Positions 1 to 64,000 of a DNA stretch of 64,000 nt are shown piece by piece. The stretch is from Flammeovirga sp. SJP92 (GTDB lineage Bacteria; Bacteroidota; Bacteroidia; Cytophagales; Flammeovirgaceae). The translations under genes were made by a program, and so were the position numbers. The number at the start of each line of letters is the position of its first letter. Within the stretch, counting starts at the first letter, position 1. The DNA is taken from the NCBI RefSeq assembly GCF_001583495.1, contig NZ_LQAQ01000032.1, positions 62,001 to 126,000 of the forward strand. The letters are read 5' to 3'. The notes beneath the pieces are model-generated. The model was given only the letters and a program-made list of their open reading frames with translations. It was not told the origin of the DNA and did not search any database.

Positions 1-373
1 ATGATCGGTGCATATGCTGTACATGAGCCGTTAGATGAACTTTACTATCACTTATTTTCCTAAGTTTAAGTGTAATGTTTGCAAGCTTTATATCTTGCTG
101 TAGACCATATTCAAAACCTTGATAAAATCTCACAAATAATGAAAAGTTGGACTGTTGTGGAAGATCAAAACCCCAATTACCATTGCTGTCTATAATATTT
201 CCTACAATCTGCATCCCCTCGTAAGGACTAATACTTTCTGCATCAATAACAGCAATAACTCTCTCCCCTGTGGTTTGATGAGATTGGAAATTGACCGAAA
301 AGTCTTGTGCTTGTACTTGAGTGAAAAACAACGGACCCATTATAAGTACTAGAATGAATAGTTTAGCTCTCAT
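1..373 (-). CDS. Secreted protein, 3' end beyond left edge (partial)
   Basis: An open frame of 124 codons starts with ATG at 373 and runs off the window with no stop. The N-terminus is a clear Sec signal peptide ending in QVQAQ, so the product is exported. The visible mature part is beta-rich (segments MQIVGNIIDSNGNW and FSLFVRFYQGFEYG) and contains no fibre cap, which would lie beyond the edge. Spacing of hydrophobic and glycine residues resembles the N-terminal body of the fibre gene at 11140-12069 and of the pseudogene at 1179-1535, so I infer it is another member of the fibre family. It is separated from the rest of the array by the IS200 wreck. Function unknown. Confidence 0.6.
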   Translation of the reverse strand, partial: MRAKLFILVLIMGPLFFTQVQAQDFSVNFQSHQTTGERVIAVIDAESISPYEGMQIVGNIIDSNGNWGFDLPQQSNFSLFVRFYQGFEYGLQQDIKLANITLKLRKISDSKVHLTAHVQHMHRS

Positions 374-693
374 AATTAATTTTGCTTGTTTGCTATTTAT
401 TTATAAATCTATTTAGTACTAAACTTTTATGATCTCAGAAAAAAGCATAGAGAAAAAAAGAGAAATTTATTTATTGTAATCTTTCAGATTGAAGCTCATT
501 TTCTTTAATGTTATATATAAGTTTAGTTTTATTGTTGAAAGAGATGCAAAGTTAGTTATACATTCTCATTCTACAATATTATACATAGTTTTTCTAATTG
601 CTTAAAATTTTTCGATATCAAAGAATATAGTTACCCCACTAGTTCAAACTATCTAAGAGGAAAGGATAATTATTTTTTTTGAGAGATTCAGCT
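374..693. other. AT-rich intergenic stretch with no gene
   Basis: About 320 bases between the partial gene and the transposase remnant. I find no open frame with coding character. It should hold the promoter of the partial gene and the downstream end of the IS200-type element, but neither could be placed with confidence. Confidence 0.4.
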
Positions 694-1123
694 TCAAACC
701 TTTTTAAAACATATTTTAATATAGTTACGGTGAAGTTCCAAATAGTGGTAGACCATTTGATCAGCGGTTACATTATCTGTACTCCAAGCGCATACCCTCC
801 CATCCAAAAGTGCTTACCTCAATAACGTTTCCGTAAATTTGAAAACTCTTGTAGAAGTATTCGAAAGGTTCGGCCTTTCATTCGCTTTAGAATTTCACTG
901 AAACTTTTGCTTGGGGGATACTCAATATGAACATGCTCTTTATTGACTACTCCTTTCAATATTTCAATACCTTCAGTCTCACATATTTGAATGAGAAGAA
1001 ATCTACACCATTTTTGAATACCCCTTCCAAAACATGGTGTCGATACTTAATCACAATGACGATATGAACGGTTAATCGAGTAACTATATGATTCCCTTTT
1101 CTGTACTCAGTGTCATAATTCAC
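694..1123 (-). pseudogene. tnpA: IS200/IS605-family TnpA (Y1 transposase) remnant
   Basis: Translating the minus strand in three frames in turn recovers an almost full-length IS200-type TnpA. A GTG start at 1123 gives TEYRKGNHIVTRLTVHIV and IKYRHHVLEG. A shift gives the CRFLLIQICETEGIEILKGV segment and NKEHVHIEYPPS, with the HUH metal-binding motif HVH. Then come KRMKGRTFRILLQEF, RKRY, a stop where the family has Trp, and GKHFW. A second shift gives NVTADQMVYHYLELHRNYIK and the natural stop at 694. Two frameshifts and one nonsense codon mean it is dead. The span of about 143 codons equals the usual TnpA length, so nothing large is missing. No TnpB is present, consistent with an IS200-like element. 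Confidence 0.85.
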
Positions 1124-1174
1124 AATATGTATTAGATTTTTTCGAAATACTAAAGTTCTGTACTGAGAGTAGAG

Positions 1175-1186
1175 GGGTTTAAACCC
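1175..1186. repeat. 12-bp perfect palindrome at the IS/fibre junction
   Basis: GGGTTTAAACCC lies about 50 nt upstream of the tnpA start, where IS200-type elements carry a subterminal hairpin. The reading frame of the neighbouring fibre pseudogene stops inside it (TAA at 1181-1179). This suggests the palindrome belongs to the inserted element and that the insertion truncated the fibre gene. Basis is position only; the element end is not proven. Confidence 0.4.
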
Positions 1187-1535
1187 ATTTCTGAGACCAA
1201 TAAACTTCTAAATAAGAATATTTTCCATCATATGTTATCCTTGCCTCATTCCAATAGCCTGATGTTGAATTTTCAATAATATTAATTCCTCCATAATTAC
1301 TCCAACCTTTAAATCATGAGATTTCAACAAAATGTAGTGTACAGCAACTACCGGTAGTCATTATACTCACTTCTGAATATCCTCTTCCAGAAGGACTCTT
1401 GCTCATCGCTACTTTTTTCCAACCTGTAGTAGTTACGTTTGCTTTCACTACTGCTTCATTATCTAACTGCTGTCCCTTTTATATTCCAGTATAAAGGAGA
1501 CACATAAAAATTAGTATTATTCTAGCTTTTATCAT
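1179..1535 (-). pseudogene. Truncated fibre-family gene, N-terminal part
   Basis: Its ATG (1535-1533) overlaps the stop of the upstream fibre gene as ATGA, so it was once part of the operon. The frame begins with a signal-peptide-like MIKARIILIFMCLLYTG, then a TAA (probably from TAT or TAC), then GQQLDNEAVVKANVTTTGWK, a TGA after HFVEIS, and continues to GYWNEARITYDG and LEVYWSQKW before ending in the palindrome at 1175-1186. There is no cap or coiled coil. The beta-rich body resembles that of the gene at 11140-12069. Two internal stops plus 3' truncation by the IS200-type insertion make it a pseudogene. Confidence 0.7.
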
Positions 1536-2698
1536 TTCTCTTGTAATAGTTGATCAATTAGCTTTTGTTGTTTATATAATAAAGATTTTACCTCTTCAAT
1601 TTCTTTATCTTTGGCTTCTAAGCTTTTTATTTTCTTTTCCTGCTCAATAGTGTGTAAAGTCAATTCCTCGATCTTTTTCAATAAGATTAAATTCATTTCT
1701 GCCAAATGAAGTCCTTCCTCTTCAATCTGAGCTGCTGATTTTACTTCAGGTAAATGACTGTGCTTTTTAATATAGTTCTCTACATCTTCCAAAGACATCA
1801 TATGATAGTCTTCTTTGAAAACATAATCGGGTACTGTACCAGCATTAGCTGTAACTTTCACTTCTTGAGCATGTACTTTCCCCGCTATAACAAACTCTCC
1901 ATTTTTCTTGACTCCCCAAAGCCACTTTGAATTTGATTTAGTTGCTTTTAAAGCTGAACCATCAGGAATTGAATTACCTCCATTATCTAGAAATGAAGGA
2001 CCTAAGATTTGTTGATAAAGATAATCTTTCATAATTGGTGAATCACTTGGTAAGTTTGTAATACCATTAAAACTACCTGAAGTCACTTCCATAAACATAG
2101 TTGGATAAGGGCCTTTGGAATAAAAACCATATCCTTGATTTTTATAGTTCAAATAACTTCCAAATGAAGAGGTATAAGTGATATAATTACTTATCTGATT
2201 TGAAGCTCCATTTGTATAACAAGCTCCTGAATATTTATAATAGAAATTATTTTGATTCTCAAACATAGTACTCGATAAATTACCAAATAGTGTTATTGAG
2301 GTATTCTTATTTGTGGTGGGAGTTTTAAAGTTCAGACCTTTTGACTCATCTACAAGCAACAATTCTCCATTAGAATTTGTCAACATGAAATTATTCCAGG
2401 AGGTCCATAAATTATTTCCTTGATTTTTACTTCTTAATGCTGCTCTTTGGCCCTTATAGTCGAAAATCAATTGTGTGTGTCTACTAATATTACTTTCTGG
2501 CTTTAATCCTAACACTACTCCAGCATCAAAAATCCAAGAAGAAGGTGCATCACTCTCACTTGGAATAACATAAGCTCCATCTTGATACGATGAGGGTGCA
2601 TCATCTGAAATAGCATCTTTTCTGATGACTAACTGTGCGTAACTATTTGTAAAAAATAACAACACAAAAAGTGTCGATAAAAAAATTTTATTCATCAT
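1532..2698 (-). CDS. Secreted fibre-like protein, class A cap
   Basis: 388 residues. Signal peptide 1-22 (ending NSYAQ); a second ATG one codon in is an equally good start. Residues 70-110 look like a pyocin-knob domain of phage tail fibres (WTSW at 98-101 followed by a hydrophobic strand). Residues 274-353 are a class A cap (KVHAQEVKV, PDYVFKEDY, HLPEVKSA, EEGLHLAEMN, KKIEELT). The last 35 residues, rich in Lys/Glu/Gln, form a coiled coil. The start overlaps the end of the upstream gene by 11 nt, implying translational coupling. It is probably an exported, trimeric fibre; no T9SS tail is present. Cap function is unknown. Confidence 0.85.
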   Translation of the reverse strand: MMNKIFLSTLFVLLFFTNSYAQLVIRKDAISDDAPSSYQDGAYVIPSESDAPSSWIFDAGVVLGLKPESNISRHTQLIFDYKGQRAALRSKNQGNNLWTSWNNFMLTNSNGELLLVDESKGLNFKTPTTNKNTSITLFGNLSSTMFENQNNFYYKYSGACYTNGASNQISNYITYTSSFGSYLNYKNQGYGFYSKGPYPTMFMEVTSGSFNGITNLPSDSPIMKDYLYQQILGPSFLDNGGNSIPDGSALKATKSNSKWLWGVKKNGEFVIAGKVHAQEVKVTANAGTVPDYVFKEDYHMMSLEDVENYIKKHSHLPEVKSAAQIEEEGLHLAEMNLILLKKIEELTLHTIEQEKKIKSLEAKDKEIEEVKSLLYKQQKLIDQLLQEK

Positions 2699-3755
2699 TT
2701 TTTTTATTAATTATTTGTTTCAATATTTCAGCCTGTTTTTCTATTAGTTTTTGCTGTTGATCTAATTGCTTTTGTTGTTCTATTATATAAAGGGTCAACT
2801 CTTCTACTTTTTTTAGTAAAAGTAAGTTCATCTCTGCCAAATGAAGTCCTTCTTCTTCAATCTCTTTAGCTGACTTTACCTCAGGTAAATGACTGTATTC
2901 TTTAATGTATTTCTCAACATCAGCCAATGGCATCATTTTATAATCTTCTTTGAAAACATAATCGGGTACTGTGCCAGCTGATGCTGTGACTTTAACTTCC
3001 TGAGCGTGAATTTTACCTTTCACGGTTAGCCTTGAATCTGGAGAGCTAGTACCAATTCCTAAATACCCCTTATGATTTAATATCATAACTTCTTTGAGTT
3101 CTTTTACATTAGTATTCCTATCTATATCTAGCTCTGTCAGCCATCTAAAACCAAAATTACTACCTTCAAAAACGTTCATACGTGTGTAAACGTTGATACG
3201 TGCATAAGTATCTTTAGCCGATTCATCACTAGTTATTGCATTGAACCCTATAAAACCTGACCACTTATTAGAACTTCCTCCCCAATTATTCTCGTGAGTC
3301 CAACCCAAGTTCATCATGCTATTATTGATGCTTACCAGGCCACTATTATTTATTTTAAATAATTCTTGTAGTTTTCTTGAACCTGTATTACCTCCAAAAT
3401 CAGGGGCTTTTTCTTCTCCTAAAAAATGAAAGCCATAGTTATTTCCTTCAATCACTAGTCTATTGGTATAATTATTTGAACGGTAATAATATCCTTTAGG
3501 ATCGTTATCATTCCTATAAGCATTAAAGCCTATAAATCCAGTCCACTTATATGCACTTCCTCCCCAGTCGTTTTCATGTACCCAATCAAGATGTAGAAGT
3601 CCTATTCTGTTACTTGAATTGCCTATTGATAATTTTGCAGCTGGTGTTAGTGTAGAAATACCTATCTTTCCATTGTTACTAATTTGATTTTCCTGAGCAT
3701 AAAGAGAAGTATTTGTTATAAAAAGTACAGTCAAAATTAATTGCCATGATTTCAT
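2688..3755 (-). CDS. Secreted fibre-like protein with duplicated body, class A cap
   Basis: 355 residues with signal peptide 1-21 (TSLYAQ). The body consists of two tandem repeats of about 85 residues, each with a KW[TS]GFIGFNA core and ending in NYGFHFL or NFGFRWL, separated by a short linker. A GIGTSSPDSRL motif leads into a class A cap at 248-327 (PDYVFKEDY, HLPEVKSA, GLHLAEMN) and a Gln-rich coiled coil (328-355). It overlaps the next gene by 11 nt and lies 7 nt after the previous one. The internal duplication suggests the body grows by unequal recombination. The protein is likely exported; ligand unknown. Confidence 0.85.
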   Translation of the reverse strand: MKSWQLILTVLFITNTSLYAQENQISNNGKIGISTLTPAAKLSIGNSSNRIGLLHLDWVHENDWGGSAYKWTGFIGFNAYRNDNDPKGYYYRSNNYTNRLVIEGNNYGFHFLGEEKAPDFGGNTGSRKLQELFKINNSGLVSINNSMMNLGWTHENNWGGSSNKWSGFIGFNAITSDESAKDTYARINVYTRMNVFEGSNFGFRWLTELDIDRNTNVKELKEVMILNHKGYLGIGTSSPDSRLTVKGKIHAQEVKVTASAGTVPDYVFKEDYKMMPLADVEKYIKEYSHLPEVKSAKEIEEEGLHLAEMNLLLLKKVEELTLYIIEQQKQLDQQQKLIEKQAEILKQIINKKNDE

Positions 3756-3762
3756 AGTAATA

Positions 3763-4992
3763 TTATTTATTTTCTAGTTTAGTTATTCTTTCTAATAATG
3801 TTTCGATTAGTTTCTCTTGACGGTCTACTTTGTCCTTAAGATGATCTTGTTGATTCAAACGCTTTTCCTGCTCAATAGTGTGTAATGTCAATTCTTCAAT
3901 CTTCTTCAACAAAATCAGATTCATCTCTGCCAAATGAAGTCCTTCTTCTTCAATCTGAGTAGCTGATTTCACCTCAGGTAAATGACTGTATTCTTTAATG
4001 TATTTTTCAACATCAGCCAATGGCATCATTTTGTAATCCTCTTTGAAAACATAATCGGGTACTGTGCCAGCTGATGCTGTGACTTTAACTTCCTGAGCGT
4101 GAATTTTACCTTTTACAGTTAGCCTTGCATCTGGGGAAACTGTTCCGATACCAACATTACCTCCTCGGGGATTTAAAACAATATTTGATGTAACAGTATT
4201 ATGATCAACTGATTGAAAATAACTTACTCGATTTTCTGTATCCACACCAATTTGTAAATCTTGGTCATCCCCCCATATTTGAATAGGATGTTCAGAACTC
4301 CATTCTGAACCTTTAGCATCACCTTCTTGGACAATATGTAGTTTTGCTCTTGGACTTGAAATTCCAACGCCTAATTCCCCTTTAAAAGTAATATTCAGTA
4401 AATCTCTATTTAAATTACTAAACTTAAATTGTCCTTCATTACTATGTTTCTTAATTTCTAAACCTACATTATCAGAGCCATTTGAATAATTATTGAAAGT
4501 AGTATACCTAAGTCCATTATTATCAAGCCTTAATAATTCACTATTTGTTGTGTTAGAATTAATATGTAATTTAGATTGTGGTAAACTTGAACCAATACCA
4601 ATATTACCTTCTGAATCTATCACCATTCTATCTTTTAATACAGAATTCTTTGCTGTAGAAAATCTTAAATCAGCAGAATACCATTCACCATTTCCCCATT
4701 TAGTATTAGAAGAAATTCTTGATACCACTCCTAAATCATAATGTTTAGCAAAATCTATTGAACCTATAGAACCAGTAAAATTTTCAGCAGCCTTCCTTGA
4801 ACCCAGTCTAATAGTTGGATGATCTTTTGAAATATGGAGATCAGCTTCAAATTTAGATTCTGCTCCTATTCCCACTTTTCCTTCTTTATATAAAAGATCT
4901 GATTTTGCTCCTGATTCAGTTGTGATTTTTTCTTGTCCAAATACAACGAAGTTACAGATGCAAAATGAGACCGTTAGAATTACCTTTTTCAT
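3763..4992 (-). CDS. Secreted fibre-like protein, class A cap
   Basis: 409 residues. Signal peptide ends CNFVVFGQ. The body contains four VGIG-type turns (VGIGAESK, IGIGSSLPQSKL, LGVGISSPRAKL, VGIGTVSPDARL), the beta-helix or beta-prism motif usual in tail-fibre-like proteins. Class A cap at 296-375 and a coiled coil to 409. The ATG at 4992-4990 shares one base with the stop of the upstream gene (TAATG), a strong sign of a common transcript. The cap nucleotide sequence is nearly identical to that of the gene at 2688-3755, so this region has recently been copied or converted. Confidence 0.85.
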   Translation of the reverse strand: MKKVILTVSFCICNFVVFGQEKITTESGAKSDLLYKEGKVGIGAESKFEADLHISKDHPTIRLGSRKAAENFTGSIGSIDFAKHYDLGVVSRISSNTKWGNGEWYSADLRFSTAKNSVLKDRMVIDSEGNIGIGSSLPQSKLHINSNTTNSELLRLDNNGLRYTTFNNYSNGSDNVGLEIKKHSNEGQFKFSNLNRDLLNITFKGELGVGISSPRAKLHIVQEGDAKGSEWSSEHPIQIWGDDQDLQIGVDTENRVSYFQSVDHNTVTSNIVLNPRGGNVGIGTVSPDARLTVKGKIHAQEVKVTASAGTVPDYVFKEDYKMMPLADVEKYIKEYSHLPEVKSATQIEEEGLHLAEMNLILLKKIEELTLHTIEQEKRLNQQDHLKDKVDRQEKLIETLLERITKLENK

Positions 4993-6071
4993 TATTTATT
5001 TTCTTTAATTAACTTTTTGATTTCGTCGAATTCTTGTTGAAGAACTTCAAGTTTATTTATCTTTCTATTTTGTTCTTCAATTAGTTTTTGTTGTTCGATT
5101 GTATACAACGTCAATTCCTCTATCTTCCTCAACAACATCGCTTCTGTTTCTCCTACATTTACACCATTTTCTTCTACTTCTTTGGCTGAAGGAACATCTG
5201 GTAAATGTTTATATTCTTTGATATGAGCTTCCACTTCTGAGAGAGACTTTAAGTTATAATCATCTTCGAATACGTAGTCTGCCCATACATCAGTTTTCAC
5301 TTTTATTTCTTTAGAAATAATTCTACCGTCTACTTGTAATAAAGAGCCTGAGATATCATTTTTCAATTGCATACCGATAACTTCTTGGTTATTGGTATCT
5401 TTCGTAGCCCATTTCCAACCTCCTCTCCATCTTGGGATATAATATTTTACAATACTATTATCAGGAACATTATAAATGTTATTAATAGAACTTACTCCTG
5501 TTCCTAATGAAAAACTTACACTAGTACCACTTGCATAATGATTATGTAAGGACATTATAGTCCTAACAACACCATTTCCATCTTCAGACCCATCTGTGGT
5601 CCATTTCCAACCTCCTCTCCATCTACTGTAATGAAAATTAAACAAACCATTATCACTAAAATGAGTTGTAAATTTTCCGTCTCCAACACCGGACATATGC
5701 AATGTAGATCCTAATTTTAAATCATTTGTTTCGATTTTGTTTGAATTAAGAGTACCTTTTAATTCCAAATCACCAGTATACCCATCTAAAATCATAGAAT
5801 AAAAGTTTGGTTTAGAGGCAAATTGACCTGTTCCCCAATAGAAGTTGCCATTTAAATGAAACCCGAACATAAGCTCATTCACTGTTCTTGATTTAAATAC
5901 AAGTGCCGCATGATCTGGATGTGTAAATTGAATTGCATTATTAAAACCATTTACTGATCTTGTGTCATTTGTACCAGTAATTTCTAAGCTTTTATAGATT
6001 TTCTCTTGTCCAAAACAAGTAATAAGAGATAGAAATACACATGTAATAGTTAGTATAAGTTTATTCGTCAT
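4992..6071 (-). CDS. Secreted fibre-like protein, class B cap
   Basis: 359 residues from the ATG at 6071; a TTG two codons earlier is less likely. Signal peptide ends LITCFGQ. Two copies of a RWRGGWKW[AT]T element sit in the body, and there are few VGIG turns, so its fold differs from its neighbours. The last 105 residues hold a slightly divergent class B cap (VWADYVFEDDY, SLSEVEAHI, HLPDVPSAKEV, NVGETEAMLLRKIEELT) and a coiled coil that is also found behind caps of the other class (at 7020). It overlaps the following gene by 1 nt and the preceding gene by 11 nt. Confidence 0.83.
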   Translation of the reverse strand: MTNKLILTITCVFLSLITCFGQEKIYKSLEITGTNDTRSVNGFNNAIQFTHPDHAALVFKSRTVNELMFGFHLNGNFYWGTGQFASKPNFYSMILDGYTGDLELKGTLNSNKIETNDLKLGSTLHMSGVGDGKFTTHFSDNGLFNFHYSRWRGGWKWTTDGSEDGNGVVRTIMSLHNHYASGTSVSFSLGTGVSSINNIYNVPDNSIVKYYIPRWRGGWKWATKDTNNQEVIGMQLKNDISGSLLQVDGRIISKEIKVKTDVWADYVFEDDYNLKSLSEVEAHIKEYKHLPDVPSAKEVEENGVNVGETEAMLLRKIEELTLYTIEQQKLIEEQNRKINKLEVLQQEFDEIKKLIKENK

Positions 6072-7020
6072 GACCAATTTTTTTTAATAGTTCGTTAATA
6101 AGTTTTTCCTGTTTATCAAGCCTTTTCTCTTGCTCAATAGTATATAAAGTCAATTCCTCAATCTTCCTCAATAACATTGCTTCAGTCTCCCCAACATTCA
6201 CACCATTTTCTTCTACTTCTTTAGCTGATGGTACATCTGGTAAATGTTTATGCTCTTTGATATGGGCTTCTACTTCTGAAAGGGATTTTAGGTTGTAATC
6301 TTCATCGAAAACATAGTCTGCCCAACCTGTGTATACCTTTACTTCTTCGGCTCTTATTTTTCCATTTACAGATAGCTTATAACCTGATGTAACGAATGTA
6401 TTAATACCTATAGACCCATCAGGATTAATCCTCATTGCATTTATATTATCTGCCCCATTTGAAGTTTTAAAATCTAAACCTATAAATGTACTTGCTATAC
6501 CTCTAAATGCAGAAATGGAAGATTGATAATTCATATTATCAGTTGTAAATAAAATACCGTGACTTACATTATTGTTAGTGTTATTATTGGAAGAAATTAA
6601 AAGGTTACCATTATAAACATGTAATTTCTCTAATGGGTTAGATCTACCAATGCCAATGAAACCGTTGTAATTGATATGCATCGCTTCAAGATTTCCTACT
6701 CTATCAGATGTGAAAAATTTCATTCCTATAAGATTACTACCTTCACCTCTATAACCTAATATAGAAGAGTAATATGGCAAATTGTCAGTTGAAAATTTCA
6801 CACCTGTATGTATTGAAGAATTCGTAGACTGACCTGACGATAACAAAATATTACCATTTTGTACTCGAATTTTTTCTGTAGGGGAATTAGTTCCTATTCC
6901 TAATTTACCATCTCTGTAAATTAAATCACTAATAGCACGATTTTCAGTCATTAACTTTTCCTGCCCAAATAATAATGTACTATAGATACTAATCGTTGCT
7001 GTTATAATTAGTTTTTTCAT
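6061..7020 (-). CDS. Secreted fibre-like protein, class B cap
   Basis: 319 residues, one of the shortest members. Signal peptide ends TLLFGQ. The body has two similar halves, each with an ILLSS or LLISS strand and an SAFRG or LGYRG segment, linked by GIGTNSPTEK, GIGRSNPLEK and a SIGINTF turn. Class B cap at 221-297 (GWADYVFDEDY, HLPDVPSAKEV, GVNVGETEAMLLRK) and a short coiled coil ending at 319. The stop overlaps the next gene, and the ATG at 7020 shares a base with the stop of the gene upstream. Product likely exported; role inferred only from family architecture. Confidence 0.84.
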   Translation of the reverse strand: MKKLIITATISIYSTLLFGQEKLMTENRAISDLIYRDGKLGIGTNSPTEKIRVQNGNILLSSGQSTNSSIHTGVKFSTDNLPYYSSILGYRGEGSNLIGMKFFTSDRVGNLEAMHINYNGFIGIGRSNPLEKLHVYNGNLLISSNNNTNNNVSHGILFTTDNMNYQSSISAFRGIASTFIGLDFKTSNGADNINAMRINPDGSIGINTFVTSGYKLSVNGKIRAEEVKVYTGWADYVFDEDYNLKSLSEVEAHIKEHKHLPDVPSAKEVEENGVNVGETEAMLLRKIEELTLYTIEQEKRLDKQEKLINELLKKIGHDE

Positions 7021-8465
7021 TATTTATTATTAATTAGCTCTTTGATGGCTTCAATTTCACGTTGCAATGCTTCAAACTTATCTATTTTTTTATTCTGTTC
7101 TTCAATTAGTTTTTGTTGCTCAATGGTATATAACGTCAATTCCTCAACCTTCTTCAATAAAAGTAAATTCATCTCTGCTAAATGAAGCCCTTCCTCCTCT
7201 ATTTGACTTGCTGATTTCACTTCTGGCAAATGACTATGTTTTTTAATGTATCTTTCTACCTCTTCTAATGACATCATATTGTAATCTTCTTTAAAAACAT
7301 AATCAGGTGTTTCTCCTGCCGATACTGTAACTTTCACTTCTTGGGCATGAATTTTCCCTTTGACCGTTAGTTTTGAATCAGGTGCATCTGTCCCGATTCC
7401 TACTTTCCCATCAAAATAAGCATTGGCAGTTCTTGTATCAAACACAATACCCGCTCTATTATTAAATGAACTATGAAAACCTATACCATACCAAGAAGAT
7501 ATACCAACATTATATCTATCGAAAGAAGCAGCATCTGCGGTTCCACTTACAAAATCACCATGAATTGAAATATCATCTCTCGCCCCACTGTTATTTTCAC
7601 CTTTACCTTCAACCCTTACAGAAGCTCTATCAGCACCGTTATGTTGGACATGCAGGTTTGCTGAAGGGCTTTTTCTGCCGATTCCAACATACCCTTTACT
7701 ATCAATACTAACTCGCTCAATACCATTAGTAGAAAGCCCCAAAAAGCCTCCATATGTACCTGACCCACGATAAAATGAAATAAAACCATTTTTTTCATCA
7801 CTCGCGTATTTTAATCCTAATCGAAAGGACTCAGTATTGATTGGCTGTGTTGTGATTGTTTTAGCATAAAGTGAAAAATTTGATTCATCTGCATTGGCTA
7901 AAATAGTACCATATGAGTTGTCCCCGTTATTCACATGTAGTGTTGCACTTGGTGTTGTTATACCTATCCCAACTTGACCATTACCTAGTATAGTAAACTC
8001 TGGGGTGTGATTAGCTGTTCCATCAGGATTAATTATCGATGAAGATCGACTTATATAAAAACTTTTATTGGGGGAGCCTCCATAATATAAATGACCAATA
8101 TGCCAATTAAGTTGAGAACCTAATTCTCCAAAACCTATAGTTGCCAAGTCCTTACCTTCAGAACCTCTGTATAAATTAATACTTTTGTTCCCTCTTGTAT
8201 TTCCAGCAGGAAGTAAAAATATATCTGAATAAAAATCCGAACGTTTTGATCCTGAATTAAATTCAACAAAAGATGTATGGGGTGTACCTGACATATCCTT
8301 TATTCTAAAAGAACTTCCTGAGCCAAATAATTGAATATCCATCCAATCTCCACTATTTGTCTGGATTCTATTAAACCCTCTTATATCCCCATTATTAGTA
8401 TCAATGGTTTGGGCATTTAATGAAGTTGAAAATATTATTAATAAAATGAAATGTATCTTTTTCAT
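7020..8465 (-). CDS. Secreted fibre-like protein, class A cap (longest member)
   Basis: 481 residues, the largest fibre in the window. Signal peptide ends TSLNAQ. The body carries three GIG turns with SP or AP (GIGITTPSATL, GIGRKSPSANL, GIGTDAPDSKL). Class A cap at 371-450 and a coiled coil whose sequence (LIEEQNKKIDK) is shared with class B proteins at 4992 and 12088. About 400 nt, from the end of the body through the cap, are almost identical to the adjacent gene at 8517, a recent copying event. A 51-nt gap separates it from that gene. Confidence 0.85.
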   Translation of the reverse strand: MKKIHFILLIIFSTSLNAQTIDTNNGDIRGFNRIQTNSGDWMDIQLFGSGSSFRIKDMSGTPHTSFVEFNSGSKRSDFYSDIFLLPAGNTRGNKSINLYRGSEGKDLATIGFGELGSQLNWHIGHLYYGGSPNKSFYISRSSSIINPDGTANHTPEFTILGNGQVGIGITTPSATLHVNNGDNSYGTILANADESNFSLYAKTITTQPINTESFRLGLKYASDEKNGFISFYRGSGTYGGFLGLSTNGIERVSIDSKGYVGIGRKSPSANLHVQHNGADRASVRVEGKGENNSGARDDISIHGDFVSGTADAASFDRYNVGISSWYGIGFHSSFNNRAGIVFDTRTANAYFDGKVGIGTDAPDSKLTVKGKIHAQEVKVTVSAGETPDYVFKEDYNMMSLEEVERYIKKHSHLPEVKSASQIEEEGLHLAEMNLLLLKKVEELTLYTIEQQKLIEEQNKKIDKFEALQREIEAIKELINNK

Positions 8466-8516
8466 GCTTGTTTGATCGTTTAGAGTTTGATATATTTTTC
8501 AGGTAAAAAATTGGTC

Positions 8517-9623
8517 CTATTTTTTTTCTAATTGATTTACTTTATTTATAAGTAATTCTACTGTTTCATAAAGATTTGAGATCTCTTTTTCTTGATTTAT
8601 AGTATGAATTGTCAATTCCTCAACCTTCTTCAATAAAAGTAAATTCATCTCTGCTAAATGAAGCCCTTCCTCCTCTATTTGACTTGCTGATTTCACTTCT
8701 GGCAAATGACTATGTTTTTTAATGTACCTTTCTACCTCTTCTAATGACATCATATTGTAATCTTCTTTAAAAACATAATCAGGTGTTTCTCCTGCCGATA
8801 CTGTAACTTTCACTTCTTGGGCATGAATTTTCCCTTTGACAGTTAGTTTTGAATCAGGTGTATCTGTCCCGATTCCTACTTTCCCATCAAAATAAGCATT
8901 GGCAGTTCTTGTATCAAACACAATACCCGCTCTATTATTAAATGAACTATGAAAACCTATACCATACCAAGAAGATATACCAACATTATATCTATCGAAA
9001 GAAGCCGCATCTGCAGTTCCGCTTACAAAATCACCATGAATATAAATGTCATTTTGAGTACCACTATTATTCTCACCTTTACCGTGTACTCTAATTTTAG
9101 CTTGACTTCCATCACTTTCTTGAACATGTAGTTTTGCGGTTGGGCGAGTAGTTCCAATTCCTAATCTTCCTTGTGCATTTAAAACCATTACTTTATCTGT
9201 ATAATTTTCCCAAGAAAAAAGAGGTCTATTAACAACTCTTTGTCCTGCACCTGAAGTATGTGACAATCGAGCATTAAAACTAATTAAAGCATTATCATCT
9301 GTATCTAAATTAGGATTAGCCATTCCCATAATACCTAATGCAACTCTATTATCTGAAGAACGAGCTCCTTTTATTAATGGGATAAACTGTGACGCAGCGC
9401 CAGTATAATTTGTGATTAAAAAATAATCATCAATGGCATCTGAAACCTTCATTTTTAGCAAATTTTCTGTTTCTCCCACATTAGAAAGAATAGTCAATTT
9501 TGCCCCACTAGTACTCAGTGTACCTATACCTACATTACCCTCTGTTCCTATTTTATTTGTTTGCCCATAACCTACTAGAGTAAAGACACTCATAAATAAG
9601 ATAATTAGTAAAAATTTATTCAT
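8517..9623 (-). CDS. Secreted fibre-like protein, class A cap
   Basis: 368 residues. Signal peptide ends LVGYGQ. The N-terminal 150 residues are unlike the neighbour at 7020, but from about residue 170 onward (the segment with SGTADAASFDRYNVGISS) through the class A cap (265-344) the two are nearly identical. They diverge again in the coiled coil (EKEISNLYETVELL). The block boundaries fall at module edges, so this looks like module exchange or gene conversion. The gene is followed by a 51-nt gap and preceded by a 10-nt gap, consistent with one transcript. Confidence 0.85.
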   Translation of the reverse strand: MNKFLLIILFMSVFTLVGYGQTNKIGTEGNVGIGTLSTSGAKLTILSNVGETENLLKMKVSDAIDDYFLITNYTGAASQFIPLIKGARSSDNRVALGIMGMANPNLDTDDNALISFNARLSHTSGAGQRVVNRPLFSWENYTDKVMVLNAQGRLGIGTTRPTAKLHVQESDGSQAKIRVHGKGENNSGTQNDIYIHGDFVSGTADAASFDRYNVGISSWYGIGFHSSFNNRAGIVFDTRTANAYFDGKVGIGTDTPDSKLTVKGKIHAQEVKVTVSAGETPDYVFKEDYNMMSLEEVERYIKKHSHLPEVKSASQIEEEGLHLAEMNLLLLKKVEELTIHTINQEKEISNLYETVELLINKVNQLEKK

Positions 9624-9633
9624 AATAATTAGT

Positions 9634-11043
9634 TTACTTATTTAATAAAGATTCGATTTTTGAAAGACGCTCTTCCAATGCATCATTACGTTCTTTTTCT
9701 TTTTCAAGGTTTCTAATTTGCTTGCTCTGATATTCTATTTGTTTTTGCTGTTCAATAGTATACAAAGTCAACTCCTCAATCTTCCTCAACAACATCGCTT
9801 CAGTCTCCCCAACATTCACCCCATTTTCTTCTACTTCTTTGGCGGATGGCACATCTGGTAAGTGTTTATGTTCTTTGATATGGGCTTCTACTTCTGAAAG
9901 GGATTTTAGGTTGTAATCTTCTTCGAAAACATAATCTGCCCAGCCTGTATATACTTTTACTTCTTCGGCTCTGATTTTTCCTTTTACTGATAACCTAAAA
10001 TCAGTAGTTTCATTAGTGCCTATTCCAACATTCCCATAGTGATCTATTATCATTCGTTCATGAAAACCATTATCATCTCCGTCTGTATGATACCTAGTTT
10101 TAAAAGAAAGACCTCCCCTAAAAGTTGCTGATTCATTTGTACGGAAATCAATTCCTTCTATTTTCCCTAAAGCGATTGTTGATGATAAAGTTATATTTGG
10201 CTTGACATTACTTGCAAATTGATTAGTTTTAATCTGAATACTTTCATTTGTCTTGATTATACCGTCCACATCTAATTTTGCACTAGGTTTAGATATTCCT
10301 ATTCCAACATCACCACTCCCAGAAATTCGCATCCTTTCATCATATGATTTTTCCCCTTCATAATTTCTAGTATAGAATAACATATCTACTCTATTACTCC
10401 ATGAACTTGTAGACTGTGCAAAGATTCCGACAGATTTTTGGCTTTCCTTATGCATATTATCACTGTAATCTAAACTTAATGAAAGCCCTACCATTCTTTG
10501 ATCATCTGTGCCTGATGAATTGGGTGCCCTTACAATCAATTTATTTGCATTATGTGCTTGATATTCTTGAGTAGTTGCCACATCAATTGGAGCGGTAACC
10601 GATGAACTTCCAATTCCTAATCCAGTGGAGATTCGAACTTGTCCACTTGTATTTTCACTTAACACTTTTACCCAATCAGTCCAATTGTTAGAATAGCGTC
10701 CTCTCATATACATTCCTTCATTGATTGCATTAGATGCACCGTAAGGGATTGCAAATTGAGTTATATTACCTGTCCCATTTTTAGATATATATTCAAAGTT
10801 GAATGGATGAAAATAATAATTCGATTTTTTAGGACCATTAGGTGCATCACCTCTTAGCAAGGTAAGCCCGTTTCCTGATTTAGTATTAGACTTATCATTC
10901 CAATCTAATACTCCATTAACATGTTCAGCACCAAAACCGCCAATAATTCGTCCTTCAACTGTTAAATCTCCTTTAATAGTTTCTTGTCCAAAAATCACAA
11001 AACTATAAATAGAGATGATTGAGGTTAATATTAGTTTTTTCAT
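9634..11043 (-). CDS. Secreted fibre-like protein with knob-like domain, class B cap
   Basis: 469 residues. Signal peptide ends FVIFGQ. Residues 55-130 look like a phage pyocin-knob module (MYMRGRYSNNWTDWVKVLSE, with WTDW at 121-124), a carbohydrate-contacting domain in R-pyocin fibres. GIGISKPSAKL and GIGTNETTDF turns follow. Class B cap at 356-432, then a 37-residue coiled coil ending LSKIESLLNK. The gap to the gene upstream is 96 nt, the largest between neighbouring fibres except where the barrel remnant lies. Its upstream stretch shares a TTTGAAAG-type motif with that of the gene at 13415, possibly an internal promoter or leader. Confidence 0.84.
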   Translation of the reverse strand: MKKLILTSIISIYSFVIFGQETIKGDLTVEGRIIGGFGAEHVNGVLDWNDKSNTKSGNGLTLLRGDAPNGPKKSNYYFHPFNFEYISKNGTGNITQFAIPYGASNAINEGMYMRGRYSNNWTDWVKVLSENTSGQVRISTGLGIGSSSVTAPIDVATTQEYQAHNANKLIVRAPNSSGTDDQRMVGLSLSLDYSDNMHKESQKSVGIFAQSTSSWSNRVDMLFYTRNYEGEKSYDERMRISGSGDVGIGISKPSAKLDVDGIIKTNESIQIKTNQFASNVKPNITLSSTIALGKIEGIDFRTNESATFRGGLSFKTRYHTDGDDNGFHERMIIDHYGNVGIGTNETTDFRLSVKGKIRAEEVKVYTGWADYVFEEDYNLKSLSEVEAHIKEHKHLPDVPSAKEVEENGVNVGETEAMLLRKIEELTLYTIEQQKQIEYQSKQIRNLEKEKERNDALEERLSKIESLLNK

Positions 11044-11139
11044 AATTTCTTTTTATCTTTTTTTGTTTGAAAGTTTTTAACAAGCTGCTCAATATCACTT
11101 TATTCTTCAAACTAAGGTTGAATAGTTTATGGAATCTTA

Positions 11140-12069
11140 CTATTCCTGATTCTTTTCTAGTTTTGAAATTCTTTCTAATAATTGATAAATAATTTTATCC
11201 TGATTATCTACTTTATCTAACGACTCCTTTAAGCTTTTGATTTCTTTTTCTTGCTCAATAGTGTATAACGTCAACTCCTCAATCTTCCTCAATAACATCG
11301 CTTCTGTCTCCCCAACATTCACACCATTTTCTTCTACCTCTTTGGCTGAGGGAACATCTGGCAGGTGTTTATATTCTTTGATATGAGCTTCTACTTCTGA
11401 AAGAGATTTTAGGTGGTAATCTTCTTCGAAAACATAGTCTGCCCAGCCTGTATATACTTTTACTTCTTCGGCTCTAACCTTGCCTCCAACAGATAATTGA
11501 TAACCTGATATATTGGAAGTATTCAGTCCAATTTCTCCATGTGTACCAGTATAAGTAATGATTTTGGGAACTATGGTTGAAGTTATATCTTCAGCTCCTT
11601 CTAAACTATAAACTTCAGGTTTAAAATACTTCACCTCTTGAAACAATGTTTTAGAATTAATCATTGAAGATTTAATCGAAAGAGATGGATATATATCAGT
11701 AATACGTAATACAATATCATATCCGCCATCAGCAGATTGATAAAACTTAACTTGATATTTACTATGACTTCCACCTCTTCTTTCAAGATTAACTTTCAAA
11801 CCATCCCTAGAAGAAATATAATAAGTTGTTAAACCTAAATTTGAAGCATGCCAATTACCTCCAAATATTTCTAATCTCAATTTATGAAAATTATTACCAT
11901 CATTTTTTGGTACATATCCCACTAAGTATTCAGAACCTACTACATTAACAGAACCCAATACAATTTGATACTCCTGAGCATAAGATTTTAATGAAATACA
12001 TAAACTAATAAACAGTATTAAGGAGATGGATAATACATATTTAGTAGCTTGCTTAAATTTTCTTTTCAT
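11140..12069 (-). CDS. Secreted fibre-like protein with atypical body, class B cap
   Basis: 309 residues. The N-terminus is longer and more basic (MKRKFKQATKY) before a hydrophobic stretch ending LKSYAQ; signal peptide about 1-32. The body lacks VGIGT turns apart from a weak GEIGLNTSNISG, and looks like a single beta-sandwich (FHKLRLEIFGGNW, YQVKFYQSADGG). The same type of body seems to occur in the partial gene at 1-373 and the pseudogene at 1179-1535. Class B cap at 197-273 and coiled coil to 309. It lies 18 nt after the upstream gene. It shows that unrelated bodies are joined to the same cap. Confidence 0.82.
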   Translation of the reverse strand: MKRKFKQATKYVLSISLILFISLCISLKSYAQEYQIVLGSVNVVGSEYLVGYVPKNDGNNFHKLRLEIFGGNWHASNLGLTTYYISSRDGLKVNLERRGGSHSKYQVKFYQSADGGYDIVLRITDIYPSLSIKSSMINSKTLFQEVKYFKPEVYSLEGAEDITSTIVPKIITYTGTHGEIGLNTSNISGYQLSVGGKVRAEEVKVYTGWADYVFEEDYHLKSLSEVEAHIKEYKHLPDVPSAKEVEENGVNVGETEAMLLRKIEELTLYTIEQEKEIKSLKESLDKVDNQDKIIYQLLERISKLEKNQE

Positions 12070-12087
12070 AATGACTGCGTATTAACT

Positions 12088-13269
12088 TTATTTATTTTTA
12101 ATTAGTTCTTTAATCGTTTCTATTTCACTTTGTAGCTTTTCTAGCTTACTTATTTTTTCATTCTGCTCTTCAATTAGTTTTTGCTGTTCAATTGTGTACA
12201 AAGTCAATTCCTCAATCTTCCTCAACAACATCGCTTCTGTCTCCCCAACATTAACACCATTTTCTTCTACTTCTTTAGCTGATGGAACATCTGGAAGGTG
12301 TTTATATTCTTTAATATGAGCTTCTACTTCTGAAAGAGATTTTAGGTGGTAATCTTCTTCGAAAACATAGTCTGCCCAGCCTGTGTATACTTTTACTTCT
12401 TCAGCTCTGATTTTTCCTTTTACGGATAATTTGAAATCAGAAAGGTTTGTTGTCCCAATACCAACATGCCCTCTATAATCCATTCTCATAGCTTCCGTTC
12501 CATTTAAGATAAAAGCTAATGGGTTATTGGTGCCTGTTGTTGAGATCACTTGTCTTCCTGATGGTCCTTCTCCATAAATATTGATAGTTCTAGTTGCTAA
12601 ATCTTGAATAGACAAACCTGATGTGTTTGTTTCTCCTGATTGTTTGACAAATAGTTGTGATTTAGGAGCATTTGTACCTATACCCACTTTTCCTGTCACT
12701 GCCAATGAATAACCATACTGATTTGTTTCATTACCAATGTTTAAACTTTGGTAGATATAAGCATTTCCAGACATATCAACTGTAAACCTACTTTTCCACT
12801 CCGAATCTTTCCAATAAGTAAAACCAACATCAAATAAATCGTGATTTGATACTCCATCATCACCAATATTTACTCTAAAAGAAGTTTTATCTGCTTCTCG
12901 ATTGTATCTTGCTATCCATGTCGGGTCACTGTTGGAATGACCGCCTCTTAATACTAACTTATTGCCATAAGTATCGGTATCACTCCCAGTTACATGTCTG
13001 TAATGACCTAGTTCTATATCTCCAAATGTGATAACCTTATTCACAGCTAAACTTGTGAAAGGGCGATCCGAATCTGAGTTCCAAAAGTTAATTAAGTTAT
13101 TATTACCATCATAAAAGAGCTTAACATAAGAATTATCATCATATTGGCTATTATATGGAAATATTGTAAAATAAGAACTTTTGTGAGACAAAATACCTGA
13201 ATAATTTGTTTGTCCAAATACTGCTAAACTACATAAACAAACAGTAGCAGTTAGAATTAATTTTTTCAT
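12088..13269 (-). CDS. Secreted fibre-like protein, class B cap, close relative of 39773
   Basis: 393 residues. Signal peptide ends SLAVFGQ. The body has a GDIELGHYRHVTGS region and an ARYNREADKTSFRVNIGDDG segment that also occurs in the fibre at 38703 (RYNESRENTHLRINIGDDG). It then has a GLSIQDLATRTINIYGEG module that is nearly identical to both copies in the fibre at 39773. Class B cap at 286-362, followed by a coiled coil shared with 4992 and 7020. Directly upstream (13282-13401) is the 3' end of a beta-barrel gene, the same order as in the second locus, so this gene probably arrived with that block. Confidence 0.85.
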   Translation of the reverse strand: MKKLILTATVCLCSLAVFGQTNYSGILSHKSSYFTIFPYNSQYDDNSYVKLFYDGNNNLINFWNSDSDRPFTSLAVNKVITFGDIELGHYRHVTGSDTDTYGNKLVLRGGHSNSDPTWIARYNREADKTSFRVNIGDDGVSNHDLFDVGFTYWKDSEWKSRFTVDMSGNAYIYQSLNIGNETNQYGYSLAVTGKVGIGTNAPKSQLFVKQSGETNTSGLSIQDLATRTINIYGEGPSGRQVISTTGTNNPLAFILNGTEAMRMDYRGHVGIGTTNLSDFKLSVKGKIRAEEVKVYTGWADYVFEEDYHLKSLSEVEAHIKEYKHLPDVPSAKEVEENGVNVGETEAMLLRKIEELTLYTIEQQKLIEEQNEKISKLEKLQSEIETIKELIKNK

Positions 13270-13281
13270 TAGAATAGTTAA

Positions 13282-13401
13282 TTATTTATCCCCAATCCCT
13301 CTAAACCCAATTCTAAACACCCTAGGGCCATTCTGTAAAGGGTTTTCTTCTGTTTCATAGACAAAAGATTAGTGCAGTTGGAAGTTGAAGCAAAAGAGAT
13401 T
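13282..13401 (-). pseudogene. 3' remnant of the beta-barrel gene (paralogue of 40996-42663)
   Basis: The minus strand reads FNFQLH, a stop, SFVYETEENPLQNGPRVF and RIGFRGIGDK, then TAA at 13284-13282. The intact protein at 40996 ends INFQLLYSFVYETEDN, PLQNSPWVF and RIGFNGIGDK. So about 37 codons of the C-terminus survive here with one nonsense codon, and the rest is gone; the fibre gene at 13415 now abuts its 5' side. It records a duplicated barrel-plus-fibre block that was later overwritten. Confidence 0.85.
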
Positions 13402-13414
13402 TCAGTTTATTAGT

Positions 13415-14632
13415 TTACTTTTTTTGAATTGATTGAATCATTTCTTTTAAAATATTAAGCTCATTTTTTAAATCTTGAACTTCTTTTAATTCATTTTTCA
13501 AATTGGAAATTTCTTTCTCTTGCTCAATAGTATACAAAGTCAACTCCTCAACCTTCTTCAACAAAAGTAAATTCATCTCAGCCAGATGAAGTCCTTCTTC
13601 CTCTATTTGACTTGCTGATTTTACCTCAGGTAAATGTCTGTGTAATTGAATATATTTTTCAATTTCTTCTAAAGACATAAGATGATAGTCCTCTTTAAAT
13701 ACATAATCAGGTGTTTCTCCTGCCGATACTGTTACCTTTACTTCTTGTGCATGAATCTTTCCTGCTACTGTTAGCCTTGAATCAGGAGTAGAAGTTCCAA
13801 TACCTACTTTTCCATTACTTTGAACTTTAAACCTTACATTTTGATCATTGTCTTCACATTGCAAAATGATGGAACTATTATCATTTGATGACCTACCATA
13901 ACCATTTTGTATTAGTAATCCTTGAGACTTACCGCCTGTATTCTTTATTTTAGTAGTCCAAAAATTATTAATTGATTTATTAATATTCAATACGGCTTCA
14001 GGAGAATCAGTTCCTATCCCTACGTTACCCTCTTTTTTAATCGTCATCGCACGATTTAGATATCCTGACTGAGATTGAGTATAATCATATCCAACAGCTA
14101 TGTATGCATCTCCATTTAAGGCTCCAAAAATGGTGGCTGTATTTTCTCTTTCATTTCTGATACGAAATCCTCTAGCCCATCCACCATCTGAATTGGTTGT
14201 TACTTCTACTCCACTAGGATATGTCTTGAGAGAAGTTAATGGAGAAACTATAACTTCAAACTTTTCTTTTGGGGATGTTGTACCAATACCTACTCTACCT
14301 TCCTTATCTTCCGATAATATCTTATACCATGAACTCCATTTTTCTGTAGAACCACTAGGATTATAATTTCTGTAATATAAATTATCTTTACTTGCTGAAT
14401 ATTGGTTTGTCATTATTTCAAATAATCGGTATCCACTATTGTCTGCTTTAATGGTTAGTTTAGTGCCATATGGATATTTCCAATTAAAGTTTGCATTACC
14501 ACTACCAGGTCCGCCCTGATAATAAACCCCATTTTCCATAGTATTGGGATCAACATCTTCTTTATATTGTTGTTGTCCGTAAACTATATAGTTACAAAAA
14601 CAGCACACTGCCATTAGCATTAGTTTTTTCAT
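13415..14632 (-). CDS. Secreted fibre-like protein with knob-like domain, class A cap; first gene of array
   Basis: 405 residues. Signal peptide ends NYIVYGQ. Residues 35-110 resemble a pyocin knob (LYYRNYNPSGSTEKWSSWYK, WSSW at 99-102). Three GIGT turns follow. Class A cap at 292-371. The final 34 residues and the 3' flank are nearly identical to those of the class B fibre at 39773, so the tail has been exchanged between cap classes. No further intact fibre gene lies upstream, so the promoter of the whole array should be just upstream of 14632, in an AT-rich leader. Confidence 0.85.
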   Translation of the reverse strand: MKKLMLMAVCCFCNYIVYGQQQYKEDVDPNTMENGVYYQGGPGSGNANFNWKYPYGTKLTIKADNSGYRLFEIMTNQYSASKDNLYYRNYNPSGSTEKWSSWYKILSEDKEGRVGIGTTSPKEKFEVIVSPLTSLKTYPSGVEVTTNSDGGWARGFRIRNERENTATIFGALNGDAYIAVGYDYTQSQSGYLNRAMTIKKEGNVGIGTDSPEAVLNINKSINNFWTTKIKNTGGKSQGLLIQNGYGRSSNDNSSIILQCEDNDQNVRFKVQSNGKVGIGTSTPDSRLTVAGKIHAQEVKVTVSAGETPDYVFKEDYHLMSLEEIEKYIQLHRHLPEVKSASQIEEEGLHLAEMNLLLLKKVEELTLYTIEQEKEISNLKNELKEVQDLKNELNILKEMIQSIQKK

Positions 14633-14869
14633 TATAATTATCTATTTTTTTGTTTTAAAGTTTGAAAACTTTTAAAATCTTCTTTTCTATATCAGAACAA
14701 TTACTTAGATGTTGAGCTGTTCAGGATGAAATAATTACCCTACTCATTTTTTCTAGCAAAACAAATCCTTTCTTTAGTATTCTACTATTTTATAAAAAAA
14801 TAAGTTTATTTCTCTTGTTTAATTGAATACGACCTAAACTTCTCTATATCATTAGTATGTCTCTCCAAG

Positions 14870-15070
14870 ATACACCTCTACCTTGTAATTTATTGGTTAT
14901 AAAAGCACCAACTAAGTATTTATGCTTATGTTTTTTAATATAAACTTTTGACTTCTGAAAGAAACTCTAGTTTGTGTTCTAGTTATACATAGAGTTTCCT
15001 TTCCATGTCAATGTATACTTTTATTTCTTTAGCCCTAATTCAACATCCTATGAAATTATACTTTTAATGT
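14870..15070 (-). pseudogene. Decayed class B cap fragment
   Basis: The minus strand shows IRAKEIKVYIDM, then, after shifts, FLSEVKS and further broken cap pieces. Aligned at the nucleotide level it follows the class B cap (KIRAEEVKVYTGWADY through SLSEVEAHIKEHKHLPD) with several frameshifts and stops. It is the rotted 3' part of another fibre gene, so the array was once longer at this end. Confidence 0.65.
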
Positions 15071-15278
15071 TCCTAATTCTCATTTTACATTTGAAATAAC
15101 CACCTCGGTTATTTACCATTTTTTGAATATAGTTTTTACACTAAGTACATTACCTCAAGGAACAATTAAGAAAATAGTTAAGATATATCTTCTTACATAT
15201 CAGCTAAATAAAAAATAGGTATAATCTATTATGATTTTAGAAAAAAGATAGATCATAAATAAGTAATTAATAGAAATG

Positions 15279-15309
15279 AGCCCTCTTCTCTTATTGAGAG
15301 TTGAGGGCT
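15279..15309 (-). terminator. Hairpin terminator after lipase-like gene
   Basis: AGCCCTC and GAGGGCT arms with further inner pairing (TTCTCT/GAGAG). It lies about 65 nt downstream of the stop of the gene at 15376-17379. The T-run is clearer on the plus strand, so it may work in both directions. Confidence 0.6.
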
Positions 15310-15375
15310 TTTGTTCTTCAGTTGTAACAATAATATTCCTATAAAAATTTTTCTAGTAAATAATAAATCTTAACA

Positions 15376-17379
15376 CTAATTAATTATGATTTTATGATAA
15401 TTAATAGTTTTTGTTGTAGGATTGATTACCTTCAAAAAGACAATCCCTTTATTCATATTATCAGTGTTAATTAAATAGTTTGTTTTATTTAAATCCTTGT
15501 TATTCCATAATAAATTATTGAATTGATCAATTAGATAAAATTGGTATTTAGTTCCATCAAGAACTTTTACACCTAGTTTATTAGATTCAAGGTTATTATT
15601 TATAATAATATAGTTTTCATCAACATTAGTAGCTAACTGATTTGATATTACCGCTTCCTCAGATCCCTTTTCAATAACTTTATAATAAACAATTTTTTTA
15701 CCATCAACAATAGTATCTGCTTGAATTAGTTGATCTGAATTTGAAAAATCATCATTGAAAGTTCTTGTATTTGAATTAGAAGGTAAATTATTTAAACATT
15801 CAAATTCTAAATTTTCAACATCTGTAGCTTTAATAATAATGTTCGCTCCTTTATCAATTTGTAAGTTTTTCACAAAAATATTATTTCCAGCAACAATTTC
15901 AATATTATCACCATTTCCTAAATTACGACTTAAACTTTCAATTGTTATTGACTCTCCAGCTTTAATCACTTCATTTTTCATTGGTGAATAATTATTAAGT
16001 GTTAATGTGTTTTGATGAGTAACATAAATATCCTCATTATCTACTGAATAGATTTGGTCTTCTATCCAAATACTAATATCGGATGATAATTCTGTGTGGG
16101 TCATATTGGAATGAGAGACATCCCACCAAATATCATCAAAAGGTGTATTACTTAAAATTCTATCTTTTCCATAGTTAGCTAAATTGAGAGTTGAAATATC
16201 TGTAGATAAATCGAGAGCACTATTTGTTGAAATAAAACAGGCGTCTTCAATTAATGCTCTAGCTCCAATATGATCAATATCAGCATTATTAAGTTCATCA
16301 CTAACTATACCAAACCAATTATAATAACCTCCAGGAAGGTTATCAAAAGGTTCATTATCAAATCCAATTGAAAAAAAACGGCCATTGTCTGGTTCAATAC
16401 CTATGTCATGAGGTTCTGATGCATAATAATAACTAAAAATATCAGAGTCCCATAATAAATCAGAACCACCTGGTGCTGTGGTTAAAACTCTGGAGTAAAA
16501 ACCAATCTGAGCGATAAGTGCTGTTGCCCCTGCTGTATTAAAAAAGCCCATTCCATTTAAAGTCCCATTAGATATGGCAACATTTTTACACTTTTGTGGA
16601 TATCCATTATTCTGTGTTAAACTAGCTAATTCATTGTAGAAATCTTCATGAGCTAAATGTGGTGTGTAAAAATAATTCTCATCTTTACATCCAAGAGTTG
16701 GATAAACTAATTGTTGAGTACCTGCTCTTAGCCTATGATACTTAAGTAATGTGATATCTGGACTAAAAGCACTAAAAGCACTATGCTCTGCGATAAATGC
16801 CTGAACAGATAGAGGTACATTTGCTCCTTTTTGAGGTGAATCAAAACTTATAAAAAGTTTTGTTTGATGGGGAATATTATCTTGTTCCATCTTTGACAGT
16901 GTATATCTTGAAATAACTCCTCCCAAGCTAACCCCTATTATTATCAGTTCTTCATTAGATTTTTTTTCACCATTTATATAAGAAATAAATTTCTCAAAAA
17001 GATAACTATTAAATTGAATTTCCAATGATGGGGCATTTAGATTTGGTACAATAATATCAAAACCATCATTCAAGAGCTGTTGCCCTAATCCATGAGCATC
17101 TAAATAAGTGTCAAATATTTCTTGAGGATCCTCCCTATCAAAGATATCATAGCCTTCTAAGAGAATAATTGGTTTATCAATATTTAAATTGTTACAATCT
17201 CCCGAGTTATTTGAAAAAACAGTAAAAGGAAAATCAATTGTTTCTTCAGTTGTCCCATTAAATATATCATCTGGATTCTTCCAGGTATAATTAATGTCTA
17301 CTTCTAATACACAATCTTGACTTAACGAAGAATTGTATAAACTAGTTATAATTAACAAAGTGATTAATATTTGCTTCAT
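15376..17379 (-). CDS. Secreted alpha/beta-hydrolase (lipase/esterase-like) with T9SS sorting domain
   Basis: 667 residues. Signal peptide 1-20. An alpha/beta-hydrolase domain follows: IILLEGYD oxyanion-side strand at 71-78, the nucleophile elbow GVSLGG with Ser at about 151, and LFISFDSPQKG. Residues after about 460 form beta-helix-like repeats (SITIESL, NIFVKNLQI, NIIIKAT). The last 75 residues (KVLDGTKYQFYLIDQF to KTINYHKIIIN) match a type A T9SS C-terminal sorting domain, so the enzyme is probably exported and surface-attached. Substrate unknown; PGAP1/DUF676-like lipases or esterases are the nearest comparison. It is monocistronic, between a terminator and an empty region. Unlike the fibres it uses the T9SS. 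Confidence 0.75.
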   Translation of the reverse strand: MKQILITLLIITSLYNSSLSQDCVLEVDINYTWKNPDDIFNGTTEETIDFPFTVFSNNSGDCNNLNIDKPIILLEGYDIFDREDPQEIFDTYLDAHGLGQQLLNDGFDIIVPNLNAPSLEIQFNSYLFEKFISYINGEKKSNEELIIIGVSLGGVISRYTLSKMEQDNIPHQTKLFISFDSPQKGANVPLSVQAFIAEHSAFSAFSPDITLLKYHRLRAGTQQLVYPTLGCKDENYFYTPHLAHEDFYNELASLTQNNGYPQKCKNVAISNGTLNGMGFFNTAGATALIAQIGFYSRVLTTAPGGSDLLWDSDIFSYYYASEPHDIGIEPDNGRFFSIGFDNEPFDNLPGGYYNWFGIVSDELNNADIDHIGARALIEDACFISTNSALDLSTDISTLNLANYGKDRILSNTPFDDIWWDVSHSNMTHTELSSDISIWIEDQIYSVDNEDIYVTHQNTLTLNNYSPMKNEVIKAGESITIESLSRNLGNGDNIEIVAGNNIFVKNLQIDKGANIIIKATDVENLEFECLNNLPSNSNTRTFNDDFSNSDQLIQADTIVDGKKIVYYKVIEKGSEEAVISNQLATNVDENYIIINNNLESNKLGVKVLDGTKYQFYLIDQFNNLLWNNKDLNKTNYLINTDNMNKGIVFLKVINPTTKTINYHKIIIN

Positions 17380-18053
17380 TATATTTACTTTAAATATGTT
17401 TAAAATTCATTTTATTATACTAAAAAACTATTTGCTCTCTTAGCAAGAGAGGCAAACCCACCTTATATACCCAATAGCAGTACTTTTTACTTACACTCTT
17501 TCCATGACCTCTTCTGCAAATGGAACCGACCTGAAATATTTAGTGGAATATGTTTTAATTCTCTATTTGTACTAGTAAAAGAAATTATTGTGGTGAACAG
17601 AGTTGTTTTGATATTAATATATTCTCTGAAATGACCTTACAAGTTTGAAGTATTTCATTGCTTTAAAAGTTCAGTTGAATTGAATTAATCCTAGAAAACT
17701 ATCTGGAAAAACTTGGATAGACATCACTAAAAAGAAAGATTGTATCAAACCTTTTATTACATATTTGATAATCTTTGACCTCATACTTACTTGAAATGCC
17801 CACTTCTTCTTAAAGAGAAACTCTATAACTAAATCATGAAAAATGCAATGAGAGACGATACCTAAATGAGAATTATATCAATTTCCATCAAAAATTTCTA
17901 ATTGAAAACATTATAGTAATCTTATACAGTATTTGAGTATACCTATCTAAATACTCAGAACTTAGGTTATTATTAATTAATAGAAACAGTTAAAGTGTTA
18001 AGCTATTGTTGCTATTTGTTTTAATTGTTTAGCCATTTTCAAATTCATCTACC
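17380..18053. other. Intergenic stretch, nothing recognised
   Basis: About 670 AT-rich bases. Both strands are full of stops in all frames, and I recognise no remnant of a fibre, transposase or RNA gene. It may contain the promoter of the gene at 15376 and the terminator of the fibre at 18054, but no clear hairpin is visible. Confidence 0.4.
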
Positions 18054-18998
18054 TTAGTCTTGTTCGAGTTTTTTAATTCTCTCTAAATAAATCTTATTTA
18101 GTTCATTTTGTTTGTCCAATTCCTTTCTCACTTCAATTAAGTAAAGCGTTAATTCTTCAACCTTTCTTAATAAAACAGCATCACTTTCTCCCAAATTCAC
18201 CCCATCTTCTTCAATTTCTTTGGCAGATGGAACATCGGGAAGATGTTTATATTTTTTGATATGGGCTTCAACTTCTGAAAGTGGTTTTAGAGCATAACTG
18301 TCTTCAAAAACATAGTCTGGCCAATTTTCATTTGTTACTTTCACTTCTTTTGCTTTGATATTCCCATTTACAGCTAACATCGCATCAGGTGTCGTAGTTC
18401 CTATTCCAACCTTTCCATGTTGTGTAATTCTAAAACGATGTTTGCCTCCTGTAAAAATATCAGCACCAAAATGGCCAGACATATAAGCATTGTTACCATT
18501 AGCTGATGAACCAGCATCAAAATTGTGAAAGCCAAAACCGTAGTGGTGTATGTATTCTTCATCAAATAAGAAATCGTCATTTATTTGACAGGTTATTCCT
18601 GATGATTTACCTTCCTTATCATTCGCACTAGGAATAACCAAAACTCCATTAACGTATGAGTTGCCATTTACAAAAAGATTGTAGTTTGAATTATTAGATA
18701 ATGTATTTATCATCAACCTTCCTTCTTTTGCAAACATGCTGTGAGCAGATCCACTACCATTACCAAAAAAAATATGATTTCCTTTGTAATAATTAAAGTG
18801 AAGGTCATTCCCATCCCAAACATCTATATGCGCATTTGCATTAGAATATTTTGTGATTCGAATTTTAGATTCTGAAAAATTATCTGTATTTCCATTTACA
18901 AATACATAAGCATGACCAGAAGCGTTACCTAGTTCAGTAACTTGAGCAATTGTCTTAAATGCACTCAGCACTAAGATGAGAAAAAATAAAGGTTTCAT
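18054..18998 (-). CDS. Solitary secreted fibre-like protein, class B-like cap
   Basis: 314 residues. Signal peptide ends KTIAQ. The body contains VFVNGNTDNFSESK, a GNGSGSAHSMF segment and one GIGTTTPDAML turn. The cap (215-280) is of class B type but divergent: NWPDYVFEDSY, PLSEVEAHI, HLPDVPSAKEIEEDGVNLGE and LLRKVEELTLYLIE. The coiled coil is also different. It stands alone, outside both arrays, and its cap has not been homogenised with theirs. This fits the idea that cap identity inside the arrays is kept by gene conversion. Confidence 0.84.
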   Translation of the reverse strand: MKPLFFLILVLSAFKTIAQVTELGNASGHAYVFVNGNTDNFSESKIRITKYSNANAHIDVWDGNDLHFNYYKGNHIFFGNGSGSAHSMFAKEGRLMINTLSNNSNYNLFVNGNSYVNGVLVIPSANDKEGKSSGITCQINDDFLFDEEYIHHYGFGFHNFDAGSSANGNNAYMSGHFGADIFTGGKHRFRITQHGKVGIGTTTPDAMLAVNGNIKAKEVKVTNENWPDYVFEDSYALKPLSEVEAHIKKYKHLPDVPSAKEIEEDGVNLGESDAVLLRKVEELTLYLIEVRKELDKQNELNKIYLERIKKLEQD

Positions 18999-19165
18999 TT
19001 TTATTAATTTTAGAATATAGTTTGTTTTTTCAATATTTGCTTACACACTAATATGTTAAATATTTTATATAATAACGCTTAATTGTTTGTTTGTATTACA
19101 AAACAAAGTACACACATTAATAATTAATAAACAATCATTTACATTCTTTTTTTTGATTTTAACTT

Positions 19166-20167
19166 TTATTTACATTTAAAGTTAATTCCCTTCCTAAAAC
19201 CACTCGGACTCACCCCATATTTCTCCTTAAAGGCTGTAGAAAATTTCTTTAATGAAGAGAACCCGCAGTCCAAGGCAATTTGAGTCATGGACTTGCCTGT
19301 TTCGAGAAGCAGTTGCTTGGTGGTTTCTAGTCTGAAGTTTTGGAAGTATTTGTAGACGGTGGTGCCGTACATCTGTTTGAAGTCTTTTTGGAGTTTACTT
19401 TCACTGATACCAAATTGTGCACATAGTTCTGGGATGTAAGGTAACTTTCCAACGTTTTTGGTCAGTGCTGTTTCTAATTGTATCATTCTATGAATGTCAT
19501 TAGGATTCATGGTTGATAATTCTTCACCTCTATTGTCTATGAGGTACAAAAACTTAGTAGTCAACTCTAGTAACCTGTAGGTGGTAAAACTTGGTTGCAA
19601 GATGCGTTCTCCATTATAATGTATCAACTCGTAAAGCGATTTGCTAATTTCAAAGGGTATAAGCTCTACAAATGCATATGTTTTTTCGAGAAGGTATTTT
19701 TGGATATTAATGGTGTTTTGATGATGAATGTTTTCAAAGTAGTTGGAAGGTATTTCAATACTGATCCATTCTCTTTTCTCTTGTGGCTCAAAAAGCAAGG
19801 TAACCTCCCCTATATTTTTCTCTATCAAAACAATTGATGATTTTGTATTTTGAAGTACAGTTTTATCTGCCCAGTTTTTTCTATGGAAATTGATTTGAGG
19901 ATAAAAACTAAAATATAGATTAGAATCGTTTTGATCAGTTTGGTAATGAAGCTCCACCTGCTCATGAAAAGAGATTGAATTGATAGTGATTTTTACACCT
20001 TTGATCCATTCAAAATAGTACACATGAAGATCAAAAGCATCATTTTTTATCTTTAATAGATTGTCTTTATAGTCCCCATTATATTCTGAAGCAAGTGCTG
20101 CTAAGAACTCTTCCACAGAGAAATTCCCTTGATAGTGAAATGTAAATTGCTGTCTATTTTCCTTCAT
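19166..20167 (-). CDS. AraC-family transcriptional regulator
   Basis: 333 residues, no signal peptide or membrane segment. The last 100 residues contain the two AraC/XylS helix-turn-helices: IPELCAQFGISESKLQKDFK, then MTQIALDCGFSSLKKFSTAF followed by KEKYGVSPSGFRKG. The N-terminal 230 residues are an unknown sensory domain without a recognisable cupin motif. The product is a cytoplasmic DNA-binding protein. It lies downstream of MarC and the amidohydrolase on the same strand but is separated from them by a terminator at 20222-20250, so it is probably transcribed on its own. Whether it controls that pair is not shown. Confidence 0.88.
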   Translation of the reverse strand: MKENRQQFTFHYQGNFSVEEFLAALASEYNGDYKDNLLKIKNDAFDLHVYYFEWIKGVKITINSISFHEQVELHYQTDQNDSNLYFSFYPQINFHRKNWADKTVLQNTKSSIVLIEKNIGEVTLLFEPQEKREWISIEIPSNYFENIHHQNTINIQKYLLEKTYAFVELIPFEISKSLYELIHYNGERILQPSFTTYRLLELTTKFLYLIDNRGEELSTMNPNDIHRMIQLETALTKNVGKLPYIPELCAQFGISESKLQKDFKQMYGTTVYKYFQNFRLETTKQLLLETGKSMTQIALDCGFSSLKKFSTAFKEKYGVSPSGFRKGINFKCK

Positions 20168-20221
20168 TTATCATTCTGTAAAGATGTACTCCACTTTTTC
20201 CACATTTCAAAATAATGTAAA

Positions 20222-20250
20222 AAATACCCCCAGCAAAACCGGAGGTATTT
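20222..20250 (-). terminator. Terminator after marC
   Basis: AAATACC and GGTATTT arms around a GC-rich inner part. On the minus strand it is followed by a T-run (TATTTTTTAC). It lies about 100 nt past the marC stop and just upstream of the AraC gene. A second small dyad, TACGAAA-N5-TTTCGTA, sits at 20258-20276 and may be part of the terminator or a binding site. Confidence 0.75.
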
Positions 20251-20348
20251 ATAATACTACGAAACTTAATTTCGTACCAAAACAAAACTAATTCTGATTC
20301 ATTATTATATAATTTATTCGAGAACTGATTCTGGTTTAGTACCTATAA

Positions 20349-20939
20349 CTAATGAAAACTATTTGCAAAACTCATGACACCTGTCAAAATAAATTGAACG
20401 CCCATGGCTAAGATGATTAGTCCCATAAAACGGGTGGTGATTTGGCTTGTTTTTGATGCTTTTGTCTGATTCTTTCTTGATAATAATGCAATGATAATCC
20501 ATGTTGCAATCAATACCACCGCAATAGATATCAGTGCCACTACAGGTATATGATTCTCTGCTTCTGAAATGGAGAGTGTGATCACGCCTGTTATGGTTCC
20601 TGGACTTGCAGCAAAAAGAATCAAAGGCATCAAACTTTTCTCTTTATTCTGTTCTTTTTGATTCTCTTTTTTGTTTAACATTCCAAAGCCTATTGAAACC
20701 AATACTAATCCTCCTGCCACTTGGAATGCATCTAAACTTATTTCCAACATATTAAGGAGTTTTGATCCAAAAAATGCTGATATCGCTAATATTAATCCCA
20801 CAGTAAAAACGGTTTCTGTCAGATCTCTTAGTTTGTGTTTGTATGATTTCCCTCTCTCAATCCCGCCAAAGATTTGAGAACAAATGACCGGATTGATTAA
20901 TGAGAAAATGGTTAATATTCCTTGAAAATAAACTTCCAT
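20349..20939 (-). CDS. marC: MarC-family integral membrane protein
   Basis: 196 residues, close to the usual 200-220 of MarC (UPF0056). About six membrane segments. N-terminal FSLINPVICSQIF corresponds to the NP-containing first helix, VAGGLVLVSIGFGML to the third, and LILFAASPGTITGVI to the central SPG loop typical of the family. The biochemical role of MarC is unresolved; the old link to multiple antibiotic resistance has been withdrawn. It lies 12 nt after the amidohydrolase and is probably cotranscribed with it. Confidence 0.85.
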   Translation of the reverse strand: MEVYFQGILTIFSLINPVICSQIFGGIERGKSYKHKLRDLTETVFTVGLILAISAFFGSKLLNMLEISLDAFQVAGGLVLVSIGFGMLNKKENQKEQNKEKSLMPLILFAASPGTITGVITLSISEAENHIPVVALISIAVVLIATWIIIALLSRKNQTKASKTSQITTRFMGLIILAMGVQFILTGVMSFANSFH

Positions 20940-20951
20940 TTTTTTATTGTT

Positions 20952-22268
20952 TTATTGATTGATTGTGTTTTTATAGATTACTCCATCTTTCATGATCATC
21001 AAGAAATTGTGTTCTGGATCTGCTACCAAATCAAGATTTTCAAGTGGGTTACCGTCCACCAAAATCATATCGGCATAAGCACCTTCTTCTACCACACCTA
21101 ACAAACCTTCTTGATAAGGATGTCTTGAGCCAGCCAATTCCAACAACTCCGCGTTTCCTGAAGTGGCTATTCTTAAAGCTTCAAACGGTGAATACCAATT
21201 GCCCAATCTTGCCAATAAGACATTCTGATTCTTAGTGTTTTCTGCATCAAATAAAATGTCTGTACCAAATGAAACTTTCACACCAATTTTTGAAGCTTTC
21301 TGATACACATTGTCTACCGCCTTTACCACTTGTAACCATTTCTCCTGACTACCCGGATCTGCAAAAGCGTTATCTCCTTCCAAGAAAGGCTGTGGACTTA
21401 ACCAAACGCCTTTTTCTTTCATCAATTCCAAAGTAGAGTCTGAAGCAAAGAAACCATGCTCAATTGATTTCACTCCTGCATTTACAGCTGCAATAATTCC
21501 TTTATCAATCATTACATGTGATTGAACATAAGTACCATAATTTTCTGCCTCTTCGACAATCGCTTTGATTTCATCCATAGAATATTCCATTACCTCTAAA
21601 GGATCATATTCAGATGAAACACCGCCACCTGTACAGATTTTAATCTGCGTAGCACCATATTTTAATATCTCTCTTGTGACTTTACGTACCTCAGGAACCC
21701 CATCAGCAGTAATGGCCATCATATTTCTTTCCCAATAACTCATCTCTCCTACTGATTTTCTTGGTTCATCCAAAATACAGTAGTGATCTGCATGTCCTGT
21801 TGTCTGGCTCATAAATGGTCCCGAAGGCAGAATACGGTGGCCTGGATATTCTCCAGCATCAATTAACTTCTTTACGGCAAACGGATTTCCACCTGGATCT
21901 CTTACCGTAGTAAAGCCTCTCATTAGTGTTTGTTCTGCCCCTTTCATACTACGGATTGCTACCTCTGGCATGTCACCTTGGTTCATAAACAAAACCTCTG
22001 CTGGAGTATAAGCATAAGAGGTATGCCAATGTGCATCGATCAATCCGGGTATTAATGTTTTGCCTTCTCCATTTATTATCTCAACTGTATCAGCTTCTAT
22101 ATTTTTTGCAATTTTCTGTACTTTATTCCCATGAATCAGTACATCAACGCCTTTTTTTAATTTCTCATTTTTGCCGTCAAATACATCTACATTTTTAATT
22201 AGAATGTCATTTTGAGCAAATAATTGTGCACTAGCAAAAACGCATAGTAGCAATAATAACTTTTTCAT
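20952..22268 (-). CDS. Exported metal-dependent amidohydrolase
   Basis: 438 residues from the ATG at 22268, chosen because MKKLLLLLCVFASAQLFAQ is a proper signal peptide; an earlier ATG at 22313 would bury it. The fold is the TIM-barrel amidohydrolase: the metal pair HxH in LIDAHWH (His 80 and 82), a Lys in the strand before GGGVSSEYDP, His in VQSHVMI and in IEHGF, and the catalytic Asp in SFGTDILF. The C-terminal ADMILVDGNPLENL is typical. It belongs to the imidazolonepropionase / Xaa-Pro dipeptidase-like group, and the signal peptide places it in the periplasm. Exact substrate not predictable from sequence. Confidence 0.85.
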   Translation of the reverse strand: MKKLLLLLCVFASAQLFAQNDILIKNVDVFDGKNEKLKKGVDVLIHGNKVQKIAKNIEADTVEIINGEGKTLIPGLIDAHWHTSYAYTPAEVLFMNQGDMPEVAIRSMKGAEQTLMRGFTTVRDPGGNPFAVKKLIDAGEYPGHRILPSGPFMSQTTGHADHYCILDEPRKSVGEMSYWERNMMAITADGVPEVRKVTREILKYGATQIKICTGGGVSSEYDPLEVMEYSMDEIKAIVEEAENYGTYVQSHVMIDKGIIAAVNAGVKSIEHGFFASDSTLELMKEKGVWLSPQPFLEGDNAFADPGSQEKWLQVVKAVDNVYQKASKIGVKVSFGTDILFDAENTKNQNVLLARLGNWYSPFEALRIATSGNAELLELAGSRHPYQEGLLGVVEEGAYADMILVDGNPLENLDLVADPEHNFLMIMKDGVIYKNTINQ

Positions 22269-22591
22269 AATAATAGATTTTTGATTTAATGATGTATAGT
22301 GTTGTGAGATCACTTTCTTTCCCTAAATCTCACATTACAAAGGTCATACAATTACCAATCAATCGTTTACATTATCTGATTAGACATTTACATAAAAAAG
22401 TCAAAAGTTATTTTTGAGACATCTCGTGCAAATAGATGCATAAAAGAGGAAAATATAGTAGATTGCTTTTGGTATAAAAAGATCATTTATTGATGAGAAT
22501 AACAGCTTAAACCTTTACTTCAATTTATTATAAGCATTTTTTAAACCTGACCATAGGTAGCGTTCTCATCAGATCTATTAAAACAAACTTT

Positions 22592-23332
22592 ATGAAAATT
22601 ATTACAACATTCATCTTAATCAGTCTACTCTCAATTCAAATGATGTACGGACAAAACACCAAAGCAGTCGAAAATATTAAACCTACGACTTCTCAAAAGG
22701 AAAGAAGAGAACGTTCTGAAACCATCTGTCAATCTAAAGGGATTCCAGTGTACAAGAATAAAAACGCCTTATTTATCAACTCAGATGAGGCCATTACACT
22801 AAGGACAAAAGATGAAGTAGTGGACCGCGTTTTTGCGTTGCTCTATCTTGCTTTAAAAAGTGAAGGGCTGGAAGAGGCTCATTTAAAAAATCTTGAGCAA
22901 ATGTATAGTGTGGAGGAAAAATTAACTCCTAATGAATTGCTTTATTTTAATGCCGATAACCCGACGGAACAGCAAAGAGTAAATGCAAATTGGAAATATG
23001 AATGTATGCACGTTATGCTTTGGTCTTTGGGTTATATTGAAGATTTACATTTTCCAAGTGAGGTATGTAATGTAGCTGATGATGTAGGCATCATTGTCAA
23101 AAAAGGGCCAAAGAAATTCAGAGAGGATGCTGAATTGAGAAACAAAGAAGAAATTCTTGACAAAGCTGATCTGATATTACGTTACGATTGGGCATGTGTG
23201 AGTGCACGTGTAAAAGGGGAAAAAGCTCCGGCAAATTTAGATGCAGGCGTTGTTTATGAATGGCATTATGCTTTGAATTGGCTTATTCAATATGCGAATC
23301 AAAACTGGGATAATGTGACAACTGATACTTGA
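22592..23332 (+). CDS. Secreted DUF4272 protein
   Basis: 246 residues. Signal peptide ends MMYGQ. The rest is one DUF4272 domain: ERSETICQSKGIPVYKN, LRTKDEVVDRVFALLYLAL, LTPNELLYF, the NWKYECMHVMLWSLGYIE core, RNKEEILDKADLILRYDWAC, and the C-terminal GVVYEWHYALNWLIQYA with NWDNVTTDT. DUF4272 proteins are usually cytoplasmic and sit near immunity or unknown genes, so the signal peptide here is notable. Function unknown. It is a single gene on the plus strand with its own strong terminator at 23361. Confidence 0.82.
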   Translation: MKIITTFILISLLSIQMMYGQNTKAVENIKPTTSQKERRERSETICQSKGIPVYKNKNALFINSDEAITLRTKDEVVDRVFALLYLALKSEGLEEAHLKNLEQMYSVEEKLTPNELLYFNADNPTEQQRVNANWKYECMHVMLWSLGYIEDLHFPSEVCNVADDVGIIVKKGPKKFREDAELRNKEEILDKADLILRYDWACVSARVKGEKAPANLDAGVVYEWHYALNWLIQYANQNWDNVTTDT

Positions 23333-23360
23333 TCTAAAAACGTTAATTCATAAAAGAAAT

Positions 23361-23405
23361 ACTCCTTCACTTCATAATGCATTGTAAAGTGAAGGAGTTT
23401 TTTTT
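23361..23405 (+). terminator. Rho-independent terminator of the DUF4272 gene
   Basis: Perfect 12-bp arms ACTCCTTCACTT (23361-23372) and AAGTGAAGGAGT (23387-23398) followed by a run of eight T. It lies 28 nt after the stop codon. Confidence 0.92.
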
Positions 23406-23412
23406 AAAAACT

Positions 23413-23461
23413 TAAGTACAAATTCAAAATTAACTATGATTTATTTTTGATTTAGTACTTA
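23413..23461. repeat. MITE-like inverted-repeat element, short copy
   Basis: A 49-bp imperfect palindrome, TAAGTACAAATTCAAAATTA facing TTTTTGATTTAGTACTTA. A longer copy (162 bp) lies at 37408-37569. This copy equals the longer one with the centre deleted between two AATTA repeats. Its right end supplies the stop codon (TAA, 23461-23459) of the neighbouring minus-strand gene. Confidence 0.75.
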
Positions 23462-23962
23462 TTTCAATTTTCTATTTGTTATCATTCCTGATGGATAATA
23501 ATGATGTTTTTCTAACTCTAATTGTACGTCTGAAGGAATCAATCTATAATATTCTCTTTCCACCGGACCAATATCATGCATTGAAAACGGTTTACCAATA
23601 TGAATACCAATCGCTTTCATTTGCTGAAGTAACTTTTTGTTTTGAGCATAAGGTTTCTTTTGCATAAGAAATGATAACTCTGTCAGAAACTCTTCTAAGG
23701 TGAGTGATTTCACTTTTTCTATGGGAGAAGAAAATGATGCCTTTTTGAATAATAAAGGATTAGAATTCTCTTTCTGTTTAGTTTTTGATTTTTGGGTATA
23801 ATACATCAACACAATCGGAAACCCATACTGATAAATATCCGCAATTTTTTGAGCTTTATGAGAAACAAGTTCGGTGGATTGTTGAATTTCTTTGAAGGCA
23901 TTGATGGCCGTTAGTACACCAAGGCAACTTAAAAGCATGAGCAACCTGTTATTAATTTCCAT
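23459..23962 (-). CDS. Shortened DUF1254-family protein, probably a decaying gene
   Basis: 167 residues. An N-terminal hydrophobic stretch (LLMLLSCLGVLTAINAF) could be a signal or anchor. KIADIYQYGFPIVLMYYTQ matches the start of DUF1254 domains, and LMQKKPYAQNKKLLQQMKAI followed by GIHIGKPF matches a later segment of the same family (the NPP...IGIxPGxxF region). The roughly 200 residues normally between them, and the C-terminal DUF1214 domain, are absent. So this is an internally deleted and truncated relative. The frame ends inside a MITE-like repeat that provides the stop. Any remaining function is doubtful. Confidence 0.6.
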   Translation of the reverse strand: MEINNRLLMLLSCLGVLTAINAFKEIQQSTELVSHKAQKIADIYQYGFPIVLMYYTQKSKTKQKENSNPLLFKKASFSSPIEKVKSLTLEEFLTELSFLMQKKPYAQNKKLLQQMKAIGIHIGKPFSMHDIGPVEREYYRLIPSDVQLELEKHHYYPSGMITNRKLK

Positions 23963-24100
23963 TTTTTGAATACAAAATTTAAAGATTAAAGCACCAAAAT
24001 AAAATGTCTTCTTCTGGTCTTGAGCTACTGTATAAAACGGTGATACTGAAATTGGTTTTTATAAAATGCGGGTGTTTGCTATCAAAAAATGGTTATAAAA

Positions 24101-24130
24101 AAGGGAACCTCTATTTTTAGAAATTCCCTT
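24101..24130 (-). terminator. Terminator of the thiamine-binding-like gene
   Basis: AAGGGAA and TTCCCTT arms. On the minus strand it is followed by TTTTTTAT. It starts 9 nt beyond the stop of the gene at 24139. Confidence 0.8.
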
Positions 24131-24138
24131 CGGTTCGA

Positions 24139-24447
24139 TTAGTCCACTTTACCAATTCTTTTTTCGATTGATTCTGTTTTTGACTTAATCATATTTGATT
24201 TATTCTTATTGTAATCCATGTTCATCACACAATAAATACGATCAGAAATAGGATCCATAATTTTGTATGCTTCGTCCACAACGTTGAGTAATTCAGTCAC
24301 GGTCTCTGCTTCAATGACAGTACCCATTGGTGAAAACTGGTACGTTAATCCAGAGTCCTTAATGTGTTTTACGACTTTACTCACGTATTCACCGATATGA
24401 TCTCCCTTATCAATTGGGAAGATCGCGAAATTCATAATTGCTCCCAT
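24139..24447 (-). CDS. MTH1187/YqgV-type thiamine-binding protein (UPF0045)
   Basis: 102 residues, the normal size of this small ferredoxin-like fold. FAIFPIDKGDHIGEYVSKVV matches the family's N-terminal strand and helix, YQFSPMGTVIEAE the central beta hairpin, and ELLNVVDEAYKI the second helix. Relatives bind thiamine or a related pyrimidine; the true ligand and role in Bacteroidetes are not settled. Cytoplasmic, no signal peptide. An in-frame second ATG at 24435 (MNFAIFP) is an alternative start. Single gene with a promoter box at 24516-24523 and a terminator at 24101-24130. Confidence 0.85.
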   Translation of the reverse strand: MGAIMNFAIFPIDKGDHIGEYVSKVVKHIKDSGLTYQFSPMGTVIEAETVTELLNVVDEAYKIMDPISDRIYCVMNMDYNKNKSNMIKSKTESIEKRIGKVD

Positions 24448-24515
24448 AAATGAGTTTGTTTTTTAAGTTTCAGGCATTTCATCAAAATGATGCAATCATT
24501 TGAGTCGTGCTTTCA

Positions 24516-24523
24516 CAAATTTA
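24516..24523 (-). promoter_or_regulatory. Bacteroidetes -7 box (TAAATTTG)
   Basis: TAAATTTG on the minus strand matches the consensus TAnnTTTG and lies 69 nt upstream of the ATG at 24447. No clear TTTG -33 box is seen, so confidence is limited. Confidence 0.45.
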
Positions 24524-24544
24524 TGAGGAATAATGAATCTATAC

Positions 24545-25000
24545 CTAATTTATATGCAGGGGATTCTTTTTGGAAGAGAATTTCTCATACCATACCACAA
24601 AAAAAGTATCATATTCTTCACCTACCTTTTGAGTAATCAGTTCGTATTCAACTCCTCTTTCTTTATTAATAAAAAACTTCATAGTTGCTTCAGAATAATT
24701 CAATACACTATCAAAGGTGATGGTATGTGCTTCTTGCATTCCTTCTTCAAAAGCCATATGAGCAGATTTTGTCAAAGTTGTAGGAATTCTAGAGTCTGAA
24801 TCGACAGGTAAATAAATGACACCACAAATCAATTCTGATTGTTCATCTTCTATCGGCATCACTTGATACCAATGTTCATTAATTTCAGTAAAAGTACTGC
24901 TTTGATTTTTTTTCCCAATTTGAATTCCTTCGATCTCTTGGGCGAATAATTTTTGAGTAAATAATAAGGCAATGAAAATAGGTAAAAGTCTCGTTAACAT
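24545..25000 (-). CDS. Secreted protein of unknown function
   Basis: 151 residues. Signal peptide ends QKLFAQ. The mature part is a mixed alpha/beta domain with no motif I recognise (HWYQVMPIEDEQ, LICGVIYLPVDSD, EYELITQKVGEEYDTFFVVW). No lipobox, no T9SS tail. It is monocistronic, with a promoter box at 25034-25041. No strong terminator was seen between it and the gene at 24447. Function unknown. Confidence 0.7.
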   Translation of the reverse strand: MLTRLLPIFIALLFTQKLFAQEIEGIQIGKKNQSSTFTEINEHWYQVMPIEDEQSELICGVIYLPVDSDSRIPTTLTKSAHMAFEEGMQEAHTITFDSVLNYSEATMKFFINKERGVEYELITQKVGEEYDTFFVVWYEKFSSKKNPLHIN

Positions 25001-25033
25001 TACAGTTGATTTTATGTTTAAACACTAACAGCT

Positions 25034-25041
25034 CAAAGATA
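25034..25041 (-). promoter_or_regulatory. Bacteroidetes -7 box (TATCTTTG)
   Basis: TATCTTTG on the minus strand, an exact TAnnTTTG match, 34 nt upstream of the ATG at 25000. Confidence 0.5.
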
Positions 25042-25190
25042 CGGCACTACAGACGAATGGCTTACTAATGAATATTAACCTACAGAAGCAATAGTATTTA
25101 TTAGGAAGACTTTAAAATTATTGAGGTATTTTATTGATGATCATCATCAAAATTGGTTGTTACTTATAAATGTGTATTACGCATATAGAA

Positions 25191-25219
25191 AAAAACACCA
25201 CTCAAGAAGTGGTGTTTTT
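25191..25219 (-). terminator. Symmetrical hairpin with A and T runs
   Basis: AAAAACACCACT and AGTGGTGTTTTT around a 5-nt loop, a bidirectional terminator. It is the second hairpin downstream of the DinB gene at 25446 and may act as a backup, or close an unrecognised transcript. Confidence 0.75.
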
Positions 25220-25404
25220 CAGTCCCAGAAATTGGGATTCTAACTACTTTTGTAACTTAATAAATGTTTAACAAAAATAATCAGTAGTATCTCTCTAGAC
25301 AATAACCATTTTTAAGTATTTTTTCTGTTTTTTGGCCTAAATGAGACTTATATACAATGTTTTGAGACTAGAACAATTATTTTTATTCAAGAAAAAACGT
25401 GGTT

Positions 25405-25439
25405 AAAAACGCATTATTGGACTGTCCAATACGGTTTTT
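25405..25439 (-). terminator. Terminator of the aldolase/DinB operon
   Basis: Long near-perfect dyad AAAAACGCATTATTGGAC / GTCCAATACGGTTTTT immediately after the stop at 25446. The centre ATTGGAC-T-GTCCAAT has almost no loop. The T-run follows on both strands. Confidence 0.7.
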
Positions 25440-25445
25440 AAAAGG

Positions 25446-25955
25446 TTAATTTTTCTTTCCTAAAAATACATTCACTCCTTTTGGTTGAGGATTACCTGCT
25501 ATTCTTCTCCAGCTTACCACCTGCCCCACATGAGTAAGAGCATCTGCAATCTGTCCATTGATCAAATACCAAAATGGAAAAGATTGAGTAGACCCATTGT
25601 AATTATAATTTTCCAATGTTTTCGGGTCCATACCTCTTAGGTGTTGACTCAAATTCCAATACAAAGTCAATGTTTCCTGACGGTAATCTTCCAAGTTGGA
25701 AAGCTCTTTTTTAGGAGAAGTACTATTCGTTAAAACTTTATGAGCAGTAAAAGCCAAATCATAAATATGACCGATCAGTTCAATCATATTTCGGCTTGAA
25801 TCCACTGGCCTGAATTCAATTTCATTGGCTGTCAGTCCTTCTGTTGCCCAATGATACCTAAACCCTAGACCATCTACCATTCTACTAATTACAGTAGCCG
25901 CATTAGTCTTTTCTGGAAGTTGAGGTATTTCATCGTAAAGAAGTTGTTTGTCCAT
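25446..25955 (-). CDS. DinB-superfamily protein
   Basis: 169 residues, a four-helix-bundle DinB-like protein. VISRMVDGLGFRYHWATEGL is the first helix, MIELIGHIYDLAFTAHKVL the second with a metal-type His, and the C-terminal DALTHVGQVVSWRRIAGNP holds the third His and the conserved arginine. Relatives are metal-dependent thiol-transfer or DNA-damage-inducible proteins, mostly uncharacterised. Start and upstream stop overlap by one base (TAATG) with the aldolase, so they are cotranslated. Last gene of a three-gene operon (27141 to 25446). Confidence 0.75.
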   Translation of the reverse strand: MDKQLLYDEIPQLPEKTNAATVISRMVDGLGFRYHWATEGLTANEIEFRPVDSSRNMIELIGHIYDLAFTAHKVLTNSTSPKKELSNLEDYRQETLTLYWNLSQHLRGMDPKTLENYNYNGSTQSFPFWYLINGQIADALTHVGQVVSWRRIAGNPQPKGVNVFLGKKN

Positions 25956-26608
25956 TATTTCAAGATGGTTTTAATTTGTTCTAGCTTGGAGTATAATTTT
26001 TTAAAATGAGCCAATAACTCTTGATCTTTTCCTTCTTGCATTAATTCTGGTGTAAATAAGGCACTCCCTCCCATACCCACACCATAAACTCCCAATTTGA
26101 AATATTCAAATAAGTTATCCTGATTGATACCACCCATTGGTAAAAGTGGAATCTCATTCAGTGGACCTCTGACGTCTTTGATATATTGAGGGCCTAATTG
26201 AGAACAAGGAAATACTTTTACTGCTTTAGCTCCCAATTGCCATGCTTTGTAGATTTCAGAAGGTGTAAAGGCACCTGGAAAAATGGGTGTATTACTTGTT
26301 TTGCACTTTTCAAACAATTCTTCATTCAAAATTGGCGTCACAATAAAGTTGGCTCCTGCATGTAATGCTTTTTGCAATTCTTGTACGGAACAAACGGTAC
26401 CTGCACCGATATTCAAGTTCGGGAAATTTTGAATCGCATTATGAATCAACACTTCTGCTTTAGGGGTATTCATTGTAATTTCTAAAGTGGTAAAACCAGC
26501 TTCTTCATACAATGGAAGTATCCTTTTCAGTGTTTCCCAATCTACTCCACGCAACACGCCCATAACCGGTGCACGTTCAAAAGCACTTGAAGAAAATGTA
26601 TCTATCAT
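25955..26608 (-). CDS. KDPG-aldolase family, DgoA-like (2-dehydro-3-deoxy-6-phosphogalactonate aldolase)
   Basis: 217 residues, full-length class I aldolase. VMGVLRGV strand, LEITMNTP with Glu 43, IGAGTV, IVTPILNEEL, FPGAFTPSE, and the Schiff-base Lys 131 in AVKVFPC. The Arg of E. coli Eda (LEVTLRT) is Asn 47 here, as in DgoA (VEIPLNSP), and VFPCSQLGPQYIK mirrors the DgoA SSAFGPQYIK motif. I therefore favour KDPGal or a related 2-keto-3-deoxy sugar acid over KDPG itself. Cytoplasmic enzyme of a sugar-acid or algal-galactan pathway. It lies between two DinB-like genes with gaps of 2 nt and an overlap of 1 nt. No kinase or dehydrogenase partner is nearby. Confidence 0.82.
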   Translation of the reverse strand: MIDTFSSSAFERAPVMGVLRGVDWETLKRILPLYEEAGFTTLEITMNTPKAEVLIHNAIQNFPNLNIGAGTVCSVQELQKALHAGANFIVTPILNEELFEKCKTSNTPIFPGAFTPSEIYKAWQLGAKAVKVFPCSQLGPQYIKDVRGPLNEIPLLPMGGINQDNLFEYFKLGVYGVGMGGSALFTPELMQEGKDQELLAHFKKLYSKLEQIKTILK

Positions 26609-26610
26609 TT

Positions 26611-27141
26611 TTATTTTGATGCTAAAAGTGGGAAATACCTTTCTTTAATGACATCCATATGGTGCAATTGATGCCCTGCAATTGTAAATCCTAATGCCAA
26701 TGCAGAGATTTTAACACCGTTCGCAGACCCTGCCTGCAACAACATCTCGTCTGTAAAACTCTTGAACATTGCTATTGTGCTAACTCGAATGATTTGAAAT
26801 TCATTGATCATATCATCCAATTCTCTATGGTTGGCCATACTTGCTACTACATAATCATCTTCTTCAAAGCCTGGCAGGTTCGTTTTATCCTCTCTCGCTA
26901 TTGTCAACGCTCTATAGGCCAATATCCTCTCAGTGTCAATCATATGCTGCAACAGTTCGTGAGTGGTCCACTTGTTAGGAGCATATACGTCCATTTTAAG
27001 CGCTTTTAAATCCGCAACAAATTCTGCATCAATAGTTACAATAGTTTCAGACAGTGCGTCTATGACTGATAATTTGTCATCTACTTTATTAATATACCTA
27101 TCAAAAAAATCAGGCATAAATGGGAGATCTTTCTTCTTCAT
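26611..27141 (-). CDS. DinB-superfamily protein
   Basis: 176 residues, DinB_2-like. KWTTHELLQHMIDTERILAY carries the first metal His and the typical second helix; ALTIAREDKTNLPGFEEDDY and MANHRELDDMINEF follow; HQLHHMDVIKERYFPLL gives the other His residues. First gene of the operon, 2 nt before the aldolase. The two DinB proteins are not close to each other in sequence, so this is not a simple tandem duplication. Confidence 0.82.
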   Translation of the reverse strand: MKKKDLPFMPDFFDRYINKVDDKLSVIDALSETIVTIDAEFVADLKALKMDVYAPNKWTTHELLQHMIDTERILAYRALTIAREDKTNLPGFEEDDYVVASMANHRELDDMINEFQIIRVSTIAMFKSFTDEMLLQAGSANGVKISALALGFTIAGHQLHHMDVIKERYFPLLASK

Positions 27142-27361
27142 AAAAAATATATTCGGTTATAATGACTCCTGAAAGAGCGTTAAAAATCTAAATTTCACCT
27201 TCAGCAGTCTCTAATTTAATGAAATCTTTTAATAATAAAGGTTCAAATCACTTTCTTAGTTCTGCAAGCATCATTTTTCAAGATTCAAGTGAAGTAAGAT
27301 CAGCGATTAAATTGAAATATTAGTATCTTCAGTCTCAAATTTGACCTTAAAAAAATTATAT

Positions 27362-28192
27362 ATGAAAAACCTTATCACTCCTCAACAATTATATGATCAG
27401 CTAGAAGATCAAAACCTTATACTACTTGATGGAAGTCAAGATGGAAAAGCAGCTGGTTTAGCTACTGAATATCCTGATTTGATGATTGATGGAGCACGAA
27501 TCTTTGATATTAAGAATGTTTTTAGTGATACTTCAAGTGGTTTGCCAAATACATTTCCTACTCCAGAGCATTTTGAAAAGGAATGTCAGAACTTGGGAAT
27601 CAATAAAAATAGCTTCATTGTAGTTTATGATAACATTGGTCTTTTTTCAAGCCCAAGGGTTTGGTGGATGTTTAAGGCCATGGGGCATGAAAACATTAAA
27701 GTATTAAATGGAGGGTTACCTGCATGGTTGAAAAGTGGTTTTGACACGGTAAAAAAGGACAAAGAACAACAATTTGAGAAAGGAGATTTTAAGGCAAAGC
27801 TGAAACCTGAGAGCGTAAGATCTATGCAGGAAGTCTTGGAAAATATTACTTCTGAAAAAGAAATAGTAGTGGATGCAAGAGGGAAGCAACGTTTTGATGG
27901 AACAGTTGAAGAACCAAGACCAGGTATGAAAAGTGGTCACATTCCAAATGCTGTAAATGTACCTTTCAAAGAATTATTGAAAGAGGGTGAACTAAAAAGT
28001 GAAGTAGAACTGAAAGCAATTTTTGAAGAAAGTGTTCCAAAGGGTAAAAATCTAATATTCAGCTGTGGATCAGGAATCACAGCATGTATTGTTCACTTGG
28101 CGGCCTCCGAAATTTCAGATGTTTCAATGTCAATCTATGATGGGTCTTGGTCTGAATGGGGAAAATCAGAACATCCCATAGTCAAAAGCTAA
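27362..28192 (+). CDS. Two-domain sulfurtransferase (rhodanese / 3-mercaptopyruvate sulfurtransferase type)
   Basis: 276 residues from ATG 27362; an upstream TTG at 27341 is unlikely. Two rhodanese domains: the inactive N-terminal one (about 5-130, with FIVVYDN, SSPRVWWMFKAMGHENI and VLNGGLPAW) and the catalytic one (about 150-276) with VVDARGKQRFDG, GHIPNAVNVPF and the active loop FSCGSGITAC, Cys 235. The CGSG loop is the MST type (SseA-like) rather than CRKGVT of thiosulfate-specific enzymes. No signal peptide, so cytoplasmic. A CPBP protease gene follows after 42 nt on the same strand. Confidence 0.88.
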   Translation: MKNLITPQQLYDQLEDQNLILLDGSQDGKAAGLATEYPDLMIDGARIFDIKNVFSDTSSGLPNTFPTPEHFEKECQNLGINKNSFIVVYDNIGLFSSPRVWWMFKAMGHENIKVLNGGLPAWLKSGFDTVKKDKEQQFEKGDFKAKLKPESVRSMQEVLENITSEKEIVVDARGKQRFDGTVEEPRPGMKSGHIPNAVNVPFKELLKEGELKSEVELKAIFEESVPKGKNLIFSCGSGITACIVHLAASEISDVSMSIYDGSWSEWGKSEHPIVKS

Positions 28193-28234
28193 AATCACTG
28201 CTATACTTTTTTGGATCTTTCAAAGGATTTTTTC

Positions 28235-29170
28235 ATGAAACAACTAATTACTTACTTCAAGGATTTTCATCAAAACCTCTACAGCCCCATCACATTAATT
28301 TTAATCGGTATTTGGGCCGTTCTTTTGCTTGGTTTTAATTATCATTTTGATTTTGAAGATTCCTATATTGATACCATCCAACCATTTGCATTAAAAGGGG
28401 TTGCCTTTTTTTGCTATCATATGACGGGATATTTGGGCGTGCTCATTATTATACACTTTACCTCTGAGCGAAAAGTACTCTCGCAAAACAAAGAATTTTG
28501 GATCAAGCTCACGCTTATTTTTATGGTATTGGCGGCTTCCAGAAGTTTCCTATTTCATCATTACATTGTTGCAGATCTAGAGGGGTATGTCAAGTTGTAT
28601 TTCTTTAAAGTATTGTCAAAAGCTCGAAAAGTGACTATCATTTTCACAGGGGCTATTCTACTTTATTTTATGTACGACAGGAAAGAACTGTCAAATTTTT
28701 ATGGTCTTGATTTAAGGGCCAAAAACTTAAAGCCTTATTTAATTCTTCTTCTTTTGATCTCTCCTTTTATCATAGGAGCATCATTTACGGCTTCATTCCA
28801 AAAGTTCTATCCTTTTGTAAAGTACGCCCGACCTGAAGTGATGGCCATTACATTCCAACTTCCCAAGGCTCTTTTTATTGGCTTATTTGAATTGGTTTAT
28901 GCTTTAGAATTTTTCGGAGTAGAGCTTTTCTTTAGAGGGGTACTAATTTTTGGATTAGTCAAATATTTGGGGAAAGATGTGGTCATTCCAATGGCTATTA
29001 CCTACGCTGTATTTCACTTTGGAAAACCGCTTGGTGAATCCATCAGCTCCATTTTCGGTGGCTATATTCTTGGGGTGATTGCTTACTATTCCAAAAACCT
29101 TTGGGGAGGCATTATTATCCATATTGGAATTGCCTTGTTAATGGAGTTTTTTGCTTATATACAATTATAA
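28235..29170 (+). CDS. CPBP-family intramembrane protease-like protein
   Basis: 311 residues from ATG 28235. About eight membrane helices. The C-terminal third carries the CPBP (Rce1-like) motifs: VELFFRG (Glu 230, Arg 234), YAVFHFGKP (His 261) and IIIHIGIAL (His 296). The family usually has EExxxR; here the first Glu is Val, so activity must rely on the second Glu or may be reduced. Probably an integral inner-membrane protein that cleaves or processes other membrane proteins; substrate unknown. Probably cotranscribed with the upstream sulfurtransferase and ended by the terminator at 29182-29215. Confidence 0.8.
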   Translation: MKQLITYFKDFHQNLYSPITLILIGIWAVLLLGFNYHFDFEDSYIDTIQPFALKGVAFFCYHMTGYLGVLIIIHFTSERKVLSQNKEFWIKLTLIFMVLAASRSFLFHHYIVADLEGYVKLYFFKVLSKARKVTIIFTGAILLYFMYDRKELSNFYGLDLRAKNLKPYLILLLLISPFIIGASFTASFQKFYPFVKYARPEVMAITFQLPKALFIGLFELVYALEFFGVELFFRGVLIFGLVKYLGKDVVIPMAITYAVFHFGKPLGESISSIFGGYILGVIAYYSKNLWGGIIIHIGIALLMEFFAYIQL

Positions 29171-29181
29171 ACTGACAAAAA

Positions 29182-29215
29182 AATATACCCATGATTGGCG
29201 CGTCATGGGTATATT
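29182..29215 (+). terminator. Terminator between convergent genes
   Basis: Perfect 13-bp arms AATATACCCATGA (29182-29194) and TCATGGGTATATT (29203-29215) with an 8-nt loop, 12 nt after the CPBP stop and 10 nt from the stop of the converging gene at 29225. Likely serves both. Confidence 0.88.
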
Positions 29216-29224
29216 CTTTAGAGA

Positions 29225-29602
29225 TTAGTCGTTGGAGATGACTTGTACTCGAATGATTTCGTCATCAATCTCAACTGTAAATCTTGTAAATTCTAGAGAT
29301 AACTCTTCACAAACCGTTTCTTCTAATTCGGATTTGCTTTCCATTGTGACCTCATAACCTCTGTCTATTTCTCTTTTTATGGCTGCAGAACCCACCTTAT
29401 TCTCCCAATATTCAATAACAGAAGCAATATAAGCTAGATTTGGTATATCAGACATTTGCTCGAAGATTTCATCTTCTTCATCATCTGTTTCTGCTTCAGC
29501 AAGGTCCATTAGTAAGTCGTAGTGATCTTCATGTAATAAAAATTCATGATTGACCACTTGATCGTTGCTGTTTAGATTTCTTAGTTTCTCTAAAGTTGAC
29601 AT
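29225..29602 (-). CDS. Acidic protein of unknown function
   Basis: 125 residues, very acidic (AEAETDDEEDEIFEQM, LEETVCEELSLEF), no signal peptide. Mostly helical, ending in a short beta hairpin (FTRFTVEIDDEIIRVQVI). I do not recognise the family. It stands alone, converging on the CPBP gene and 110 nt from the GNAT gene upstream. It is a credible gene because its frame is long, codon use is like its neighbours and a shared terminator follows. Confidence 0.65.
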   Translation of the reverse strand: MSTLEKLRNLNSNDQVVNHEFLLHEDHYDLLMDLAEAETDDEEDEIFEQMSDIPNLAYIASVIEYWENKVGSAAIKREIDRGYEVTMESKSELEETVCEELSLEFTRFTVEIDDEIIRVQVISND

Positions 29603-29711
29603 ATCTTATATCAGTTTATTCGCAAGCCAAGTTAATAAAAAAAAATTGAGTTAGTTTTAACCTAATATTAAGTGGCCAACCTTTTTTGATGAAAATGATA
29701 AATATAGGGCA

Positions 29712-30251
29712 TTAGCTTACATTTAAAGTCATAGAGGTAGAGCCAAAGGACGCGTTATCGATTCTAAACATATCTTCGATTTTACCAATTTCTACAAACC
29801 CTTTTTTGAGATAAAGATTGATGGCTTTTTGGTTGCAAGTCATCACTTGTAAATCCAGCCAATTGATCTGTTCTTCTTCATCACAATAATGTATGACATA
29901 TTCAAGCATCTGCAAACCAACTCCCAATCTTCTGTGACTGCTGTCTACTCCCATGCCTAAAAGCACTCTATGAGAAGAGTTCTGATCTGGATAAGAACGT
30001 ATGTCTATGTGACCAATAATTTGGCCTTGTTCATTTTTGGCAAGCCATAATTTTCGCCACCCTGGTTCACCATAATTTCTAATTAAACCTACTTTGAACT
30101 TTTCCCTAAGCTGTGTTTCACCTATTCCGTGTTTCCTCGACATAGGCTGGAATAAAGCTTCTCCGTCTTTGCCATTTTCTGATAAATGTAAAGTAAGGTA
30201 CTGGATAAAATCATCAAGTTCCTCTTCTTTAAATTCATGAATTGAAGTCAT
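29712..30251 (-). CDS. GNAT-family N-acetyltransferase
   Basis: 179 residues. GNAT core: IGHIDIRSYP strand, the acetyl-CoA loop region HRVLLGMGVDSSHRRLGVGL (RxxGxG/A type, with RRLGVG) followed by QMLEYVIHYC, then INWLDLQVMTCNQKAINLY and KKGFVEIGKIEDMF, the C-terminal strand. Cytoplasmic; substrate not predictable. It lies 40 nt downstream of the LysR gene on the same strand and could be cotranscribed with it. Confidence 0.85.
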   Translation of the reverse strand: MTSIHEFKEEELDDFIQYLTLHLSENGKDGEALFQPMSRKHGIGETQLREKFKVGLIRNYGEPGWRKLWLAKNEQGQIIGHIDIRSYPDQNSSHRVLLGMGVDSSHRRLGVGLQMLEYVIHYCDEEEQINWLDLQVMTCNQKAINLYLKKGFVEIGKIEDMFRIDNASFGSTSMTLNVS

Positions 30252-30291
30252 AATTAATGTAGTTTTAGTTTTTGTAAAGTTAGTACTAAAA

Positions 30292-31212
30292 CTAGATTTC
30301 TTTTAGTGCCCAGGAGAAATATTTTTGTCCAATTTCTTCTTTATGCTCCTCAATATAATCCAAAAGAGCCTGATGTGCTGGTGTTAACTTTTTACCTCTA
30401 TTGTAGATGATATGCCATTTCGATTCTATGGGCAACCCTTTTAAATGATAAAACTTTACGCTTTCACTTTCTAGAAAGAGTTTGGAACCAATGAGTGGCA
30501 CAATAGAGAAACCAATACCTGCATTTATGGCCTGTTTCACCGCCTCATTAGAGACTAATTCCATTGATTTTTTTACATTAACATTGTTTTCTTTGAGATA
30601 ATCCTGCATAGCATTTCGAGTAGCTGATCCCTCTTCTCTAAAAAGTAATGTTACTTTTTCTAAGTCTTTTGGTCTTCGAATTTTCACATTACTAAAACTA
30701 CTTCCAATTAAAAACAATCTGTTTTCAATTAACTCTACAGTGTTCACTTTTAAATCAGGAGGAAGAACGGAAACTAATGAAAAATCACTTTCATTATTCG
30801 CTAACCCTTCTATTACTTTTACCTTATTGGACACGTCTATCTTAATCTCAACGCTAGGATATTTGTCCATAAAATCTTTCAAATAATAGGGAATTACATA
30901 CTTACCAGTGGAGACTACAGAAATTTTTATACTTCCTGAAACCAAACCTTTGTATTGGTCTACTGTGTATTTTATGCCCTCTGCTTCTTCTAATATTTTT
31001 TTACTTCTTTCAACAATTTCCTTTCCGAAATTAGTGATATAAAGTTGCCTTCCGATAACCTCAGTAAGGGGCAATTCAAACTGATCTTGTAGTTTTTTAA
31101 GCTGTAATGATACCGCTGGCTGGGTCAAATAAAGCTCTTCTGATGCCTTCGTAATGCTTTGGTGTTCAGCAATTTTAAGGAGTACTTTTAGTTGGTGTAA
31201 AGTGAAATTCAT
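30292..31212 (-). CDS. LysR-family regulator next to a bicarbonate transporter
   Basis: 306 residues from ATG 31212 (a TTG two codons upstream is less likely). The N-terminal winged HTH reads LHQLKVLLKIAEHQSITKAS and ELYLTQPAVSLQLKKLQ, similar to RbcR/CbbR/CmpR regulators. The effector domain (about 90-300) starts GSIKISVVSTGKYVIPYYL. It is divergent from the small-protein/SbtA pair with 91 nt between starts. That spacer contains LysR-type dyads (31223-31261). I infer it controls sbtA in response to inorganic carbon status, as CmpR/CcmR do in cyanobacteria; the effector is unknown. Confidence 0.87.
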   Translation of the reverse strand: MNFTLHQLKVLLKIAEHQSITKASEELYLTQPAVSLQLKKLQDQFELPLTEVIGRQLYITNFGKEIVERSKKILEEAEGIKYTVDQYKGLVSGSIKISVVSTGKYVIPYYLKDFMDKYPSVEIKIDVSNKVKVIEGLANNESDFSLVSVLPPDLKVNTVELIENRLFLIGSSFSNVKIRRPKDLEKVTLLFREEGSATRNAMQDYLKENNVNVKKSMELVSNEAVKQAINAGIGFSIVPLIGSKLFLESESVKFYHLKGLPIESKWHIIYNRGKKLTPAHQALLDYIEEHKEEIGQKYFSWALKEI

Positions 31213-31222
31213 AAACAATTAC

Positions 31223-31261
31223 TTATATTTTTCATAAATATATTAAATAAAAACTTATGAA
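31223..31261. promoter_or_regulatory. Candidate LysR operator
   Basis: TTAT-N7-ATAA (31223-31237), which fits the LysR T-N11-A pattern, and an overlapping longer dyad TTCATAA-N17-TTATGAA (31231-31237 and 31255-31261). It lies between the divergent starts, close to the LysR gene, as expected for autoregulation plus activation of the transporter. Confidence 0.5.
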
Positions 31262-31271
31262 TTTTAATCTG

Positions 31272-31279
31272 TAGGTTTG
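31272..31279 (+). promoter_or_regulatory. Bacteroidetes -7 box (TAGGTTTG) for the SbtA operon
   Basis: TAGGTTTG matches TAnnTTTG exactly and lies 24 nt before the ATG at 31304 and 10 nt after the LysR-type dyad. No good -33 TTTG is present, which is usual for an activator-dependent promoter. Confidence 0.55.
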
Positions 31280-31303
31280 TGTCAACAATAAAACATAAAT
31301 ACT

Positions 31304-31672
31304 ATGACTAAGAGTACAAGAAACACAACGACAGATTTGCAAACAAAAGACGTAACAAGTCTTGCAACAAGAACTGCTCAAGATGAGCTAACCATTCACA
31401 TCAAGTCTACAATGAAGCATGAGAATGTATCAGCTTCTAGTAACGGCCGGAAAGCCATTGATCCTTCCCAGCTTCTTTCAGTATTGCAAGAAACACTGAA
31501 TGAGAAAGGTGAAAACCAAATTGTAACAGATCATCTGATTGGTTCTAACGAAGTGGAATTTCAGAAAGGGAAACTTTCGTATTCCACATTACACAGCTTT
31601 TTACTCAAAGCAGAACAGATGGGTAAAAAGGTGACATATGAAAAAGTTTACACAGTAAAAATTTCTGATTAA
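31304..31672 (+). CDS. Small soluble protein of unknown function, first in SbtA operon
   Basis: 122 residues, no signal peptide or membrane segment. The Thr/Ser-rich first 45 residues look disordered; the rest (PSQLLSVLQETLNEKG to TYEKVYTVKISD) appears mixed alpha/beta. It does not show the PII-like features of SbtB, the usual partner of SbtA. Its stop lies 8 nt before sbtA and it follows a promoter box and LysR dyad, so it is expressed with the transporter. By position it may regulate or accompany SbtA, but this is inference; I do not recognise the family. Confidence 0.7.
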   Translation: MTKSTRNTTTDLQTKDVTSLATRTAQDELTIHIKSTMKHENVSASSNGRKAIDPSQLLSVLQETLNEKGENQIVTDHLIGSNEVEFQKGKLSYSTLHSFLLKAEQMGKKVTYEKVYTVKISD

Positions 31673-31680
31673 CATCTAAT

Positions 31681-32643
31681 ATGGACATTCAAGTACTTAT
31701 AGAAAACGTAACAAATCCCGCACTTCTTTTTTTCGTTCTTGGCATTATCGCTGTACAAATCAAAAGTGACCTAGAGATTCCAGAGAACAGTTCCAAATTT
31801 ATATCCATTTACCTTTTACTCTCCATAGGTTTCAAAGGTGGGCAAGAACTTTCTCATAGTGGTATGAATCTGGAAATTCTATCGAGCATTTTCTTAGGAT
31901 TATTTCTAGCCATCACTATCCCAATTTCCTCCTTCTTGATTCTGAAACGAAAAATGAGTATTGCAAATGCAGGAGCAATTGCTGCATCTTATGGTTCTGT
32001 GAGTGCTGTCACTTTTGTCACTGCCACTTCATTTCTAGAATTTGAATCGATTAATTTTAATGGACACATGATTGCGGTTATGGCCATTATGGAAGCCCCT
32101 GCAATTGTGATGGGGGTAATGTTGATCAATTACTACAAAAAAGGAAATAGTAACGATAAATCAGGTATTTCGAAATTATTATGGCACTCGGTAACTAACG
32201 GAAGTGTAATATTAATATTTGGTAGTTTACTGATCGGTTTTACGGTATCAGCTGAACATGCAGAAGGAATCAAACCATTTACCACAGACATATTTAAAGG
32301 TTTTTTAGCCATATTCCTGCTAGACATGGGCATCACGAGTGGTAAACAATTATCACTGTTGGTGAGCAAAGGGCTTTCACCCTTCCTTTTCTCTTCCATT
32401 ATGCCTTTTGTCAACGGATTAATAGCACTTTTAATCAGTCAGCAAATCACTGACAACCCTGGTAATCAATTACTATTTGCAATCCTAGGTGCAAGTGCAT
32501 CGTACATTGCAGTTCCTGCCGCAATGAAACAGATTGTACCCGACGCCAATCCAAGTTTATACCTCCCTATGGCACTGGGCATTACTTTCCCTATCAATGT
32601 CATAGTCGGTATTCCCTTCTATTACACCTTAATAAATATGTAA
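31681..32643 (+). CDS. sbtA: SbtA-type sodium-dependent bicarbonate transporter
   Basis: 320 residues, about ten membrane helices in two halves (SbtA family, former DUF897). Family segments: NPALLFFVLGIIAVQIKSDL at the N-terminus, FISIYLLLSIGFKGG, GAIAASYGSVSAVTFVTATS in the first half and FLLDMGITSGKQL plus AILGASASYIAVPAAMKQI in the second. It imports bicarbonate with Na+ across the inner membrane. In a heterotroph it would feed carboxylases and fatty-acid or anaplerotic metabolism. Operon with the small gene upstream, divergent from a LysR regulator, ended by the strong terminator at 32712. Confidence 0.9.
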   Translation: MDIQVLIENVTNPALLFFVLGIIAVQIKSDLEIPENSSKFISIYLLLSIGFKGGQELSHSGMNLEILSSIFLGLFLAITIPISSFLILKRKMSIANAGAIAASYGSVSAVTFVTATSFLEFESINFNGHMIAVMAIMEAPAIVMGVMLINYYKKGNSNDKSGISKLLWHSVTNGSVILIFGSLLIGFTVSAEHAEGIKPFTTDIFKGFLAIFLLDMGITSGKQLSLLVSKGLSPFLFSSIMPFVNGLIALLISQQITDNPGNQLLFAILGASASYIAVPAAMKQIVPDANPSLYLPMALGITFPINVIVGIPFYYTLINM

Positions 32644-32711
32644 AGATATTAGGATTCAGTAGTCAAAGTAAGTTAACTCAATTTAGCATGAAGAAGCATT
32701 AACGCACCATT

Positions 32712-32749
32712 CACCCCGCAGATTTTATAGGCGGGGTGTTTTATTTTTT
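32712..32749 (+). terminator. Terminator of the SbtA operon
   Basis: CACCCCGC (32712-32719) and GCGGGGTG (32731-32738) arms, followed by TTTTATTTTTT. Confidence 0.9.
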
Positions 32750-32756
32750 ATAATTA

Positions 32757-33212
32757 TCAAGAGATCCCTGTATTCACTTTTTCAATAAGTATCCATTGAT
32801 AAAGTACCCAGATGTATTTGGATTCCCACCCTGCTCCATATTCTTTAGCCGCTTCAGCTTCATGGATGGTATTAATAAAAAATGGATGACTGCCATCAAA
32901 TTCTAACAAATAAATTAAAGTATAACCTTGATGGAGTAATCCCATAACATCTCCTTTCGTTTCTAAAGACAATATATCAGTTGAGTAAGGTTGAAATGGC
33001 AATATTTCCTCCTTTATTTCTACAGAAGTAGCGTTTAAGTTTGAAACCACTGCAATCGAAACCTCATCATTATCCATATATTCTAAGATATAACTGATGT
33101 AGTTTTTCCCAACTTGATTTAAAATAGTTTTGGGAGCTATGGTATAAAAAGTGATGGTTTGTAGTATCATCAAACACAGTATGATAAAGATAAGTTGCTT
33201 AAGAAGTTTCAT
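32757..33212 (-). CDS. Membrane-anchored protein of unknown function
   Basis: 151 residues. One N-terminal membrane helix (LIFIILCLMILQTITFYTIA) without a clear signal cleavage site, then a domain with IAVVSNLNATSVEIKEEILP, GLLHQGYTLIYLLEFDGSH and KYIWVLYQWILIEKV. Probably inner-membrane anchored with the domain outside. I do not recognise the family. It converges on sbtA and uses its own upstream region, whose promoter is not obvious. Confidence 0.65.
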   Translation of the reverse strand: MKLLKQLIFIILCLMILQTITFYTIAPKTILNQVGKNYISYILEYMDNDEVSIAVVSNLNATSVEIKEEILPFQPYSTDILSLETKGDVMGLLHQGYTLIYLLEFDGSHPFFINTIHEAEAAKEYGAGWESKYIWVLYQWILIEKVNTGIS

Positions 33213-33551
33213 TATAATTTGTTTTTGATCCGTTAATTTAATGAATATAATCTAAGTACATTTAAGCAAATTGTAAACTAAGTTTTCATTAACTTTCAAT
33301 CAATATTTTACAAGCTTTTTATGATCTACTTCCAAGCTTCTTCTTTCTTCATTTTTCCATTGATGAAAAACGAAGCAAAAATTCAAGGCTTAGAAGTCAA
33401 AAGCTAAATTTCATTCCACTCGCCTTAATGATTTTAAACTCGCTTTGCTCAAACAAGAAAATCATTTTTTAACGGCTCAATTCATGAAATTCTTAACGCT
33501 TTTCCCTTCAATGCCAGGGGAAGTACTACCAAACTAAAATGGTAGAAAGTT

Positions 33552-33589
33552 CACTGGCGCGAATGTTAAGCGTCAGTGTCATTCGTGCC
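33552..33589. repeat. Two overlapping, mutually exclusive hairpins
   Basis: CACTGGCGC (33552-33560) can pair with GCGTCAGTG (33570-33578), and GGCGCGAATG (33556-33565) can pair with CATTCGTGCC (33580-33589), each with one mismatch. The stems share bases, so only one can form at a time. Its relatively high GC content stands out from the AT-rich surroundings. Confidence 0.6.
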
Positions 33590-33681
33590 CTACAGATCAT
33601 TAGAAATCTCCTGATTTCTAAATGTCAAAAATATTTGAAAATTTAGTTGACAATGTACTAAGTACTGTGACAAAAGAAAAA

Positions 33682-33722
33682 GAAGATTGCTACAATGAAC
33701 AATCTCCTTTTATTATTTTTTA
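33682..33722 (-). terminator. Terminator of the BNR-repeat gene
   Basis: GGAGATTG and CAATCTTC arms on the minus strand followed by TTTTTCTTTT, about 115 nt beyond the stop at 33836. Confidence 0.65.
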
Positions 33723-33835
33723 GTAAAGCAAACTATTTCGAAATTATCACCTCCTTTCAAGTATCTCTTGATTTCTAAATACTACAAGTGGTCGATAACT
33801 TCGTTTACAATGTATAAAATATATCAATTGAACAT

Positions 33836-36800
33836 TTATTCTGTTCCTTCAATCCAAGCACCATTTGCTTCTAAAACTTTTGCTCCAATCTCTTTCACTT
33901 CTGTTTTTAAAGGAGCTAATTTTTCCTGAAGTGCTTTTAGTTCATCCTCTATGATTTTCACCGTTTTTAAATGTGTGGCAGTTGGTCCATAAGTAGACAT
34001 CGAAATACCACGGTTCAAAGCAAAAAGTCTTTCACCAATTGTGGTCTTACTTTTCTCTCCTACCTCATTTTTGGCTGGATTTCCATTAAACTGGGTATCC
34101 AAACTTGCCAATTGTGTATTCAAAGTGGCAATTCTCTCCATCATTTGATGATCCAATGAAGAACTTACAGCTGCATTGAATAGTTTCGTGCTTGCTTTTT
34201 GAGTATTTGATAATTGAATAGACAATGTACTGACCTCACGTGTCAGGTTTTCGTATTTACGCCAGAAAGCCACAACCTCATCCATTGCACTTCCTTCAAG
34301 GGCTGTTTTGCCTAATCGCTCTACTTCCACATTGACAGGACCTGAAAGGACTCTTGATTTTCCACCTTCAAAAGCATTCAAAGTAGCACTATACGTGCCT
34401 GGAGAAACTAACAAAGCGGTCAAATATTCTTCCTTATCATTCAACATAATAGTGCCCGTACCTCCTACTTTTAAATCCCAAGTCACACGGTTAAACCCTT
34501 TTGCATTAGAAGCATTTACCCTATTGATAATATGTCCTTCTTGGTCTTTAATCTCAAGATAAACAAATGGTTTCAATTCTCTTTTCTCTTGATCTAACAC
34601 TTCCCATCCTGGAAAAGAAGCTTTACCTTTTTCCTTTTCATCTGCTTGTCGTTCCTCTTCCAAACTTAAGATTGGTTCCTTCAAATAATATGTGAATACA
34701 GCACCAAAATCAGGATTTTCGGCCAAATACATTTGACTACCTTGCGTACCTCTTGCATCATCAAAATCAACAGTTGACTTTTGGATATACCACCACGCTT
34801 TTCTAGGTTCAAATAAAGTAGCCGTAGCTTCCAATTGCTCTTTATTTACTCCTCTCAATGCGGAGTAATCGTCTAATATATAAAAACCTCTACCAAAAGA
34901 AGCGGCCACTAAATCATTCTCTCTCCTTTGAATCGCTAAGTCTCTGAAGGAAATAGTTGGAATACCGGCTTTCATCTCCGTCCAGCTTTGTCCACCATCT
35001 ACCGTAAAGAAAACACCAAATTCAGTTCCTGCAAACATTAGATCTTTATTGACATGGTCTTGAACAATTCTCCAAACCAAGTTCTTTTCTCCTAAACCAT
35101 TTTCAATTTTTGTCCATGTTTTACCCTTATCATTACTCTTCAATAAGTAGGGTTTATAATCTCCTTCTTTATGATTGTCTAACGCAACATATAGCGTATT
35201 TTCATCAAATAAATCTGCTTTGATGTCATTCACATAACTTCTTGAAGGCGCTCCCAAAGCACTTACCTCTATTTTAGTCCAAGTTGCTCCTTCATCTGAC
35301 GTAACTTGAATCAAACCATCATCGGTACCAATAAAAATAACTTTTTCATTTTTTGGTGAAACAGCAATGGAAGTAATTGTACTGAAATTCGACATTGCAT
35401 AAATATCCCAAGGGGAATCCCAGCTTTGTGTCCCTCCCATAATCGGCAAGGCAATACGCTCTTCATTTCTAGTTAAATCTCCTGATAAAGCGGTCCATGA
35501 ATCACCTCTATTGGTCGATTTCCAAAGTCTTTGTGATCCATGATAAATGGTTGATGGCTGATGTGGAGATACTAAAATAGGAGCATCCCAATTGTAACGT
35601 TCATAGTTTTCATCAGCATCAGGTTGAGGCATAATATCGATCACTTCCCCAGCTTTTAAATCAATTCTTGACAACGTACCCTGTTGACGCTGACCATACA
35701 TAATATCAGGATTACCTGGTTCTGTTGCAGGTTGATGACCATCCCAGTTTAGCACCACTTTCCAGTCGGCATTTCTGATACCATGGTGATTATCCGTTCT
35801 TGATGGTCCACCTTCTGTACTGTTATCTTGTGTTCCTCCGTAAACATTGTAAAATGGTTCTGCATCATCAACTGCCACCTTATAAAACTGAGTGATAGGA
35901 ATATTTTCCATATAGCGCCAAGTGGTTCCCAAATCGAAACTTTCATATACACCTCCATCGGTTCCCACCAAAATATAGTTAGGATCTGAAGCCTTGAAAG
36001 CCATTGCGTGGTTGTCGCCATGCTTTGCCGTTTCATCCATATAAGTAAACGTTTTTCCTCCATCTTCTGATTTCATCAAACTGTTGTTCATAAAATAAAG
36101 ACGGTCAAACTTATGTGGTGAAGCATATATTTCTTGATAATAATGTGGCCCCGTTCCTCCTGAAACTACATCTGACATTTTAGTCCAATTGCCACCTCTG
36201 TTATCCGATCTCCAAACACCTCCTTTTCTGCGGTTCAACTCAATGGCGGCATACAAAACATCAGGATTTTGAGGAGAGATAGCAAGGCCTGTTTTACCCC
36301 ACTTTCCTTCTGGAAGACCGGCTTTTAACTGCGTCCAAGAATCGCCTGCATCATCAGAACTATAAATTCTTGATTGCTCACCACCGCCCATCCAAGCGGC
36401 AACTGTTCTGTGATGTTCCCATGTAACAGCATATATACGGTCAGGATTTCGAGGATCAAAAACCATATCTGTTACCCCTGTATATTGCTCATCTCCTAAC
36501 GTTTTTTTCCAAGTTTCTCCTCCATCCGTAGATTTGAAAAAACCTCTTTCACCTCCTGGGCTCCAAAGTGGTCCTTGAGAAGCTACCATAATCACATCAG
36601 AATTCTCAGGGTGGACCATAATTTTGGAGATATGTTCGGATTTTTTGAGCCCTTTATTTTCCCAAGTTATCCCTCCGTCTGTACTTTTATAAATACCATC
36701 GCCGAAGGCAATATGACGTCCGCCAACATTCTCTCCAGTTCCAACCCAAACCGTATTTGGATTTTGAGGATCGAGCGTAACACAACCAATAGAAAATACT

Positions 36801-37090
36801 GATTGCTGATCAAAAATTGGCTGAAAAGTAGTACCTGCATTGACTGTTTTCCATACACCACCTGATCCCACTGCCACATACCAAATATTCTCATTGGTTG
36901 GGTCAATGGCTAAATCTGCAATCCTTCCCGACATAAATGCAGGCCCAATACTTCTAAACGTGAGACTGTCAAAAAGATGGGAGTCAATTGGTTCTACCTT
37001 AGCAACTGTAGATTTCTTTCTTTGTGCATAACTTTGATTACTTCCCATAATCAAGAATGCTACGAGGAGCAATAGTGAAATTTTTCTCAT
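33836..37090 (-). CDS. Exported BNR/Asp-box beta-propeller protein (sortilin/VPS10-like)
   Basis: 1084 residues from ATG 37090, chosen because it opens the signal peptide MRKISLLLLVAFLIMGSNQS ending YAQ. The first 720 residues carry at least ten Asp boxes of the S-x-D-x-G-x-T-W type (KSTDGGITW, KSTDGGETW, SSDDAGDSW, RSDNRGGNW, KSEDGGKTF, KSTNRGDSW, TSDEGATW, KSNDKGKTW, TVDGGQSW). This is the signature of sortilin/GH74/sialidase-type propellers. The C-terminal 300 residues hold an Ig-like segment (GTYSATLNAFEGGKSRVLSG) and a helical end. No T9SS tail. Catalytic activity is unproven; it may bind peptides or glycans. Single gene. Confidence 0.85.
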   Translation of the reverse strand: MRKISLLLLVAFLIMGSNQSYAQRKKSTVAKVEPIDSHLFDSLTFRSIGPAFMSGRIADLAIDPTNENIWYVAVGSGGVWKTVNAGTTFQPIFDQQSVFSIGCVTLDPQNPNTVWVGTGENVGGRHIAFGDGIYKSTDGGITWENKGLKKSEHISKIMVHPENSDVIMVASQGPLWSPGGERGFFKSTDGGETWKKTLGDEQYTGVTDMVFDPRNPDRIYAVTWEHHRTVAAWMGGGEQSRIYSSDDAGDSWTQLKAGLPEGKWGKTGLAISPQNPDVLYAAIELNRRKGGVWRSDNRGGNWTKMSDVVSGGTGPHYYQEIYASPHKFDRLYFMNNSLMKSEDGGKTFTYMDETAKHGDNHAMAFKASDPNYILVGTDGGVYESFDLGTTWRYMENIPITQFYKVAVDDAEPFYNVYGGTQDNSTEGGPSRTDNHHGIRNADWKVVLNWDGHQPATEPGNPDIMYGQRQQGTLSRIDLKAGEVIDIMPQPDADENYERYNWDAPILVSPHQPSTIYHGSQRLWKSTNRGDSWTALSGDLTRNEERIALPIMGGTQSWDSPWDIYAMSNFSTITSIAVSPKNEKVIFIGTDDGLIQVTSDEGATWTKIEVSALGAPSRSYVNDIKADLFDENTLYVALDNHKEGDYKPYLLKSNDKGKTWTKIENGLGEKNLVWRIVQDHVNKDLMFAGTEFGVFFTVDGGQSWTEMKAGIPTISFRDLAIQRRENDLVAASFGRGFYILDDYSALRGVNKEQLEATATLFEPRKAWWYIQKSTVDFDDARGTQGSQMYLAENPDFGAVFTYYLKEPILSLEEERQADEKEKGKASFPGWEVLDQEKRELKPFVYLEIKDQEGHIINRVNASNAKGFNRVTWDLKVGGTGTIMLNDKEEYLTALLVSPGTYSATLNAFEGGKSRVLSGPVNVEVERLGKTALEGSAMDEVVAFWRKYENLTREVSTLSIQLSNTQKASTKLFNAAVSSSLDHQMMERIATLNTQLASLDTQFNGNPAKNEVGEKSKTTIGERLFALNRGISMSTYGPTATHLKTVKIIEDELKALQEKLAPLKTEVKEIGAKVLEANGAWIEGTE

Positions 37091-37333
37091 AAAATTTAGT
37101 TTATAGTAGATGTAAGACCAGGAAATTGAATTGGTTATCAGCATTTGATAATCCTGACCTCATGTTTAAATAATGAATGCTTAACTATTTTGTTTTATTT
37201 ATTTTGTTCAATGAATTGGAAGAGTAATGTTAAGTTAAAAACTTTCTTTTGGGATATTAAATTTTAGAAGCATTTTCTTCCCTCATTCTCAATGTTATGC
37301 CTTCAGGTGAAAAGAAAATTCCATCAATAAAAA

Positions 37334-37367
37334 ACCCCGGAAATGTAGATTATACATTTTTCGGGGT
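37334..37367 (-). terminator. Terminator of the second fibre locus
   Basis: ACCCCG/CGGGGT outer arms and AAATGTA/TACATTT inner arms; on the minus strand followed by TTTTTTATT. About 210 nt downstream of the last fibre stop (37577). Confidence 0.8.
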
Positions 37368-37407
37368 ATTATGAGGTTTTATATACTCTTGTGCTATTGT
37401 ATTATAA

Positions 37408-37569
37408 TAAGTACAAATTCAAAATTATCTAATACTAATTCTATTTATTGTTTTGCGATTACTGCCTTCAAAAAACTTTTAATAGAACCACTATTAATAC
37501 ATTTTTTAGCGTTGTACTCTCAAAAAATAAATTAGAATTAACTATAATTTATTTTTGATTTAGAACTTA
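37408..37569. repeat. MITE-like element with 48-bp inverted repeats, long copy
   Basis: Ends TAAGTACAAATTCAAAATTA and (reverse) TAAGTTCTAAATCAAAAATA. The inverted similarity runs about 48 bp inward. The centre (about 65 bp) contains, on the minus strand, a short frame ending NSGSIKSFLKAVIAKQ plus stop at 37447-37445, which looks like the last codons of a transposase. A 49-bp deletion derivative lies at 23413-23461. This copy starts 7 nt after a gene's stop codon. Confidence 0.7.
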
Positions 37570-37576
37570 CGAATTT

Positions 37577-38713
37577 TTATTTATCCTTTTCTAAAAGAAG
37601 ATGAACCAATTTTTCTAATTCAACAACTTTATTTTCTAGCGTTTCATTATGTTTTTTCATTTCTTCAATTCGCTCCTCTTGATTGATTGTATACAAAGTC
37701 AATTCCTCAATTTTTTGTAAGAGTTTGGCATCCATTTCACCAAGGTTTGTACCATTTTTTAATACTTCTGTTTCGCTTGGAATGTTAGGCAAATGTCCAT
37801 TTTTTTTTATGAATTGATCGACTTCACTTAACGTAGGTAGAATATATTCATCTTTGAAAACAAAATCTGACCAACTATTATTATTAGAATGAAAACTAAC
37901 ACCTTTAATCGAACCATTAACTTCTAATTTATGAGTAGGGCTCTCTGTACCAATTCCAACGTAACCATTACTTTGCTTAAAATAAGCTGTTGGATTTTCC
38001 CATGGACCTATAGTTACAGCTGTTATAGCATCTAAATTTATTGATCCTGCCGAACTAGAAGGACTACCTCCTTTCCAATTTTCATCGAAAAAATGTATTG
38101 TTCCTATTTTAGTAGAACCTTTAAACCCCCTAATTGCGTTATAATCTTCATTCTCAACCTCAATCTCAATGGCTGAATGATCATAACCGTATTGATATTT
38201 TCCAGGAATACGCAATCCTTTTGTTGAAGTAACACCATTTACAGTTAAGTTATAATTTGGATTTTGAGTTCCTATACCAACAAAACCATCATTTGCCCTA
38301 AAATAAGCAGCTGGATTATCCCATGTACCAATAGTTACTGCTGTAACAGGGTCAAAGTTGATTGAACCAGCTGATTTCGTTGGATCACCCTGATGCCAAT
38401 TATCATCAAAAAAGTGAATAGTACCTAGCTTTTGATCTCCATTAAATGCTCTAATTGCATTATAATCTTCATCTTTTACTTCTAATTCAATTGCTGAAGT
38501 AGACGATCTACCATAATCATATCGACCTAGAATTCTTATACCTCTCGAGTAAGTTCTATTATTCAAATGCAATTGTCCATCTATTGTGGTTACATTATTA
38601 GTTTGTTCAACCTTAACTTCTGAAGTCTTAATTTGTGCAAATACACCGAGAGTGATAAAAGGGGATAAAGATAATATCCCTGTTATTAATACCTTTAATG
38701 TTTTATTTTTCAT
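37577..38713 (-). CDS. Secreted fibre-like protein with duplicated body, class C cap
   Basis: 378 residues. Signal peptide about 1-27 (ITLGVFAQ). The body is a tandem duplication of about 110 residues: each copy runs through RGIRILGRYDYG or KGLRIPGKYQYG, a DEDYNAIR or NEDYNAIR core, GTIHFFD and SAGSIN, to a VGIGT turn. The cap (268-347) differs from both array classes: SWSDFVFKDEY, LSEVDQFIKKNGHLPNIPSE, GTNLGEMDAKLLQKIEELT. A 31-residue coiled coil ends the protein. Last gene of the locus, overlapping the upstream gene by 11 nt. Confidence 0.85.
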   Translation of the reverse strand: MKNKTLKVLITGILSLSPFITLGVFAQIKTSEVKVEQTNNVTTIDGQLHLNNRTYSRGIRILGRYDYGRSSTSAIELEVKDEDYNAIRAFNGDQKLGTIHFFDDNWHQGDPTKSAGSINFDPVTAVTIGTWDNPAAYFRANDGFVGIGTQNPNYNLTVNGVTSTKGLRIPGKYQYGYDHSAIEIEVENEDYNAIRGFKGSTKIGTIHFFDENWKGGSPSSSAGSINLDAITAVTIGPWENPTAYFKQSNGYVGIGTESPTHKLEVNGSIKGVSFHSNNNSWSDFVFKDEYILPTLSEVDQFIKKNGHLPNIPSETEVLKNGTNLGEMDAKLLQKIEELTLYTINQEERIEEMKKHNETLENKVVELEKLVHLLLEKDK

Positions 38714-39749
38714 TTTGCTCCATATTATTCAATAACTGAAGTATAAGTTGTTGTTGTTTTAAAATAGTTTCGTTTTGCTCATCTAACCTTTGGTCTTGAT
38801 GGTTAAGTCGTTTTTCCTGCTCAATAGTATACAAAGTCAATTCCTCAATCTTCCTCAACAACATCGCTTCTGTCTCACCAACATTTACCCCATTTTCTTC
38901 TACTTCTTTAGCTGATGGAACATCTGGTAAATGTTTATGCTCTTTGATATGGGCTTCTACTTCTGAAAGAGATTTTAGGTTATAATCTTCTTCGAATACA
39001 TAATCTGCCCAGCCTGTGTATACTTTTACTTCTTCGGCTCTGATTTTACCAGCCACAGAAAGTTTGTAATCCCCTCTTGAAGTTGTTCCTATACATAATG
39101 AATTATGGATAATAGCATTGCCATACATATTTATTTTAAAACGACTTTGCCATCCCCCACCATTCCAGTGGTTATAACCAATATCAAAAATATCAGCCCC
39201 ATCATCTCCAATATTTATCCTCAAATGTGTATTTTCTCTGCTTTCATTATATCTACCCATCCATACTGCATCTCCATTAAGGTGGGCTCCTCCAAAGTAT
39301 ATTTTTTTACCTAGAAAGTCATTTTGTGTAGATTCATCAGCATAATAAGATCCTACCATCAAATTCCCTCCTAATGTCTGATCACCTTGATTATGTAATA
39401 CTTTTGCCCATGTACCCAAACCTTCTGCACTTCTTGATCTAAAATAAAGTGTTGGAGTTGATGGGCTATGCTTAATGAGCAGTTGTCCTCCATATTTAGC
39501 ATCTGAATATAAATTGGACCTATGGCCTAAATTTACACCCCAAAACCAGCCAGAAGATTCAGGTGCTGAAGGCAAACTATGAGCATCAAAAAAGCCACAT
39601 TGCCATAAATCGTCCCAACTTTTGGCTTCTAAAGGTTCATTTGCTAAAATACTCTTGGTCACTGTTAAGTGGCCTTTAATTTCCTGGTTTTGAGAAAATA
39701 CTTTTACAGAAATCAGAAGAATCGAAAGTAAAATAAATGTCTTTTTCAT
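38703..39749 (-). CDS. Secreted fibre-like protein with knob-like domain, class B cap
   Basis: 348 residues. Signal peptide ends VKVFSQ. Residues 60-120 resemble a pyocin knob (LYFRSRSAEGLGTWAKVLHN), followed by a GDQTLGGNLMVGSYY stretch much like phage fibre shafts. RYNESRENTHLRINIGDDG is shared with the fibre at 12088. Class B cap at 235-311 and Gln-rich coiled coil to 348. Gap of 23 nt to the upstream fibre, overlap with the downstream one. Confidence 0.85.
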   Translation of the reverse strand: MKKTFILLSILLISVKVFSQNQEIKGHLTVTKSILANEPLEAKSWDDLWQCGFFDAHSLPSAPESSGWFWGVNLGHRSNLYSDAKYGGQLLIKHSPSTPTLYFRSRSAEGLGTWAKVLHNQGDQTLGGNLMVGSYYADESTQNDFLGKKIYFGGAHLNGDAVWMGRYNESRENTHLRINIGDDGADIFDIGYNHWNGGGWQSRFKINMYGNAIIHNSLCIGTTSRGDYKLSVAGKIRAEEVKVYTGWADYVFEEDYNLKSLSEVEAHIKEHKHLPDVPSAKEVEENGVNVGETEAMLLRKIEELTLYTIEQEKRLNHQDQRLDEQNETILKQQQLILQLLNNMEQNEK

Positions 39750-39772
39750 AATATATATTTCAGTTTATTAGT

Positions 39773-40912
39773 TTAGTTTTTTTGAATTGATTGAATCATT
39801 TCTTTTAAAGATTTAAGCTCATTTTTTAAATCTTGAACTTCTCTTAATTCATTTTTCAAATTGGAAATTTCTTTCTCTTGTTCAATAGTATACAATGTCA
39901 ACTCCTCAATCTTCCTCAACAACATCGCCTCTGTCTCTCCTACATTTACCCCATTTTCTTCTACCTCTTTGGCTGATGGAACATCTGGTAAATGTTTATG
40001 CTCTTTGATATGGGCTTCTACTTCTGAGAGAGTTTTTAGGTTGTAATCTTCTTCAAATACGTAGTCTGCCCAGCCTGTGTATACTTTTACTTCTTCGGCT
40101 CTGATTTTACCTTTTACAGATAATTTAAAATCAGAAAGGTTTGTTGTCCCAATACCAACATGCCCTCTATAATCCATTCTCATAGCTTCCGTTCCATTTA
40201 AGATAAAAGCTAAAGGGTTATTTGTTCCCGTTGTGGAAATCACCTGCCTTCCTGCTGCTCCTTCTCCATAGATATTGATGGTCCTTGTCGCTAAATCTTG
40301 AATAGACAGACCTGACGTGCTTTCTTTTTCTGTAGACTGCTTTATTAAAAATTTAGATGTTGGTGTTATTGTGCCGATCCCTACATGCCCTCTGTAATCC
40401 ATTCTCATTACCTCAGTACCATTTAAGATAAAAGCTAAAGGGTTATTGGTGCCTGTTGTTGAAATCACTTGTCTACCTGAAGCACCTTCTCCATAAATAT
40501 TGATGGTCCTTGTCGCTAAATCTTGAATTGACAAACCTGAATTACTTGTCTCTGAAGATTGTTTGATAAATAGTAGTGATTTAGGAGAATCTGTTCCTAT
40601 TCCAACTTTATAGTTATTGATTCTCAGAACAGATTTCCCGGTATGATCAGTAAATTCGAAACCTCCATCAGCATTCCCATAACTACTGCTCATACTGTTT
40701 TTAAAACGTATCATCATACTTTTGTCATCGGAAGAGTATTGTTCTATTGATCTATCCGGCCACCCCCAATGTAATTTTTCACCTGTCCCACCTAATGTGA
40801 TACTTTTTTTCACATCCAAGTTGCCATTTACTGTCTCGTCCTGACCATATGTATTCAAACTCACTAATATTATTGTGATCAAAATTTGAAGTCTTAGAAG
40901 CATAGTTTTCAT
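39773..40912 (-). CDS. Secreted fibre-like protein with tandem GLSIQDLATRT modules, class B cap
   Basis: 379 residues. Signal peptide ends LNTYGQ. Two tandem copies of a module of about 70 residues (GLSIQDLATRTINIYGEG, ISTTGTNNPLAFILNGTE and MRMDYRGHVGIGT) almost identical at nucleotide level; a third copy is in the gene at 12088. Class B cap at 269-345. The tail (346-379) and 3' flank match the class A gene at 13415. It follows the beta-barrel gene across a 42-bp palindrome. Confidence 0.86.
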   Translation of the reverse strand: MKTMLLRLQILITIILVSLNTYGQDETVNGNLDVKKSITLGGTGEKLHWGWPDRSIEQYSSDDKSMMIRFKNSMSSSYGNADGGFEFTDHTGKSVLRINNYKVGIGTDSPKSLLFIKQSSETSNSGLSIQDLATRTINIYGEGASGRQVISTTGTNNPLAFILNGTEVMRMDYRGHVGIGTITPTSKFLIKQSTEKESTSGLSIQDLATRTINIYGEGAAGRQVISTTGTNNPLAFILNGTEAMRMDYRGHVGIGTTNLSDFKLSVKGKIRAEEVKVYTGWADYVFEEDYNLKTLSEVEAHIKEHKHLPDVPSAKEVEENGVNVGETEAMLLRKIEELTLYTIEQEKEISNLKNELREVQDLKNELKSLKEMIQSIQKN

Positions 40913-40946
40913 CTTTTAAAGAGTATTTAAATATTTAATTTTTTCA

Positions 40947-40988
40947 ATCATCATTAGCCCACGACTTAAGTCGTGGGCTAATGATGAT
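40947..40988. repeat. 42-bp perfect palindrome between barrel and fibre genes
   Basis: Arms ATCATCATTAGCCCACGACTT (21 bp, 40947-40967) followed directly by their exact reverse complement (40968-40988), with no loop. The core AGCCCACGACTT/AAGTCGTGGGCT resembles hairpins linked to IS200/IS605 or REP-type elements (recalled, not checked). It lacks a T-run, so it is not a standard terminator. On the transcript it would form a very stable stem 7 nt after the barrel stop codon. Confidence 0.85.
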
Positions 40989-40995
40989 ATACCTA

Positions 40996-42663
40996 TTATT
41001 TATCCCCAATCCCATTAAACCCAATTCTAAAGACCCAAGGGCTGTTTTGGAGGGGATTGTCTTCTGTTTCATAGACAAAAGAATAAAGCAGTTGGAAGTT
41101 GATGCCGAAGAAATTGCCGAATTGAAAAGTGTAGCCGGTACCTGCTCTGAGGGAGGGATACCAATGTCTTTTGTATTCGGGTTGTGAAGGATCTGAGGCA
41201 TTCATGCCTTCTATTTCTGCGTCTATGTGCGGGTATCCTTTGAGGGGTGTATATTGTGTGAACACTCGGCCTCCGTAGACCCAAAGGTCTTTGTCTTCTA
41301 CTCTGGAATAGCGGAGTAAGGGGGACAGACCTATGTTTGTTTTCTTTTTGGTCCCTACTGTTTTATAGAACTGAGGGGCTACTTCCACTCCAGGGGTTTC
41401 TCCTAATGTCATATTGATGCCTCCTCCTACTTTGAGGAATTTGCCGACATCAATGGTGGCTTCTGGAATTTCCAATTGGTCCATTTCTGGATTGGCAAAT
41501 GGAATGTCTTTTTTGGTGGACAGTTGAAATTGCCATGGGTTGCCGTCTACGGGGTCTACCCAACCGGTTTTTCGCATGGCGGAAGCTTCTATGGAGAAGA
41601 ATTTTCCGACTTGCAAAGAATATCCTGCTCCTATCAGCACATCACTTTTCCAGCTTGAAGTGGGGGAAGGTGTGATGCCTTCTTTGGAGATGGAAAGGGA
41701 ATCGGCTTCGTACAATCCGGAATATTCTACTTGTAGATAAGGCAGGTATTTGTGGGGTTGTACTCTGGCGAAGGCTCTTCCTCCAAAGGACCAATTGGTA
41801 TGCAGGGAATCATACACCATTGAGATATTCGGGCCAATGCCTACACTCCAAGCTTTGCTGAGGGGCAGTTGCAAAGACGGGGAATAAGTAACTTTGAGTG
41901 GATCTTGCTGTGCAATTGTGATCGTGTTCCCGATATTAAGTGCTTTAGTTAGCAAGCCTAGACCTTCTCCGAAGGGCATATTTTGCATGTCCTTGAATTT
42001 CTCCAGCATTTTGAGGTTAGGACTTTGGATTTCTCGGTTGGGGTCAAAACCATTGAGATTGCTTTTGACCACTTGATCTAAGCCTTTTTTGCCAAATCCT
42101 ACAGAAATGCCTGCCAGTACGCCCCAGTCATTGTGCTGATAGTGGTAGTTGATATCTGAATACAACGTAATGATTTTGTCCTTTTTGTTTTTCCATGCAT
42201 AACCACCGCCTGCACTGATATAATTGGTGTTCGGTTGCCATCCATGACCTGCATTGAGCATTCCTTTTCTTTGTGCACCTAATCTGTATTTTACTTTTCC
42301 CTCGGCCAGCCAACGGTCTGAAATACCCAACGACAAGGAATCAGTATTGAGCATCACATTCAACCCCATCATTGCTTCTGCTTCCCAACGCAAATAGCGA
42401 TAACTTACGCCTGCGGTGAGATAAGGGGCAATGTTTGGAGCTATTGTTTCCCCACGATTGAAATCGTAGACTTTTGATGCACCTATTCTTCCTCCTACAA
42501 AAGGCACCAACTGTGGCATCTTTCCCATCTGCAACAAACTGTCTTCCAACTGCTGTTGTTGAAGAAGCTGTTTTTGTTGCTTCAGCTCAGAAAGTGAGGG
42601 ATAGGTTTGTGCATGCAAAACCTCCAATGTGAAAAATAAAAAAAGTAAGAGAGTGTATCTCAT
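40996..42663 (-). CDS. Predicted outer-membrane beta-barrel protein
   Basis: 555 residues from ATG 42663 (signal peptide ending EVLHAQ); an ATG at 42687 is possible. After a Gln-rich helix (LKQQKQLLQQQQLEDSLLQ) come three related regions of about 150 residues with alternating aromatic/glycine strands: VPFVGGRIGA to VGFGKKG, the LPLSKAWSVGIGPNISMVYD region, and FLKVGGGINMTL to the C-terminus. The last strand ends in FRIGFNGIGDK. Strand pattern and signal peptide suggest an outer-membrane barrel or barrel-associated shell; family unknown. A remnant of a paralogue at 13282-13401 sits inside the first array, so barrel and fibres travel together. GC content looks slightly higher than that of the fibres. 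Confidence 0.7.
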   Translation of the reverse strand: MRYTLLLFLFFTLEVLHAQTYPSLSELKQQKQLLQQQQLEDSLLQMGKMPQLVPFVGGRIGASKVYDFNRGETIAPNIAPYLTAGVSYRYLRWEAEAMMGLNVMLNTDSLSLGISDRWLAEGKVKYRLGAQRKGMLNAGHGWQPNTNYISAGGGYAWKNKKDKIITLYSDINYHYQHNDWGVLAGISVGFGKKGLDQVVKSNLNGFDPNREIQSPNLKMLEKFKDMQNMPFGEGLGLLTKALNIGNTITIAQQDPLKVTYSPSLQLPLSKAWSVGIGPNISMVYDSLHTNWSFGGRAFARVQPHKYLPYLQVEYSGLYEADSLSISKEGITPSPTSSWKSDVLIGAGYSLQVGKFFSIEASAMRKTGWVDPVDGNPWQFQLSTKKDIPFANPEMDQLEIPEATIDVGKFLKVGGGINMTLGETPGVEVAPQFYKTVGTKKKTNIGLSPLLRYSRVEDKDLWVYGGRVFTQYTPLKGYPHIDAEIEGMNASDPSQPEYKRHWYPSLRAGTGYTFQFGNFFGINFQLLYSFVYETEDNPLQNSPWVFRIGFNGIGDK

Positions 42664-42856
42664 TTTTTGATGTTTGCTTTTTATCATCTTGTGTTATAAG
42701 TCAAAGACTTAATCCATAGGTAAGTTCCGAGTGATACCAGTTAACACTCTGAACAGTGGGAAGTACACATAACAGTTGTTCGATTTATGGCGTAAATATA
42801 CTACAATTTTTGTTGAGAAGTTGAAGTTTTCAAATCACAAATAGTAAGAAAAAAAT

Positions 42857-42896
42857 GGGTGAAGAGTGTTACCTTATAAGGTGACACTCTTCACCC
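42857..42896 (-). terminator. 40-nt hairpin with 20-bp arms
   Basis: GGGTGAAGAGTGTTACCTTA and its reverse complement with one mismatch, no loop. On the minus strand the arm is followed by ATTTTTTTCTT, so it can terminate transcription coming from the RHS-partner gene, before the barrel gene's proximal leader. Confidence 0.7.
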
Positions 42897-43044
42897 TTAG
42901 TAGGTACACCTCTTTCCCCTTTCCATGTCGTAACCCCTTCCCTTATAAGGGTGAACACCTCACCTTTAGGAGGGTGATAATCTCAACCGGATAGAGATTC
43001 GTGAAATTCCCTGAGAACTTGGACTCCCAAAAACCACTTTCTAC
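42897..43044. repeat. 148-bp intergenic repeat, copy A
   Basis: From CTTAGTAGGTA to CTTTCTAC. It shares long stretches with 47067-47213 (for example GGATAGAGATTCGT, AAATTCCCT and ACTTGGACTC) in the same orientation. No convincing open frame. Confidence 0.75.
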
Positions 43045-43263
43045 ATAAGAGTAGGTAAAGGTCAATTTTGAAAGTATAGTTATCAAAAATTGACCTTTAT
43101 GTTTTACCTATTTTCTTTTTTATTTGAAGTTATAAGTTGGAAACTTATTCTATAGCCAAGTTCGAAGTGATACTGTTGCTTAACACTCATAACATTGGGG
43201 ATAATTTTTGTAAAAAAACTAAACTATGAATTAGGAGGAATAATATGTTAAATAGATTCTTCT

Positions 43264-46200
43264 CTATTTATTTAATAATTTATAATCATAAGCTGAAATT
43301 ACATTTCCATCTTCTTTTACTTCAATTAGCCTACCAGTAGTATCATACTTATATGTAAAAAGCTTTCCATTAATATCCATTTTCTCACTAATACCAAAAC
43401 CTTCTTTATAAGCATACAACTCAATTTGGGCTGCAGGTAATATAGTTTGAATTGCTTTCAAAGCATCTGTAATTACCTCTCCCGAAAAACTTTCTAGATT
43501 TGTAATTTGATCTGATGTCAATTCATTATTATTAATATCTTTTATTGAACCATTATCATAAGTAGCTCCAATAATTTTTGCTATAGGTAAATATGTTTGT
43601 GTTTCACCACTTTTTTTATACCCGTATAGATAACAATAATGTATGTCACTTTTATCCGTTTCTTCTAGAATATGATATGGAAATTCATCACCTCTTTTTT
43701 CTATTTTATATTCAGATATGAGTTTCTCATTACTATTTTCTGACTTTTGGTGATATGCTGATATATTTTCTAATAACCTTTTACCGTCATATAATTTAGA
43801 ACTAAAATTGATTCTTTTTCTATTTGATGAATAACTTGAATTGTAAGAGCTATATAAATCTTTTTGATTTTCAATTATTTCTAAAGGCTGAGCTATTCTA
43901 TTATAATTGACTAATGAACTTTTAATAGTCGTACTATAATCATCGATATTATCATAAGGATATTTATTTTCTAAATATGATATTGTTGAATAAAGTTGAT
44001 CCTTATTTTTTACTTCAATAGACTTTGTTTGTAAGTAATCATCATAGTTATAATAGGTAATGACTTCATGTGATTTTTTATTGGAATAATTTTTTGAAAT
44101 AGATTTATAGGGTTTTACAAAACCGATATCAAAAACGTTTAAACTCAATATCCACCTTCCCCTATAGAGATGATTATTCATCATCATTCCAACACTTTCA
44201 CACTCTGGACCCGAGTATTCATCTCTTACTGACATTGAAGCTAAATCAATATTATCTCTTTTATAACTTCGATATAAATATTCTTCTGACGTTAAAAGAT
44301 CACCTCTTTCGTTATATTTTTTTTCATATAAAATAGATCCATTCTTTTTATTATTCTTCAACCAAAGAGAGGAGGTATTAAGACCAGTACTTGGTTCATT
44401 ATAATAATCAATAGTATGTTTACCTCCATCTGAATATATCAATGACACAGATGAATAACCTATATGAGATCCTGTTGAACCAGGTATTTTAGTACTAAAA
44501 CTATTCGAACTAATAGTCCATTTCTCATATAGATAATCTGAAACATTTATAGTATAATTTACAGTAATATCATCAACGACATCAATTTGCTCCTTAAACG
44601 TAATAAAAACATTACCATTTTCTAAAATAGTTGCTCTTACTTGATATGACTTTTGAAGTGTCGTTTTTGTATTAGTATGTGAAATCACGTCTGTTAGACC
44701 TTGCTTCTGAATAGCAGTACTATAGAACAATGGCACTTGAATCAATTTCCCTGTATTAATACCATCTTGTTTATAATTATAATCTACTTTCTTAGTTGTT
44801 TCCCCGTTTTGGTCTAAATAACTGATTGATTTCACTCTCATACCCCCTCCTATACTTTCGTGGAGTTCAGGATATACATTCTTAGGATAAGCATCAAAAG
44901 AGAAACTATAATTTAAATATGGACCTGGGAACCATCTAGAAACTCTATAGTTTCCAGCTGGAAGATTAAAGTGAACAACGTCTGTTGCATAACACTTCTT
45001 GTCTTTCCTAAAGTCATTCATAAAATCAATAGTGGGGTTCCAAGTGAGATTGAAATTATTTCCTTCATCCAAAGATTCTATTTCAAAAAAGAAATATGGA
45101 TTTCCTGGACGATTTTCTAATATTGAAATTGCATAATCTTTAGCTGCTTCTATTTCTTCAGATGATTCAAGATATGTATCAGTTCCAAAAGAAATATGAA
45201 TAGTTAACTCTACATTTTCATTATCACCCACCTCAATTTCTTCAGAAAGATATCTTGTATCAGCGTATCCACTTTGTTTATATTCAATCATCGAAGAAAT
45301 AGACCCTTCTTTCATTTCCTGTCGATTTGGCATTATAAAATTGTTGAAACGATGTGCCTCAAAATCATATACTATCGCTCCTCCTGTAGGAAGATTGATT
45401 TTCTTCAAAGACCAAGCCTTAAAACGTCCTTCTTCATCTGTTCCCCTGTTACCTCCCGTTGTTGTTCTCAACTTTGGAAGGTTGTTTACTTTATGAAGTA
45501 AAAGTAAATTTGGGAATAAATAGGTATTACTTTCTCCATTATAATAGCCCCAATAATCTACTGCTTTACTATTTTTCTTGGGTAAAGAATAAGTCTCGTC
45601 GTATTCGAATGAATAAACTTCAATGGGGTTAGTAGAAGTTGAATTCTCGTTGATACTATATCCTGATAGTTTTAACCTCTTTTCTAAATAATCAATTGAA
45701 CTATTTTGTGGATCAGAGTCAAAATAATCATTATTATCTAATTTAATGCATCTTACTTCTTTATCATATCTATCATATTTTGTGATACTCTTAAGTGCAT
45801 AATTTTTTTTACTATCAATAGTTTTTAAATCTTCTCTTTTAGTGGTGTAATAATCAAATACTATATGTTCGCCAAAATTATTCTCTACTTTGCTTAACCT
45901 TCTTGTTTTAAAATCTACATAACATCCTGAGCTTTGGGGAACATGATTAAGTGGATCAGTTTCAACTAACGTTTTGGCAGATGTATTATAATAAGTGAGA
46001 GGTTGAATTTCTACTCTATAATCATAAGTATTTTCTTCTCTAAATTCATCAAACTCATCTCTACCTCCTTGACTACCATCCTCGTATGTGAAAATTAGAA
46101 AATTATTGTTATAACTAACAATACTTGCAATACGCCAACTTGGTGTACTGTTCGCTAAATTTGAATTTTTTCTATGCTCAACATAACCAAAGTTAAATTT

Positions 46201-46884
46201 CGTACCATTTGAGTCTATTATTTCCCAAGTATTATAAGTATTATTATAGGAAATTTTACAATTAGGATCTCCATCTAATATAACCCATTTATTTGTTTTA
46301 AAGTCTTTCATAAAACGTATATTCAATAAGCTAGATGAAATAGAATATACATCAGGTTGAAACTCTCCCCATTCTAATTGTTCAGCAATCCTTGCTCGGG
46401 GTTCATCTTTGTAAGACCTTGGGTCTGTATCACATGCCCACGTTTCCTCATCGATAACTGACCGTCTTTGGTTAGTTGATGTTTTTACTGGAAAATCATT
46501 CCATATCTTCAATAAATTCTCAACTTCATCTTCTGTGTAGTTAAGATTTGGATCTAAATCTACTTTCCCAATTGGACTTACGGTTAAGACGATGTCATTG
46601 TTTAAGGACCAACCTAAACCTACATTGGTGGATTGGTCTGATACTCTAACTCCCCCTGCATGATAGGAAAGGGATAAAGGATAGTTTAAGTCTCCACTCT
46701 TTAAGCCTAATAAAGGATAAGAAATAGCAGGGATGCCTGTATACGTTCCAACGGGTACTTCATCATACCTTTGTATTGCCCTTACTTGTGGGTCTTGTGG
46801 TGTAATTCCATTAATAGTTTGACCTTGTATAGTGGATATAAAGGTTGTAAATAGTAATAGAATGAAGATGATATATTTTTTCAT
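43264..46884 (-). CDS. RHS-partner protein (YD-repeat-like, secreted)
   Basis: 1206 residues. Signal peptide ends STIQGQ. It starts with the typical Bacteroidetes RHS-associated N-terminus: PVGTYTGIPAISYPLL, SGDLNYPLSLSYHAGGVRVS and NVGLGWSLN, resembling the SpvB/TcdB-type entry strands of RHS shells. Degenerate YD-like strands follow throughout, and the C-terminus ends FTYKYDTTGRLIEVKEDGNV. There is no RHS core motif (DPxG) and no toxin tip. In related genomes such proteins accompany DUF6443/RHS-core proteins, as here. It lies downstream of the lipoprotein and its long leader. Probably exported and part of the same assembly; role inferred. Confidence 0.75.
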   Translation of the reverse strand: MKKYIIFILLLFTTFISTIQGQTINGITPQDPQVRAIQRYDEVPVGTYTGIPAISYPLLGLKSGDLNYPLSLSYHAGGVRVSDQSTNVGLGWSLNNDIVLTVSPIGKVDLDPNLNYTEDEVENLLKIWNDFPVKTSTNQRRSVIDEETWACDTDPRSYKDEPRARIAEQLEWGEFQPDVYSISSSLLNIRFMKDFKTNKWVILDGDPNCKISYNNTYNTWEIIDSNGTKFNFGYVEHRKNSNLANSTPSWRIASIVSYNNNFLIFTYEDGSQGGRDEFDEFREENTYDYRVEIQPLTYYNTSAKTLVETDPLNHVPQSSGCYVDFKTRRLSKVENNFGEHIVFDYYTTKREDLKTIDSKKNYALKSITKYDRYDKEVRCIKLDNNDYFDSDPQNSSIDYLEKRLKLSGYSINENSTSTNPIEVYSFEYDETYSLPKKNSKAVDYWGYYNGESNTYLFPNLLLLHKVNNLPKLRTTTGGNRGTDEEGRFKAWSLKKINLPTGGAIVYDFEAHRFNNFIMPNRQEMKEGSISSMIEYKQSGYADTRYLSEEIEVGDNENVELTIHISFGTDTYLESSEEIEAAKDYAISILENRPGNPYFFFEIESLDEGNNFNLTWNPTIDFMNDFRKDKKCYATDVVHFNLPAGNYRVSRWFPGPYLNYSFSFDAYPKNVYPELHESIGGGMRVKSISYLDQNGETTKKVDYNYKQDGINTGKLIQVPLFYSTAIQKQGLTDVISHTNTKTTLQKSYQVRATILENGNVFITFKEQIDVVDDITVNYTINVSDYLYEKWTISSNSFSTKIPGSTGSHIGYSSVSLIYSDGGKHTIDYYNEPSTGLNTSSLWLKNNKKNGSILYEKKYNERGDLLTSEEYLYRSYKRDNIDLASMSVRDEYSGPECESVGMMMNNHLYRGRWILSLNVFDIGFVKPYKSISKNYSNKKSHEVITYYNYDDYLQTKSIEVKNKDQLYSTISYLENKYPYDNIDDYSTTIKSSLVNYNRIAQPLEIIENQKDLYSSYNSSYSSNRKRINFSSKLYDGKRLLENISAYHQKSENSNEKLISEYKIEKRGDEFPYHILEETDKSDIHYCYLYGYKKSGETQTYLPIAKIIGATYDNGSIKDINNNELTSDQITNLESFSGEVITDALKAIQTILPAAQIELYAYKEGFGISEKMDINGKLFTYKYDTTGRLIEVKEDGNVISAYDYKLLNK

Positions 46885-47545
46885 TAGTTTACTATGCTTT
46901 TTTTTGTTTAAAAAGATAAGTTTGAAATTTAATCAATAGGTTGGTTTGGAATAACATTTCCTTTCACACTTCGACAGTAGGAGTGTGAAATATCATTGCT
47001 GTTTCCTTATCAAATCTTTACAGATAATATTATTTCATTATGTTTATTATTAATAAAGTCTTCTACCTTAGTAGGTAAGCTTCTGTCACCTCTACATGTT
47101 ACGATCCCACTCCTTATAATGTGGAATATCTCAACCTTAGGAGGTGATAAGCTCAATTGGATAGAGATTCGTAAAATTCCCTAATGACTTGGACTCACAA
47201 AACAACTTTCTACTCTTACTACTTTTGTTTATTGTTTTTTGAAAACTTATTCTATGGGTAAGCTCTGTTTAACTTTACTACTTAACACTCAGTTCAAAGG
47301 AGCATCATAATGTTTCTTATGATCATACCCATTCTTTCTAGGAAATTATTTACTATGAAATTTCTTATGGTTAAAATCTGAAATAACACTATGAACTGAG
47401 AGAAATTTAATAGAGTTTATCACGGTTTCTTTTGTAATGAATTTTCGAGGTGCAATTACCTTTTTTAAAAAACAGTATAAAAAAACACTTTTTAACCATA
47501 AATAAGAACTTTAAAAAACTCTACTTTAATAAACCGTGATAAAGT
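46885..47545. promoter_or_regulatory. Leader region upstream of RHS-partner gene
   Basis: About 660 bases with copy B of the 148-bp repeat (47067-47213), a leader-like segment (47228-47292) matching those at 43130 and 42693, and an inverted-repeat element (47409-47550). Near 46980-47110 a short minus-strand frame (DRSLPTKVEDFINNKHNEII) is open and could be a small peptide or decayed gene. Presumed promoter region. Confidence 0.5.
47067..47213. repeat. 148-bp intergenic repeat, copy B
   Basis: Same unit and orientation as 42897-43044, one base shorter, with scattered substitutions. It lies upstream of the RHS-partner gene as copy A lies upstream of the barrel gene. Confidence 0.75.
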
Positions 47546-47550
47546 CTAAT
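47409..47550. repeat. 142-bp element with 20-bp inverted repeats
   Basis: AATAGAGTTTATCACGGTTT (47409-47428) faces AAACCGTGATAAAGTCTAAT (47531-47550), 18 of 20 matching. The right arm contains the stop codon (TAG, 47548-47546) of the lipoprotein gene. MITE-like; unrelated in sequence to the element at 37408. Confidence 0.65.
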
Positions 47551-48211
47551 AATATTCTATTTTTCTTTGTTCGATATTTCTTGTGATTTTTGTTTTCATG
47601 GTTTTCTCTTCACATCTTTCAATCCAGTTACCAAACTTATCATACACATAATCATAATATTTAATTATATTTTCACCTAGAACTTTTTCGTATAGTTCTT
47701 CATCTCTATAAAAATAATTCGCTTCAAAAACTAATGAATCAGAAATAGAAAAATGCATAATTTTTGTTTTTACTTTATCATTATAAGTAAACACAAACCT
47801 ATTTTGTATAAAAACTTCATCACTAACATTCTCAAAAATTCGTCCTCCTGTAGGAAGTCCCAAATTATTATGTTTATCATAAAACATTAAAAAGAAGTTA
47901 TCGACATTAACTTGTGATACAAGCCCATTCTTATAACTATAAATTGTTTTATGAATAATTGTGTCTTTGCCCGAAATTATAATATTATGTTCATTAACAA
48001 TATTACGATTCCTATCATAATTCTTAATTGTAATAGATGGTGGTAATCCATCTTCACCAATACTTTTTTTCTCAATAATAATTTGTTTTATATTTCCTCT
48101 TAAAGTTAGGTCATCCCAATAAACTCCCGTTTTTGTAGAACAAGAGATATAGAAAAAAAATAAAAGAAGTAAAACAATCCTTTTAAAAGGATAATATCTG
48201 TAACTATTCAT
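47546..48211 (-). CDS. Lipoprotein following the RHS gene, candidate immunity protein
   Basis: 221 residues. A hydrophobic N-terminus ([16 protein letters not shown]) with a cysteine after ser suggests lipidation at about residue 20. The mature part contains YD-like strands ([34 protein letters not shown]). It overlaps the end of the RHS gene by 8 nt, the usual position of an immunity gene in polymorphic toxin loci. If so, being a lipoprotein it would neutralise a toxin in the periplasm or at a membrane. No known immunity family is recognised, so the role rests on position. Its stop codon lies in an inverted-repeat element. Confidence 0.65.
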
Positions 48212-51200
48212 AAATAACTCTTTTTCTAATTAATTCTCCATACTTATTATAACCTTCTACATCTTGATAACGTCTTCCGCTTGGAAGCTCCACTATTGCA
48301 CCTTTGAATGTTGTTGGACCTACAATAACATCTGATTTCAATACCTTTTCAGCTCCAATGTTAAGCAAGCTTTTAGAACTAAATTTAAGAGCATCATATC
48401 CAAGTTTTCCATTAAATACTGGTCCATTTGTACTACCATGAGCTATATCTACAAATCCAATAAGAGATTGAACGTAAGCATCTTTACTTGCTTTTAAATT
48501 TGAAGACCATCCTAACCCATCATCCCCACTGTTCGTATCAAATAACATATAACCTTCTCCATCAAAAGATTCCTCAACAGTATTTTTGGTTACAAAATGA
48601 TTATAAGGATCAGAGAGTACTAACGTTGAGAATAGAGAAAAGTCTAGTTTTGAATGTTGAAAACCTGAAGAGTAAATATAATCAAAACCACCAGTATATT
48701 TACCGTCCTTAACATATCTATTCCAGGACTTATGGTCTGCAGAACCAACAGTGTAATTATCATTTCCTCTAACAAAAACTATAAGGTCTCTTCCTGAAGA
48801 TTTAATAATATTCACAAAATTCTTTGAATCACTGTAGTTTATATAAATAATATCATCAGGACTCATACCATCAGGATCAATAAATCTAATGGGATTATCG
48901 AAAGCATAATTATAAACAGAATGCCTTGTCATTTTTTCTGCTAAAGGATCTACAGCAAACCATCTTCCGGTTTTTACATCTAACATCCTAGCACCATAAT
49001 CATAAAAACCAATCTCCTCCTGTTTCTCCTTACCATTATATTGGAATTTATGATCTGGAGTCCCTTCCTTCTCAATTCCCGCCATATTCATACCAAACGG
49101 GTAGTAGTGGTTTTCTTGTACGATGTAGTCGTTGAAAGTGACTTTAAGGTTATCGAAATAGGCATTAACTTCTTCAGAAGTATTATGAATAGAAACTCTT
49201 ACTTGTGTTGCTCCTTCAGGTGTGGTTAAACTCAGTTGTAATTGTTCCCATTGCTGTTCCTTAGTAAGATAAGAACTATTCGTTTCCACACTCACATTTG
49301 ATGCATTTAAAAACTCTACTTTTAAATAGGCATTGACCTCACCTGCTGTCTCTGTTCCAAAAGTCATTACCGGCAAAGGTGTTCCAGATTGCTGAGTAGT
49401 TGTAGAAGAAGTTTCTCCATCAGTTCCTACAGTGGTTGTAGATATCTCAGAAGTTTGAGTTGCTTGAGTTTCCTCACTTCCATCCACATAGTATATAGCT
49501 TCTACTGAGGCCACAAAGGTTTCTCCTTCTTTTACATCTAGTAGAATATTTGCACCATTTTGATGGTCCGTTTCTCCTCCAAGCATTTGGGTCATACTAC
49601 CTGCAAAACTGATTTTATCTTTTAAGGCATCTTCAAAATAGGTCTCATCGTCCTCGAAATCTTCATAATACATCGAATTTGGACGAACAGCAACTCTTAA
49701 ATTGCCTAGGTGATCTTTATAATGGTATTCTTGTACGAAATCTTGATTTTCTGTATGAGAAGTGATACCAGAACCTTTTGCTAAAGCACGACCCTCTGCC
49801 GTATGCATAAACTGTAATTCATTGTCTTCATACACAAAACCACCAATATAATCTGTTGTTTTTGTGACCCCATTGATCGTAGCTATTTTTTGTAATTTAA
49901 TACCTGCTGCATCATAGACATATTCTACTGTTCCATCAGCAACTACTACTTTTGTTGGAAGATTTAAGTGGTTGTATGTTATATTAGTAATGCCTTTATT
50001 ACCATCATAAATCATACTTCCATTGGCATCATATTGATACTCTGAATTAGAATTTGCACCATCATAAAAACTATGGTCTTCCTTAAAATTAGCCCCTATT
50101 TTATTCGCAACATCAGTTACTTTTATCAGCTGATTACTATTTGTTGCATAAGTATAAGTAAGATCGTCAATAGAGCCAAAACTATTTCCTTCACCTACTT
50201 TATACTCTAAACCTTGTCTTTGTAAGCTTAAAATATTACCATTGGCATCATAAGCGATTCCATTATCATTTCCTGTGACAGAGAAATTTTCAGATATAGG
50301 AGAACCGTTTTGTGTTGCCTCATAGGTCGCTTTTTTCAATCTATTTAAAGGATCATAGGTATAATCATAAGTTCTTAGCGTATTTGGCGTTCCGTAACTT
50401 TGCCATAATTGACTACCGATATTTCCATTAAACTGTCCTGCTTCATTGTAAGCTAACTCGTAACTAAATGGATAGGTTTTACTACTATTTTGATCCGTAT
50501 TTACACCCAATAGCCATCCTCTAATATTGTACTTATATTCCTGTAATAAAGGTTGGTTTGCAGTACCAGTTTTTTTACTAACTAATTCCCCCAACTCATT
50601 ATAAGTATTTTCAACAATAAGCTGCTTTTCATCATTATTTAACTTCTGATGTACAGTTAGTATTCTACCTAAATCATCGTATTCATTTTCTTGTAGTACA
50701 TTCACAGTACAGGTAACATTATCGATCACCTTATCATGTTCTAGGTACGTTTTGACAATTTCACTTGAAAAATTATACTGATTCGTTAAACGATCTTTAC
50801 CACCACCTAAAGATTCCGTGATAGTTTGCACAATTCTATATCGAGCATCATAATAGGTAACTGTAGTAAGGAAATGATTTGTATCAAGAATTCTCACCTT
50901 ACTTCCTGTTATTTGTCCTTTAACGCTTTCACGTATGCTAGGAACTTCAATACCCAACTGTTGCTCTTCAGTTGTCACATTAAAAATATTACTTGGCAAG
51001 GCAAATTTCAACGTTTCCTCTCTCCAAGAGTAATCATCATAGTAAGTAGCCGTTAATACATCCGTTTCTGAAACAGAAGGCAACGCAATATTTGTATAAT
51101 CTAAAACATTTCCACCTTGACTTTCATAACGTTCTAAAGAAGAGTTATTATAAATAGTTTGTAAGTTTTCATGAGTATCCCCTAATACTTTTATTCCTGT

Positions 51201-54200
51201 TAAAATGGGTCTATTGAAATAATCGTACTTCGTAAATAACCATTTCTTTTCCTTTCTTAAATTAGCATCTTGCGTGAGCACTAATCGATCCCAATAATCA
51301 TATACCATATACTCCCAACCTTTACCTGGTATTTTTTTGGCGATCATACGGCTCTGTTCATCATAATGGTATTGGTAACATAAGTTATCTAAAATGGTTT
51401 GTGAAATTTCATTAGAGTTTCCGATATCAATAGTTGCTTGAGGAGGAATAACCAAAATAAGATTACCTGATATATCATATGAATAGTAAGTATCATAGTA
51501 AGTCACTAATCCATTGGTTACATCGATACCATTCTGCACTCTTTTTACGACTACTTGTCCACTTTTATTTTTTCCTTCAACGGTTAAATAACCATGTTCG
51601 TCATATGTTTCTACTAACCAAAGGTCTCCTGTATAATAATATCCTTCGTTCGTGCCATCAAAATTATCATCAATAGATGCTATAAAAGTCCCTGAAGTTC
51701 CACTAAACTCAAAACCATCTGTAAAAGTAATTGATTCCTTCGCTATATGAGTTTGTGTTCCACTTTCAGGTTCGTTAAATTCTATAGTTTCTACAAATGG
51801 ATTGTCTACATAACTATATCTTTTTATATAATCTGTATTTACATTTGGTCTCTGGTTTATTATCACCACATGTTCTTCTTCGCTAATGCCTATACTCCCA
51901 GCCCAGTCATCTCCAGCCGCACCTTGCTTTAATGGTCTATCAAGTGGTGAAGCCTCAAAAACTGTTTCAGAAAAAGGGAAAGAGGTATGCTTAGAAACTC
52001 CTGCTTTGTTGTCATTATAAAATACAAATTGACTATTCAAAGCACTGTTTTTAACATCTCCATTGGAAGTCCCTTCATCTATATAACTTAAAAAAGCTCT
52101 CGGGTTTCTTCCTACATCATCATATTCTATAGGAGTAATAATATCATATCCCTTTGGACTGCCTGCTTTACTCACATTCTGTATCGGTCTACCTAAACCA
52201 TCAATGTATTCTGTAGATGTCAGAATCCCATGTTCCGGAGATTTTGAATCAATATCTGAAGGTATACTATCCATAGGTTTCCTAAAACCATAAGTTCTCA
52301 CGTAGTTGATATTACTTTGTGATAATGATTGATTATTTGGTACGTATGTATTACTAATCTGTAAATAAGTGTAATCAACCAATACATCAGAATATTTATT
52401 CTCTTCTTTTATTTTGGCTATAATTCCATAAGTCCAATTATCATATAAATCACTAAGAAAAGGGTTTTCTTTAATGGGCAAGTCTAATCTTAATACACCA
52501 TTTACAGACCAAAACAGATCATAGTTTTCTAAATCATCTAGATTATTTGCATACAATTTATCCTCTTTTCTAGAGAAATATAGAGGCTTAAGATCAGGAG
52601 CAACAACAAACATGATAGTCTGCGACACCATATCTTCTTTTCTACTATTATATGCTCTTATATATTGTAAATCATTATGAATTGACAGTTCAACCTCTTC
52701 CCCAAATTCATCAGAATATTTAGTCCAATCAGAATTATTTGATGAATATTCCCACCTTATAGCTCCTGAACCTTCTAAAGTAGCTGCAAAAGGGAATTCA
52801 CCCTTTTCTTTTATCACTGAATTAGGATAATCAGTAATCACAGGAGATCGATAGTTTATAGTATACGCTAAAGAAGGAGATACTAAAAAATGATTTACAG
52901 TATTTATCGCACGAATGAATATTTGGGGAGTAGTTATTATTCTTGAAAAATTGGCCCCTTGAGTTTCTGAAGTAGTCCAATTCGAATTATCTTCTGAATA
53001 TTGCCAACCAATATTTCCACATCCTTCTAGTGATGCAGAAAATTCATATAAACCTTCAACATCCAAAATGCTAGAAGATGGAGAACTTGTAATTACAGGT
53101 GCAAATGATTCTTCGAATGTTCCGGGTATGGTGAAATTTGCATCATCAATACATTGGTTCGTATTAAAATATCTAATTTGATAACTTCCAAATCCATACC
53201 CTGATATATTTATTTCTCTACTATTCCCACTTCCAATAAAGCTCAAAGCTGGTATTTCAGTACCATCTTTATAAATTCTGTAGGTACCACTAGAAGCTGT
53301 AGAAGTAAAATTTATAGTACCAGCATCTATACCGCAAGTCGTTTGATTTAATGATACTTGACTACTTTCAACTGTATAATTGTTGTTATTATAATCTGTA
53401 ATTTCAAAAGTATAACTCTTTTGATGAGTATAATCGTATTCAATATCATAAATTTCCAAAGTTGCATAGTACCTTGTAAGACTTGTAGAAGTCTGATAAC
53501 CACTTAATAGGTCACTAAAATTTAATGTTTCACCTTCATTCGAATGATTGTTACCTCCTTGTACTCTCCAGCTTAAATTATAATTACTACTATTTGAAGG
53601 AATAGAAGCTACTAAACTTGAGCTTGTTTCGTTACTGCAAATAGGGAATATACTTTCATCAGTAAGAGTGCCATTATACTTAATATTAATAGCTGGAGGG
53701 ATAGGTGGAGATTCTAAAGTATAAGTTAATGTAGATTTTCCACCCGGAAAATTTCTGTAAATAGAATATGATCTATCTTTAATCAAGTTGTTAATGTTGA
53801 CAATTTCACTGCCATATGCAGCCGAAGGAGCAGCATTTCTTATTTCGTTGATATATTCTAAGCTTGGTCGATATGTAAAAATTATTTCATTAGTTACATT
53901 ATCTCTGATATAGAACACTGAAAACGAATTATTTCTGACCGCTTCTAAAAGGCTAACCAAACTTGATTGTGCATTAACTAAATCATCATTTGAAGGTGAA
54001 GAAGGAAAGAAGCCAAGACCAGAATAAAATGTAAATGTCCATTCACCTGAAGTCTGTGCTGTAATTGAAGAGGTTGCATTACCGCCGTTAATAGAAGTTT
54101 TTGTGTAAGTATATTTCTGTACTTCAGCTTTTGATACTTCACAAAAACAATGTATTACTATTAAAACCAATAGTAATAATTTTAGATTTTGCTTAATTTT

Positions 54201-54203
54201 CAT
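48204..54203 (-). CDS. RHS-repeat protein with DUF6443 and variable C-terminal tip (candidate polymorphic toxin)
   Basis: 1999 residues. Signal peptide ends CEVSKAE. Residues about 370-540 hold two Ig-like repeats ([30 protein letters not shown]). At about 610-700 is a DUF6443-like region ([33 protein letters not shown]). YD repeats fill about 800-1480 ([23 protein letters not shown]). The RHS core is at about 1698-1784 ([56 protein letters not shown]). The last 215 residues (about 1785-1999, encoded 48851-48207) are an unrecognised tip, where RHS polymorphic toxins carry the toxin. No T9SS tail. An overlapping lipoprotein gene follows. Confidence 0.85.
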
Positions 54204-55300
54204 TATTTCAACATAAGTCAGTTTAGTAATTTAATTTCTTTAACCTGCTTTTATAAAAAAAACTTATTCCAAGATTTCCTTCTACAAAACGTCATTGTGC
54301 ACTACCAAATTTAATCCCTTTTTAAAATATGATATAACTAATTTTGATATACCAGTTAAATTCTAACCGCTTAAAACTTCCAATTTACAGCTAACAAAAA
54401 AATAAGAATAATATAGTATTGATTGCCATTTTATCTAGCAGTCTACTGCTACAAATAAAAATTGAAAAAAGAGCTTTAAACTTTGATATTCGTCATTCAG
54501 ATTTTACATCAATCACGTTATCAAAATTATATACTGAGAATACATTGTAATAACTTTTTCTGTACTCATCATTAATTAAAGACCACTAAGCATTAACCAT
54601 AAATAAGTTTAATATGACGAATAAAAAGAGATTTTATTTTTATTGATTTCAAAGACAAGTTTGCTCTTTATAAAATAAGTTTACTTTTTCATTAATTTAT
54701 TCACCCATAAAAAAGAGGGAATTTATAATAATTAACAATTATCTTTAATTTAACTTTATTACACAATTATTTTTAGTTTGTTTAACTCTTATTAAGAATG
54801 TAAACATATAACATAGATTAATATTGTTTGATTTAAAGCCCAAAAAACTAACTGGTTTTACAGTTTTAACATCGGTATCAATATTGTTTTTTTACCTAAT
54901 TCAAAACGGTATCTTTTTACAATTTCAAGAACTATTTGATCTACTTCTCCTCATCATCCTTTTATTATTTTGAAATTGTTTGTTGTTCCATTTTGGATTA
55001 CTAAATACAATCACTTCTACTAATATTTTTCTTCATCAATATCTCTCCAGAAAATGAGATGATCAATCTGTAATATTTAAAATAAAGTTGGATGTACTAA
55101 TTGTAAAAAACAAAGAAATGCAACGTGTACAATATTATTCATCGAATGGCTTATGTGACAAAAAGTGACATTACATATATTGTATTATTCAAAGTAAAAA
55201 AACCATTACTCTGATATTAAGTCAAAAAAAAGTTGGTAAACTTTTATTTTTATTGATTTTAACACTTATTGCGTTTCGTAAATAAAAATTATGTCATCTC
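54204..55300. promoter_or_regulatory. Long AT-rich divergent intergenic region
   Basis: About 1.1 kb between the RHS gene (minus) and the small gene at 55301 (plus). No coding frame is supported. It contains a minus-strand AACTTATTTTATAAA stretch also seen upstream of the first array, and a TTTTATTTTTATTGATTT string present twice (about 54640 and 55237). It should hold the promoters of both directions; no exact TAnnTTTG box was found. Confidence 0.4.
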
Positions 55301-55600
55301 ATGCTCTTTACCAAAGCTCTGAATTATATAAAGAAAACCGTTTCTTCTGAAAAGGAATGGAAGATTTACCCTACACTTGTATACGATCATGTTACTGTAA
55401 CTACACCAAAGAAATCTTCAACTTATTTTGTAGAAATTATTAATGAAGATGGAGAAACTCTACTTCATGATAACTTCAAAGGGGAAACCAAAATCTACTT
55501 CAATAAATGGGGAAAAGGTGTATTTCAACTGATTGTAAAACATGATGAAGGGGAAATAAAATCTAAAATTCTTGTTTATCCAAGGTTTGAAAATGTATAA
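55301..55600 (+). CDS. Orphan T9SS-type C-terminal sorting domain
   Basis: 99 residues. Residues about 17-95 (EWKIYPTLVYDHVTVTT, YFVEIINEDGETLLHDNF, KWGKGVFQLIV and KSKILVYP) follow the pattern of a type A T9SS sorting domain: the PN-like YPTLVYD start, central strands and the final KILVYP strand. There is no signal peptide and no cargo domain, so the protein should stay in the cytoplasm. Either it is the leftover 3' end of a lost secreted protein that gained a start codon, or a free-standing domain. No upstream remnant of a cargo domain was found. Confidence 0.6.
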   Translation: MLFTKALNYIKKTVSSEKEWKIYPTLVYDHVTVTTPKKSSTYFVEIINEDGETLLHDNFKGETKIYFNKWGKGVFQLIVKHDEGEIKSKILVYPRFENV

Positions 55601-55709
55601 CCTTTGTTATAATTGGTGATGAAATCGTGTTCTTTTCTTAAAAAATTAAGTTTACAAACGTTATTAAACTATATTTAAACATCTCTAATGAATAAACTTA
55701 ATTTTACCT

Positions 55710-55934
55710 ATGAAAATATTAGCATTCACTTTATCCCTTTTTCTACTAAGCATGAACTCCAACGCCCAAGGTTTGAATATACAACAAACGTTAGCTGAAA
55801 AGGAAGGAAAATCAACAGTGGAATTATTTAAGGAAAGAAAAGAAGAACGTAAAACCAAGAAAAAAGAAGAACAAGAAGTTAAGGAAAATGCTACGTCGAG
55901 TGTTGTAAAAATACGCAAAGAAGATCTAGCATAA
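55710..55934 (+). CDS. Small secreted Lys/Glu-rich protein
   Basis: 74 residues. Signal peptide MKILAFTLSLFLLSMNSNAQ, then about 54 residues dominated by Lys and Glu (FKERKEERKTKKKEEQEVKE), a likely single charged helix. Clear signal peptide and a hairpin after the stop (55947-55976) support a real gene. It lies 110 nt after the orphan sorting-domain gene on the same strand. Function unknown. Confidence 0.65.
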   Translation: MKILAFTLSLFLLSMNSNAQGLNIQQTLAEKEGKSTVELFKERKEERKTKKKEEQEVKENATSSVVKIRKEDLA

Positions 55935-55946
55935 GTACAATAGTAT

Positions 55947-55976
55947 AGGGATGATGGCCTTAATGTCATCATCCCT
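55947..55976. terminator. Hairpin between convergent genes
   Basis: AGGGATGATG (55947-55956) and CATCATCCCT (55967-55976), a perfect 10-bp stem with a 10-nt loop, between the stops at 55934 (plus) and 55989 (minus). T-runs are weak, so efficiency is uncertain. Confidence 0.65.
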
Positions 55977-55988
55977 AGATTTGTATCT

Positions 55989-57242
55989 TTAAACTATGTC
56001 CAAAGCTTGTTGGATATCCCAGATGATATCCTCAGCATTTTCAACACCTATTGATAGACGAATTAAGCTCGGCAGAATTCCAAAAGTGGTCTTTTCCTCT
56101 TCTGCAATACCAATATGCGTCATACTCGCTGGGTGTTGTGCTAAACTTTCCGTACTTCCCAAACTCACGGCAAGCTTCATCAATTTTAATTGGTTCAAAA
56201 ATTTAAATGCTTCTTTTTCTCCTCCTTTAATATCAAAAGAAACCATAGCTCCAGGTGAAGAATATTGCTTCTTATAAAGCTCATACTCTTTCGTTCCTTC
56301 TTGAATACAACCTAAGTAATGCACTTTATCTACTTTTGGATGTTCCTCTAAGAATTCGGCTACCTGAATAGCATTTCTCATTTGAGCCTCCATTCTTATT
56401 TTTAAAGTCTCCAAAGAGCGCAATATCAGCCAGGCGGTATGTGGAGAAACCATATTACCAAGGAAAGTTCTCAATGTTTTCACTCTCTGCATCACCTCTG
56501 TATTACCCAACACAGCTCCTGCGATAAGATCACTGTGCCCACCAATATATTTTGTTGCAGAATACATCACTATATCCGCTCCTAGTTTTAGTGGTTGCGA
56601 CCATATCGGTCCCATATAGGTATTGTCAACCGCAACAAAAACGTTCTTCTCTTCGGATGGTTGATTGTAATGGTCCGCTATTTCAGCACAAAGGGAAATA
56701 TCAAAAAGATCATTGGTTGGGTTGGCAGGTGTTTCTAGGTAAATTAATGATAAACGATCCGCCATGCCCGACTCATTGATCATTTCAAATAGATCTTCTT
56801 TTGTATGTTCGGGTCTAAATGGAATACTGTGCACTCCAATTTTCTTCAATAAATCATGAATGAAATGATCAGTCCCTCCATAAGTTGGAGCACTGTAAAG
56901 TAAAAGATCTCCAGGCTTTAAAAATTCGAGCAACACAGAACTTATGGCACTCATACCGCTTTCAAAAACAGCACAATCATCTGCTTGATCCCAAAGGCAA
57001 AGTCGGTCTTCCAGTATTTCCAAATTGGGATTGTTGATTCTACTGTAAATCAAACCTAGGTTTTCATCCTGTCCTTTTTCCCTCAAACCATAAGCAACTT
57101 CAAAAAAAGCCTTTCCTTCTTCTGCTGTTTGGAATACAAAGGTTGAAGTTTGAAAAATTGGAGTTTTCACAGCTCCTTCAGACAATTCAGGTTTATATCC
57201 ATGTGTCATCATCAATGACTCTGGATGGTATTTATGTGGCAT
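55989..57242 (-). CDS. PLP-dependent Cys/Met-metabolism enzyme (cystathionine gamma-synthase/lyase family)
   Basis: 417 residues, normal length for the family. Cofactor-site motifs: YSRINNPNLEILEDRLC at the N-terminus, FESGMSAIS (phosphate loop), YSAPTYGGTDHF, VAVDNTYMGP with Asp 206, and the PLP lysine 231 in YSATKYIGGHSD. C-terminal SLGSTESLAQHPASMTH and SIGVENAEDIIWDI are typical. It acts in the cytoplasm in transsulfuration or methionine/cysteine breakdown; gamma-synthase, gamma-lyase and methionine gamma-lyase cannot be told apart here. Single gene. Confidence 0.87.
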   Translation of the reverse strand: MPHKYHPESLMMTHGYKPELSEGAVKTPIFQTSTFVFQTAEEGKAFFEVAYGLREKGQDENLGLIYSRINNPNLEILEDRLCLWDQADDCAVFESGMSAISSVLLEFLKPGDLLLYSAPTYGGTDHFIHDLLKKIGVHSIPFRPEHTKEDLFEMINESGMADRLSLIYLETPANPTNDLFDISLCAEIADHYNQPSEEKNVFVAVDNTYMGPIWSQPLKLGADIVMYSATKYIGGHSDLIAGAVLGNTEVMQRVKTLRTFLGNMVSPHTAWLILRSLETLKIRMEAQMRNAIQVAEFLEEHPKVDKVHYLGCIQEGTKEYELYKKQYSSPGAMVSFDIKGGEKEAFKFLNQLKLMKLAVSLGSTESLAQHPASMTHIGIAEEEKTTFGILPSLIRLSIGVENAEDIIWDIQQALDIV

Positions 57243-57834
57243 AGTTTAGAATAATAAGTTATGTTTATGTGTATTTTTTACGCAAAATAGTTAAAAATAT
57301 AGAATAATAAAGTGATGAGAGGTAAACGAAAGAACAATAATGTTTAACATTATACATCAATTGGTTCTACATTTTCAAATTCATTGACTGATATTACTAA
57401 TAATAAAGTAAAGTACCTATTAAATAATATCATCGAACACATAAAATAATGGATAAATAACATCTTAAAAAGTGCTATTTTAACAGGATTCAAAAAAAAA
57501 ATAATAAAAATCATGTTAGATACATTTTCTTTAATGGCTACTAACTAAATGTAATGAACAAAATACTTTATATATATTCTTTTAACACAGTGCAATTGTT
57601 ATTGACGTATTTTTAATATTAAAAGGTAAGTAATTTATAATTAGTAATATTTATTACATAATAAGTTATTTAATTTTTGAATTACATTATTACAAGACAC
57701 ATATTTCATACTACATGATAAAAAAGTGGGATAATACAATATCAAAATCAAAATAAATTCAATTTTGATCAGCAACACACTATATAATTAATGGTATATA
57801 ATGTTATTTAGTATTTACCTCCATCCAAAAAGTA

Positions 57835-58066
57835 GAAATAGTCCTAAAAATTGGTAACTTGTTTACGTAAGGTTTTTGAAAATAAGTGAAGAAAAAAAGC
57901 AGGCATGTAGAAAAGGACTATTTTCATTAAAACCACTACATAATTAATGTTGATATTAAACAATCAACTTAAATCTGATATCGTATTTCAATTGGGATGA
58001 TTTATACATCCCCCAATTAATAATGAGTCCCCTTTCCGTTTTTAATGGATTGGGGAATTTTTTTTA
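57835..58066 (+). ncRNA. Candidate structured non-coding RNA
   Basis: A 10-bp inverted pair AAATAGTCCT (about 57836) / AGGACTATTT (about 57916) closes an 80-90-nt domain. Further on, CAATTGGGATG pairs with CATCCCCCAATT, and the same CCCCCAATT segment can instead pair with ATGGATTGGGG, which precedes AATTTTTTTTATTT. The choice between these pairings looks like an attenuator or an sRNA terminator. No ORF is present. Evidence is structural only. Confidence 0.35.
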
Positions 58067-58289
58067 TTTACTTTTTGACCCAAGGTTCAAGTTTTGCTAA
58101 TCGTTTTATAAAAATTTAAATTTAATAATGGCACTATTCTAATAATGTCATTATTTATGATTCTCAATTTTGGTTAACAAGTTTAAATGATATTTATTTG
58201 AGTATGATTTAAGAACAACACATCGACATAAAGAAGTCGATTAAAAATATTTAGTTGGAAGTTTGTTTGTTAGTTTAGTTTATAGAATG

Positions 58290-58322
58290 AAAAGGACACA
58301 GTTTTGCTGGAGTCCTTTTTTT
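58290..58322 (-). terminator. Terminator after small secreted protein gene
   Basis: AAAAGGAC and GTCCTTTT arms with a 14-nt loop and T-runs both ways; 58 nt beyond the stop at 58380. Confidence 0.75.
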
Positions 58323-58379
58323 ATTGCCCATAAAAAACCCCATAAACTGGATGTACCTATAAGGGCATTTTGAACTTCT

Positions 58380-58658
58380 TTATTCAATGAAGTTCTCAAA
58401 TTCCTCTTCCTCAGCTTTACGATAAAGTTGATTCTTCTTTTTTGTACGTTCATACACGAGTTCATCTTCTAGAACCCATCTTCTTTTGTTACTTTTGATA
58501 TTCAGTAATTCGTAAGCCGTTTTCTTCTGGCTTGTAATTGAAATGTGTTTTACAACATATTTGTACTTCGATTTTGCTACTGTCACCGTGTCACCAATAT
58601 CTATTTGGGCAAAAGCTGTGGCACTAAATAATAGTAGTAAAGTTGTTATTAGTCTCAT
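58380..58658 (-). CDS. Small secreted protein of unknown function
   Basis: 92 residues from ATG 58658, chosen because it opens the signal peptide MRLITTLLLLFSATAFAQ; an earlier ATG at 58691 adds 11 residues that spoil it. The mature part has an SH3-like beta character (IDIGDTVTVAKSKYKYVVKH, LLNIKSNKRRWVLEDELVYE) and a charged helical end. Possibly periplasmic. Family not recognised. Single gene with a terminator at 58290. Confidence 0.65.
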   Translation of the reverse strand: MRLITTLLLLFSATAFAQIDIGDTVTVAKSKYKYVVKHISITSQKKTAYELLNIKSNKRRWVLEDELVYERTKKKNQLYRKAEEEEFENFIE

Positions 58659-58731
58659 AAGTATAGCATTATTAATAATAAACTTATTCAAAAATTAAAA
58701 AAAATATTCTCTTTCAAAAAGTAGACTATTA

Positions 58732-58769
58732 CAAAAAAAGGTTCTTACTTTCAATTAAGCAAGAACCTT
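58732..58769 (-). terminator. Terminator of the GNAT gene at 58787
   Basis: AAGGTTCTT/AAGAACCTT arms, extended by further pairing, followed on the minus strand by seven T. Confidence 0.88.
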
Positions 58770-58786
58770 CTTCAGTTATTTTTTTA

Positions 58787-59269
58787 TTAATCATTCAACT
58801 GCTTTCTCAAAACAAGCATGTGATTCAGCGGCAAACCATTCTCAATGAGCTCTTGACTGTAGTTTTTGGTGTAAAAATCTTTCTTAATTTCAAAGATTTC
58901 AAAACCAACTTTTTGATAAATGTAAAGTTGTCTGAAAGCAGCATTGGAAGTGCCAATCAAAATGTACTTAAAGCCTCTATCTTTGGCTTGCTCCATAGCA
59001 TTAAGTAACATTCTTTGACCGATACCTTCACCTTGACATGTTTTTGATACAGCAATATTTTTGATCTCAATAGATTCACCATCAAACATTTGGAGAGCGT
59101 AAACACCAAGGGTTTCTCCTTCCCTTTCATAAATGTAAATTTCTGAATCGTGAATGTATTTGTCAATGGCTTCGATAGTCTCATCAGCTAATAGAAGAAG
59201 GTCGTAGGGTAATTTACTCCCTTCTTGGATTAAACGAATCTTGTCTGTCTTCTCTAATAGTAAATTCAT
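58787..59269 (-). CDS. GNAT-family N-acetyltransferase
   Basis: 160 residues. GNAT core: GVYALQMFDGESIEIKNIAV strand, then the acetyl-CoA loop KTCQGEGIGQRMLLNAMEQA (QGEGIG), YILIGTSNAAFRQLYIYQKV and GFEIFEIKKDFYTKNY. The layout is that of small cytoplasmic acetyltransferases near the YkwB type. Substrate unknown. It has its own promoter box (59306-59313) and terminator (58732). Confidence 0.87.
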   Translation of the reverse strand: MNLLLEKTDKIRLIQEGSKLPYDLLLLADETIEAIDKYIHDSEIYIYEREGETLGVYALQMFDGESIEIKNIAVSKTCQGEGIGQRMLLNAMEQAKDRGFKYILIGTSNAAFRQLYIYQKVGFEIFEIKKDFYTKNYSQELIENGLPLNHMLVLRKQLND

Positions 59270-59305
59270 TTGAATATTCGTTTAGGTATTAATATTAAAA
59301 ACGTA

Positions 59306-59313
59306 CAAAGATA
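59306..59313 (-). promoter_or_regulatory. Bacteroidetes -7 box (TATCTTTG)
   Basis: TATCTTTG on the minus strand, exact TAnnTTTG, 37 nt upstream of the ATG at 59269. Confidence 0.5.
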
Positions 59314-59404
59314 ATAAAGTATAACGTTGAAGAAAAATAACTAAAATCAGAGTTAAGATATTTTAATACTCTATTTATAGTGATTTCTATTCTTATTCAG
59401 TAGT

Positions 59405-59839
59405 TTACAGATCATCAATAAATGAATATTCATTTCTATACTCTTGCTTCTGTTGCATGAGCTTTCTGACAAACTGTGAATGTTGTAAAGAGGCTTTGTA
59501 TTGATCAAACTGAAGGTAAAAACCTTGACTATGTATACTAAAAACCTGATCGGTATGATATAAAACCAAACGGTAGTAAGGAATGAACCACTCAAAGTTT
59601 CTCACTTTTATATTGATATGAACCACAATTCCACTTTTCCTCATCTCAATAATGGCTGAGTCCAAATCAGATTGAATTTCCTTATCAAAACCTATATTTA
59701 AATTACTGGATTGAATAAAAAAGCGTTTCGAGGTACTTCCTCCAATTTTCATTATTTTGTATAACGAAAATGTTTTACCTACTATTTGTTTTGATTTATT
59801 GTAATGAATGGGTTTTCCATATGTTGTTTCTAAAAGCAT
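59405..59839 (-). CDS. Protein of unknown function
   Basis: 144 residues, no signal peptide or membrane helix. Mixed alpha/beta with several aromatic strands (KSGIVVHINIKVRNFEWFIP, YRLVLYHTDQVFSIHS) and a helical C-terminus. I do not recognise the family. It stands alone between GNAT genes; no clear terminator or promoter was seen. Codon use resembles its neighbours, which supports it being real. Confidence 0.6.
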   Translation of the reverse strand: MLLETTYGKPIHYNKSKQIVGKTFSLYKIMKIGGSTSKRFFIQSSNLNIGFDKEIQSDLDSAIIEMRKSGIVVHINIKVRNFEWFIPYYRLVLYHTDQVFSIHSQGFYLQFDQYKASLQHSQFVRKLMQQKQEYRNEYSFIDDL

Positions 59840-60061
59840 AAGTCCTTTTTACATAAGAAACCCTATCGCGTTCAAATTGTTTTGGCTCATTCCTTACTAT
59901 TTAAGAAAGATAAATGAGCCAAATGGAATACATTGTAAAACTGTTTTATCGTCAACTTTTAATCGATATTTCTACGTGTTTTCTAATATCTCTTTCAAAC
60001 TTATAAACTCTACATGTATTCTTTATTTAAAATATTAAGAAGACATGGTATTATTAAGCAG

Positions 60062-60616
60062 TTACTTAATTTCCAACCATTCGTCTTTTGTTATTTTATA
60101 CCAATGCAATGGCATGCCTTCATACTCTGAATCTCTAGTGTGAGTCATACCAATTTTCTGAAGTACTTTATTCGATCCTTCATTGCCAAAATCGGCACAC
60201 GCCTCTACTTCATTCCATTTTAAAACCTCAAAAGCATAATCCAAGCTTATTTTGGCGGACTCTGTTGCATAACCTTTACCCCAAAACTCTTCTCTAAATC
60301 GGTAGCCGATATCGTTATAAGGTCCCAACTCACTTAACTTCGTTTCTTTTTTCAAACCTGCCCAGCCAATAAACTCATTGGTTTCTTTCAGAATACAAGC
60401 CCAACGGCCGATTCCAAAATCGATATATTGTTGCTGAATATTCTGAATAATATTCAAAGATTCTTGAGGATCAGTAAGAGGAGGGATTCCAATATGTTTC
60501 ACTACATTAGGATTAGAATCTAAGGCAAACATTCCATCCAAGTCTTCTTCCCTTAATTCTCTTAATAGTAAGCGTTCTGTTTCTACGTGAAAAGTCTTCA
60601 TATTTAATACATTCAT
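60062..60616 (-). CDS. GNAT-family N-acetyltransferase (RimJ/RimL-like)
   Basis: 184 residues; the ATG five codons in (60601, MKTFHVETERLLLREL) is an equally likely start. Typical RimJ/RimL features: TERLLLRELREEDLDGMFAL, GRWACILKETNEFIGWAGL, IGYRFREEFWGKGYATE (the acetyl-CoA loop, GKGYATE), and ACADFGNEGSNKVLQKIGMT. It probably acetylates a protein N-terminus or a small amine. It follows the next GNAT gene by 7 nt, so the two are probably cotranscribed. Confidence 0.88.
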   Translation of the reverse strand: MNVLNMKTFHVETERLLLRELREEDLDGMFALDSNPNVVKHIGIPPLTDPQESLNIIQNIQQQYIDFGIGRWACILKETNEFIGWAGLKKETKLSELGPYNDIGYRFREEFWGKGYATESAKISLDYAFEVLKWNEVEACADFGNEGSNKVLQKIGMTHTRDSEYEGMPLHWYKITKDEWLEIK

Positions 60617-60623
60617 TATTTAA

Positions 60624-61151
60624 TTAAGATGAGCTTGATACATCATTTAATTCCCATTGATTTACTTCTTGTTCAAAGTTGATTGAACCCGGTACAGTAG
60701 TGTATTTCTTGACAAATTTAAAACCTACTTTCTCTAATGTTTTATTGGGTGCGTTATTTTTAGCATAAGGTTCACAAATCAGCTTTTGAAGTTGAAAGTG
60801 TTTGAAAAAATAAGGAATTGCTAATTGGATCATTTCAGTACCAACTCCACTTTGCCTGTTTTCTTTCTTCCAGATGTGAAGATGCATTTTGGCAGCATTG
60901 CCAAAATCGATTTCATTAATATTTACATGGCCTATAGGTTGCTCCTCTTTCAATACAATTAAGGCATAATTCTGTTTCTTTGAGTATGGCTGTTGTATTT
61001 GATTTTCAAGCATTTCCTTAAACATCTCTTCCGATGGAAGTTTATTAAGGTCCACTCCTAAACTTTTTAGGTATTTACTATCCGATTGAGTCCAATAATT
61101 TATCAGGTGCAGTATATCCTCTACCTGTATTTCTCTTAGAGTAATGTTCAT
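60624..61151 (-). CDS. GNAT-family N-acetyltransferase
   Basis: 175 residues. NITLREIQVEDILHLINYW start, IGHVNINEIDFGNAAKMHLH strand, acetyl-CoA loop QSGVGTEMIQLAIPYFF (a slightly degenerate Q/RxxGxG), and LICEPYAKNNAPNKTLEKVG with FKFVKKYTTVPGSI at the C-terminus. Cytoplasmic; substrate unknown. First gene of a two-GNAT operon with a promoter box at 61181-61188. The two are distant relatives rather than recent copies. Confidence 0.86.
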   Translation of the reverse strand: MNITLREIQVEDILHLINYWTQSDSKYLKSLGVDLNKLPSEEMFKEMLENQIQQPYSKKQNYALIVLKEEQPIGHVNINEIDFGNAAKMHLHIWKKENRQSGVGTEMIQLAIPYFFKHFQLQKLICEPYAKNNAPNKTLEKVGFKFVKKYTTVPGSINFEQEVNQWELNDVSSSS

Positions 61152-61180
61152 AGTATATCAAGGGAAGTTTATTTATTATT

Positions 61181-61188
61181 CAAACTTA
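61181..61188 (-). promoter_or_regulatory. Bacteroidetes -7 box (TAAGTTTG) of the GNAT operon
   Basis: TAAGTTTG on the minus strand, exact TAnnTTTG, 30 nt upstream of the ATG at 61151, with a TTGG 27 nt further upstream as a possible -33 box. Confidence 0.55.
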
Positions 61189-61322
61189 AATATACAATTA
61201 TTTTTGTACTACCAATATTCTTTCCTGATAAATAACCTAATCGTAATGTAATACACAGTAAACTAAATAGTCATCAACTATCAATTAATCATTTTTGAAT
61301 TTTAAAAGCTTGAAAAAATAAA

Positions 61323-61352
61323 AGCATGTTTGAAAAACCCTCCAAACATGCT
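61323..61352 (-). terminator. Terminator of the fucosidase gene
   Basis: AGCATGTTTG (61323-61332) and CAAACATGCT (61343-61352), perfect 10-bp stem; on the minus strand followed by TTTATTTTTTC. About 100 nt beyond the stop at 61456. Confidence 0.88.
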
Positions 61353-61455
61353 CTTTCATAAAAAAGTAGTCACACTTTCATTTTAAACCAAGCTATATAA
61401 ATTAATCTTTGCTTAGTATCTAGTAGTCGTTCATTACCTAAACATTAAAACCTGT

Positions 61456-63063
61456 CTACAAAGTTTGTTCTAGTTCTCCACCTAAGCCTGTCTTTTTAAA
61501 CCCTTTACATTTAACCTTAAAGGCATGTGCATGAAGTGAAGGAAAGAACTTAGGTTTCTTAATCACTAAACCATCGTTTTTTCTTTCCCATTGTAATTCT
61601 TCCTCACTGCCTAATAATGTTATTTTCTCTATATCTTTATTCAAAACACCCAAATGATTGCCTAACGTAGTGATATTGATATCATCTTCTGGTGTATCCA
61701 TAATAATAGCATAAAAAGTATCCTCCGATTTTTTAGTAAATCGAACATCATTGACCGTATAAACTATCTTCTTACGTTCAATCTTATGACCACCCGCTGG
61801 CAGACGTGTTGGACCTTCACCGAAGACGTCCCAAGGTCTTGTTCCATAAATAGCTTCTCCATTTACTTTTAGCCATTTACCCATTTCTACTAACAGCTTT
61901 TCCATTTGTGGAGGAATTGTACCGTCTGGATTTGGTGGTACATTCAAGAGCATACTACCGTTTTTGGAAACGATATCAACCAAGATGTCTACTAATTCAT
62001 TTGTAGAAACAAACTTTGCATTAGAACGGTAAAACCATGTACCTGGAGAAGTATCTGTGATCCAAGTTTCTTTTGTGGGCTTGTTTGGGCGGCCTCTTTC
62101 ATAATCTCTTACTGCCGTAGCCTCAGGGAATGTAGTTTCTTTAAAAAGTACCACAACATCTTTATCCCACTCTTTTCCTTTGTTGTAATAATAAGCCAAA
62201 AATTTCTTTCTGTATTGCTCATCCATATTTTCTAGCCACCAATCGAACCATAAGACATCGGGCTGATAGTTGTCAATGTACTCTTTTAATTTGGCCCACC
62301 ATTCCTGATGAAACTTTTCGGATGGCATATTACTATCATATCCATGCGGTTCCGTGTAAAGGTCATAATCCTTTGGATCTACATTGCTATTAACATGTGC
62401 TGGTGCAAAATATTTCCATGTAAAAGCATGATGGAACGAAGCAATATATTTCATTCCCCTGCTTTCTATTTCAGTTTTTAGCTCTTTTGATATATCTTTT
62501 CCTCCATAATTCATAGAGTTCCATCGGGTTGCTTTACTGTCCCACATGGCAAAATTATCGTGGTGCATGGCAACTGGGCCTGCAAACTTAGCCCCTGATT
62601 TTTCAAACAAATCAGCCCATTCTTTTGCATCAAAGCCAGTGGGTTTAAAATTTTCAATCAGATGTTTATATCCTACCTCACTAGGATCACCAAACTGTGC
62701 AGTATGATGTTTGTAATTACCTGTGGGGTTATTATTAACTGTACCATTTTTTCTTCTGGGCAATTTACCAGTTCTCCAATTGGGAATACCATTTTTTCCA
62801 TACATCAGCATCCCGTGCCATCCCGCCAAATGTTGTTTAGGTCTCATATTTACAAAGGCACCTGATACTGGCCCCCAGTGAGTATATATACCAAACTTAG
62901 CATCTTTAAACCATTCGGGAGCAACATTTGCTTTTGATAAAGACTCCCAATCCTCTTCAAACTTCTCTTCTTTCTGAATATTTACTCCACTCTTCTTATT
63001 CACTACATCACAGGAAGTGGATGCTAGTAAAGCACAGAGTGAAATTACTTTAACTAATTTCAT
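61456..63063 (-). CDS. GH29 alpha-L-fucosidase lipoprotein
   Basis: 535 residues. Lipoprotein signal with lipobox STSC (Cys 18), so it is membrane-anchored outside the cytoplasm. GH29 landmarks: WFKDAKFGIYTHWGPVSGA near residue 60, AKFAGPVAMHHDNFAMWDS (the HHD motif at about 167-169), IASFHHAFTW, and LWFDWWLE with the likely nucleophile Asp 274; the C-terminal half has SMLLNVPPNPDG and GTRPWDVFGEGP. It hydrolyses terminal alpha-L-fucose from glycans, plausible for algal or host polysaccharides. The acid/base residue cannot be fixed by eye. Single gene with its own terminator. No SusC/SusD pair is in the window. Confidence 0.9.
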   Translation of the reverse strand: MKLVKVISLCALLASTSCDVVNKKSGVNIQKEEKFEEDWESLSKANVAPEWFKDAKFGIYTHWGPVSGAFVNMRPKQHLAGWHGMLMYGKNGIPNWRTGKLPRRKNGTVNNNPTGNYKHHTAQFGDPSEVGYKHLIENFKPTGFDAKEWADLFEKSGAKFAGPVAMHHDNFAMWDSKATRWNSMNYGGKDISKELKTEIESRGMKYIASFHHAFTWKYFAPAHVNSNVDPKDYDLYTEPHGYDSNMPSEKFHQEWWAKLKEYIDNYQPDVLWFDWWLENMDEQYRKKFLAYYYNKGKEWDKDVVVLFKETTFPEATAVRDYERGRPNKPTKETWITDTSPGTWFYRSNAKFVSTNELVDILVDIVSKNGSMLLNVPPNPDGTIPPQMEKLLVEMGKWLKVNGEAIYGTRPWDVFGEGPTRLPAGGHKIERKKIVYTVNDVRFTKKSEDTFYAIIMDTPEDDINITTLGNHLGVLNKDIEKITLLGSEEELQWERKNDGLVIKKPKFFPSLHAHAFKVKCKGFKKTGLGGELEQTL

Positions 63064-63895
63064 CTTTGTAATGCTTAGGTTTTTTTAATACTGTCAACAC
63101 GCGTCACACTCTTGGGGTTGAAACAAAAATCGATAACAAGAATGCTTTAAACGTTATACAAAGCTATAGTATTAGGAGGTGGAGGTTAGTAACATTCTTT
63201 TTAAAAATAGGGTGGTATTTCGGGTTTGTGATAAAAGGGAACTTAAAAAGGGGTGAATTCAATTTCAGTAGCCATATATGCCACCTATTACGAAGTCTTA
63301 CCCCTCCTACGTCAACGGTACAAAAAAATATAAAATGGTATTTACCACTTCTATTTTTAAAAACACCCCCCTTTTTAAAACACTCTAGACTATTGTTTCG
63401 TCTTTTCTTCTAAAAAAATACTGACCAATAACAAGGAGTACTCTTATAAAACAGCATTGAATGATGATCCAATACTGTGATAATTTCTTATTTTATGAAT
63501 TACCCTTTTGATCTTTTTTGTATTCTTTAAGTGTTACATAATATTCTGCATTATTGACATCTACTAATTTTCTTTTTTGAAATCTGAGGGAATTGAAAAA
63601 TCACTAATACATCCCTTTGAATTGGTGTAAAATATTTAATTGACTTTTTAGGTTAAACTACCTTCCCAAGTTTTATACACTTGATCATATTCATGCTGAA
63701 TAATCACTCTTGATTCGTTTGGTCATATATCCCTTTTTTGTAGTCTTTATCTATACTACATAAGTACAAGATACACGTAGCAGTTCAATTGTAATAAATT
63801 ATGTAAAAGTAGAAGAAGTGTTTGATTAAAAAATGGGAAATAAAAAACCCACAACCGAGGTTGCGGGCCTTTCGTAAACGTAAAACCTAGAGTAA
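63064..63895. other. Intergenic region between fucosidase and right-edge gene
   Basis: About 830 bases, AT-rich, without a coding frame I can support. It holds the promoter of the fucosidase (not resolved) and the terminator at 63841-63867 of the gene cut by the right edge. The section 63180-63380 contains purine- or pyrimidine-rich strings (AAAAGGGGTGAATTC, ACACCCCCCTTTTT) of unknown meaning. Confidence 0.45.
63841..63867 (-). terminator. Terminator of the right-edge gene
   Basis: CCCGCAACC and GGTTGTGGG arms on the minus strand, followed by TTTTTTATTTC; 29 nt after the stop at 63896. Confidence 0.88.
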
Positions 63896-64000
63896 TTATT
63901 TCGATTTTAATGTAGTTTGGTCATCTACATATACATAATAAGCTCCTTTTGGTGTATTATCATTGGTCATAAAAGTGGCTTGCATTGTTGTTTCTCCTTT
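63896..64000 (-). CDS. C-terminal fragment of a gene cut by the right edge
   Basis: 34 codons are open from the edge to TAA at 63898-63896: the visible end includes TTMQATFMTNDNTPKGAYYV and YVDDQTTLKSK. This looks like the last strands of a beta-sandwich (a carbohydrate-binding or enzyme C-terminal domain). The strong terminator just after confirms a real gene end. Given the fucosidase next door it may be a polysaccharide-degrading protein, but too little is visible to name it. Confidence 0.6.
   Translation of the reverse strand, partial: KGETTMQATFMTNDNTPKGAYYVYVDDQTTLKSK

What the first reader, a model, noticed from the sequence alone, without database searches (positions are those of the whole stretch)
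1179..14632. Operon-like array of modular secreted fibre proteins
Eleven intact genes plus a pseudogene lie head to tail with 1-17 nt overlaps or short gaps. Each combines an own signal peptide, a private body, one of two cap classes (A: PDYVFKEDY / HLPEVKSA / GLHLAEMN; B: WADYVFEEDY / HLPDVPSA / GVNVGETEAMLL) and a coiled-coil tail. In order of transcription the caps run A, B, B, B, A, A, B, B, A, A, A. So many secreted fibres on one transcript suggests hetero-oligomeric fibres or a variable surface repertoire. The cap is common in Bacteroidetes proteins but, to my knowledge, uncharacterised.
Basis: partly seen in the sequence, partly recalled or inferred. Interest (0 to 1): 0.78.

Follow-up and report, generated by a model that had tools for sequence, protein, structure and literature searches.

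The report
Gene array of modular secreted fibres
A bacterium carries sixteen neighbouring genes for exported, phage-tail-like fibre proteins that share an undescribed end piece but differ elsewhere, and relatives of these genes in other bacteria often stand in front of large RHS proteins and type II secretion genes, which suggests exchangeable adhesive fibres serving a secreted RHS system.

Summary
Bodies average 27% identity, caps 66%; tails are shared between cap classes. The cap matched nothing in Pfam, NCBIfam or the PDB; its model is confident (pLDDT 93.6). The adjoining VGIGT module weakly resembles Bdellovibrio MAT adhesive fibres. One flank carries many cap genes here, 3 in one congener, 0 in another.

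The main new result is what capped fibres travel with. In other genomes they lie upstream, on the same strand, of DUF6443 RHS genes: 22 of 59 within 20 kb (1.5 expected); a secreted-protein control gave 4 of 150 (4.2 expected). On a Persicobacter plasmid 13 fibre genes run into an RHS pair; on a Haliovirga (Fusobacteriota) plasmid a type II secretion operon, 5 capped fibres and an RHS gene are co-linear. The window holds its own fibre/RHS cassette (37577-54203). This genome lacks T2SS E and F matches, so export here is unknown. An adhesive repertoire is the likeliest reading; trimer formation, co-transcription and binding are inferred, not shown.

The parts
1..373 (-). C-terminal part of fibre gene a5 (365 aa, class A cap; whole gene C32:61276-62373)
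822..1046 (-). piece of a decayed IS200-like transposase
   Evidence: Y1_Tnp E 3.6e-10, position
1179..1535 (-). fibre pseudogene, 5' part only, in-frame stops, no cap
1532..2698 (-). fibre g1, 388 aa, cap A
2688..3755 (-). fibre g2, 355 aa, cap A
   Evidence: Phage_T4_gp36 3.3e-7
3763..4992 (-). fibre g3, 409 aa, cap A
   Evidence: Phage_T4_gp36 4.2e-6
4992..6077 (-). fibre g4, 361 aa, cap B (TTG start as listed)
6061..7020 (-). fibre g5, 319 aa, cap B
7020..8465 (-). fibre g6, 481 aa, cap A; shares 498 nt at 94.8% with g7
   Evidence: Phage_T4_gp36 1.6e-40
8517..9623 (-). fibre g7, 368 aa, cap A
   Evidence: Phage_T4_gp36 1.4e-48
9634..11043 (-). fibre g8, 469 aa, cap B
11140..12069 (-). fibre g9, 309 aa, cap B; relative at 74% in congener G005
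12088..13269 (-). fibre g10, 393 aa, cap B; its C-terminal 139 aa were modelled
13415..14632 (-). fibre g11, 405 aa, cap A; tail 94% identical (150 nt) to that of 39773-40912
18054..18998 (-). separate capped fibre s1, 314 aa, class B
37577..38713 (-). capped fibre r1, 378 aa, class 'other', second cassette
38703..39749 (-). capped fibre r2, 348 aa, class B, second cassette
39773..40912 (-). capped fibre r3, 379 aa, class B, second cassette
40996..42687 (-). p563, beta-rich secreted or outer-membrane-like protein by inspection; relatives beside cap genes in G003 and at three loci of G009
   Evidence: no Pfam match; model uninformative, pLDDT 40
43264..46884 (-). p1206, RHS-like partner; several homologues carry an RHS repeat at the C-terminus
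47546..48211 (-). p221, short lipoprotein-like ORF of unknown role
   Evidence: sequence
48204..54203 (-). 1999-aa RHS protein with DUF6443
   Evidence: DUF6443 7.3e-37

Best explanation
The array encodes a repertoire of Sec-exported fibre proteins built like phage tail fibres and Bdellovibrio MAT fibres. Each has its own body, a beta module (VGIGT..P...L.V), a shared helical cap and a coiled-coil tail. The cap and tail most likely make three chains start together and fold in register (inferred), doing the job that S74 or other end domains do in other fibres. The bodies most likely bind different surface targets (inferred). Shown by comparison: capped fibres belong to a recurrent gene set with two RHS proteins (p1206-like and DUF6443) and, in many genomes, a type II secretion system; the window has such a set at 37577-54203. 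The 16-gene array is a local expansion of the fibre part without RHS genes, diversified by exchange of bodies and tails between copies. How the fibres cross the outer membrane in this T2SS-less genome is unknown; p563 or the type IX system are candidates only.
For: 16 intact co-directional genes. Phage_T4_gp36 over cut-off in 5 of 11 window fibres. Cap model pLDDT 93.6 with a 52-residue C-terminal helix; the first 10 of 18 Foldseek rows are Bdellovibrio MAT fibres, over the VGIGT module only. Mosaics: g11 (A) and r3 (B) tails 94% over 150 nt; g6/g7 94.8% over 498 nt; cap identity does not predict tail identity (rho 0.03). Gene set: 22 of 59 DUF6443 places within 20 kb of a cap against 1.54 expected, 21 same strand, 20 with the cap upstream; 3 of 3 in this genome; control Por_Secre_tail 4 of 150 against 4.17; genome co-occurrence 28 against 9.5 of 326; 14 of 14 RHS genes in named loci on the strand of the nearest cap. 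Persicobacter plasmid: 13 fibres, then p1206-like, then RHS; T2SS genes on the same plasmid. Haliovirga plasmid: T2SS, 5 capped fibres, RHS, one strand. T2SSF linkage 8 of 14 within 25 kb against 0.41.
Against: Trimerisation, surface position, binding and co-transcription are not shown. The Foldseek likeness to MAT fibres is weak (best E 0.12, 36 columns; no VIA match with Z>=2 among 32 chains). The large array itself has no RHS gene nearby (about 37 kb to the DUF6443 domain). 53 of 79 named loci show none of the partners in the DNA held. At genome level cap and T2SSF co-occur less than expected (16 against 27.5, p 0.001), and this genome has neither T2SSE nor T2SSF. Body identity of 27% is near what global alignment of unrelated proteins gives, so common descent of bodies is not shown. 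Genomes in the counts are not independent.
Confidence: 0.6

Rival explanations
1. The 16 proteins are subunits of one hetero-oligomeric fibre or mat, made together from one transcript, not alternative adhesins.
For: Near-contiguous co-directional genes, two main cap classes interleaved, similar tails that could pair.
Against: Array size differs widely: one flank has 3 cap genes in G005 and none found in G004; in 79 named loci the longest run is 1 in 49 of them and up to 10. A fixed multi-subunit machine should keep its parts.
Confidence: 0.15
2. The cap is a sorting or anchoring signal (as the type IX C-terminal domain is) and only secondarily a folding domain.
For: It is the most conserved part, sits at the C-terminal end, and occurs beside secretion genes; the conserved end would be the anchor if polarity follows MAT logic.
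Against: It occurs in genomes with T2SSF and without it, in Fusobacteriota and in an alphaproteobacterial plasmid, so no single exporter fits; the model is a helix pair leading into a long helix, as expected of a trimerising end.
Confidence: 0.2
3. A phase- or antigenically variable surface locus: recombination among copies changes which fibre is displayed.
For: Mosaic tails and body pieces, a pseudogene in the array.
Against: All copies have their own start and signal-like sequence and look expressible; no recombinase, invertible segment or single expression site was found in the ORFs read; only species-level, not strain-level, comparison was possible.
Confidence: 0.15
4. Remnant of a prophage or of a phage-tail-like injection particle.
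For: T4 gp36 and PHROG tail-fibre matches to the VGIGT modules.
Against: Signal-like start in 16 of 16; no cap match in 50,697 phage records (class B cap query); no Pfam tail, head or integrase match among the 20 window ORFs scanned around it (the window has further ORFs that were not scanned).
Confidence: 0.03

Closest known systems
Mosaic adhesive trimer (MAT) fibres of Bdellovibrio bacteriovorus (PMC10769870)
   Same: Large paralogous sets of exported phage-like fibres with a shared end and exchanged ends; capping-loop motif (V-G-G/N-x-x-x-P-x-x-x-L type) matches VGIGT..P...L; best PDB matches by sequence and fold.
   Different: Polarity is reversed: MATs keep about 130 aa after the signal peptide and vary at the C-terminus; here the C-terminus is kept. 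Proteins are 286-481 aa, not about 1,000. No S74 domain in the cap; clustered with RHS genes instead of dispersed (dispersal of MAT genes inferred from their locus numbers).
Phage T4 gp36 / tail-fibre repeats (PF03903)
   Same: VGIGT repeat module, 5 of 11 window fibres over cut-off.
   Different: Cellular, with signal-like starts, own cap; not among phage structural genes.
S74 intramolecular chaperone proteins (PF13884)
   Same: C-terminal end domain after a VGIGT module, leading into a coiled coil; present as separate proteins in 25 of 38 relatives, one in this genome.
   Different: Cap core does not align with S74 core beyond controls; no SDxxxK motif in the cap (sequences).
RHS polymorphic proteins (DUF6443, RHS_repeat)
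   Same: Partner genes on the same strand, usually just downstream of fibres.
   Different: Fibres are separate proteins, not part of the RHS chain; fibre-RHS pairing did not turn up in the searches made.
Bacteroidetes-type T2SS of Cytophaga hutchinsonii (PMC5553014)
   Same: Same kind of divergent T2SS clusters hold cap genes in several genomes; its mutants adhere less to cellulose (passages).
   Different: No T2SS E or F match in the window's genome; whether C. hutchinsonii has cap proteins was not tested.

Membership tests
MAT fibres | signal peptide followed by conserved ~130-aa N-terminal domain | tested here: not met
   N-terminal bodies average 27% identity and share no conserved block
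MAT fibres | beta-helix capping-loop motif | tested here: met
   VGIGT..P...L.V in the model aligns with Bd2439 at 1.4 A over 36 columns, 39% identity, but E 0.12
MAT fibres | trimer, surface display | not testable with these tools
   only monomer models are offered
Phage_T4_gp36 (PF03903) | score over Pfam cut-off | tested here: met
   5 of 11 window fibres; the other 6 not
Peptidase_S74 | Pfam match and SDxxxK dyad | tested here: not met
   no PF13884 match in 108 caps; core profile comparison 0.9% probability, reversed control scores higher, 16 of 150 shuffles as good (only 7 S74 sequences)
Type IX secretion substrate | Por_Secre_tail or other C-terminal sorting domain | tested here: not met
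   no such Pfam match in the 11 window fibres
Type II secretion substrate | T2SS in the same genome | tested here: not met
   0 T2SSF and 0 T2SSE matches in this genome; secretin not searched. Met in several other genomes by gene order only
Fibre-RHS cassette (described here) | capped fibre(s), p1206-like and DUF6443 RHS on one strand | tested here: met
   window 37577-54203; the 16-gene array itself lacks the RHS genes

The most novel reading that the evidence does not exclude
A previously unnamed fibre-RHS system, spread through Bacteroidota and into Fusobacteriota, in which arrays of up to 13-16 exchangeable capped trimeric fibres give binding range to an RHS protein pair that a dedicated T2SS (or a substitute in T2SS-less genomes) brings to the cell surface. 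The cap is a new trimerising domain, and array expansion is the way such bacteria widen their range of partners or prey.
Probability: 0.3. Interest if true: 0.85.

Novelty: new variant of a known kind. Interest (0 to 1): 0.6.

Why it matters
A common protein end domain (61 of 326 sampled genomes) has no family entry in the libraries searched, and its genes mark a gene set that ties fibres, RHS proteins and type II secretion together. If the fibres are adhesins, this is a cellular counterpart of phage host-range repertoires with reversed polarity to the Bdellovibrio MAT fibres, and it gives Bacteroidota T2SS clusters, whose cargo is poorly known, a concrete candidate cargo to test.

Tried and rejected
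T2SS as the exporter in this genome: rejected, no T2SSE or T2SSF match. Cap as a degenerate S74 domain: a first full-length profile comparison looked good (89.8%) but was carried by the shared VGIGT module and the coil; core against core it failed its controls. Co-occurrence of cap with T2SSF at genome level: opposite to expectation, so only physical linkage is claimed. p563 as a demonstrated outer-membrane barrel: the model is too poor (pLDDT 40). PDB relatives of p1206 and of the RHS protein: none. Bacteroidota-type promoter pattern (recalled motif): 2 hits on the array strand against 8 on the other, no use. Rfam and tRNA scans of the window: nothing. Phage origin: no cap in phage records. 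Literature: cap strings 0 papers; DUF6443 in none of the 20 papers listed; one paper with T2SS, RHS repeat, Bacteroidetes and gene cluster together, seen in the listing only; 0 for the two plasmid hosts.

Limits of counts. One search scored at most 14 candidates per genome and its list of places was cut, so cap places are incomplete. For one search the DUF6443 places of G244, G248, G260 and G358 (cap-positive, but cap places not printed), those of cap-free genomes, and two short fragments in G123 were left out; extra cap places known were used for the home genome only. The control used the 150 printed of 672 Por_Secre_tail matches in 12 genomes, which were the genomes that showed the RHS linkage; in those 12 genomes the RHS count is 22 of 36. 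The T2SSF linkage used the 14 places printed for genomes with printed cap places; G167, G260 and G288 were left out. The S74 alignment held 7 of 24 fetched loci.
Full report
What is there. The eleven genes are as described, with gaps from -17 to 145 nt. The same strand continues past the window start: one gene straddles it and four more follow, so the array is 16 intact genes at C32:56798-76632 of an unnamed 8.49-Mb genome that is probably Bacteroidota (96 Por_Secre_tail matches; all 16 starts have [AGS]Q, in line with the Bacteroidetes Q-rule, PMC5837995 and PMC10653852, listing and abstract starts only). The runs of 5 and 11 are separated by 1158 nt holding the 5' part of a fibre pseudogene and a decayed IS200-like transposase. 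The genome has 30 cap matches at E<=1e-3, two of which are pieces of one locus on C73.

The proteins. Within the 16, caps average 66% identity (47-96%), bodies 27% (19-51%), tails 37%. Phage_T4_gp36 is over its cut-off in 5 of 11 window fibres and PHROG tail-fibre families match the VGIGT modules. The cap has no Pfam match in any of 108 diverse members, no NCBIfam match in 10 proteins and no PDB relative by sequence. The model of the end of 12088-13269, with 108 aligned relatives, has mean pLDDT 93.6 and shows beta elements in the VGIGT module, two short helices and one helix over residues 87-138. Foldseek against the PDB finds only weak matches (none at E<=0.001), but the first ten rows are all Bdellovibrio MAT fibres, over the VGIGT module; VIA-align found nothing at Z>=2 among 32 chains. 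The cap itself therefore has no known structural relative in this search, and it is not shown to be S74.

Shuffling. At DNA level the tail of 13415-14632 (class A) is 94% identical over 150 nt to that of 39773-40912 (class B), 25 kb away; 7020-8465 and 8517-9623 share 498 nt at 94.8%, including 242 nt of body, and then part on both sides; other A/B pairs share tails at 72-79%. Cap identity predicts body identity poorly (rho 0.18) and tail identity not at all (rho 0.03); pairs are not independent.

Relatives. 17 of 38 relatives have the cap. The window-side flank (AraC, MarC) carries 3 cap genes in G005 and none in the stretch fetched from G004; the tdh side has no cap in any of the 8 congeners' fetched stretches, some of which end at contig ends. 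So the array is a lineage-specific expansion. Of 5 fibre genes read in G005 and G003, one keeps body and cap (74%), one matches end to end at 46%, and 3 match only over the C-terminal part.

What capped fibres travel with. In 79 named loci (best 80 of at least 576 confirmed stretches), 26 have one or more of these in the DNA held: T2SS genes in 11, RHS in 12, p1206-like in 15, an S8 peptidase in 6; 53 have none. T2SS identity was confirmed by Pfam: T2SSE 7.6e-126, T2SSF 9.1e-43. Fourteen of 14 RHS genes lie on the strand of the nearest cap gene, 10 with the cap upstream. In 326 genomes of the phylum, 61 have the cap, 51 have DUF6443, 28 both against 9.5 expected. Of 59 DUF6443 places in 24 genomes, 22 lie within 20 kb of a cap (1.54 expected), 21 on the same strand and 20 with the cap upstream. 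A secreted-protein control gave 4 of 150 (4.17 expected). In the window's genome all 3 DUF6443 genes are within 12.2 kb of a cap. In G009, three separate loci have cap genes, a p563-like gene, a p1206-like gene and (where the stretch reaches it, two of three) RHS, on one strand.

Two plasmids make the unit plain. Persicobacter sp. JZB09 plasmid 6 has 13 consecutive capped fibre genes with gaps of at most 83 nt, a 98-aa ORF, a 1207-aa p1206-like gene and a 1174-aa RHS-like gene; then 4 more fibres, a T2SS gene set (T2SSE 2.7e-124, secretin 2.7e-35, T2SSF 1.9e-43), one more fibre, and a second p1206-like and RHS pair. Haliovirga abyssi (Fusobacteriota) plasmid pHIC has T2SS genes, 5 capped fibres, three further genes and an RHS gene on one strand.

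Against a simple T2SS story: this genome has no T2SSE or T2SSF match, and over the phylum cap and T2SSF co-occur less than expected (16 against 27.5), though where both are printed they are close (8 of 14 within 25 kb, 0.41 expected). So the fibre belongs with RHS more generally than with T2SS, and lineages appear to differ in exporter (inference).

Mechanism. Shown: gene order, mosaics, linkage, module likeness. Inferred: trimer formation nucleated by cap and coil, surface display, binding by the bodies, service to the RHS proteins. The MAT fibres (abstract, discussion and passages of PMC10769870 read) are the closest worked example of such a repertoire; the reversed polarity here means this is not a member of that family as defined there. 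C. hutchinsonii T2SS mutants adhere less to cellulose (passages of PMC5553014), which fits adhesive cargo but was not linked to cap proteins.

Verdict. Real, under-described, and larger than reported. The cap as an unregistered domain and the fibre-RHS linkage are the parts worth following.

Noticed in passing
G000:C73:30308-30546: A cap gene near the C73 RHS gene matches in two overlapping pieces in different frames: a frameshift or an assembly error.
   Followed up: no
window 15376-17379: 667-aa alpha/beta-hydrolase-like protein next to the array; only sub-threshold Pfam matches; its end looks like a type IX sorting domain by eye.
   Followed up: no
window 33836-37144: 1102-aa protein with a Sortilin-Vps10 match (E 7.9e-40).
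   Followed up: no
L144:10317-12275 and similar loci: An S8 subtilase with a type IX sorting domain lies just downstream of single cap genes in several named loci, a second recurrent partner.
   Followed up: partly
L214 (Leisingera sp. M527 plasmid) 5026-6252: A cap protein in an alphaproteobacterium, beside polysaccharide genes: probable transfer between phyla.
   Followed up: partly
L100 (Arcticibacter pallidicorallinus): 16 cap places in 20 kb, followed by T2SS genes.
   Followed up: partly
L073, L078, L101: Cap genes in records titled Pelagicoccus, Opitutales and Uabimicrobium; L073 has 4 caps and then an RHS-like gene.
   Followed up: partly
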